Virus record (IMG/VR): IMGVR_UViG_3300037189_006993
Coordinates: 1 to 37,478 of that record
DNA length: 37,478 nt
Reading direction: 5' to 3' (one strand)
Origin: a virus
Shown: piece after piece, positions 1-37,478 of the stretch
Position numbering within the stretch: the stretch's first letter is position 1
Layout: every line of letters begins with the position of its first letter
Program-made: the position numbers and the translations under genes
The notes under the pieces: generated by a model
Told to the model about the DNA's origin: nothing
Databases searched by the model: none
Seen by the model: only the letters and a program-made list of their open reading frames with translations

Positions 1-692
1 AATGAATTAGTGACAGCAGCAGTATAGTAAGCAAAAGGATTATCAGATTTTGATTCATCGAATTGGAGTCCTATTTGAGTTAGTTGAAGAATAGCCTGCC
101 CACGCATTTCATCATTATAAGTATAGCCTCGAACGTTACCTCTTGTGGCGTATCGTTCGCAGAGTTTTAAAAACATACGGGCTAAGTTATCAGTCATTTT
201 ACCATGATCTTTTGAAAACTTTCCAGCCTTCAATCCGCCTTTCCAATGACTCTTACCTACGCAGACAATATTATTGTTCTCGTCAAATTTCCAATGTTGG
301 AATGGTGGAAAGTTTACTTTCTCGTGACTGTCAGCAGTATTTTTTAAAGTCTTTTTACGACCAGGAGCCAATGGCACATGTTCAAAGGTCATTACACGAA
401 ATACTATATCAGCTTTGTCAATTTTTTTATAGTCTATTTCAAAATCTTTAGAGGGAAGTTTTTTGTTTCCCGCAATGACCGCAGCTTCATGTGCTTGTTT
501 AGATAGTCTTGCTGCTCGATTCCTTTTAGCTTCTGCTATGGTTCGAATGTTTACTTTTTCTAGATTCGGTATGATTAGATCATACTCTGAATATTCGGGC
601 TTGATAAAACTACAGTAGGTGTTTTTGCTGAGGTGTATCTCTCTTAGCAAATCCTTATTAGTAAGGTATTTGATTTTTGGAGGGCTTATCAT
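1..692 (-). CDS. 55: Late-transcription sigma factor, T4 gp55-like (C-terminus cut by window edge)
   Basis: The minus strand is open from an ATG at 692-690 to base 1, giving 230 full codons with no stop; the gene continues left of the window. T4 gp55 is the phage sigma factor that, with gp33 and the sliding clamp gp45, directs host RNA polymerase to late TATAAATA promoters. The evidence is the block at residues 167-230, with motifs such as LARMFLKLCERY, GYTYNDEMRGQA, FDESKSDNPFAYYTAAVTNS. This matches the sigma region-2 part of T4 gp55 (compare its [21 protein letters not shown]). About 165 N-terminal residues, including the motif HWKGGLKAGKFS, are absent from T4 gp55 but typical of the longer form in aquatic T4-like phages. 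An AGGAG lies 12 bases before the start, and no alternative start is better. It is divergent from the structural genes. The family is well supported; the N-terminal extension's function is unknown. Confidence 0.86.
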   Translation of the reverse strand, partial: MISPPKIKYLTNKDLLREIHLSKNTYCSFIKPEYSEYDLIIPNLEKVNIRTIAEAKRNRAARLSKQAHEAAVIAGNKKLPSKDFEIDYKKIDKADIVFRVMTFEHVPLAPGRKKTLKNTADSHEKVNFPPFQHWKFDENNNIVCVGKSHWKGGLKAGKFSKDHGKMTDNLARMFLKLCERYATRGNVRGYTYNDEMRGQAILQLTQIGLQFDESKSDNPFAYYTAAVTNS

Positions 693-741
693 ATGTTCGT
701 ATTACTCCTATTAGAATATAATAATAGCATATTTTTCTTCC

Positions 742-749
742 GATAAATA
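742..749 (+). promoter_or_regulatory. Late promoter -10 element (GATAAATA)
   Basis: GATAAATA lies 27 bases upstream of the gp48-like start, in the 84-base divergent gap after gp55. It matches the T4 late consensus TATAAATA in seven of eight positions and the NATAAATA form reported for cyanophage late genes. It probably drives the baseplate gene run to its right. Confidence 0.65.
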
Positions 750-776
750 GAGTATAGCGGAGAAAATATACTCAAA

Positions 777-1904
777 ATGGCATTATCTATCAACCCTTTG
801 GCAAAATTAGTTTCATCAGTTTCGCAACAGGTATCATCTGCTGCAGATTCAGCTAACACAGCACTGCAAGGCGAACAGTTTGCTTCTTTAAAAAATAATG
901 TAAATGATGCGGTTTCTAGACTAAGTGGTGGCATAGGCAGCGGACTAAATGGTATCACAGCTTCAGCTAACACTTTTGCAGCTGATGCTAAAGGAGCACT
1001 AGCCGGCATAACTGGCGCTCTAGGTGGTGGAGGAAATCCCATACAGTCTTTGGCATCTAACGCTTCTGCAGCTGCTGGCGGATTAGCCGATGCTGCTGGT
1101 AGTATATCTAACACAGCTTCAAACATCGGAGCCAGTCTAAATAAACTAGGCCTTGCTTCAGGAGGTCTTGGAGGCGGACTAGCCAGTTTGGCCGGACAGA
1201 TATCGTCAGCAGCAGGTGTATTAAACAATTTGTTGAGTGTAGCCAGGGGAAAAAATTTACCAGCAGGAGCAGAATTATTTAGTGCCACTGGTTCTTTCGT
1301 CGAGCTTAAAGCGAACCCTGCCAACGACTGGCGTGTAAAATTAAATGCTAACTTTGGTCTATTTGGTAACGCATTTCAGCGTCTTTCTGATACTGGTGGA
1401 TTCTGTTGGCCTTACTTGCCTAATATCACAGTATCAACTAAAGCAAATTACACTCAGATAGATCCTGTACACAGCATACAACCTTTCTATGCATATAAAA
1501 ACAGTCAAGTAGATGACATTCAGATCAGCGGTGAATTTTCTGTTGAAACAGAATTAGATGCAGAGTACTGGATACAGGCTACTACGTTTTTAAAAACAGC
1601 TACCCGAATGTTTTATGGTCAAGGAGAAAATGTAGGTAATCCTCCTATCATCTGTAATTTAAACGGTTATGGTGCTCGAGTGTTTAACGGAGTACCAGTG
1701 ATTATTAAAAGTTTTTCAGTTGACTTTAAAGAAGATGTCAACTATATGAAATACAATTCATCTGACGGAGCCCCGACTTGGGTTCCTGTTCTCAGCAATA
1801 TATCAGTGACAGTGTCACCAATCTACAATAGAAGTAGATTGCGACAGTTTAATCTCAAAGACTACGCTAGAGGAAACACAGTAGCAGGAGCAGGATTTAT
1901 CTAA
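777..1904 (+). CDS. 48: Baseplate tail tube cap, gp48-like
   Basis: A 375-residue protein, close to T4 gp48 (364 residues), which caps the tail tube at the baseplate and starts tube polymerisation. Residues about 20-165 are strikingly rich in Ala, Gly and Ser and look like a long, low-complexity, probably helical region. From about residue 170 the sequence becomes a regular beta-rich domain containing WPYLPNITVSTKANYTQ, PFYAYKNSQVDDIQISGEF, PPIICNLNGYG and KSFSVDFKEDVNY, the pattern I associate with gp48/gp54-like tube-cap proteins of aquatic T4-like phages. It is the first plus-strand gene after the late promoter. A GGAGA lies 13 bases before the ATG, a rather long spacing. It sits just ahead of gp53. 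Assignment to gp48 rather than gp54 rests on recalled family resemblance and could be wrong; that it is a baseplate-tube junction protein is firmer. Confidence 0.72.
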   Translation: MALSINPLAKLVSSVSQQVSSAADSANTALQGEQFASLKNNVNDAVSRLSGGIGSGLNGITASANTFAADAKGALAGITGALGGGGNPIQSLASNASAAAGGLADAAGSISNTASNIGASLNKLGLASGGLGGGLASLAGQISSAAGVLNNLLSVARGKNLPAGAELFSATGSFVELKANPANDWRVKLNANFGLFGNAFQRLSDTGGFCWPYLPNITVSTKANYTQIDPVHSIQPFYAYKNSQVDDIQISGEFSVETELDAEYWIQATTFLKTATRMFYGQGENVGNPPIICNLNGYGARVFNGVPVIIKSFSVDFKEDVNYMKYNSSDGAPTWVPVLSNISVTVSPIYNRSRLRQFNLKDYARGNTVAGAGFI

Positions 1905-1906
1905 TC

Positions 1907-2206
1907 ATGGCATCATATAATAAAGTTAGTCCTTATCGAAATACCAAAGAAAACAAGTTGTATCTAGAATTGTTGACTATTAGACCTGTGCCTGCAGAAA
2001 AAGACGATTATCTTTATACCATAGAAAATCAATACCAGCATAGGCCCGATCTATTGGCCTTTGATCTATATGGAAATGCTGGTCTGTGGTGGATATTTGT
2101 ACAACGTAATATGGATGTGATTAAAGATCCTATCTATGATTTTGAACCAGGTGTACAAATCTACTGTCCTAAAAAATCAAATGTAGAAAAGTATATAGGA
2201 GTTTAA
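1907..2206 (+). CDS. 53: Baseplate wedge subunit gp53-like
   Basis: A compact 99-residue protein. In T4, gp53 (196 residues) is the last wedge component to join and locks the six wedges around the hub. The visible signature is a run of hydrophobic and aromatic residues, HRPDLLAFDLYGNAGLWWIF, followed by VQRNMDVIKDPIYDFEPG and a short IYCP segment. This is the conserved core of gp53-like proteins, and the IYCP turn resembles LysM-like proteins that end in a similar strand. It is about half T4 length, so it probably represents only the core domain. The gene starts 3 bases after gp48 ends, with AGGA at 1892-1895 inside the upstream gene as the likely ribosome site, so translation is likely coupled. 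Confidence 0.75.
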   Translation: MASYNKVSPYRNTKENKLYLELLTIRPVPAEKDDYLYTIENQYQHRPDLLAFDLYGNAGLWWIFVQRNMDVIKDPIYDFEPGVQIYCPKKSNVEKYIGV

Positions 2207-2207
2207 G

Positions 2208-4511
2208 ATGTCTATTTTTAGAGACATTGGCCAAACATTTTCTAATCTTGTCAGGCCGGACGGATTCCCCGCACTAAACTTACCGTCAGTACCTAATATT
2301 TCTACAGGGTCTGCACGAACAATCACAGGTCTACTAACAGGTAATTCGGCAGTATTAGATCCATTCAAAGCAGCCGGTATGAATCAGGATCCGACTAGAA
2401 CACCCGAAGTTCAAACTTTTGGATTGACCAAACCTAAAGGCGATGGTCCTCCCTACGATAACGTTTTAGAGCAGTTTGCTTCTTATGTTCCGTTGTGGAC
2501 ATTAGCCTGTCTAGAACCGTTTCAGTTTAACGATCCTAGCAGCTATAGAGGAAATCCAGCTAAACTTAAACATATAGTGATATCATCTGCTGGCCGGTAT
2601 GACAGTCAGAGAGTAAACACAGTAAATGGTGCTCCTGAATATTTTATAGACAACGTAAATTTTACTCATCAATTGATATCAATGAAAGGCAATACCAATG
2701 CTAGTGGTCTTAGTTTTGATGTTTATGAACCTTACAGCATGGGTTTATTTTTTCAAAGTCTCAACGTTGCTGCGGTAAATGCCGGATATCCCAGTTACGT
2801 TGGTAATGTTCCTTATCTTTTAAAACTAGAATTCTTGGGTTATGACGACAAAGGTAAAGTTTTTACCAGCACAGAAACGTTGGCCAAATATTTTACCATT
2901 AAAATTACAAATTCAACAATGAAAGTAGATGAAGGCGGCAGCAAATATAAGGTCACAGCCAGTCCCTATCATCATGAAGGCTTCGCTAATTCTGTAAACG
3001 TAGTTCCTAATAATATCAGTCTCTCTGGAGAAACAGTCAAAGAAGTTTTATGCACAGGAAAAAACAGTCTTATGCAGGCTCTAAATTCTGCGCAATTTAG
3101 ATTAGTTGATAAAAATCAAATAGAATATCCTGATCTATACCAGATAGTTTTTCCTACAGGTTTTGATGATGATGTAGGGTTAGTCAACGGGCTGAGTTCA
3201 GAGGAACTTAGAGCAACTATCGTGCCTGATGCAGAAGTTCAGGGAGACACTGCGGTAGTTCCTCCTAGCCTAGACCTAGAAACAGTAGACTTCGGAGAAG
3301 GAGAGATAGGAACTTCTAGCCTAGGATTTGATGCACAGTCCGGAGGAAACTATGTTTTTAAAACAGGACCTGACGTTATAGATCCAGAAACCGGAAGGAT
3401 CCAGCGAGACAAGATGTCTATAGATCCTAAGAGGAGAACCTTTCAGTTTGAACAAAACATCAAGATTACAGATATTATAAACAACATCGTAGCTAGTTCA
3501 AAATACTGCACAGAAAGTTTAAGAAACGAGCCCGATCCTCAAGGAATGATAGATTGGTTCAGGATCGATGTGCAAACCCAGATCAGTGAATTTGATACCA
3601 AGAGAGCCATCAATGCAAGAAAGTACATCTTTAGAATAGTTCCTTATAAAGTCAATGCTATGATTTTTACCAATCCAACTTCGGCGACTGCGGGATCAGC
3701 TGAGTTAGAAAAAATCATAGCCAAACGTTATGACTATATCTATTCTGGACAAAACAATGATTTATTAAAATTCGATTTAGTATACGACGGTATGTTCAAT
3801 AGAGGAGCATTGGTGACTAATGCTAATGATCATGCCACGATACAAAACACAGATAATCAAGGAACTACAGCTAGTCCTAAGACTACAGCTGAGGTTCAAG
3901 AAGGGCCGTCAGCTACAGCAGCAGCCACTGAAACTGGAACAGCTCCAGTAAAAGCCAACTACAAAATTAAAACCGGTACGGCGTCCGGAGACAAAACTGC
4001 TGAGCAGATAGTAGCTAATGTGTTTCAAGACAGTTTTGAAGGCGCTTCTAATGATATGATAAATGTCACAGCAGACATCTTAGGCGATCCCTATTATATT
4101 TCAGATAGCGGATTTTGTGCAAATTATCTCAGCGACTTCGGTCCTAACGAGCAAATAACTGCCGATGCCTCGATGAATTATGAAGGCTCAGAGATATTTG
4201 TCTACATAAGTTTCAGAACTCCGGTAGAACCTAATCTTGGAACCACCGGTCAAGGAGGATTGTATAATTTTCCTAAAGATCAATGGGTCAGCCCTTATAG
4301 CGGAATCTATAAAGTTGTGCAGGTAGAAAGTAAATTTAATAGCGGTACTTTTCAACAGACTCTACAGCTGAATAGACAACAGAATCAAAGCATTGATTAC
4401 AAAGGTAGAGAAGCTATCGAGAAACAGACTCAGCTGTTATATAATACTGATAAAAAAGAACCTCCTAAGAGTAGCCCGGTTGACGATCCTGGTTACAGTG
4501 AGTTTGTTTAA
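2208..4511 (+). CDS. Putative baseplate hub protein (gp27-like position and fold pattern)
   Basis: A 767-residue structural protein directly before the gp5-like gene, the arrangement expected of a gp27-gp5 hub pair. Residues about 165-270 carry FDVYEPYSMGLFFQSLN, YLLKLEFLGYDDKGK, FTIKITNSTMKVDEGGSKY and KVTASPYHHEGF. That order (beta domain, long helix, GS-Y strand) is seen in large hub proteins of T4-like and jumbo phages. Residues about 415-535 contain KITDIINNIVASSKYC, WFRIDVQT, ARKYIFRIVPYKVN and KRYDYIYSGQNNDLLKFDL, another hub-type block. The C-terminus (about 700-740) has YKVVQVESKFNSGTFQQTLQ, typical of baseplate hub beta-barrels. Residues about 540-600 are a Thr/Ala/Glu-rich linker, probably disordered. 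It is about twice T4 gp27 (391 residues). AGGAG sits 6 bases before the ATG. Hub identity is inferred from context and pattern, not direct homology to T4 gp27. Confidence 0.55.
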   Translation: MSIFRDIGQTFSNLVRPDGFPALNLPSVPNISTGSARTITGLLTGNSAVLDPFKAAGMNQDPTRTPEVQTFGLTKPKGDGPPYDNVLEQFASYVPLWTLACLEPFQFNDPSSYRGNPAKLKHIVISSAGRYDSQRVNTVNGAPEYFIDNVNFTHQLISMKGNTNASGLSFDVYEPYSMGLFFQSLNVAAVNAGYPSYVGNVPYLLKLEFLGYDDKGKVFTSTETLAKYFTIKITNSTMKVDEGGSKYKVTASPYHHEGFANSVNVVPNNISLSGETVKEVLCTGKNSLMQALNSAQFRLVDKNQIEYPDLYQIVFPTGFDDDVGLVNGLSSEELRATIVPDAEVQGDTAVVPPSLDLETVDFGEGEIGTSSLGFDAQSGGNYVFKTGPDVIDPETGRIQRDKMSIDPKRRTFQFEQNIKITDIINNIVASSKYCTESLRNEPDPQGMIDWFRIDVQTQISEFDTKRAINARKYIFRIVPYKVNAMIFTNPTSATAGSAELEKIIAKRYDYIYSGQNNDLLKFDLVYDGMFNRGALVTNANDHATIQNTDNQGTTASPKTTAEVQEGPSATAAATETGTAPVKANYKIKTGTASGDKTAEQIVANVFQDSFEGASNDMINVTADILGDPYYISDSGFCANYLSDFGPNEQITADASMNYEGSEIFVYISFRTPVEPNLGTTGQGGLYNFPKDQWVSPYSGIYKVVQVESKFNSGTFQQTLQLNRQQNQSIDYKGREAIEKQTQLLYNTDKKEPPKSSPVDDPGYSEFV

Positions 4512-4519
4512 AGGAAAAC

Positions 4520-6019
4520 ATGAGAGACGGAAGAACATCTAGCAGCGATGGCGCAGGTAAAATAGCCCAAGGTATACTTATGGCTAAGGTTGTTGGATAT
4601 CTCGATCCGTCCTTCATGTGCGGACTAGAAGTTACTCTTTTGAGAGATCAGGGAAATAATGTTGGCGAAGCCACGCAAAGCTATCAGGTCAAATATGCCA
4701 GTCCTTTCTACGGATCTACGGCATTTGAAAATCTTGGACTCAATAAAGCTGATTTTAACGATACTCAGAAAAGCTACGGTATGTGGTTCCCAACACCAGA
4801 AATAGGAACTACAGTACTAGTGGTTTTTGTAGACGGCAATCCTGCGGAAGGATACTTTATAGCCTGTGTGCCTGGAAGATTTATGAATCATATGATTCCG
4901 GCCATTGGTGGAAGTACAGAGTATGAAATCACAGATGTCGACAAGAAAAAATATGATACCACTCAGCCGTTGCCAGTCGCAGAAGTAAACAGAAAAACAA
5001 ATACACTAGAAAAAAGTCTATCTATTGAAAAAATCAAAAGACCAGTACATCCTATCGCAGATAGATTTTTAGAGCAAGGTCTTTTAGAAGATGATGTCAG
5101 AGGAGTTACTACATCTACAAGCCGACGAGATGCACCTAACACAGTGTTTGGGATATCAACTCCGGGTCCGTTTGATCGACGACAAGGAGCTAAAAAACAG
5201 TTTGTTGGAGACAGACAGAATCTCAGCCCAGTAACTATGCCAGTAAGCCGATTAGGAGGAACAACTCTAGTCATGGACGACGGTGAAGATAGATATCAAA
5301 GAAAGAAACCAGCCAGTGAAGGTCCAGTAGAATATGCCGACACTCTCGCAGGAGAAAAGGGAGATGCCAATGTTCCTTATAACGAATATTTTAGAGTACG
5401 GACTAGAACTGGACATCAAATACTACTGCACAACTCAGAAGACCTAATCTATATAGGAAATGCTCGAGGTACTGCTTGGGTTGAATTGACTAGCAACGGC
5501 AAAATAGATATCTATGCGCAAGACAGTATCAGCATCCACACAGAGAACGATTTAAATATACGTGCTGACAGAGATATAAATCTCGAAGCAGGTCGTAATA
5601 TCAATATTAAAGCTCACGAAAAACTATATCAAGAATCTCTAGGAGACACTAAGATACTGATAGGAGCCAACGGTGCCATAACTACAAAATCAGATCTACA
5701 TGTAGCTACATCAAAATCAAATTATTTTTCTGCAGGTGCCGAAACGCATACAAAAAGTGGTGGCGGATATTTTGAGACCGCAGCTACTATCAATATGAAT
5801 GGACCGGCAGCAAAATCAGCAACAGCAGAATCACCATTAGACACACACGATAATCCAGTAACTAGCTCAGAAGAAAAATGGGAAGGAAAAAATAGATATC
5901 AGAAAAAAGATCCTCTCAAGAGTATAATGAAGCGTATACCTATGCATGAGCCTTGGCTGTTGCATGAAAATCAATCGCCTAATTTACTAACTCCTGACAA
6001 TACTGACAGGGAGACATAA
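4520..6019 (+). CDS. 5: Baseplate central spike, gp5-like, without lysozyme domain
   Basis: A 499-residue protein. Residues about 15-130 form an OB-fold-like N-terminal domain (AQGILMAKVVGYLDP, YQVKYASPFYGS, YGMWFPTPEIGTTVLVVFVD, GYFIACVPG), as in T4 gp5, VgrG and other spike proteins. Residues about 325-390 are short alternating strands (KIDIYAQDSISIHTENDLNI, DINLEAGRNINIKAHEK), the trimeric beta-helix needle of gp5. T4 gp5 (575 residues) carries a lysozyme domain between these parts. Here the middle (about 140-300) is polar with no lysozyme-like block. The tail end has RIPMHEPWLLHENQSP, which I recall from gp5-like proteins of aquatic T4-like phages. AAGGA lies just before the ATG. The protein should pierce the outer membrane, but peptidoglycan cleavage would need another enzyme. 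Confidence 0.72.
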   Translation: MRDGRTSSSDGAGKIAQGILMAKVVGYLDPSFMCGLEVTLLRDQGNNVGEATQSYQVKYASPFYGSTAFENLGLNKADFNDTQKSYGMWFPTPEIGTTVLVVFVDGNPAEGYFIACVPGRFMNHMIPAIGGSTEYEITDVDKKKYDTTQPLPVAEVNRKTNTLEKSLSIEKIKRPVHPIADRFLEQGLLEDDVRGVTTSTSRRDAPNTVFGISTPGPFDRRQGAKKQFVGDRQNLSPVTMPVSRLGGTTLVMDDGEDRYQRKKPASEGPVEYADTLAGEKGDANVPYNEYFRVRTRTGHQILLHNSEDLIYIGNARGTAWVELTSNGKIDIYAQDSISIHTENDLNIRADRDINLEAGRNINIKAHEKLYQESLGDTKILIGANGAITTKSDLHVATSKSNYFSAGAETHTKSGGGYFETAATINMNGPAAKSATAESPLDTHDNPVTSSEEKWEGKNRYQKKDPLKSIMKRIPMHEPWLLHENQSPNLLTPDNTDRET

Positions 6020-6020
6020 C

Positions 6021-6458
6021 ATGGCTAAATTATACAATCAAAAAAGTGCAGCTTCAATGAATGCCACAGTCGTTGAATCTTCAAATTCGGTTTTTACCTA
6101 CAAAGGTTTTAGTTCACAAGATTCTAAAACTGGTTTTAAATCTTACGATATAGACCTAGTCAAACAGGATATTGTAAATCATTTTTATATTCGCAAAGGC
6201 GAAAAACTAATGAATCCAGATTTTGGTACAGTAATCTGGGACCTGTTATTTGAACCCTTCACTGAAGATGTTAAAAAGTTGATCGTAGAAGACGTTGAGC
6301 AGATAATAAACTATGATCCAAGGATTTCTATAAATGGAGTGTCCATAGACAGCACAGATATGGGTATACGTATAGAAGCAGATATAACATATCTACCATT
6401 TAACGTCAATGAGCGTATGGCATTTAATTTTGATAAAGAAAATAAGATTATAAACTGA
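6021..6458 (+). CDS. 25: Baseplate wedge subunit gp25
   Basis: A 145-residue protein of the gpW/gp25 family, slightly longer than T4 gp25 (132 residues). Together with gp6 and gp53, gp25 forms the conserved inner wedge core and contacts the sheath at its first ring. Recognition rests on YDIDLVKQDIVNHFYIRKGE, KLMNPDFGTVIWDLLFEP and the helix-turn segment QIINYDPRISINGV, where DPR replaces the usual EPR motif. These are followed by two antiparallel strands (IRIEADITYLPFNVNERMAF). About 45 residues precede the core and contain QDSKTGFKSYDIDL. AGGGAG is 7 bases before the ATG, and the gene begins one base after the spike gene ends. Its stop codon is the first element of a perfect hairpin (separate entry). 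The family call is secure. Confidence 0.87.
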   Translation: MAKLYNQKSAASMNATVVESSNSVFTYKGFSSQDSKTGFKSYDIDLVKQDIVNHFYIRKGEKLMNPDFGTVIWDLLFEPFTEDVKKLIVEDVEQIINYDPRISINGVSIDSTDMGIRIEADITYLPFNVNERMAFNFDKENKIIN

Positions 6459-6477
6459 CCAGATAATTTTATCTGGT
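6458..6477 (+). promoter_or_regulatory. Perfect 9-bp hairpin after gp25
   Basis: ACCAGATAA-TT-TTATCTGGT is a perfect inverted repeat starting at the last base of the gp25 stop. It is not followed by a U tract, so it is unlikely to be a strong intrinsic terminator. It could protect the 3' end of an upstream transcript or mark an RNA processing site, and it lies directly before a weak late-promoter-like sequence (GGTAAATA, 6475-6482). Confidence 0.5.
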
Positions 6478-6482
6478 AAATA
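6475..6482 (+). promoter_or_regulatory. Weak late-promoter-like element before gp6
   Basis: GGTAAATA lies 17 bases before the gp6 start and differs from NATAAATA at the second position. It overlaps the end of the hairpin. This is a weak candidate, supported mainly by its position in the only gap of more than 15 bases within the gp48-gp6 run. Confidence 0.25.
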
Positions 6483-6499
6483 TGAGATAGGAACCGGCA

Positions 6500-9400
6500 A
6501 TGACCACAACAACTAGACAAAATTCATTGATTCTAAACGAAGATTGGCGTAGAATATATCAGACATTTAAAAATGCTGATTTTAAATCTTACGATTTTGA
6601 AAATCTACGCAGAGTTATTATAGCCTATTTCAGAGAAAATTATCCAGAAGATTTTAACGACTATATCGAAAGCAGTGAATATCTTGCACTGATTGATGCT
6701 ATAGCATTCCTAGGACAGAGTCTAGCTTTTCGTATAGACTTAGCCAGCCGAGAAAATTTTTTAGAATTAGCAGAACGTCGCGAAAGCGTCTTGAGATTAG
6801 CCAAGATGCTCAGCTATAATGCCAAAAGAAATATTGCTGCCAAGGGATTATTAAAATTTGACACAGTTACAACAACTGAAAATATCTTAGATAGTAACGG
6901 GAAAAATCTAGCTCAGCAGACTATAGTGTGGAATGATACTACTAACACTAACTGGGCCGAGCAGTTTGTTACTGTTTTAAATTCGGCCATGGCAGATAAC
7001 ACAGAATTTGGTCGTAGTCAAGGATCTGCAGTTATCGATGGGATCAACGCAGAGCAATATAGATTCAGAACAGCATCAATCGATGTTCCTATTTTTACAT
7101 TTAGTAAAATTGTAGCAGGACGCCAGATGATCTTTGAGCTAGTCAGTACAGCTTTTAAAGGCAGAGAGGAGATCTATGAAGAACCGCCTACTCCTGGGAA
7201 TCAGTTGGGATTTGTTTATAGAAATGATGGGCGAGGAGGAACTAGCGCCAACACAGGATTTTTCCTGTTGTTCAAACAAGGAAATTTAGAATTAGCAGAT
7301 TTTTCAGTAGCTGTTCCAACTACTAACGAATTAGTCTCAGTCGATAGCAATAATATCAACAATGATGATGTTTGGTTGTTTAAGCTCAGCTCGTCAGGTG
7401 CGCAACAGGACGAATGGGTTAAAGTACAGGCGCTGACAGGAAACAATATTGCATACAATAGCATAACATCTGATATTAGAAATATCTATTCTGTTATCAC
7501 AAAAGAAAATGATAGAATAGACCTGGCATTCGGTGACGGAGTCTATGGTAATTTACCTCAGGGAGCTTTCCGAGTATACTATCGTAAGAGTAACGGACTA
7601 ATTTATCAGATAGCTCCTAATGAAATGCAAGGTATATCTATAACGATACCATATGTCAATAAAGTAGGAGTAGCTCATTCTCTAACAGTTACACTAAGTT
7701 TAAAATATACAGTAAACAGTTCTTCAGCAACAGAATCTGTAGATTCTATCAGAGTCAATGCTCCTGCCCAATACTATACACAAAATAGAATGATAACTGG
7801 AGAAGATTATAACCTAGCTCCGTTGTCGACTAGCCAAGATATACTTAAAGTCAAAGCGATCAATAGAACATCGAGCGGTATCAGCAGAAATTTTGATGTA
7901 CTAGATGCCAGCGGAAAATATAGCAATGTAAATGTATTTGCAGACGACGGGTTGATTTATAGATCAGATATAGAAAGATCTTTGTCTTTTAAATTCACAA
8001 ACAGAATCGATATTGTCAACTTTATACGAAACAGTATAGAGCCGATATTCACTGACACTGATATCTATAATTTTTATCTTACTAAATTTGATAAAATTTT
8101 ATTTCCTCCTACTGCGCTATGGGAACAAGTTTCAGTCGGGGTTAATCTTAGTACCGGATATTTTAAAAATTCAATTGATGGAAGTAAATTAAAAGTGGGA
8201 ACCTATACTACGAGTGTTCTACGATATCTTACAGTTGGATCATTGATTAAATTTGTTCCTCCTCCCGGAAAGTCTTTTAAAAACGGTAAACTAGTAGACA
8301 CAGATTCTCAAGATGCAGAACAACGACAGTACATATGGACCAAGGCTGTAAAAATAGTTGGAGACGGAATAGCAAACAACACCGGTGTTTTAACCGGAAA
8401 CGTAGGTCCTGTACAGTACAGTGATCTTATTCCCTCAGGAGCGACCGCTTCTAGAGTAGTTCCAAAATTTACAAATAATATTCCTACAGCTCTTGAAAAT
8501 GAAATGGTAAATTTAATCACAGCTAATTTAAATTTTGGTCTGCGATACGATTATCTAGATTCTCAATGGAAGATTATCACAGCTCCAAATTTAAATTTAC
8601 TAGATGCATTTAGTCTAGGTAAAGCCGGAGATACTACTAATAGCGGCCTAGACAGCTCTTGGATGTTGGCGTTTATCAAAGAACCTGAGCAATATGTTGT
8701 CAACATCCGAGGAACAGACTATATTTTTGGAAGTCTGAAACAAAATAGATTTTATTACGACGATAGTCAGCGGGTTTATGATAGCAGAACTAATACTGTA
8801 ATCAAAGATCAAGTAAAGGTATTAGGTATCAATCCTGCTGGCGATCTAATAAATCCTCTTAAACAGGACTTACAATTTGAAATTTCAGATTCTATTATTT
8901 TTGATGACGGATACCAAAGTACAGAAGAAATAAAAATCACATTCTTTGACAGTGACGACGATGGTGTGATTGACGATCCGGATGCTTTTGATCTTATAGT
9001 AGGAACAGCTAACAGCTATCTATTTTTCCAGGAAACAGTAGATTCCTTGGGAAATAAGATCCGACAGTTTGTGGACAATTCTGACGACCATATCCTTATC
9101 TATCAAAAAGAAAGTCTTATAAATCCCGGAGATTTTTCAGATGGACAATTGATTTATTTCTATGACATTGATGAAAATTTAATAAAGAGAGTCAATGGAT
9201 CTTCAAACACATTGACAGTAGAACCAACATATTCTGCGAATCTAGGCAGAGCAAAATTAAAGTTTCAGTACATTCACAATGCTAATGTAGATAGAAGAAT
9301 AGATCCTAGTTCTAGCAATATTATTGATGTATATCTGTTGACCAGAAGCTACGATACTACCTACAGAAATTATCTAGCCGGTGCAGCGACTAAACCTGAA

Positions 9401-9895
9401 GCGCCAACTAGTGACGGCCTTCGAGTTAGTTTCGGCAGTAATCTCAATCTTATCAAATCGATCAGCGACGAAATAATCTATCATCCAGTAGAATATAAAG
9501 TTTTATTTGGATCTACTGCTGACGTAAAATTACAGGCACAGTTTAAGGTGGTAAAAAATTCTAATAAATTGATCAATGATAATGATCTTAAAGTTAGGAT
9601 TATCACTGCTATAAATTCTTTCTTTGATATCAATAACTGGGATTTCGGAGATAGATTCTATATCTCTGAATTGATCACGTATGTAATCAATACAGTAGCC
9701 CCTGATATATCTAATATGGTAATTGTTCCTCGCCAGGCGTCTCAGAGTTTTGGAAGTTTATTTGAAATACAGAGTAGAGTGGATGAAATTTTTATCAGTG
9801 GAGCTACTGTTGACGATGTTGAAATAATACAATCTATAACCGCAGCTGAACTTAGAATTTCAGCAGATTCAATAGTTACTAGTACAGGTCAATAA
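6500..9895 (+). CDS. 6: Baseplate wedge subunit gp6-like (enlarged)
   Basis: A 1131-residue wedge protein, against 660 in T4. gp6 dimers link neighbouring wedges into the continuous inner ring of the baseplate. The first about 115 residues are diagnostic: LNEDWRRIYQTFKNADFKSY, RVIIAYFRENYPEDFNDYIE, ALIDAIAFLGQSLAFRIDLA, SRENFLELAERRESVLRLAK and LSYNAKRNIAAKGLLKF. Residues about 340-450 include IDLAFGDGVYGNLPQGAFRV and a strand-rich stretch of the baseplate-J/gp6 type. Around residues 420-460, APAQYYTQNRMITGEDYN is another conserved baseplate-J element. The final about 150 residues (EYKVLFGSTADVKLQAQFKV, INSFFDINNWDFGDRFYISE) are the C-terminal gp6 part. The extra length lies in the middle (about 500-950) as added beta-rich material. 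AGGAA lies 6 bases before the ATG. The giant gene follows after two bases, so coupling is likely. Confidence 0.83.
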   Translation: MTTTTRQNSLILNEDWRRIYQTFKNADFKSYDFENLRRVIIAYFRENYPEDFNDYIESSEYLALIDAIAFLGQSLAFRIDLASRENFLELAERRESVLRLAKMLSYNAKRNIAAKGLLKFDTVTTTENILDSNGKNLAQQTIVWNDTTNTNWAEQFVTVLNSAMADNTEFGRSQGSAVIDGINAEQYRFRTASIDVPIFTFSKIVAGRQMIFELVSTAFKGREEIYEEPPTPGNQLGFVYRNDGRGGTSANTGFFLLFKQGNLELADFSVAVPTTNELVSVDSNNINNDDVWLFKLSSSGAQQDEWVKVQALTGNNIAYNSITSDIRNIYSVITKENDRIDLAFGDGVYGNLPQGAFRVYYRKSNGLIYQIAPNEMQGISITIPYVNKVGVAHSLTVTLSLKYTVNSSSATESVDSIRVNAPAQYYTQNRMITGEDYNLAPLSTSQDILKVKAINRTSSGISRNFDVLDASGKYSNVNVFADDGLIYRSDIERSLSFKFTNRIDIVNFIRNSIEPIFTDTDIYNFYLTKFDKILFPPTALWEQVSVGVNLSTGYFKNSIDGSKLKVGTYTTSVLRYLTVGSLIKFVPPPGKSFKNGKLVDTDSQDAEQRQYIWTKAVKIVGDGIANNTGVLTGNVGPVQYSDLIPSGATASRVVPKFTNNIPTALENEMVNLITANLNFGLRYDYLDSQWKIITAPNLNLLDAFSLGKAGDTTNSGLDSSWMLAFIKEPEQYVVNIRGTDYIFGSLKQNRFYYDDSQRVYDSRTNTVIKDQVKVLGINPAGDLINPLKQDLQFEISDSIIFDDGYQSTEEIKITFFDSDDDGVIDDPDAFDLIVGTANSYLFFQETVDSLGNKIRQFVDNSDDHILIYQKESLINPGDFSDGQLIYFYDIDENLIKRVNGSSNTLTVEPTYSANLGRAKLKFQYIHNANVDRRIDPSSSNIIDVYLLTRSYDTTYRNYLAGAATKPEAPTSDGLRVSFGSNLNLIKSISDEIIYHPVEYKVLFGSTADVKLQAQFKVVKNSNKLINDNDLKVRIITAINSFFDINNWDFGDRFYISELITYVINTVAPDISNMVIVPRQASQSFGSLFEIQSRVDEIFISGATVDDVEIIQSITAAELRISADSIVTSTGQ

Positions 9896-9897
9896 TA

Positions 9898-12800
9898 ATG
9901 GCATCTAATTTTTATCCAGACAGTAATCTTCCTATAAGAAAAACCGTAGACCTTCTGCCCGAAGTCTTTAAGACCGAAGCTAATACCAAGTTTATGGAAG
10001 CTGTGGTAGATCCTTTAGTTCAGCCTGGACTGTTAGAAAAGACTGTAGGGTATATTGGTAGAAGATATGGCAAGACCTATAATCTATCGGATGTATATCT
10101 CGACACTGATCAGACACTTCGATCTAGGTATCAATTGGAACCTGGAGTAGTTGTAAAGAAAGACGGGAAAATTGAAAATTTTTATGATTATCTTGATCTA
10201 AAAAATCAGTTGAAATTTTTTGGAAACTTTGATGAAAACGACAGTAAGATCACTGACCAAGAACATTATAGTTGGAATCCTCCCATTGACTGGGATAAAT
10301 TTGTCAACTATCGAGAGTATTATTGGGTTCCTGAATTCCCTCCATCAGTAGAAATTAAAGGACAATCTCAGCGAGTAGTTAGTACCTATAAAGTTTCTCT
10401 AGGACTCACTGACACTTATATTTTTAGTCCCGATGGATTTACTAATAATCCTACGCTAACTTTATACAGAGGACAGACATACAAGTTTCAAATCAATGCT
10501 CCGGGCAACGGAATGATTATTCGTACCGCTATCGATACTGGAACTCTTTTATATAATCCTAATCTGCCGTACAGCAAAGATCAATTCGTGATATTTGATG
10601 ATAAGCTATGGAAGGCCAAACAGGCAATACCAGTAACTGACGGCAGCAGCATAGATGAGAATTCTCAAGATTGGGAGTTTGTTGATGACGTTTATCAGAC
10701 ATCTGCTCTTGATTATAATACAGGTGTAGAAAACAATGGCATAGTGAATGGCACACTGACATTCACCGTACCGTTTAACGCTCCCGATGTACTGTTTTAT
10801 CAAAGTGCCGTAGAACCTAACAGATTCGGAAGATTTTTAATCGATGATATTGATTCTAATACTAAGATTGATATAGACAAAGAAATACTAGGTAAAAAAT
10901 CCTATACCAGCAGTAATGGGGTGACATTCACTAATGGTTTAGTAGTTACATTTTCCGGTCAGGTAATACCTGAAAAATATTCTAGGAATAATAGCAAATG
11001 GTTAGTTGAGGGCGTAGGCAGTGAAATAACATTGATAGATCTAGACCTTTTAGAAATTAGTCCATTAGAAAAGTCTTCTCCTATAGAAATATTGTTTGAC
11101 AATTCCGGTTTCGACACCGAGCCATTTGACGATGCCGCCACGTATCCTGCAGCTAAAGATTATATTACTATAAATCGATCAAGCCGAGATCGCAATGCTT
11201 GGAGTCGATACAATCGATGGTTCCACCGAAGTGTCTTAGATTTTGCTCACAGTTTTAGCGAATCTAGTTTCGAGGCGCTAGAAACATCCAGAGCTAAACG
11301 ACCGATTATAGAATTTAAACCAAACATCCAATTGTTTAATCACGGCTCATCAGCCAAACTAGCTGTGGACTTTATTGATAATTTTACTTCTGATATTTTT
11401 TCAACGATTGAAGGCAGCTCAGGATATATTATAGACGGAGAATTTTTGTTTAACGGTGCTAGATTGTTAGTTACTGCCGACACTGATTCTACAGCGAATA
11501 ACAGAATCTATGTTGTGAATTTTATCAAGCATAACAGTAATAATCTACAGATAAGCCTGACGAGAGCTGATGATCATGAACCAATTTCAGGTGAAAGCGT
11601 ATTAGTTAAACGAGGTAAGAATTCTAAGGGATTGATGTATTATTTTGATGGAACTTCTTGGAAGGCTAGTCAAAAAAAGACTCGAACACAACAACCTCCG
11701 AAATTTGATGTCTTTGACAGCGACGGTGTAAGTTTCGGTGATCCAGAAACGTATCCCGTGAGCACATTTAGTGGTAGCGAAATAGTTAGCTATAAACTAG
11801 GATCAGGCCCGATAGATACAGAATTAGGTTTTTCTCTGAGCTACCTCAATATCGATAACGTCGGCGACATACTATTTGATTATGATTTTGATTCAGATGA
11901 GTTCATCTACAAAATTGACACGCAGATACTGACTAAAAAAGTTGACACTGGATTCTATAAAACAACAAATGATCAAGCATATTATAACGGATGGAAATTA
12001 TTAGATCCTGACTATGCTCAACCCATATTAGAAACTATAGCAGTAGACAAAGATACAAACCAGATCATTTCGTCGGCGATAGATTGGAAAAATACTTCAA
12101 CTACAGAAATTAAAAAAATATTGATCTACAAGAATGGACTGTTGTTTAAAGGTTCTTATTCTAGAAATGAAAACACATTTGTCTTTGAAGACCAATTCAA
12201 AGAAAATGATGTGGTAGTTTTAAAAGTATTTACAGATGCTGTTCCTGATCAAGGATACTATGAAATACCTTTGGGATTAGAAAAAAATCCGTTGAATACC
12301 GAAATAGAAAGTTTTACATTAGGTCAGGCATCTGATCATGTTTCTACAGGGCTAGATTTAATCAACGACTTTGTTGGAATATATCCGGGTTCTAGCAATT
12401 TAAGAGATTTAGATGATTATCAGAATCTCTGTAAGAGATTTTTAAAACATTCAGCACCGTCGCCTGTGGCCGCTGCGCTGATTTGTGATAAATCGATCAA
12501 TATTATTAAATCGATCCAGCAGGCTAAAAAGTCATATACAGATTTTAAAAATAATTTTGTTGATCTCGCATACAAATTATACTATGATCAACAACCTTTA
12601 GATTTTGTTGATGTTATACTAGATGAAATTGGAAGAACAAAAAATCCTCAAAGTCCCTATGCCGGCTCTGATATGGTAGGCAATGGAGCATTCAGCGAGC
12701 TGCGTTATGAAGTTGAAGACGAAGGAATTAAAACTTTTGCGTTGTCTGAAAAATTTGATCTAGATACTTTAAGTTCTAGAGCTGTATACGTTTATATAAA

Positions 12801-15800
12801 CAACCAACAACTGCTACATGGTTCAGACTATGTTTTTGATTCGACTTTCGGATTTGTAAGATTAACCGTTTCATTAGTCGAAGGCGATGTAATTATTATA
12901 CGAGAATATGTTTCAACAGCTATAAATTTCATACCGGCAACACCGACTAAACTTGGCCTCTATAAAAAATATAAGCCGATGAAATTTCTCGATGATACCT
13001 ATGTCGAACCAAAAGAAGTAATTCAAGGACACGACGGAAGCATTACTGTTGCCTATGGTGATTTCCGAGATGATGTTCTTTTAGAATTAGAAACAAGAAT
13101 CTATAACAATATCAAACAGCACTATGATGAATCTGTGTTTGACATTGATAAAATTCTAGGCGGATATTATAAAACCGGACTTTATAATAAAAAAGATCTC
13201 GATAATATTGTAAGTGTTGATTTTCTCAAATGGATCGCTGATACTAATATTGACTATGTAAACAATGTCTTTTTTGACAGCCAAGACAGCTTTACATATA
13301 CCTATAGTAATATGACTAACCGAGAAGGAACACAGAATCTTCCAGGATATTGGAGGGGGGTATACTCATGGTTCTATGATACAGATCGCCCGCATCGCTG
13401 CCCTTGGGAAATGTTGGGGTTCAGTGAAAAACCAACATGGTGGGAAGATGAATACGGACCTGCTCCTTATACTAGCAACAACTTGATTCTTTGGGAAGAT
13501 CTGCGAGATGGTATTGTTCGTCAGGGCTCGCGCACAGGGACATATGATCGATACAAGCGTCCTACTTTGACAGATCATATTCCTGTTGACAGCGACGGTA
13601 ATCTTTTAAGTCCAGTTGATTCGGGTCTAGCTTCGAACTTTTCTTTAATCAACAACCAAGGAGATTTTAATCTAGGTGATGTGTCGCCAGTTGAGTACGC
13701 CTGGAGGTCCAGCAGCGAATGGCCATTCGCCGTATGTTCTGCGCTTTGCATGTTAAAACCTTTTGAGTTTATCACTGATAATTTTAATAGATCAATGATA
13801 ACTACGAACAAGATTAATCAAACTATACACAAAAGCACCGGAGTGTTTACAAAGATCGAAGATTTAAAATATGATCCAATAATCGATTCAGTGTCTGGAT
13901 TGTGTGTATATGTTGCAGATTATTTAAAAACTCAAACAGCTCCGTTGACACTAATTTCAGATAAGATTTCTAATATCGATGTAAATTTAACCAGCAGAAT
14001 TTCTGGATTTGTTGATGCAGCACAACAAAAATATATCTTAGACAGCAAAAATCCTAAATCTAGTACCAGCAGTATTTTTATACCTCAAGAAAATTACGAC
14101 ATTTATTTTAATCAAAGTTCTCCATTTAATACTATCAGCTATAGTGGAGTTGTCATTGAAAAAATTGAAGGTAGAGGTTGGAAACTGGGAGGTTATGACA
14201 GTTTATATCCTTATTTTAATTATTATGAAGCAGTGGCAAGCCAATCTGATCCGTTGATCAGTGTAGGTGGCATAAGCGAGAATTTTTTAGAATGGAATTC
14301 TGAAAAGTTTTACGGTAACGGAGTACTAGTTAGATATAGCGGATCTTATTATAGAAGTTTAAAGAGCCATACCGCCGCTGCGAGTTTCGATAGCAACCTA
14401 TGGAAAAAATTGCCAGGACTGCCATTAAAGAATGCTGTGGAAGCGTTTAACCGAAGAAATTTCAACAGACTGAGATTAAAAAAATTAAATTATGGAACAA
14501 TATTTTCTAACTTACAGGCAGTTGTGGATTTCTTATTGGGATATCAAGAGTATCTCAAATCTATAGGTTTTGTTTTTGATAGATACGATCCTGAATTAAA
14601 GGTCGCGCAGGATTGGACCACTGCCGCTAAAGAATTCATGTTCTGGAGCAAACATAATTGGAGCGGCGGATCGCTTTTGACATTGAGCCCGTCCGCACAA
14701 TCTGTAGTATTAAATCTACAACTAGGTGTCGCAGACAATCTACTAGATAGTTTTTATGATTATCAGGTGTTAAAGAATGATGGCACACCATTAAAACCAC
14801 AGTTTATCAATGTTTCTAGAACATTTAAAAATATCACAATAACAACAACAAACACTAACGACGGAATTTATTTTATAAAAATAAATCTGATACTTAAAGA
14901 ACACGTTGTCATATTCAACGATAGGACAGTATTCAATGATGTCTTATATGATAAACCCACTGGTTATCGCCAAGAAAGAATAAAAGCTAGAGGATTCCGC
15001 ACTGTCGACTGGGATGGGGATTATACTAGTCCTGGTTTCCTATTTGACAATGTTGATATACAGATATGGCAGCCTTTCACAGATTATAACTTAGGAGATA
15101 TCGTTGCCTATAAGTCTTATAATTGGACCAGCCTAACGAATCAATTAGGTTCTGCAGAATTTATAGATGCTAATTGGACCAAGTTAGATTCATCTCCTAC
15201 TAAATCTTTAATAGCAAATTTTGATTATAGAATCAATCAGTTCGAAGATTATTATGAAGTAGATACTCCAGGAGTCGGATCTAGTCAGCGGGACTTAGCT
15301 CGTCATGCTGTAGGATACCAACAAAGAGAATATCTGCAAAATCTAGTAGAGGACGAAGTCAGTCAGTTTAGACTCTATCAAGGATTTATCAGAGATAAGG
15401 GTACAAACAATAGTATCGTTAAAATATTCGATAAGCTCAGCAGAACTGCGGATGACAGCGTGGTGTTAAAAGAAGAATGGGCCTTTAAAGTTGGTGAACT
15501 CGGAGGCATTGATCAAACTGCTGAAATTGAATTTCGTGTCAAAAAAGATGATCTAGCGTTAAACCCGCAGCCAGTACTGCTGTCTACGCAGGCACGTAGT
15601 CAAATAAATCAAGATCAATATCTAAGAATATATTCAGATGATTATACAATATCACCGAATTCTTTCGACTTCGCTATCAATCCTACAAAGTATTACGATA
15701 AAATAACTAGATCTGCAGGATATACTAATTTAAATCAAGTTGATATAATATTAAAAACACGTGATGATTTATTGTCTCTAAAGATCGATGATATTAAAGA

Positions 15801-18800
15801 GAATTATCATCTTTGGATTACATTTGATAACAATGATTGGTCTGTTTTAAGATACAACGAATCGACAGCACTAAAAATTGTAGCTGTTAGTCTAGATGAC
15901 AACGGAGTACGATTACAGTTAAACAGAGTCCACAATTTGTTAGCCGGCGAAATAATCGGTATTACAGAAATTGAAAATCTCACAGGATTTTTCAAAATAC
16001 TTTCGGTAACTTCATCAACAATTTTAGTAGCGTCCGATGCTACTACTGCGCCAGCAATACAGGATAGTACTGCGGCATCTATTGGTATTTTTACTCCATC
16101 TAGATTTAGAAATTATTCAGATCTTGATCTACAAGCCACTGCGATATTAAAACAAAATTCTAAAATTTGGATAGATGATGCCGGTGACAGTCACTGGAAA
16201 GTTTTAGAAAAAATCAAACAATATCGAGATTACGAAATAGAAGATTACGGAATAACCACTCCGTTACATGCCGGTACCTCAGTATTATACATAGATACTC
16301 TCAAGCAGATGATATCTAGTATTCCGGGTTCTGGGTACGTAATGTCTTACTCAGATAAAATTGCAGCAGGTTCGACCGTACTGGGTCTTAAACAGATAAT
16401 TCCCCCTCCTACCGGATTCGAATCGGCAGTATCTGGAGTGTTCGGAGAAGTTCTATCAGTAAGTCCAGATTATAGATGGCTAGCGATAGCATCGCCTCGA
16501 GCAAGCTCAGTGCCAAACAATTTCATGGGAGAACTGACTAGACGAAGCTATCTGGCCGGTGAAGTGGTAATGTTCAATGGCAAGATGTGGAAAGCATTGA
16601 CCAATATTCCTTTACTAGACGACGGCAGTTCTATAAACTTCAGCAGTCAGGATTGGCAACCAGCTACAATAATCGAAGCTAACACTTCGGCAAGAGGCGC
16701 CGGTTATTATGAACAGGGTATGATTACCTTGTATAGATATTTTGAACAACAATGGGAACCCGTATATAGTTTTGTAAGTCCGAGACCTGATGCTAACGAA
16801 AAGTTTGGCAGTGCTGTGTCTATTGGTGTAAGCGGTTCTAAATATTATATGGCTGTTGGAGCCACGGGATCTCTAGGTAATAAAGGTCGAGTTTATATCT
16901 ATTATTACGACGGAACAGCTTGGAGCCATCTGGAAAACACCAAATATTCAGGATTATATAATCCTGGAGCGGTATTTCAAGGAAGCTTTTCTAGTGATAC
17001 ACTGACAGTTAGTTCGATAACTGCCGGTAGAATCACTCTAGGTATGCCAATATCTGGAACAGGTATTCCTCCTGGTACAACTATTACGAGATTTATATCA
17101 GGCACTAGAGAAGGAGTCGGATTATATCAAGTTGATTTTGATGTGACTCCGTCACCAGTAATTATTTCTAGCACTACAATTATCGGGACTCAGATATATC
17201 CCAAAGGCTCCATTGTATGGGCTGAAGGAGATTTATACGAAGCGTTGTACGACAATCAGGGAGATGGTAGTACACTAAGTATTTTATCAAACGAATGGAT
17301 TAAATTAGATCCTGTAGCCACACAATGCAGTCTGCCAGTTTCTGCTGCGATTGATGATGACGGTTCGACACTTTCATCCGGAATACTAACTGCAGATCAT
17401 CTCGCAGAGATAGTCAAGGAAGGTGATCAGTTTGGGTCAAGTATGACTATGAATCGCGATGGTAGTATACTGGTCATAGGAACGCCAATAGGCGACGATG
17501 AATATTTTGAAAATTATAAAGGTAACTGGAGAGAATACGAAGATTATTCAACCGGCGATGTTGTAAAGTATCAAGGAACCTATCATCGTCTAACTGATAT
17601 AGATCCAGATCCAGATTCTGTTACAGTAAGCAAGGGACAGCGACCAGATGACGGGTTGCCTTGGATCAATGTCGGCGACAGCACGTACAAGATCACAGGT
17701 AAGATATTCATCTACCAACGAACCGGTCAGATATATCAACTTAAACAAACGATTACTTCTCAAAATCTTTCAGATTTAAATGATATAGGTACAGAAGAAA
17801 TTATAACCGAAGGAGATAAATTTGGTTATTCTGTAGATATAGATTTGTCCGGAACTGTATTAGTAATCAGCGCACCAATGGCTGATATAAATTTACAGAC
17901 CAACGGAGCAGTTTATGTATTTGAAAAATCTTCTTCAGGATTTGAATTTAGATTAAAACAAAAGTTACAGAGCTACGAGCCCTATACCAATGAATTTTTT
18001 GGTTCTTCAGTATCGATTAGTGGATCTACAGAGCGAATCGCGATCGGTGCAAAAAATTCAGCTTACAGGCTAATAACAAGATTCAGCTCTGGAACCACTT
18101 TCGATAAAAATAAAACACAATTCTCTGAGTCTCAGGGATATCCTGGACAGGTCTATGTCTATGAAAGAAAAGGTGATAGATATTTCTTAGCTGAAAAACT
18201 AGATCCTGATCTAGCAAATAATGAATCGTTTGGACATTCTGTTGACTGTACTGGCTCTGCGATCGCAGTAGGTTCACCTAATTATGAAGTAGACGATGTT
18301 AGAATTGGAATTGCGAGATTATTTAGAAAGATAGATGGAGTTGACAGTTTAAAAACTATTTCAGACGAATCTAAATTGATCGATATTGACAAGATTAAAA
18401 ATATTGAACTTTACGACACACAGAATAATATTAAATTAGGTGATATTGATATTGTAGACGGCTACAAGATGAAAATATTAGGAGTGGCCGATCAAGAAAT
18501 AAAATTTAAAACAGTTTACGATCCGGCAACTTATATCATAGGAACAGATGATCAGACTGTTGATGATCACACTGCATGGTTTGAAAAATATGTAGGACAA
18601 GTGTGGTGGGATCTAAGTAAGGTAAAATTTATCAATTATGAACAATCTGATATTGCTTACAGAATCGGAAACTGGAATGTTCAAGCAGAAGGATCTAGCA
18701 TCGATGTCTACGAATGGATAGAATCTGTTCTACTACCTTCCGAATGGAGCTTGCTTGCAGATACAGTAGAAGGGTTAGCTCAAGGAATATCCGGTCAGCC

Positions 18801-21800
18801 CAAATATCCAGACGACAGTGTTTTAAGCTATAAGATTTTCACTAATCCTACTACTGGATTAGAAGTAGGAACGAAATATTATTATTGGGTAAAAAATAAA
18901 ACTACAATTCCTGCAACCAATAACAGAAAGCTCAGTATAGCTACTATTAGAGATTACATTGATAATCCTATAGGAACCGGAAATCCGTTTGTAGGAGTTA
19001 TTGATGTTGATAAATTTTTATTTTTTAATTTTAATGGAATAATAACTACCGATTCGGTATTATTCAATATTGAATTTAAATCCGACGATAAGGCATTAAA
19101 TCATTATCACAGAGAATATCAATTGCTTACTGAAGAAGTAGCAGATTCCGTTCCTACCGCTTCTATAGAAAGAAAATGGATTGACAGTCTGGCAGGATAT
19201 GATGAAGCTGGTAATGCTGTTCCTGATCCTAAATTAGCACCTAAGCAACGTTATGGTTTAAAGTTCCGTCCTAGACAAAGTATGTTTGTGGATAGTGCTA
19301 AAGCATTAAAAATAGCTATCACTAATATCAATGAAATTTTAAAAATACGCCCCTTTGCAGATCTAATCGATTTTGAATACCTAAATCTCAAAGATGAAAT
19401 ACCCGGTGTAGGCTTAAATCAATATGATCTCGAAGTAGATTCTTTGATAGATTTAGAACAAGTAGGTACAGCTAAAATTAAACAAGCTGAGTTGCGGGCC
19501 AACATCATAGACGGTGAAGTTGACACGATTGATATTATAGATCCGGGATTTGGGTATCGTGTAGCACCATATATCGTGATCGATGGTGACGGTGTTGGCG
19601 CTAAAGCTAATATTACTATCGACGGTCAAGGCCGTGTAGTTACAGCGACGGTTACTATAAAGGGAAGAAAATACATTTCGGCTGTAGTAAAGATACGAGC
19701 ATTTTCTGTGTTGGTGTCCAATGATAACTCTTTAAACAATTTTTGGAGTATCTATAGTTGGGATGACATACGTAAAGGCTTTTATCGAAGCAAGTCTCAG
19801 GGATTCGATACCACACGTTATTGGGAATATACAGATTGGTGGCAGGAAGGTTATGGACCATCTCAGAGAATCGTTAAAGAGATCGAAGGGTTATATGAAG
19901 AACCTGCAGTATCTATACAGCCTGGGGATCTACTTCGAATCAAAGAATATGCCAACGGCGGATGGGCCGTAATAGAAAAAGTAGAAGATGGCCAGGGCAC
20001 ACTATTAGGAAATTATAATCTCGTTGGCAGACAAAGCGGTACTATAGCGATCAAAGATATTTTATATAGTGCTATTTCAGGCGGCATAGGCTACGATAAT
20101 AATGTTGCGTATGATGCTAATTTGTTCGATTTACAGCCAGTCAAAGAGTTGAGAATAATATTTCAGGCAGTCAAAGAAAATATTTTCGTAGATGATCTAA
20201 GAGTTGAATGGAATAAATTATTCTTTAGTTCTGTGAGATATGCACTTTCAGAGCAACAGTATGTTGACTGGACGTTTAAGACCAGTTTTTTGAATGCTAC
20301 TCACAATGTGGGAGATCTTGATCAGCGCCCCACATACAAGAATGATAATCTAGATAGTTTTAGACAATACATTGAAGAAGTTAAACCTTATCGAACCAGT
20401 ATAAGAGAGTATACTAGCCGATATACAGAAATAGAACCAGTAGCAGCAGCCACGACAGATTTTGATCTTCCCCCGGCTTACTCGGCTAGGGATGGCAAGA
20501 TATTGCCAGTGTCTCCGGCCTACAACAGATTTGATGAATATCCATGGAAGAGTTGGTTTGACAACAATGGATGTAGCATCATTGAGATTACAATATCTGA
20601 TGGTGGAGAAAATTATACTTCTGCCCCCACAGTAATTATTGACGGAAATGGAACTTCGGCATCCGCCCAAGCATTCATTTCTAACGGTGCAGTTAGTGGT
20701 ATTAGGGTGTCTAATGCTGGACAAGGTTATACTAAAATACCTACTGTTTCTTTGGTAGGAGGCAATGGTTCCTCTAATAGAACAGCCAAGGCTGCCGCAG
20801 TAATGGGGAATTCTAAGACTAGATCATTTAATCTAGGCATTAAATTTGATCGGATTGAAAAGATAGGAATTTATTCAACTTTTACAAATTCTCAAACGTT
20901 TACTGCTACTGGAAATACTGCGGTTTTTGAATTAGATTTTGCTCCTTCTATAGATAAAAGTAAGATATCTATAACAAAAAATAGTCAGATAGTAATACCT
21001 AACGAATATCAGATCAATCTTTACAGAAGTAGTATTGATACTTATAAATTGATCAAAGGTAAAATAAGATTTTTAACCGCACCTAAAGCCGGTGATGTTA
21101 TAGTAGTCAACTATGAAAAGAATGACGAGTTATTAGATAGCGTAAGTCGTATCCAAAGATATTACGCTCCAACCGCAGGAATGAAAGGCAACGAATTAAA
21201 CCAGTTGATGACCGGCGTTGACTACGGCGGAGTGCAGATACAAGGAACTACCTTCGATGTGACTGGCGGTTGGGATGCGTTACCGTGGTTTACTGATAAT
21301 TGGGATTCTATAGAACCAAATAGCGACTTCTATTATGTTGTCAACGGCCGTATCTACAGAGAATACAATCTAGACAGTACCAGTTACATCAATTATCAAG
21401 CCGGCGAAGTAGTAGAGTTGAACGGGATATTTTACAGGGCCATTGAGGCTAATTTCAACAAGGATCCTATTGAATTTGTTGATATCTGGGAAGAATTGAC
21501 AATATCATTACCTTATGTACCAGAATCTGGACAACCTATCAGTGTTTACATTAAACGCAGTAACGAAACTCGAGCTACTAGAGTAGACGATCCTTATTTT
21601 AATGTCTACGACGGCTCAACAGTTCAGCCCAATGGAAGAGTATCTGCACCAGCAACTGCAATACTGAATACGTTTATCGGTGACGGAGTTTCTAATAGTA
21701 TACCTATTCAAAACTATACTACTCTGTTTGAAGGTGATACTATTATCGTAAGAAAACTAGACAGTGATGGCTCCGTAACTATAACAGACGTGAATCTGTT

Positions 21801-23973
21801 AGATACTAGAATCAGCGGAGGATCATTATCAAACATACACGGTGCATATGTAACAGCCACAGGATTGACTCCTGAAGAAATAGTCATAGATGGAGATAAA
21901 TTTGTAGCTCCAGATCAAGTTCCTGCTCCAGAAGAAAATGTGCCCGGACAAGTGTTAGACAGTCTTAGTATCAAAGTCTGGAACGTCACTAGCCCAGGTG
22001 CCGCTCCATTGCAGAACAAAGTCATAATTTCAGATGGTGTTACTAAAGAGTATGACATTGGATTGACCATAGCAGAATCTAGCTCAGTTCTAGTTTACGT
22101 AGATAAAATCAGGCAAGGTGCATCTCTAGCAGATAGCAGTATCGATTATACTATAAATTATGCTAACAATACCATAGAATTTTTAACCGCACCTGAATTC
22201 GCTAGTATTATAGAAATAATATCAGTGGGTATGGGCGGAATAACATTGTTAGATTATCAGGAATTTACCGCAGACGGCGATACTACATTATTTTTAACCA
22301 AAGCAGTTTATGATCAGGTCACTGATATACTAGTCACAGTAGATGGCGAAGTTTTTGTCACTGGACTAGTGAACAGCAGCGAGTTTATAGATACTAAAAA
22401 TCGTGCAATGGCACAGTTTGGAATTGCACCCGAAGATGGTAGTGTAGTAAAAATAATCTGTTTCGGTTCTTCTGTAGTCAGCGATTCAACTGGATTACCC
22501 TTTATACGTATCAATAGACAGACTGTGATCTATGATGGCAGCACTCGAAATATAGACCTTGATAGATTTATAGATTTAGGTAGATCTTCTCCTTTGAGTT
22601 CGATGATAGTCGAAGTAAACGGAGAGGTTTTAGAAAGCGTTGATACTCATTATGCTGTCTACGATGGTACTAATAATCAAATAGTTATAGCGACTGATCC
22701 TAATCAACCATTTGGTGTAGTTACCAGCGGATTTATTAAAGTTTATATCAATAATGTTCTACAGAGATTTGTTATAGATTATACATTCGACGGTAACACA
22801 AATATAGTATCAATATCTTCGAGCAGACTGACTATAGGTGATGTTATCAAGATAGAGAATAATTATGCAGTGAAATATTCTATAGACAATAATAATTTAG
22901 TTTTAGATCCTTCCTTGGTGTTATCTATAAATGATGTTATAGAAATAACTTGGTTTTCTGAATATCCAACTATGGATATGATAACTGATGAATATACTGG
23001 TGGAAAAGTAAATTATCTACTGAGTAGAACTCCGTTAGATATAAATTATATCTGGATTTACAAAAATGGAACTAGATTGACTCGAGGATTAGATTACACT
23101 CTAAGTTTGCCGAGATCTGTTGTATATCTTACTGAAGAGACTACAGAGTTAGATAGAATTAGAATTGTACAATTTTCTAATATAGTTTATCAGCAACCAA
23201 AGGCCTTTGAAATATTCAAAGACATGTTGAATAACTACCATTACAAACGATATAGCAGAAATAATAAAATTACCTTAGTTAAAGATCTTTATTATTATGA
23301 TACTACGATAGAAGTTTCAGATTCTAGTCTGTTGACTGATCCTATTCCTAGTAGAAACATACCGGGAGTGATTTCTGTCAATAATGAAAGAATAGAATAT
23401 ATGCAAAAGATTGGAAATGTTTTGTCACAGCTAAGAAGAGGCAGCCTCGGAACAGGCATTGCAGAACTTCATGTTAGCGGTAGTTATCTTGTTGATGTAG
23501 GAGCAGCTGATACGCTGCCTTATGTAGAAACACAAGAAACTATTGATTTTTTCAGTGACGGCAGTTCTTTAATAATAGGTCCTTTAGAATTTGTTCCATC
23601 TAAATCTATTAGAACTTCGTGGTACAGGGAGACGATTCCTTCTACACACGGTCCCTGCGATGAAATTGAAGTATTTGTAGCAGGTCGTAGACTTCGTAAG
23701 AATCCCATCGATGTATGGAATAACAGTATCTCAGCTAGTAGTCCCTATGGAGACGAGCAACAAGAGGCAGAGTTTTCTGTCGACGGGGGCACAGCCGCTG
23801 TTAGATTGACCCAGACAGTACCGGCAGGAACTAAAATAGTGATCATAAGAAGACAGGGCAGAATTTGGTACGAACGAGGCCTAGCCACGGCTAGCAGAGG
23901 CGTATCGCTGCTTTCTAATGAAACACCGATAGCCCAATTCATAGCTAAGAAAGGGTCAGAATTACCTGAATAA
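9898..23973 (+). CDS. Giant 4691-residue modular baseplate/virion protein (gp7 position)
   Basis: One uninterrupted reading frame of 14.1 kb, taking more than a third of the window. It follows gp6, where T4 has gp7 (1032 residues, the peripheral wedge protein), but I see no direct gp7 similarity. The N-terminus (about 1-150: FYPDSNLPIRKTVDLLPEVF, HYSWNPPIDWDKFVNYREYY) and a Trp-rich block at about 1148-1206 (PGYWRGVYSWFYDTDRPH, EMLGFSEKPTWWEDEYGPAP) resemble giant structural proteins of aquatic T4-like phages. Other modules include seven carbohydrate-binding-like motifs of the pattern Y-x-x-GD-x-V-x-Y-x-G-x-x-Y/W-x-A (about 222-264, 1466-1507, 1724-1765, 2211-2258, 2434-2471, 2544-2595, 3828-3868). 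An FG-GAP beta-propeller spans about 2182-2800, and GxGY-type strand repeats occur near 3204-3250, 3562-3585 and 3605-3623. The C-terminal third is a chain of small beta modules. Near 4440-4540 is the block NNERIEYMQKIGNVLSQLRR. The start is 2 bases after gp6. It is probably a peripheral baseplate or receptor-contact scaffold; role inferred. Confidence 0.7.
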   Translation: MASNFYPDSNLPIRKTVDLLPEVFKTEANTKFMEAVVDPLVQPGLLEKTVGYIGRRYGKTYNLSDVYLDTDQTLRSRYQLEPGVVVKKDGKIENFYDYLDLKNQLKFFGNFDENDSKITDQEHYSWNPPIDWDKFVNYREYYWVPEFPPSVEIKGQSQRVVSTYKVSLGLTDTYIFSPDGFTNNPTLTLYRGQTYKFQINAPGNGMIIRTAIDTGTLLYNPNLPYSKDQFVIFDDKLWKAKQAIPVTDGSSIDENSQDWEFVDDVYQTSALDYNTGVENNGIVNGTLTFTVPFNAPDVLFYQSAVEPNRFGRFLIDDIDSNTKIDIDKEILGKKSYTSSNGVTFTNGLVVTFSGQVIPEKYSRNNSKWLVEGVGSEITLIDLDLLEISPLEKSSPIEILFDNSGFDTEPFDDAATYPAAKDYITINRSSRDRNAWSRYNRWFHRSVLDFAHSFSESSFEALETSRAKRPIIEFKPNIQLFNHGSSAKLAVDFIDNFTSDIFSTIEGSSGYIIDGEFLFNGARLLVTADTDSTANNRIYVVNFIKHNSNNLQISLTRADDHEPISGESVLVKRGKNSKGLMYYFDGTSWKASQKKTRTQQPPKFDVFDSDGVSFGDPETYPVSTFSGSEIVSYKLGSGPIDTELGFSLSYLNIDNVGDILFDYDFDSDEFIYKIDTQILTKKVDTGFYKTTNDQAYYNGWKLLDPDYAQPILETIAVDKDTNQIISSAIDWKNTSTTEIKKILIYKNGLLFKGSYSRNENTFVFEDQFKENDVVVLKVFTDAVPDQGYYEIPLGLEKNPLNTEIESFTLGQASDHVSTGLDLINDFVGIYPGSSNLRDLDDYQNLCKRFLKHSAPSPVAAALICDKSINIIKSIQQAKKSYTDFKNNFVDLAYKLYYDQQPLDFVDVILDEIGRTKNPQSPYAGSDMVGNGAFSELRYEVEDEGIKTFALSEKFDLDTLSSRAVYVYINNQQLLHGSDYVFDSTFGFVRLTVSLVEGDVIIIREYVSTAINFIPATPTKLGLYKKYKPMKFLDDTYVEPKEVIQGHDGSITVAYGDFRDDVLLELETRIYNNIKQHYDESVFDIDKILGGYYKTGLYNKKDLDNIVSVDFLKWIADTNIDYVNNVFFDSQDSFTYTYSNMTNREGTQNLPGYWRGVYSWFYDTDRPHRCPWEMLGFSEKPTWWEDEYGPAPYTSNNLILWEDLRDGIVRQGSRTGTYDRYKRPTLTDHIPVDSDGNLLSPVDSGLASNFSLINNQGDFNLGDVSPVEYAWRSSSEWPFAVCSALCMLKPFEFITDNFNRSMITTNKINQTIHKSTGVFTKIEDLKYDPIIDSVSGLCVYVADYLKTQTAPLTLISDKISNIDVNLTSRISGFVDAAQQKYILDSKNPKSSTSSIFIPQENYDIYFNQSSPFNTISYSGVVIEKIEGRGWKLGGYDSLYPYFNYYEAVASQSDPLISVGGISENFLEWNSEKFYGNGVLVRYSGSYYRSLKSHTAAASFDSNLWKKLPGLPLKNAVEAFNRRNFNRLRLKKLNYGTIFSNLQAVVDFLLGYQEYLKSIGFVFDRYDPELKVAQDWTTAAKEFMFWSKHNWSGGSLLTLSPSAQSVVLNLQLGVADNLLDSFYDYQVLKNDGTPLKPQFINVSRTFKNITITTTNTNDGIYFIKINLILKEHVVIFNDRTVFNDVLYDKPTGYRQERIKARGFRTVDWDGDYTSPGFLFDNVDIQIWQPFTDYNLGDIVAYKSYNWTSLTNQLGSAEFIDANWTKLDSSPTKSLIANFDYRINQFEDYYEVDTPGVGSSQRDLARHAVGYQQREYLQNLVEDEVSQFRLYQGFIRDKGTNNSIVKIFDKLSRTADDSVVLKEEWAFKVGELGGIDQTAEIEFRVKKDDLALNPQPVLLSTQARSQINQDQYLRIYSDDYTISPNSFDFAINPTKYYDKITRSAGYTNLNQVDIILKTRDDLLSLKIDDIKENYHLWITFDNNDWSVLRYNESTALKIVAVSLDDNGVRLQLNRVHNLLAGEIIGITEIENLTGFFKILSVTSSTILVASDATTAPAIQDSTAASIGIFTPSRFRNYSDLDLQATAILKQNSKIWIDDAGDSHWKVLEKIKQYRDYEIEDYGITTPLHAGTSVLYIDTLKQMISSIPGSGYVMSYSDKIAAGSTVLGLKQIIPPPTGFESAVSGVFGEVLSVSPDYRWLAIASPRASSVPNNFMGELTRRSYLAGEVVMFNGKMWKALTNIPLLDDGSSINFSSQDWQPATIIEANTSARGAGYYEQGMITLYRYFEQQWEPVYSFVSPRPDANEKFGSAVSIGVSGSKYYMAVGATGSLGNKGRVYIYYYDGTAWSHLENTKYSGLYNPGAVFQGSFSSDTLTVSSITAGRITLGMPISGTGIPPGTTITRFISGTREGVGLYQVDFDVTPSPVIISSTTIIGTQIYPKGSIVWAEGDLYEALYDNQGDGSTLSILSNEWIKLDPVATQCSLPVSAAIDDDGSTLSSGILTADHLAEIVKEGDQFGSSMTMNRDGSILVIGTPIGDDEYFENYKGNWREYEDYSTGDVVKYQGTYHRLTDIDPDPDSVTVSKGQRPDDGLPWINVGDSTYKITGKIFIYQRTGQIYQLKQTITSQNLSDLNDIGTEEIITEGDKFGYSVDIDLSGTVLVISAPMADINLQTNGAVYVFEKSSSGFEFRLKQKLQSYEPYTNEFFGSSVSISGSTERIAIGAKNSAYRLITRFSSGTTFDKNKTQFSESQGYPGQVYVYERKGDRYFLAEKLDPDLANNESFGHSVDCTGSAIAVGSPNYEVDDVRIGIARLFRKIDGVDSLKTISDESKLIDIDKIKNIELYDTQNNIKLGDIDIVDGYKMKILGVADQEIKFKTVYDPATYIIGTDDQTVDDHTAWFEKYVGQVWWDLSKVKFINYEQSDIAYRIGNWNVQAEGSSIDVYEWIESVLLPSEWSLLADTVEGLAQGISGQPKYPDDSVLSYKIFTNPTTGLEVGTKYYYWVKNKTTIPATNNRKLSIATIRDYIDNPIGTGNPFVGVIDVDKFLFFNFNGIITTDSVLFNIEFKSDDKALNHYHREYQLLTEEVADSVPTASIERKWIDSLAGYDEAGNAVPDPKLAPKQRYGLKFRPRQSMFVDSAKALKIAITNINEILKIRPFADLIDFEYLNLKDEIPGVGLNQYDLEVDSLIDLEQVGTAKIKQAELRANIIDGEVDTIDIIDPGFGYRVAPYIVIDGDGVGAKANITIDGQGRVVTATVTIKGRKYISAVVKIRAFSVLVSNDNSLNNFWSIYSWDDIRKGFYRSKSQGFDTTRYWEYTDWWQEGYGPSQRIVKEIEGLYEEPAVSIQPGDLLRIKEYANGGWAVIEKVEDGQGTLLGNYNLVGRQSGTIAIKDILYSAISGGIGYDNNVAYDANLFDLQPVKELRIIFQAVKENIFVDDLRVEWNKLFFSSVRYALSEQQYVDWTFKTSFLNATHNVGDLDQRPTYKNDNLDSFRQYIEEVKPYRTSIREYTSRYTEIEPVAAATTDFDLPPAYSARDGKILPVSPAYNRFDEYPWKSWFDNNGCSIIEITISDGGENYTSAPTVIIDGNGTSASAQAFISNGAVSGIRVSNAGQGYTKIPTVSLVGGNGSSNRTAKAAAVMGNSKTRSFNLGIKFDRIEKIGIYSTFTNSQTFTATGNTAVFELDFAPSIDKSKISITKNSQIVIPNEYQINLYRSSIDTYKLIKGKIRFLTAPKAGDVIVVNYEKNDELLDSVSRIQRYYAPTAGMKGNELNQLMTGVDYGGVQIQGTTFDVTGGWDALPWFTDNWDSIEPNSDFYYVVNGRIYREYNLDSTSYINYQAGEVVELNGIFYRAIEANFNKDPIEFVDIWEELTISLPYVPESGQPISVYIKRSNETRATRVDDPYFNVYDGSTVQPNGRVSAPATAILNTFIGDGVSNSIPIQNYTTLFEGDTIIVRKLDSDGSVTITDVNLLDTRISGGSLSNIHGAYVTATGLTPEEIVIDGDKFVAPDQVPAPEENVPGQVLDSLSIKVWNVTSPGAAPLQNKVIISDGVTKEYDIGLTIAESSSVLVYVDKIRQGASLADSSIDYTINYANNTIEFLTAPEFASIIEIISVGMGGITLLDYQEFTADGDTTLFLTKAVYDQVTDILVTVDGEVFVTGLVNSSEFIDTKNRAMAQFGIAPEDGSVVKIICFGSSVVSDSTGLPFIRINRQTVIYDGSTRNIDLDRFIDLGRSSPLSSMIVEVNGEVLESVDTHYAVYDGTNNQIVIATDPNQPFGVVTSGFIKVYINNVLQRFVIDYTFDGNTNIVSISSSRLTIGDVIKIENNYAVKYSIDNNNLVLDPSLVLSINDVIEITWFSEYPTMDMITDEYTGGKVNYLLSRTPLDINYIWIYKNGTRLTRGLDYTLSLPRSVVYLTEETTELDRIRIVQFSNIVYQQPKAFEIFKDMLNNYHYKRYSRNNKITLVKDLYYYDTTIEVSDSSLLTDPIPSRNIPGVISVNNERIEYMQKIGNVLSQLRRGSLGTGIAELHVSGSYLVDVGAADTLPYVETQETIDFFSDGSSLIIGPLEFVPSKSIRTSWYRETIPSTHGPCDEIEVFVAGRRLRKNPIDVWNNSISASSPYGDEQQEAEFSVDGGTAAVRLTQTVPAGTKIVIIRRQGRIWYERGLATASRGVSLLSNETPIAQFIAKKGSELPE

Positions 23974-23976
23974 ATA
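23969..23976 (+). promoter_or_regulatory. Late promoter -10 element (AATAAATA) at end of giant gene
   Basis: AATAAATA overlaps the stop codon of the giant gene. It would give the fibre genes their own late transcript. It lies only 7 bases before the first in-frame ATG (23984) but 31 bases before the ATG at 24008, and the latter agrees with the 22-27 bases seen for the other candidate late promoters. Confidence 0.6.
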
Positions 23977-24007
23977 CACTATCATGACTAATCAACAAGA
24001 GCAAAAT

Positions 24008-24646
24008 ATGCCGAAAACACAAGAATCTAATATTAAAAAACGACCCGACGAACAGGCCGGCTTCCATTTTGAAGGGCACATCAAGATTTTTGATCCCGAA
24101 TCGGGAGAAGTTTTTATCGACAAACGCAACGCTATCCATTATGAGAATATGAGCGTGGCGATGGTAAATTCTTTGAGCAATCAAGGACAGGGAACAATAT
24201 ATGAAATGGTGTTCGGTAATGGCGGAACTACGGTTGATCCAACCGGGCTGATAACCTATCTTACTACAAATACTGTAGGAGTGAATACCAGCCTTTACAG
24301 TCAGACTTATACAAAGGTAGTTGATCAAAACTCCGCAGAAAATACAGATCCTGTTAGAAACAAAATGGAAATACGTCACGTCAGTGGAGCTACTTATAGT
24401 GATATTCTAGTGACCTGTGTGTTAGACTACGGCGAGCCCGACGGGCAAGAAGCATTTGACAATAGTCAAGATATGAGCGGAAATTTTGTATTTGATGAAC
24501 TCGGATTAAAATCTTATAACCCCAATGGAGATGGAAAACTGTTGACTCATGTGGTTTTCCATCCTGTACAAAAAAGTCTAAACAGGCTGTTACAGATAGA
24601 TTATACTATTCGTATCCAGAGTCTAACCAGTTTCAGTGAGGTATAA
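24008..24646 (+). CDS. Putative virion structural protein (gp8 position, function unknown)
   Basis: A 212-residue protein if started at 24008. An in-frame ATG at 23984 would add eight residues, but it has no ribosome site and lies only 7 bases beyond a late promoter element. The ATG at 24008 has AAGAG upstream, so I prefer it. I do not recognise a named family. Visible features are a charged N-terminus (MPKTQESNIKKRPDEQ) and conserved-looking text AGFHFEGHIKIFDPESGEVF followed by IDKRNAIHYENM. A strand-rich body ends FVFDELGLKSYNPNGDGKLL and QIDYTIRIQSLT, with no signal peptide or membrane segment. It lies between the gp7-position giant and the fibres, where T4 has gp8, so a small baseplate or fibre-attachment protein is plausible. 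No gp8 sequence match is visible. Confidence 0.6.
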   Translation: MPKTQESNIKKRPDEQAGFHFEGHIKIFDPESGEVFIDKRNAIHYENMSVAMVNSLSNQGQGTIYEMVFGNGGTTVDPTGLITYLTTNTVGVNTSLYSQTYTKVVDQNSAENTDPVRNKMEIRHVSGATYSDILVTCVLDYGEPDGQEAFDNSQDMSGNFVFDELGLKSYNPNGDGKLLTHVVFHPVQKSLNRLLQIDYTIRIQSLTSFSEV

Positions 24647-24648
24647 AG

Positions 24649-26721
24649 ATGCCATATATTGTAAATTTCACTGACAAAGATAACAAATTACCAATCACGG
24701 TCTACGATAACACGTCTAGCACAGACACCAGTTTAACATTTCCTGGAAGAAACGTTACAGGATACGGACAGATTATCGCCGAAAACTTTTTGGCCATACT
24801 AGAAAATTTTGCTAAAAATTCTGCTCCGATAAATCCAGTAGAAGGTCAACTATGGTATGACACATCAGAAAATATCCTTAAGATATGGGATAGCACTCTA
24901 TGGAAATCCGCCGGTGGAATTCAGAAGGGCAGTGTTGAACCTCCCACTGAAGATTCTAAAGTTGGTGAGCTATGGGTAGACACAACTAACCAACAATTAT
25001 ATGTGTATTCCGGAACAAGATGGATCCTTGTAGGTCCTAATTTTTCCACAGGACTACGAAGCGGACCTATAGTAGAATCGATCATTGATTCGGATAACGA
25101 GACACAGGTAGTTTTAACTTTCTATGTAGAAGACGTACCAGTAGCAATCGTATCTAAAGAAAATTTTACACCCAAGATTTCAATCTCTGGATTTCCACAG
25201 ATAAAATCTGGATTCAATCTAACAGATTTAGATGTTGGCGACGATACATTCGCTACTAAAATTTATGGTAATAACACCGCAGCAGATTCTTTAATAGTCA
25301 ATGACATTGAGATTGCCGCAGGAAAATTTTTAAGATCTGATATTATCAATACCACAGAATATGGTATCAATATTAGAAATAATCAAGGTCTAACAGTTGG
25401 AGTCAATGGAACATTTAATATAACTACCAGCGATACTACAGCTACAATTTATAACAGTGCTTCTGGTAGTAGTATAGATTTGCAAACAAATCGAGAAGGA
25501 ACTCCTACAACTATTTTAAGAATTATAGATAATACAGTGGGAATAAATATTGCTCTTCCTCAAGAAGCTTTAGATGTAGACGGAAATATACGATCTAACA
25601 GCTCATTGATTCTCACAGATACGTCTCCCAGCACAAATTTTAATAATGGTACTATAATTACAGCTGGCGGCGCAGCTATAGCAAAAAATCTTTTAGTAGG
25701 CGATGGCCTTACAGTTACGAATACCGCTAACTTTAATAACATACAGCCAAGTACCACAGACAGCTTCGATTGCGGAACAGAATTAAAAAGATGGAATTCA
25801 GTTCACACTAAAACATTAGTAGCAGAAAATATCGAAGGCATACTGAACGGTAATATTGTTGGTAATGCTTCGACCGCAACTAATCTTCGATATACTTCAA
25901 CGTTTAGGATCGAAGGAGATATAACATCTCCTGATATTCAGTTTGACGGATTAGTAGGAGGTCTGACAAAGATTTTTAATACACAGCTGACATCAGGAAT
26001 TATCAGCAGTAAATCCGAACCCAATCCAAATGTATCTGTAAGAGAAGACACTATTCTGGTATTTAGACCCGGCACTGGTCTTATTAAAGAAACTAGAAAT
26101 ACTTTTATGGCTGATTTAGCTGTGCCTATTGGAGCTATAATGCCCTACGCAGGATCCAATCCTCCTTACGGATATCTATTGTGTGATGGCAGTGAAGTTG
26201 AAAGAACAAAATACAGTGATTTATATGACATTATAGGAACTACATATAATGGAGCTACTCCGTTGATAGGAGTTGGAACTTATCGATTACCTGATCTAAG
26301 AGGAAGATTTCCGTTAGGTAAAGACAACATGGATAACGGAAACACAGTACCTAATACCACAGGTGGTTATGTAGACGGTGGCGGTGGCAACGTTGATAGA
26401 GTATCAGGAACTGCCGCAGATAACCTAGGTGAAGGTGGAGGTCAGAATTCTAACTCATTATCAGTTTCTAATTTACCAGATCATGAACACACTATGAAAG
26501 GATCTACTGGACAGCAGTATTATGCAACTAGGGTAGATTCGGCCATTCCTACAGACGTTGGTTCAGTATCAGGAAAAGGTCCTACAGCGGTCAGTCAAAG
26601 TCAATATATTCCCAGCTCCGGCGGGATTAAAACTTCTGGATCACTAGGCGCTGCATTTTCAGTAATGAATCCATTTTTAACTGTCAATTATATAATTCAT
26701 TCTGGACCACCAGCATTCTAA
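24649..26721 (+). CDS. Tail fibre protein 1, shared N-terminal module plus tail-collar C-terminus
   Basis: A 690-residue fibre and the first of four paralogues. Residues about 1-195 form the shared N-terminal module: GYGQIIAENFLAILENF, GQLWYDTSENILKIWD, GELWVDTTNQQLYVYSGTRW, then FYVEDVPVAIVSKENFTP. It contains an internal duplication of the W-D-x-x-LYVY-G-x-W strand pair. The middle is strand-repeat shaft. Residues about 487-560 are a phage tail-collar domain (AVPIGAIMPYAGSNPPYGYL, LCDGSEVERTKYSDLYDIIG, YRLPDLRGRFPLG), as in T4 gp12. Then a Gly/Asn-rich stretch leads to a DHEHT motif (His612, His614) that resembles the metal-binding HxH of gp12-type tips. It ends LTVNYIIHSGPPAF. GAGG is 7 bases before the ATG. 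It likely encodes a short tail fibre or receptor-binding fibre. Confidence 0.8.
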   Translation: MPYIVNFTDKDNKLPITVYDNTSSTDTSLTFPGRNVTGYGQIIAENFLAILENFAKNSAPINPVEGQLWYDTSENILKIWDSTLWKSAGGIQKGSVEPPTEDSKVGELWVDTTNQQLYVYSGTRWILVGPNFSTGLRSGPIVESIIDSDNETQVVLTFYVEDVPVAIVSKENFTPKISISGFPQIKSGFNLTDLDVGDDTFATKIYGNNTAADSLIVNDIEIAAGKFLRSDIINTTEYGINIRNNQGLTVGVNGTFNITTSDTTATIYNSASGSSIDLQTNREGTPTTILRIIDNTVGINIALPQEALDVDGNIRSNSSLILTDTSPSTNFNNGTIITAGGAAIAKNLLVGDGLTVTNTANFNNIQPSTTDSFDCGTELKRWNSVHTKTLVAENIEGILNGNIVGNASTATNLRYTSTFRIEGDITSPDIQFDGLVGGLTKIFNTQLTSGIISSKSEPNPNVSVREDTILVFRPGTGLIKETRNTFMADLAVPIGAIMPYAGSNPPYGYLLCDGSEVERTKYSDLYDIIGTTYNGATPLIGVGTYRLPDLRGRFPLGKDNMDNGNTVPNTTGGYVDGGGGNVDRVSGTAADNLGEGGGQNSNSLSVSNLPDHEHTMKGSTGQQYYATRVDSAIPTDVGSVSGKGPTAVSQSQYIPSSGGIKTSGSLGAAFSVMNPFLTVNYIIHSGPPAF

Positions 26722-26731
26722 GGTAAAGACT

Positions 26732-28558
26732 ATGGCATATCAAATCAATAAAACAGACGGAACGATATTAGCGACAGTAGCTGATGGGCAGATAGATAAT
26801 TTGTCTAGCGATATAACGCTTATCGGAAAAAATTACAGCGGGTTTGGCGAATCAATCAATGAAAATTTTGTTAAACTATTAGAAAACTTTTCGAATACGT
26901 CTGTACCCGAACATCCAATCAGAGGACAGATATGGTTCGATGTCACTGAATCAAAATTGAAAGTATACAATGGTAACGGATTCGTTCCAGTAAGCTCTGC
27001 TACTATCGCAACTACACAGCCGTTGAATTTGGGTGTAGGAGACCTGTGGTTTAATAGCACAGATAAACAGTTATATTTCTATGACGGCACTACTACTATT
27101 TTATTAGGACCGGATTATTCAGTTAGTCAAGGACTCAGCGGTCTTCGTGTTTCAAATATACTAGATAGTTTAAATCAAAACAGAGTAGTAACTTTTCTTT
27201 ACAATAATGGAGTCCTGTTAGGAATCTTTTCGAAAGATGCATTTACTCCCAAGATTGCGATTGACGGATTCGATGGCAGCATTATTCCGGGATTCAATGC
27301 TGGAAGCCTTAGTGGATTAAAATTCGATGTAACGGTCACAAATTCAGATGCACTCGGCGGAGCAGCAGCCAGTTCCTATGTGAGAAATGATACTTCTAAC
27401 ATCATCAACGGACAGTTGATACTTACATCAAATCTAGGACTAATCATCGGTGATGCTAATCAAGGACAGTTTCTTGTACAGACCGGCGACCTAACTCTGG
27501 CTAATATTGCGTCAAACAAAGATATTACGCTGATAGTTAGAAAAGATGTCAACCCAGAAAATGCTATTAAAATTAGATCAGCATCTAGAGTAGTTGATAT
27601 CTACGAAGGATACGCAGATAGTCAGGTTGAGATAGGCGGAAGTGCTGTTGTTTCTGGTAATCTTACAGTAAGAGGAAGTTTAACTATCAACGACGGATCG
27701 GTGACCACGGTTAAAACTACTGAATTGTTAGTTGAAGATAAAGTTATCGTTCTTGGCGAGACCGGTGATAGTTCTTATAATACTGATACGGCTGCGAATA
27801 GAGGTGGTATTATATTAAAAGGCGGTGACGCTAAAGAATTTTTATGGATATATCAAGGTGCCGGTACAGGTGAAGCTAACGACGCATGGAACAGTTCTGA
27901 ACATATAAATTTAGTTGATAAAGAATATAAGATCAACGGAGTTACAGTTTTGTCAGCTACTTCGTGTTTTTCTTCAGCATTCCCTAATTTGAATAACGTT
28001 GGAGCATTGATTAGTTTAACTGTTGATGATTTTTATGTCAACGATAATGTCATTCAGGTAACTGCCCCCAATACTGATCTTGAATTAGATATAAATGGTA
28101 CAGGTACATTAAAATTAAACGGATCTAAAATTACTGACTTACCAGATGGATCATTAAATGCCTATGCAGATTATAGTAATAACACAGACGCTGCCAGTAA
28201 AGGTTATGTAGATTACAGTATAAAAGGACAACCTATTGTTTTAAGTATGGATATATCTGATGGTATATCTAATTCTGGCATCGCAGCGTTTATTGAACAG
28301 ATAGCACCTGCAGCAACTTATAGAGCTGGAACTATTGCTAAAGTTCTTTGCAGTTTCTTGGTGAACGGTACTACAACATTGAACTTGAATCCGCTGATAA
28401 ACATTTCAACATCCACATTTAGTACTCCTTCGGGAACGGCTCCTGCAGTTACAAACGTAACTATATCTTCTGCCACAGTGGCAGCTCCAGGATTGTCAGT
28501 ATCGAGAACAGTTAAAACTTTTCAAATCATCAGCGGTTCGTGGAGTTTTGTACCATGA
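26732..28558 (+). CDS. Tail fibre protein 2, shared N-terminal module
   Basis: A 608-residue paralogue of its neighbours. Residues about 1-200 repeat the shared module (GYGE-like GFGESINENFVKLLENF, GQIWFDVTESKLKVYNGNGF, GDLWFNSTDKQLYFYDGTTT, LGIFSKDAFTPKIAIDGF). The middle has VVSGNLTVRGSLTIN, VEDKVIVLGETGDSS and GGIILKGGDAKEFLWIY, a module often seen in aquatic phage fibres. The C-terminal region has SKGYVDYSIKGQPIVLSMDI and a closing small beta domain rich in Thr and Ser (IAKVLCSFLVNGTTTLNLNP), with no tail-collar or YADLAE module. AAGG precedes the ATG by 8 bases, overlapping the end of fibre 1. It is probably a receptor-binding or fibre-shaft protein with its own C-terminal specificity. 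Confidence 0.77.
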   Translation: MAYQINKTDGTILATVADGQIDNLSSDITLIGKNYSGFGESINENFVKLLENFSNTSVPEHPIRGQIWFDVTESKLKVYNGNGFVPVSSATIATTQPLNLGVGDLWFNSTDKQLYFYDGTTTILLGPDYSVSQGLSGLRVSNILDSLNQNRVVTFLYNNGVLLGIFSKDAFTPKIAIDGFDGSIIPGFNAGSLSGLKFDVTVTNSDALGGAAASSYVRNDTSNIINGQLILTSNLGLIIGDANQGQFLVQTGDLTLANIASNKDITLIVRKDVNPENAIKIRSASRVVDIYEGYADSQVEIGGSAVVSGNLTVRGSLTINDGSVTTVKTTELLVEDKVIVLGETGDSSYNTDTAANRGGIILKGGDAKEFLWIYQGAGTGEANDAWNSSEHINLVDKEYKINGVTVLSATSCFSSAFPNLNNVGALISLTVDDFYVNDNVIQVTAPNTDLELDINGTGTLKLNGSKITDLPDGSLNAYADYSNNTDAASKGYVDYSIKGQPIVLSMDISDGISNSGIAAFIEQIAPAATYRAGTIAKVLCSFLVNGTTTLNLNPLINISTSTFSTPSGTAPAVTNVTISSATVAAPGLSVSRTVKTFQIISGSWSFVP

Positions 28559-28581
28559 TAGTAAATTTTTTGGAGCGATAA

Positions 28582-30372
28582 ATGTCCTATGTAATCAATA
28601 AAACCACAGGTGTACAGCTGATAGTTCTAGAAGATGGAACCCTCGATACCAGCACCAGTCTCGGGCTAGTAGGTAGAAATTACACAGGCTATGGCGAAAT
28701 ACAAAATGAAAATTTTGTTTATCTCTTAGAAAATTTTGCCAACGATGCTGCGCCAGCAAGACCATTAGAAGGTCAGACATGGTTTAATACTGTGTTAAAA
28801 ACTCTGAATGTTTATAATGGTTCTGATTGGGGTCCAGTAGGATCTGCAGTAATTAGCAGCACACCTCCACCGGGGTCGGAAGGTACTTTTTGGTTAGATT
28901 TAGACACAAAACAACTTTATGTTTTTATAGAAGGTGTATGGAAGTTAGTAGGACCTGAAGCTGTACAGGGATTTGGTGAGACAGGAACTAAGGCTAGAGA
29001 TCTTTTCGATTCTGATGGAATTAAAAGACCAGTGATCGTAATAATTATTGATGATCAAGTTATGGCTATTATAGCTAGGACAGCATTTACCATTGCCGAA
29101 TCAAATTTTATCCCTGGCTTTTTTAATCTCTTCCCTGGAGTAAATTTTCATTCATCTTTTAAAGTTTACGGAAATCTAGAAGGTAATGCAGCATCCGCGA
29201 CTAAACTCGAAATCCCAAGACTTATAAACACAGTTCCGTTTGATGGACAGACTGATATTACAATAACAGCCACTACTAATAGAACATTGACCAGAGGAAA
29301 CTATCTTACAGGTTCGAATTTCGATGGTGCAACAGCTACGACATGGGCAGTAGATGCTAGTCCAAATAATGTAATTGGAAAAGTTGTTGCCAGAGACAGC
29401 GCAGGAGATTTTGAAGCAGGCACGATAACTGCAAATCTTATAGGCAATGTTACAGGTAATGTCACAGCCAATATTGGTACCAGCACTTTTTTCAGAGTAG
29501 AAGCACAAGAATTTGTTGGAGCATCTTTAACCGGTAATGCTAATACTGCTACAAAATTAAAGACAGCTAGAGAAATCAACGGTGTGTTATTTGACGGATC
29601 AACTAATGTCACCGTCCCCTCTGCTGCCGGAACTCTTACAGGTGACACACTGGCAGCAAATGTTGTAAATCTAGGTCCGTTAAATGCTTTTACGGTAGCA
29701 GATGCTGGCATCACTGTGGGTTCAGAAATGCACCTATTTAATAATCTAGGATCTCAGCCTACGCTTCGATCAATAGTCAACAATCTAGGATTAGTATTAG
29801 AAACCGCAGATTCAACCCAGAACGGTAACTATACCGGAATTAAAATTCTCAGTACTGCATCGGCAGTATCTGCAGGTAACACCGCCAACCGCCCTGCGGT
29901 AGTTCCTTTTGAAAACAATGCTACAGATCTAGGTATCGGTAGTCGCAAATGGAATACAGTCTATGCTAACACATTCTCTGGAGTGGCTACATCGGCACAG
30001 TACGCAGACCTAGCTGAAAATTATCTAGCTGATACAGAATATTCAGCTGGTACTGTTCTTGAATTCGGTGGAGAATTTGAAGTGACGGTGGCTAAGGACG
30101 AAACTCGAAGAGTTGCCGGAGTAGTTACTACTCACCCGGCATATCTAATGAATTCTGAGTGCAAGGGTGAATTTGTTACCGCCATAGCTTTACAGGGTAG
30201 AGTACCTTGTAAAGTTCGAGGAAATATCCGCAAGGGCGATATGCTAGTCAGCGGAGGAAACGGTTTTGCTAGACCCACACAAGATCCTAAAATCGGCACG
30301 ATTATAGGCAAGGCTTTAGAGGATTTTAACGGTATTTCTGGCATTATCGAAGTAGCTGTAGGCAGACTTTAA
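28582..30372 (+). CDS. Tail fibre protein 3, shared N-terminus and YADLAE-type C-terminus
   Basis: A 596-residue paralogue. The shared module covers residues about 1-205 (GYGEIQNENFVYLLENF, GQTWFNTVLKTLNVYNGSDW, GTFWLDLDTKQLYVFIEGVW). The middle has fibre-shaft repeats such as LIGNVTGNVTANI and NTATKLKTAREINGVLFDG. The C-terminal module from Tyr474 starts YADLAENYLADTEYSAGTVL and continues with RRVAGVVTTHPAYLMNSE, IALQGRVPCKVRGNIRKGDM. The same module occurs in fibre 4. It loosely resembles the Peptidase_G2 (IMC autoproteolytic chaperone) pattern of other phage fibres, with a low-confidence match and no catalytic residues claimed. GGAG is 6 bases before the ATG. It likely acts in host binding, perhaps with C-terminal assembly or release chemistry. 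Confidence 0.77.
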   Translation: MSYVINKTTGVQLIVLEDGTLDTSTSLGLVGRNYTGYGEIQNENFVYLLENFANDAAPARPLEGQTWFNTVLKTLNVYNGSDWGPVGSAVISSTPPPGSEGTFWLDLDTKQLYVFIEGVWKLVGPEAVQGFGETGTKARDLFDSDGIKRPVIVIIIDDQVMAIIARTAFTIAESNFIPGFFNLFPGVNFHSSFKVYGNLEGNAASATKLEIPRLINTVPFDGQTDITITATTNRTLTRGNYLTGSNFDGATATTWAVDASPNNVIGKVVARDSAGDFEAGTITANLIGNVTGNVTANIGTSTFFRVEAQEFVGASLTGNANTATKLKTAREINGVLFDGSTNVTVPSAAGTLTGDTLAANVVNLGPLNAFTVADAGITVGSEMHLFNNLGSQPTLRSIVNNLGLVLETADSTQNGNYTGIKILSTASAVSAGNTANRPAVVPFENNATDLGIGSRKWNTVYANTFSGVATSAQYADLAENYLADTEYSAGTVLEFGGEFEVTVAKDETRRVAGVVTTHPAYLMNSECKGEFVTAIALQGRVPCKVRGNIRKGDMLVSGGNGFARPTQDPKIGTIIGKALEDFNGISGIIEVAVGRL

Positions 30373-30387
30373 AATGTCCAAACTAGC

Positions 30388-30395
30388 GATAAATA
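30388..30395 (+). promoter_or_regulatory. Late promoter -10 element (GATAAATA) before fibre 4
   Basis: GATAAATA in the 45-base gap between fibre 3 and fibre 4 lies 22 bases before the ATG at 30418. It is the same sequence as the element at 742-749. The hexamer TAGCGA occurs on both sides of it (30384-30389 and 30397-30402). It probably boosts late transcription of fibre 4 and the next gene. Confidence 0.6.
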
Positions 30396-30417
30396 ATAGC
30401 GACAATGGAGTTGATCA

Positions 30418-32160
30418 ATGGCATATCAAGTAGATAGATTTAATGGAACATTTTTAGTATCTGTAGATGATGGTACCATTGATACTACCACCGATTTACG
30501 ATTCGTAGGTAAAAATTATGCGGGATACGGTGAAGTACAGAACGAAAATTTCCTACATCTTTTAGAAAACTTTTCTAATACATCTGCACCACCTAAGGCT
30601 GTCATTGGACAGATTTGGTATGACAGCGGAAATAAAAAATTACGATTCTATGACGGTACAAGATTTCGAACAGCCAGCGGAGCAGAAATAGGTCCATCTG
30701 CACCATCCGGTGCGCAAACTGGTGATTTTTGGTTTGATACTGGTGCAGAACAGTTATATGCTTGGAACGGAACAGAATATGTTCTAATCGGTCCAGAAAC
30801 TGCACCTGATCTCGGAGCTAGCGCAGTAGTTTCACAGGTAGTTAAAGATACCCTAGGAACAAATCATACCATAGTAAAGCTGCAGTCTGGCGGCGATGTG
30901 ATGTCCATAGTTAGTAAAGATGCATTTACTTTAGACAGTTCGATAAATCCTATTACTGGATTTACAGCGATCAAGAAAGGTCTAACGTTAGTCAACACCA
31001 ATGCTACTACTGGAGTTACATCCACAGACCATTATTATTGGGGAACTGCTAGCAATGCTGCTAGATTGGGCGGATACCTAGCATCTGAATATATTAGAAC
31101 AGGTGAAGTTTCTTTTACAGAAGAAATTCACTTCAATGACAGCGGACTTACAGTAGGCGGTGACAATCCATCACCAACTAATGATTTAGTAATTCGAATT
31201 GAAAACGGTGACGAGCCAGTTATTATTTCAAGACTAGGAAATCCTCTTACCTTCCGTGTAAGAGTCAGCGACAGCGATTTTAGAGAAGTATCTTGGACCA
31301 CTACAGGACTAGTTCCTGGATCTAATAATTTTTATTCTCTAGGTACAGCATCAAACAGATGGTCTAATATTCACTCTACAACATTTACAGGTAGTGTTAC
31401 TGGTAATCTTACTGGAAACACTACTGGTATTCATACTGGTACAGTTGTAGGTAATGTTACTGGCGATCTTACAGGAAACTCTACAGGAACACATACTGGC
31501 AACGTTGTCGGAAACGTAGCTGGAACAGCCACAAACGCCCTGACACTAAACAGTCTAGCCGGCGAACAGGCAGCGGTAGCAACATCGATAGCAGTTAGAG
31601 ATAGCAATGCTAATATAACAGCTACGAGATTTATCGGTGTTGCAGATAAAACCAATAGATTAAGAATAGATGATTCTGCTGTCGATACTGATGCATATAA
31701 ATCAGCAAAGACTACTGCTGCAATAGATACCATAGCCGCTAGAGACAGTTCGGGAAATCTAACAGCCAATGTATTCAATGGAACTGCCACAGCAGCTCAA
31801 TATGCAGACCTAGCTGAAAAATATCTCACAGATCAAGAATATACTACAGGTACAGTGGTAACAGTGGGGGGTTCCGCCGAAGTTAGAGCGTCGGTGTTCG
31901 GCGATAGAGCTTTAGGAGTTGTCAGCGCCAATCCTGCGTACATGATGAACAAGGATTTAGAAGGCGGAACATATATTGCACTTAAAGGTCGTGTGCCAGT
32001 TCGTGTAGTTGGTGGTATTAAAAAAGGTGACAGGCTGATAGCCAGCGATAATGGCTGCGCTGTGGTTGCAGCCTTCCATAGTTTTCCAGATGTTTTTGCT
32101 ATAGCTTTGGAAACTAATAGTGATACCGCAGAAAAAATTATAGAAGCAGTGATATTATAA
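30418..32160 (+). CDS. Tail fibre protein 4, shared N-terminus, NxTG repeats, YADLAE C-terminus
   Basis: A 580-residue paralogue, closest in architecture to fibre 3. The shared N-terminal module (about 1-195) has GYGEVQNENFLHLLENF, GQIWYDSGNKKLRFYDGTRF and GDFWFDTGAEQLYAWNGTEY. The shaft has a GNLTGNTTG-type repeat, including two tandem 20-residue units (60 bases each, 31396-31455 and 31456-31515) that differ mainly by conservative changes. From Tyr462 the C-terminal module (YADLAEKYLTDQEYTTGTVV, ALGVVSANPAYMMN, IALKGRVPVRVVGGIKKGDR) matches fibre 3; at the DNA level both share GCAGACCTAGCTGAAAA. GGAG is 7 bases before the ATG, behind its own late-type promoter. Host-binding fibre is likely; exact target unknown. 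Confidence 0.78.
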   Translation: MAYQVDRFNGTFLVSVDDGTIDTTTDLRFVGKNYAGYGEVQNENFLHLLENFSNTSAPPKAVIGQIWYDSGNKKLRFYDGTRFRTASGAEIGPSAPSGAQTGDFWFDTGAEQLYAWNGTEYVLIGPETAPDLGASAVVSQVVKDTLGTNHTIVKLQSGGDVMSIVSKDAFTLDSSINPITGFTAIKKGLTLVNTNATTGVTSTDHYYWGTASNAARLGGYLASEYIRTGEVSFTEEIHFNDSGLTVGGDNPSPTNDLVIRIENGDEPVIISRLGNPLTFRVRVSDSDFREVSWTTTGLVPGSNNFYSLGTASNRWSNIHSTTFTGSVTGNLTGNTTGIHTGTVVGNVTGDLTGNSTGTHTGNVVGNVAGTATNALTLNSLAGEQAAVATSIAVRDSNANITATRFIGVADKTNRLRIDDSAVDTDAYKSAKTTAAIDTIAARDSSGNLTANVFNGTATAAQYADLAEKYLTDQEYTTGTVVTVGGSAEVRASVFGDRALGVVSANPAYMMNKDLEGGTYIALKGRVPVRVVGGIKKGDRLIASDNGCAVVAAFHSFPDVFAIALETNSDTAEKIIEAVIL

Positions 32161-32169
32161 GGATCTAAA

Positions 32170-33093
32170 ATGCCAGTCGGTGATTTAATTTCAACAACAG
32201 ATTACAATACGATTCGAACTACTATAACTCAAATAGTTGGCACCGGAGCAGCCAGTCGCGGATACGGACAGGCAATAAATGCTACTTCGGCAGTTACCAC
32301 AGCGAATCAGGTTACTAAAGCTCAATGGGATCTTTTGAGATATGATATCTATAATGCACTACTACATCAAACTGGATCTGTACCTAGTATCAACACAGTG
32401 GCGGTCGGTGATGTTGTGAGATTTGGTGTAGCTTATCCTAACTCACAGTATAGCACATTAGCTACAACCGCAGACACTAATAGATTTAACGTAGGAACTG
32501 GACAATTTCTTGAAAATCTAAATGTAGCATCGAGAACTACCACAGACGGATGGTCGAGCCAGGCCTATTGCGACATTACTGTGACTTTTGGTACAGCAGA
32601 GCAGGCTAGATATTTCTTCAATAGCGGCGGAAAAGTTAAAATAACAACTTCTAGAACTGGAGGTTCTGGAACTTCTCAAAATTCATCCTGGAGTTCAGTA
32701 CTATCCGGAGCAGGCACACGAAATTATGAAGGTATCGGTTATTATTCTTTAAACACTTCATTTGCTACTTATTATACTGCTACAGCTACTGGTGTTTATT
32801 CAGCTAATACTTATAGGTTACAGGCCAAAGTCAATGTTGCAGATAATTCTTCAGGAGCAGCTACAATATTGACTATCAGGGTCCTATTGACAGATCCCTA
32901 TACAGACCCACCAGTAATAGGCCCATCGGGACCAGTAGCTCCTTCTGGACCGTTTCCACCAAGCGACGGAGTTGACGGAACATTGACTACTCGTGTTGAT
33001 GAAGTAAAAGCCACGGGTTTTTTACAACCAACAGGCGCAGCTTGGTCTATGACCTCACCGACTTTCTCAGCAGGATCCTGGGTACGTTCATAA
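32170..33093 (+). CDS. Fibre-like virion protein with Pro-rich segment
   Basis: A 307-residue protein. Residues about 5-75 hold a helical-looking start with the pattern YNTIRTTITQIVGTGAASRG, YGQAINATSAVT and TKAQWDLLRYDIYNALL, recurrent in structural proteins of aquatic T4-like phages. A beta-rich middle follows (FFNSGGKVKITTSRTGGSGT, then QNSSWSSVL and YRLQAKVNVADNSSGAATIL). Near residues 245-270 is a Pro/Gly-rich stretch (GPSGPVAPSGPFPPSDGVDG). It ends in a small strand pair (LQPTGAAWSMTSPTFSAGSW). It lacks the N-terminal module of the four upstream fibres. AAGGA is 6 bases before the ATG. It probably is a virion structural or fibre-tip protein; a precise role cannot be assigned. Confidence 0.6.
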   Translation: MPVGDLISTTDYNTIRTTITQIVGTGAASRGYGQAINATSAVTTANQVTKAQWDLLRYDIYNALLHQTGSVPSINTVAVGDVVRFGVAYPNSQYSTLATTADTNRFNVGTGQFLENLNVASRTTTDGWSSQAYCDITVTFGTAEQARYFFNSGGKVKITTSRTGGSGTSQNSSWSSVLSGAGTRNYEGIGYYSLNTSFATYYTATATGVYSANTYRLQAKVNVADNSSGAATILTIRVLLTDPYTDPPVIGPSGPVAPSGPFPPSDGVDGTLTTRVDEVKATGFLQPTGAAWSMTSPTFSAGSWVRS

Positions 33094-33115
33094 TTTTTCC
33101 CCTTGTTTGATCTCC

Positions 33116-33123
33116 AATAAATA
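33116..33123 (+). promoter_or_regulatory. Late promoter -10 element (AATAAATA) before the glycosyltransferase cassette
   Basis: AATAAATA lies 27 bases before the ATG at 33151, the same spacing as the first late promoter in the window. It opens the only wide gap (57 bases) downstream of the fibre genes and should start a separate transcript for the cassette that follows. Confidence 0.62.
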
Positions 33124-33139
33124 AACTACACAGTTTATT
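33120..33139 (+). promoter_or_regulatory. 8-bp hairpin overlapping the cassette promoter
   Basis: AATAAACT-ACAC-AGTTTATT is a perfect stem with a four-base loop. It overlaps the late -10 element and ends just before the ribosome site GGAGA at 33142-33146. It is AT-rich with no U tract, so a terminator role is unlikely. It could fold in read-through RNA and hide the ribosome site from fibre-operon transcripts. Confidence 0.42.
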
Positions 33140-33150
33140 ATGGAGAAATC

Positions 33151-33501
33151 ATGGATTCTAGATTAGAAAAAGCACTGGCCTTTTCAAATTATAATAAAAC
33201 TCTAAATCTTAAACGTACCACGCTGAAAGAAAAATCAGACGCTAAACTCGTATTGGCGTATAAAGGTGGTATATTTAAAGCAGAAAGATCATTGATCGTA
33301 TTTGCGCAGATGCTAATAGATCAGGGTCGAGCAGATAATATTCCCTTATTAGACATCAATGACAATCCAATATTAGTAGAAGATCTCAATGAGTTTAAAA
33401 ATTTGTTATTGGACAAATATTTCGATGTAACTCTGGAGTATTACAGAGAATATCAAAAAATTAAACGAAGTCGTTCAGTGGAAACATTGATAGATCTATG
33501 A
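33151..33501 (+). CDS. Small conserved phage protein, possible fibre chaperone
   Basis: A 116-residue hydrophilic protein, mostly helical by eye: MDSRLEKALAFSNYNKTLNL, then KGGIFKAERSLIVFAQMLID, NIPLLDINDNPILVEDLNEF and YREYQKIKRSRSVETLIDL. I recall similar small proteins next to fibre or glycosyltransferase genes in aquatic T4-like phages, but know no function. There is no signal peptide or membrane segment. GGAGA lies 5 bases before the ATG, behind its own late-type promoter and hairpin. Its stop overlaps the next start by four bases (ATGA), so translation of the first glycosyltransferase is probably coupled to it. By position it might be a fibre-assembly chaperone or a partner of the glycosyltransferases. 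Both are inference. Confidence 0.6.
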   Translation: MDSRLEKALAFSNYNKTLNLKRTTLKEKSDAKLVLAYKGGIFKAERSLIVFAQMLIDQGRADNIPLLDINDNPILVEDLNEFKNLLLDKYFDVTLEYYREYQKIKRSRSVETLIDL

Positions 33502-34349
33502 ATAAGGGTGTAGTATTAATCGTTCATGATAACGGAACTGTAGATTATTCTGCTCTTGCGATCCTTTCTGCTAGATTAGTAAAAAAACATCTTAAAGTTC
33601 CAGTTAGTATCATAACAGACGAATATACTTTAGAAAATTTAAAGCAAAAAATAAATTCAATTGAATCATTGTATGACAAGGTAATTCTGACCGTACCGCC
33701 AGTAAAAAATAATAAACGTGTTATCTTTCATGGTGACAACTATAAGTCTATGTCGTTTATGAATCAGACTAGGTCTTCGATCTGGGAATTGACACCATAT
33801 GAAAGAACTTTAATGATTGATGTAGATTATTTAATTTTTTCAGATAGTTTATCTAACTATTGGCAATCTGATGAGGATTTCCTTATAGCATCCAGTGCCT
33901 CGGAAGTGTTAAACAAGCGATTAGGAGTTTCAGACAAACGTATCTCAGACACAGGTCCTCATATGTACTGGGCCACTACGGTAATGTTTACTAAAAATTC
34001 AAGAACAAAAATATTATTTGATCTAATAGAGTATATCAAAGAAAATTACTTGTATTTTTCTGAAATTTATAAATTTGATACCAAGACATTTAGAAATGAT
34101 ATTGCTTTTAGTTTAGCCAAACATATTATAGACGGGTTTAGTTCTCCTAAGGGGCAATGCCTCCCCCCAGTACTAACCATGTTTGATAAGGATTTATTAC
34201 TCGATGTTAAAAATCAATCTTTAAAATTTATAGTACATGATTGGGATCAGGGAGATATTTTAATTGATATTGCTGATAGAGATATTCATTTCATCAACAA
34301 ACAAACTATTATAGATAATTATTCTTCTTTAATGGAATTAGCAGAATGA
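33498..34349 (+). CDS. Putative GT-A-type glycosyltransferase
   Basis: A 283-residue protein with the layout of a GT-A sugar transferase. Its N-terminus has a Rossmann-like strand and helix (GVVLIVHDNGTVDYSALAIL, then LKVPVSIITDEYT). A core block YERTLMIDVDYLIF carries a DxD-like motif (Asp108, Asp110), which in this fold binds a divalent metal and the sugar nucleotide. Downstream are HMYWATTVMFTKNSRTKI and a C-terminal KFIVHDWDQGD. No membrane segment is seen, so it should work in the cytoplasm. It overlaps both neighbours by four bases (ATGA). The donor and acceptor are unknown. The family resembles the glycosyltransferase-like proteins found beside fibre genes in aquatic phages; a role in modifying virion or host-surface sugars is inferred. 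Confidence 0.6.
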   Translation: MNKGVVLIVHDNGTVDYSALAILSARLVKKHLKVPVSIITDEYTLENLKQKINSIESLYDKVILTVPPVKNNKRVIFHGDNYKSMSFMNQTRSSIWELTPYERTLMIDVDYLIFSDSLSNYWQSDEDFLIASSASEVLNKRLGVSDKRISDTGPHMYWATTVMFTKNSRTKILFDLIEYIKENYLYFSEIYKFDTKTFRNDIAFSLAKHIIDGFSSPKGQCLPPVLTMFDKDLLLDVKNQSLKFIVHDWDQGDILIDIADRDIHFINKQTIIDNYSSLMELAE

Positions 34350-35182
34350 ATTTTGGGTATTTGATAATAGCATCTAAAAACGATTCTTATGATTATGTCA
34401 AGATGGCATATCTTCTGGCTTTAACTATCAAACTGACACAAAAAGAAGGATATGATCAAATAGCTTTAGTTACTGATGATTATGATGTTGATGCTTTTAA
34501 ATCTCCGTGGGTGTTTGACCGCGTTATAAAAACTTCCTTAAAAGAAGGTTGGGATTCTAGAATAGACATGCAGGATCTTTCTCCGTGGGACGCTACAGTA
34601 TGTCTAGATGCAGATATGATTTTTCTGAGAGATATCAGTCATAATATTAAACATTTTTTAGATAATCACGATTTGTACATATCCAATCGAGCCTATACCT
34701 ATCGAGGTGAATTAGTTACTTCTGATTTTTATAGAAAAACTTTTACTAAAAATGGCCTTCCGAATTTATATTCGTATTTTACATTTTTTAAAAAAAATAA
34801 ATTTATATCTAATGAATTTTTTAACTTGTGTAAAGAAATCAATGAATATAAAGAAGAATTTAAAAATTTATTTTTATCTGAGCATATACCAAAAGATTTA
34901 GGTACAGATGAAATTTTTGCACTGGCTTCTAAGATACTAGATATAGATTCCGAAATTGCTTATCCTTTATGTTTTCCTAGGGTAGTGCATTTAAAACCGA
35001 TGATACAAAATTGGCAAGATCCTGGAGGTCCAGTTACTAATAGTGTTGGTTTTTATTTAAATCTTGATGCAGAATTAAAAATCGGAAATTATCAACAGTC
35101 TGATATTATACATTATCAAGAAAAACATTTGGCCAATGATGAAACCATAAGCATAATGGAGAATGCACTATGGAAGAAGTAA
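34346..35182 (+). CDS. Putative GT8-like glycosyltransferase
   Basis: A 278-residue protein with a second GT-A layout. It begins GYLIIASKNDSYDYVKMAY and carries YDQIALVTDDYD, then WDATVCLDADMIFLRDI, whose DAD (Asp88, Asp90) sits on a short strand as in GT8-type enzymes. Later text is LGTDEIFALASKILDID and CFPRVVHLKPMIQNWQDPGG, where the VVHLKP segment is like the HxxGxxKP region of GT8. The C-terminus has DIIHYQEKH. It lacks a membrane anchor. The start overlaps the preceding stop (ATGA). It is more T- and A-rich than the baseplate genes, with long homopolymer runs near 34780-34810. The enzyme class is likely; substrate is not assignable. Confidence 0.62.
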   Translation: MNFGYLIIASKNDSYDYVKMAYLLALTIKLTQKEGYDQIALVTDDYDVDAFKSPWVFDRVIKTSLKEGWDSRIDMQDLSPWDATVCLDADMIFLRDISHNIKHFLDNHDLYISNRAYTYRGELVTSDFYRKTFTKNGLPNLYSYFTFFKKNKFISNEFFNLCKEINEYKEEFKNLFLSEHIPKDLGTDEIFALASKILDIDSEIAYPLCFPRVVHLKPMIQNWQDPGGPVTNSVGFYLNLDAELKIGNYQQSDIIHYQEKHLANDETISIMENALWKK

Positions 35183-35778
35183 TGGATTTTGATCTATGGC
35201 TAGAATCTCAAAAAAATCTCAAACCTAAATTTTATCTGATCTATAACGAATCTGGATTAGTAACAGGAATATATCCTGAATCGGCCGCCTCTGAAATATC
35301 AAATAAAATAGAATTATCTGAAGAACTGCGATTTCAGTTAGATTCCGGAGAATCTAGAATAGATTCATATAGAGTAGACATTGTTACAAAGCAACTAGTA
35401 ATATTAGAAAGTATAAAGTTTTTTCCTTTATTGATTCGAGCCACTGATATGTCTTACAGCGGCGATAAAAATTTTGAGGTATATATAACATATAACCGAC
35501 AAGAATCTCTAGCTGTGATAGAGCTATCATCTAATCTCGGAGGTACAAGACAGGATCAAACAGAAAGAAGGATGTTAGATATTCATCCCGAACTAACGAT
35601 GAGATTATATTTTACAGATTATAATGATCCTAATATACTACATGATAAGATTGAGATACGAGTACAGGATTTACTAAAGGATCGTGTATCTAAAAAAATA
35701 GAATTGCTTCCAGAAAGATTTGGAGTTTTTACCAAACGTCTATTTGATAGATATGGATTTGAAATAAATGAAAATTAG
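35182..35778 (+). CDS. Unknown protein between glycosyltransferases
   Basis: I prefer the ATG at 35182, which overlaps the upstream TAA (TAATG) and follows the purine-rich ribosome-site-like GGAAGAAG. An in-frame ATG at 35170 would add four residues. The product is 198 residues. I do not recognise a family. It starts MDFDLWLESQKNLKPKFYLI, then YNESGLVTGIYPES, and has a middle domain of alternating strands (YSGDKNFEVYITYNRQESLA). An RRMLDIHPELTMRLYF block leads to a basic C-terminal helix (LLPERFGVFTKRLFDRYGFE). No catalytic motif, signal peptide or membrane segment is visible. It lies between two sugar-transferase genes and overlaps the next by 11 bases, so it probably acts with them, perhaps as a partner or regulator. 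Function unknown. Confidence 0.6.
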   Translation: MDFDLWLESQKNLKPKFYLIYNESGLVTGIYPESAASEISNKIELSEELRFQLDSGESRIDSYRVDIVTKQLVILESIKFFPLLIRATDMSYSGDKNFEVYITYNRQESLAVIELSSNLGGTRQDQTERRMLDIHPELTMRLYFTDYNDPNILHDKIEIRVQDLLKDRVSKKIELLPERFGVFTKRLFDRYGFEINEN

Positions 35779-36667
35779 TGAATTTGATTTTATATTTTTA
35801 AGTTACGATGAGCCTAACGCTGATCTGCACTATGCTGACCTTTGTAATAAAGTTCCTTGGGCCAAGCGTGTTCATGGAGTAAAAGGATCAGACGCTGCCC
35901 ATAAATCTGCTGCAGAACTTTCTGAAACCGATTGGTTTGTAAGTGTTGATGCTGATAACATCGTCGATCTTGATTTTTTAGATCAAGAAATAGAATTCAA
36001 TGATGATATAAAAGTTTTTAGCTGGACTGGCAGAAATCAGCTCAATGGGCTTCGTTACGGAAACGGCGGACTAAAATTGTGGAACAAACAATATGTACTC
36101 GATATGAAAAGCCACGAAGCTGCCGATACAAAAAATTCCGAAGTTGATTTTTGTTGGGAATCAGTTTATAGACAATATCCCGAAAGTTACAGCAAAGTAG
36201 TTATAACAGGCAGTCCTTTCCAAGCATGGAGAGCAGGATTCCGCGAAGGTGTGAAAATGACTTTGGTAGATGGAATTAAAGTTGAACCCTATGAAATAAA
36301 AAATCGTGTATGGTGGCATAATCTTCATAGACTAAGAATATGGTCAACTGTAGGTACACATGATGAAAATGGAATTTATGCTGTATATGGTGCAAGATTG
36401 GGTACCTGGTTAGCAAATTGCACAGATTGGAATTATGTAGATGTTCGAGATTTTGAAATGCTTAAAGGTATATATTTTCAGTACGGTAAGCCCTACGAAG
36501 ATGTAGACAGTGATGGACTAGTTGAAGAAATTAAATCTCTCGGTGAAAAGATAAAATTAAATCTGGGGTTAGATTGGCCGTGGCTCGATGCAGACCAAAG
36601 CAGTTACACTTTAGGTTTATATACAGAAACACTGAAAATGGCACAGACCTATTATAGAGTTCACTAA
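35768..36667 (+). CDS. Glycosyltransferase-like protein (FLSYDEP/DAD family)
   Basis: A 299-residue protein with a recurrent aquatic-phage domain: FIFLSYDEPNADLHYADLCN, KRVHGVKGSDAAHKSAAEL, WFVSVDADNIVDLDFLD and NGLRYGNGGLKLWNKQYVLD. The DAD (Asp61, Asp63) and the adjacent hydrophobic strand suggest a GT-A fold, though the sequence is far from classical families. A later region has SPFQAWRAGFREGVKMTL. The N-terminal half of the next gene repeats the same text, so the two are tandem paralogues. Start ATG at 35768 overlaps the upstream gene by 11 bases. The stop overlaps the next start (TAATG). No signal peptide or membrane segment. Sugar transfer is inferred from fold pattern, not proven. Confidence 0.58.
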   Translation: MKISEFDFIFLSYDEPNADLHYADLCNKVPWAKRVHGVKGSDAAHKSAAELSETDWFVSVDADNIVDLDFLDQEIEFNDDIKVFSWTGRNQLNGLRYGNGGLKLWNKQYVLDMKSHEAADTKNSEVDFCWESVYRQYPESYSKVVITGSPFQAWRAGFREGVKMTLVDGIKVEPYEIKNRVWWHNLHRLRIWSTVGTHDENGIYAVYGARLGTWLANCTDWNYVDVRDFEMLKGIYFQYGKPYEDVDSDGLVEEIKSLGEKIKLNLGLDWPWLDADQSSYTLGLYTETLKMAQTYYRVH

Positions 36668-37478
36668 TGTACGAAATTATATTTTTAAGTAATAATGAGC
36701 CTTATAGCGACAATCATTGGAATAAATTAAAATCTAGATTTCCGACAGCTATCAGGATCAACGGCATACAGGGAATTCATGAAGCTCATCAAGAAGCAGC
36801 ACGTCGAGTTATGACATCTAATTTTTGGGTAGTTGATGCTGATGCTGTGATCGTGGACGAATTTAATTTCGATTATGAAATTTCTAAATACGACACGAAT
36901 TCTGTACACATATGGCACAGTAGAAATCCCGTAAATGATTTAGAATATGGATATGGTGGAGTAAAACTTTTTCCTAGAAGTGCAGTTCTCAATTCTGAAA
37001 AAAATTCTATAGACTTTACTACCGGTTTAGAAGTCGGAGTAAAAATAATTCCCGAGGTAGCGAACATTACAGTATTTAATTACAATGAATTCTCAACATG
37101 GAGGTCAGCATTTAGAGAGTGTGTAAAATTGTTATCAAGTAAAATAAAAAATTCTAACGAAATTGAAAATAATAGAAGATACGAAATTTGGGCTACGACG
37201 GGCAAAGACAGACAACACGGTGAGTATTCTATTAAAGGATCTAAGGATGCAAAAATTTTTGTAGATCAATTTATCGACGATTTCGAAATGTTAAAAAAAA
37301 TCAACGATTTCGACTGGTTAGAAAATTATTTTCATATATCATCGAATATAAGATCTCAAAAAAATACAGTATGTGCAGTTCCCTGGATGCATCTCAACTT
37401 TGAACCAGCAGGTAATGTTATTCCTTGTTGTCTAACATCAACATTTAATTATAATGCCGGGGATCTAAGCACACAGAC
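36667..37478 (+). CDS. Glycosyltransferase-like and SPASM/twitch radical SAM fusion, cut at right edge
   Basis: Open from ATG at 36667 (TAATG overlap with the preceding stop) to the window end, 270 codons, incomplete. Residues 1-160 repeat the preceding protein: YEIIFLSNNEPYSDNHW, INGIQGIHEAHQEAARR, NFWVVDADAVIVDEF (Asp57, Asp59), DLEYGYGGVKLFPRSAVL and EFSTWRSAFRECVKLL. Residues about 195-233 are a linker. Then comes TVCAVPWMHLNFEPAGNVIP followed by CC and LTSTFNYNAGDL, the iron-sulphur-binding twitch/SPASM start (C-x(3)-PW-x(10)-G-x(3)-PCC) of phage-type radical SAM proteins. In that family a radical SAM core with CxxxCxxC follows, which would lie beyond the window. Coupling to the three preceding genes suggests a shared pathway. 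The fusion is directly visible in one frame; the full enzyme and its substrate are not. Confidence 0.68.
   Translation, partial: MYEIIFLSNNEPYSDNHWNKLKSRFPTAIRINGIQGIHEAHQEAARRVMTSNFWVVDADAVIVDEFNFDYEISKYDTNSVHIWHSRNPVNDLEYGYGGVKLFPRSAVLNSEKNSIDFTTGLEVGVKIIPEVANITVFNYNEFSTWRSAFRECVKLLSSKIKNSNEIENNRRYEIWATTGKDRQHGEYSIKGSKDAKIFVDQFIDDFEMLKKINDFDWLENYFHISSNIRSQKNTVCAVPWMHLNFEPAGNVIPCCLTSTFNYNAGDLSTQ

Follow-up and report, generated by a model that had tools for sequence, protein, structure and literature searches.

Introduction

In marine and freshwater T4-like phages, many genes for radical SAM proteins and glycosyltransferases lie beside the tail fibres, and among open-licence PMC papers no paper was found that explains this arrangement. 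SPASM enzymes modify amino-acid side chains in RiPPs and in sulfatase maturation. Among the closest described systems is that of the pelagimyophages, in which a variable tail-fibre region, rich in glycosyltransferases and with radical SAM cassettes, is presented as a host recognition cluster (PMC7029224).

The DNA analysed here, called the window, is the whole of a 37.5-kb IMG/VR virus record with T4-like baseplate genes on the + strand. Its last open reading frame had been noted, from the sequence alone, as a glycosyltransferase-like domain fused to the start of a SPASM/twitch radical SAM domain, and this observation is confirmed by the complete ORF of a second contig.

Results

The window and its gene cluster

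The features of the window are listed in Table 1. Among the matches listed, identity between the baseplate wedge protein and its counterparts from isolated phages does not exceed about 36%, so that no close cultured relative is present among them. Isolated phage genomes likewise gave no match to the window fragment, to paralogue A or to the GT8 gene, and the radical SAM half was found there at only 25% identity, in Vibrio phages K566/K567. By analogy with the pelagimyophages, the large protein encoded at 9898-23973 may be the counterpart of VrlC.

The region 33151-37478, 3' of the tail-fibre-type genes, is a run of small, almost overlapping genes, in which the stop codon of paralogue A overlaps the start codon of the fused gene (TAATG). 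This region may be read as a host recognition cluster, as in pelagimyophages (PMC7029224), and the genes in 30418..33093, just upstream of the glycosyltransferase cluster, are candidates for the substrate or the context of the fused enzyme. The GT8 profile A4, built from 29 relatives, matches glycogenin (E 2e-7). The T4-type late promoter TATAAATA occurs 0 times in the whole window, with about 6 occurrences expected by chance, and its absence therefore says nothing about expression.

Table 1. Coordinates of the features in the window, including the domains and motifs of the fused gene.
Feature	Position	Strand	Basis or remark
gp6-type baseplate wedge gene	6500-9895	+	
Single ORF, 4691 aa, virion structural protein	9898-23973	+	PHROG 10938
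Tail-fibre-type gene	30418-32160	+	PHROG tail fibre match for 30418-32157, E 7e-12
Conserved gene directly after the tail-fibre-type gene	32170-33093	+	no PHROG match for 32170-33090
116-aa gene, head of the glycosyltransferase cluster	33151..33501	+	conserved in 31 loci; no PHROG match
Second GT8-type gene of the cluster	33498..34349	+	conserved position; profile
GT8-type (glycogenin-like) glycosyltransferase gene	34346..35182	+	profile; conserved position
About 200-aa conserved gene in the cluster	35170..35778	+	22 loci; without significant family match
Paralogue A, 299 aa, GT-A-like family with C-terminal extension	35768..36667	+	BLASTP, alignment A1
Fused gene, 5' part, 270 codons	36667..37478	+	complete gene of 639 codons in L002:5001-6920 and L003:5001-6920
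Predicted GT-A-fold domain, residues 1-222	36667..37332	+	AlphaFold2, Foldseek PDB, HMM E 2e-90
DxD motif, Asp57-Ala58-Asp59	36835..36843	+	each Asp kept in 182/183 non-redundant homologues, phage and bacterial
Linker, residues 223-235	37333..37371	+	low model confidence; no stop in L002-L005, L007, L035
Start of N-terminal twitch (half-SPASM) domain; Cys236, Cys254/255	37372..37478	+	Pfam SPASM, NCBIfam NF033640

Extent and integrity of the fused gene

The ORF that starts at 36667 stays open to the end of the window, which truncates the gene at residue 270. Its continuation was found by scanning viral contigs, in L002 (IMGVR_UViG_3300032304_001513), a contig from another sample that differs from the window at none of the 812 shared bases, and in L003, which differs at 15 of 812. 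In both contigs the ORF runs on in frame and yields a 639-aa protein. The rightward extension that the original prediction had proposed as a check thus gave the expected radical SAM core: in the L002 protein, residues 352-359 read CNFKCRSC and residues 412-415 read GGEP. No stop or frame break lies between the domains. The paralogy with the preceding protein was also right, while its range was not: it had been placed at residues 1-160, and BLASTP aligns residues 2-212 (33% identity, E 4e-32). The Cys-Pro-Trp signature reported from residue 236 onward does mark the start of the twitch/SPASM domain, though the wording was loose, the sequence being CAVPWMHLNFEPAGNVIPCC (C-A-V-P-W).

Fused genes, each in one frame, are present in L002-L005, L007 and L035. 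An assembly artefact or a misread frame was ruled out by the identity of L002 over 812 bases and by the in-frame genes of L003, L004, L005, L007 and L035. Comparison between fused genes revealed purifying selection on both halves and on the linker, with dN/dS of about 0.04-0.10 in most pairs; in the recombinant pair L007/L035, the GT half gives 0.21. The gene L035:4035-6929 is a mosaic, whose N-terminal repeats and first ~120 GT-domain residues share 80-99% identity with the unfused L008/L009 type and whose remainder is 88-100% identical to the fused L007; natural recombination is a likelier source of this mosaic than chimeric assembly. The full-length model of the fused protein reached a pTM of 0.61, and the relative placement of the domains in it is accordingly unreliable.

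The N-terminal GT-A-like domain

Fold prediction, which had been suggested with the original observation, was carried out on residues 1-222 with 46 relatives as input, and AlphaFold2 returned a model with pLDDT 92.6 and pTM 0.87. The best Foldseek matches of this model in the PDB are mainly GT-A-fold proteins (E 5.6e-5 to 1e-3), which points to a GT-A fold, with TM-scores of only about 0.4. The top match by E-value is HddC, a nucleotidyltransferase and not a glycosyltransferase, and it is followed by ArnC, ppGalNAc-T1, SunS, RmlT, TarP and WrtF. The domain contains a DxD motif (Table 1), which probably binds metal and nucleotide-sugar, and Arg150 and Trp175 are found in 183/183 homologues, and Glu11, Asn90 and Glu151 in 182/183.

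None of the Pfam, PHROG and NCBIfam models, the named Pfam glycosyltransferase families included, matched residues 1-222, so the label 'glycosyltransferase' rests on the fold, the DxD motif and the company of the gene. Relatives of the domain were found in phages, Streptomyces, Photorhabdus and Bdellovibrionota. In Streptomyces noursei (L150), the GT-like gene, whose protein has no Pfam match, stands between a GT4-type and a GT1-type gene, and a Glyco_tranf_2_4 gene comes next, as shown in Salinispora (L094); in Photorhabdus it stands between a GT4-type gene and GT2 genes. Fused forms occur as well: the partner of the domain is Glyco_tranf_2_4 in Dyadobacter and a UDPGT/GT28-type domain in Paraburkholderia. 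On the basis of its fold, its motif and these bacterial relatives, which lie among or are fused to glycosyltransferase genes, we treat the N-terminal domain as an unclassified GT-A-like family of presumed glycosyltransferase activity.

In L085 (Photorhabdus asymbiotica), L094 and L150, a single GT-like gene lies within uncharacterised glycosyltransferase operons, with overlaps of 1-4 bp in the actinobacteria. Truncated repeats that correspond to the middle of the GT-like domain and have no DxD precede the full copy in L008, L031, L034 and L035, and bring the total to as much as about 1,220 aa. Fusions of the two paralogous GT-like domains, A with B, are present in L077:3051-4637, L079:7131-8681 and L213:5053-7725.

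The radical SAM half

Taken by itself, the window offers weak evidence for the second domain, since its fragment scores 21.5 bits with Pfam SPASM (E 3e-4), exactly the cut-off, and covers no more than the first 35 of the N_Twi_rSAM positions. In the complete protein, Pfam SPASM reaches 47.5 bits against the same cut-off of 21.5, which places the twitch/half-SPASM domain in that family, and residues 233-633 match the N_Twi_rSAM model (NF033640) at positions 2-397 of 398 with 355.2 bits, the curated cut-off being 170 bits. By these profile scores, residues 233-633 belong to the N_Twi_rSAM radical SAM proteins. Pfam Radical_SAM gives 27.1 bits, slightly below its cut-off of 29.5.

The intact CxxxCxxC motif is formed by Cys352, Cys356 and Cys359, and the twitch domain, with the further cysteines Cys297 and Cys300 in the L002 protein, lies N-terminal to it. 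Cysteines 236, 254, 255, 297 and 300 of the twitch domain and 352, 356 and 359 of the core are invariant in 26 relatives. A partial TIM barrel is predicted, as the model matches viperin, DesII, BlsE, MoaA and anSME in Foldseek (E 2e-5 to 1e-3) and also SuiB, and among solved structures a profile of the twitch segment matches the twitch domain of BtrN (E 1.8e-4). A viperin-like antiviral enzyme was considered and rejected, since the protein scores 28.4 bits with NF038283 (viperin), whose cut-off is 180. An N_Twi_rSAM protein of 735 aa, which has about 300 additional residues, is encoded at L076:2731-4938, immediately behind a GT-like gene.

Linkage of the two halves and recurrence of the fusion

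The gene order is shared by about 30 contigs: a tail gene, the 116-aa gene, two GT8 genes, the gene of about 200 aa, A and then B/radical SAM. The trio of A, B and radical SAM occurs in three arrangements, with B and radical SAM fused, with B followed by radical SAM or with radical SAM followed by B. The halves also occur as separate genes side by side, in many phages, where they sometimes overlap by a few bases, and in some bacteria. The N_Twi_rSAM family is present in 61/78 loci that were found with the GT-like domain alone, against 4/120 control loci (Fisher p 3e-30), two of which also contain the GT-like domain. The control loci are matches of an unspecific junction DNA pattern over viral contigs, and the comparison is a rough one, as this pattern does not sample loci at random and related phages enter the counts repeatedly. 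The N_Twi_rSAM family often occurs with no nearby GT-like gene (L040-L073), and in Actinobacteria and Photorhabdus the GT-like domain has no radical SAM partner; thus, neither half strictly requires the other. In L049:6562-7278, an aspartyl/asparaginyl beta-hydroxylase gene adjoins radical SAM genes (Pfam E 2e-10).

In an initial tree, built from the radical SAM half, all fused genes formed one group, which fitted a single origin of all phage fusions. A further scan added L354/L355, a 981-aa fusion that lies behind structural-type genes, as read from the ORFs, and whose radical SAM half is nested among the unfused L056/L060; with L354 in the dataset, the single origin was rejected (p-AU 0.0016), and L354/L355 is a separate fusion that drew on a different radical SAM lineage. 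A fusion of reverse order is present in the Oligoflexia MAG L083, with a radical SAM-SPASM part of another radical SAM type first and the GT-like domain last, and its neighbours are a uvrA-like gene and further radical SAM genes. The GT-like and radical SAM domains have therefore been fused on at least three separate occasions. The recurrence in diverged phages, in L354/L355 and in reverse order in L083 shows that the fusion is not an artefact.

The next gene downstream in L002 (6901-8823) is also a fusion, of a ~310-aa domain and a second radical SAM domain, and its halves are separate adjacent genes in L055 (6262-7194 and 7187-8116).

Discussion

The fusion, the identities of its domains, the conservation of their motifs, the recurrence of the fusion and the gene linkage were computed directly. 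Recurrent fusion and side-by-side genes suggest that the two domains work together on one product. The original prediction had gone further and proposed coupled chemistry in one protein. The part that stands is the joining of a GT-A-like domain with a twitch radical SAM domain and their action in one pathway, as the genomic evidence of recurrent fusion, conserved adjacency and the glycosyltransferase neighbours and fusions of the bacterial relatives says; the catalytic activity, the shared substrate, the type of reaction and the target we infer.

We give a probability of roughly 0.5 to the whole of the following explanation, in which the product of the gene, in an uncultured T4-like phage, is an enzyme of two domains that would couple sugar transfer with radical modification in the synthesis of a host-recognition glycan. 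The GT half would bind a nucleotide-sugar at Asp57/Asp59, and the radical SAM half would abstract hydrogen from the sugar or from a sugar-bearing product. By analogy with BtrN-type enzymes, the twitch cluster, one auxiliary Fe-S cluster, might accept or relay an electron, with oxidation or epimerisation as the outcome. The same sugar would be transferred or positioned by the GT half, together with the adjacent GT8 genes and paralogue A, and the product would most likely be a glycan for host recognition. The phage's own tail-fibre proteins would be the first choice of target and the host surface glycan the second, a guess from the position of the gene. That we are dealing with a new enzyme class that arose several times, in which a GT-A domain and a twitch radical SAM domain on one chain would couple radical remodelling of a sugar with its transfer, and with which phages would diversify their adhesins or the surface of their host, is offered tentatively, as a possibility.

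The radical chemistry could also act on protein. The twitch radical SAM half would then modify a side chain of a virion protein and the GT half would glycosylate the same protein, the sugar not being the radical substrate. SPASM and twitch enzymes often modify peptides (PMC9012708), SuiB and anSME are among the full-length fold matches, the genes adjoin tail-fibre genes, and some of the clusters with radical SAM proteins of this family also include aspartyl/asparaginyl hydroxylase genes. However, neither a precursor peptide nor a leader-binding domain could be recognised. Viperin, DesII and BlsE, whose substrates are nucleotides or sugars, are likewise among the best full-length fold matches, and the twitch segment matches by sequence BtrN, a carbohydrate dehydrogenase; we consider this explanation rather unlikely. 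A fusion without chemical coupling, in which a stop codon was lost, joint translation was convenient and the halves act on different products, would have needed little, since the halves are adjacent in many phages and at times overlap by a few bases, and the gene that follows in L002 also joins two genes that are separate neighbours elsewhere. Convenience predicts neither the linkage conserved across three gene orders nor at least three separate fusions, one of which lies on a bacterial contig, has its domains the other way round and involves a different type of radical SAM protein; we consider an uncoupled fusion improbable.

The low TM-scores to true GT-A enzymes and the truncated copies without DxD that precede the full domain in L008, L031, L034 and L035 would suit an N-terminal domain that is a nucleotide- or sugar-binding relative of GT-A proteins with no transferase activity, a scaffold or acceptor binder beside a radical SAM half that alone is catalytic. 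The full copy, however, retains the DxD motif and further polar residues in 182-183 of the 183 homologues, as an active site would, and we regard a non-catalytic domain as very improbable. Of these readings, we prefer the coupling of sugar transfer with radical modification.

The original prediction knew of no characterised example of a fusion between a glycosyltransferase and a radical SAM protein, and none was found in open-licence PMC papers. A single protein with both domains, fused separately and repeatedly, is a compact object for testing whether phage radical SAM enzymes act on sugars. The finding also points to an unclassified GT-A-like family common to phages, Streptomyces, Photorhabdus and predatory bacteria.

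Like the window, the host recognition cluster of pelagimyophages brings together glycosyltransferases, radical SAM proteins and tail fibres, and a search of the paper (PMC7029224) found no mention of a GT-radical SAM fusion such as the window gene. With the GT-A glycosyltransferases (GT2 and related; SunS, TarP, WrtF, ppGalNAc-T), residues 1-222 have the fold match and the DxD motif in common, and they differ in that no Pfam GT family matches their sequence and in a TM of about 0.4. Residues 233-633 match the whole of the N_Twi_rSAM model NF033640 and have, as it does, the twitch before the CxxxCxxC core, whereas the model, of about 398 positions, has no GT-like domain; no characterised NF033640 member was found in open-licence PMC papers. 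The twitch segment of the fused protein aligns with that of the 2-deoxy-scyllo-inosamine dehydrogenase BtrN (E 1.8e-4), which suggests an auxiliary cluster that accepts electrons. BtrN has its twitch behind the radical SAM core, whereas in the fused protein it precedes the core and is accompanied by a GT-A-like domain.
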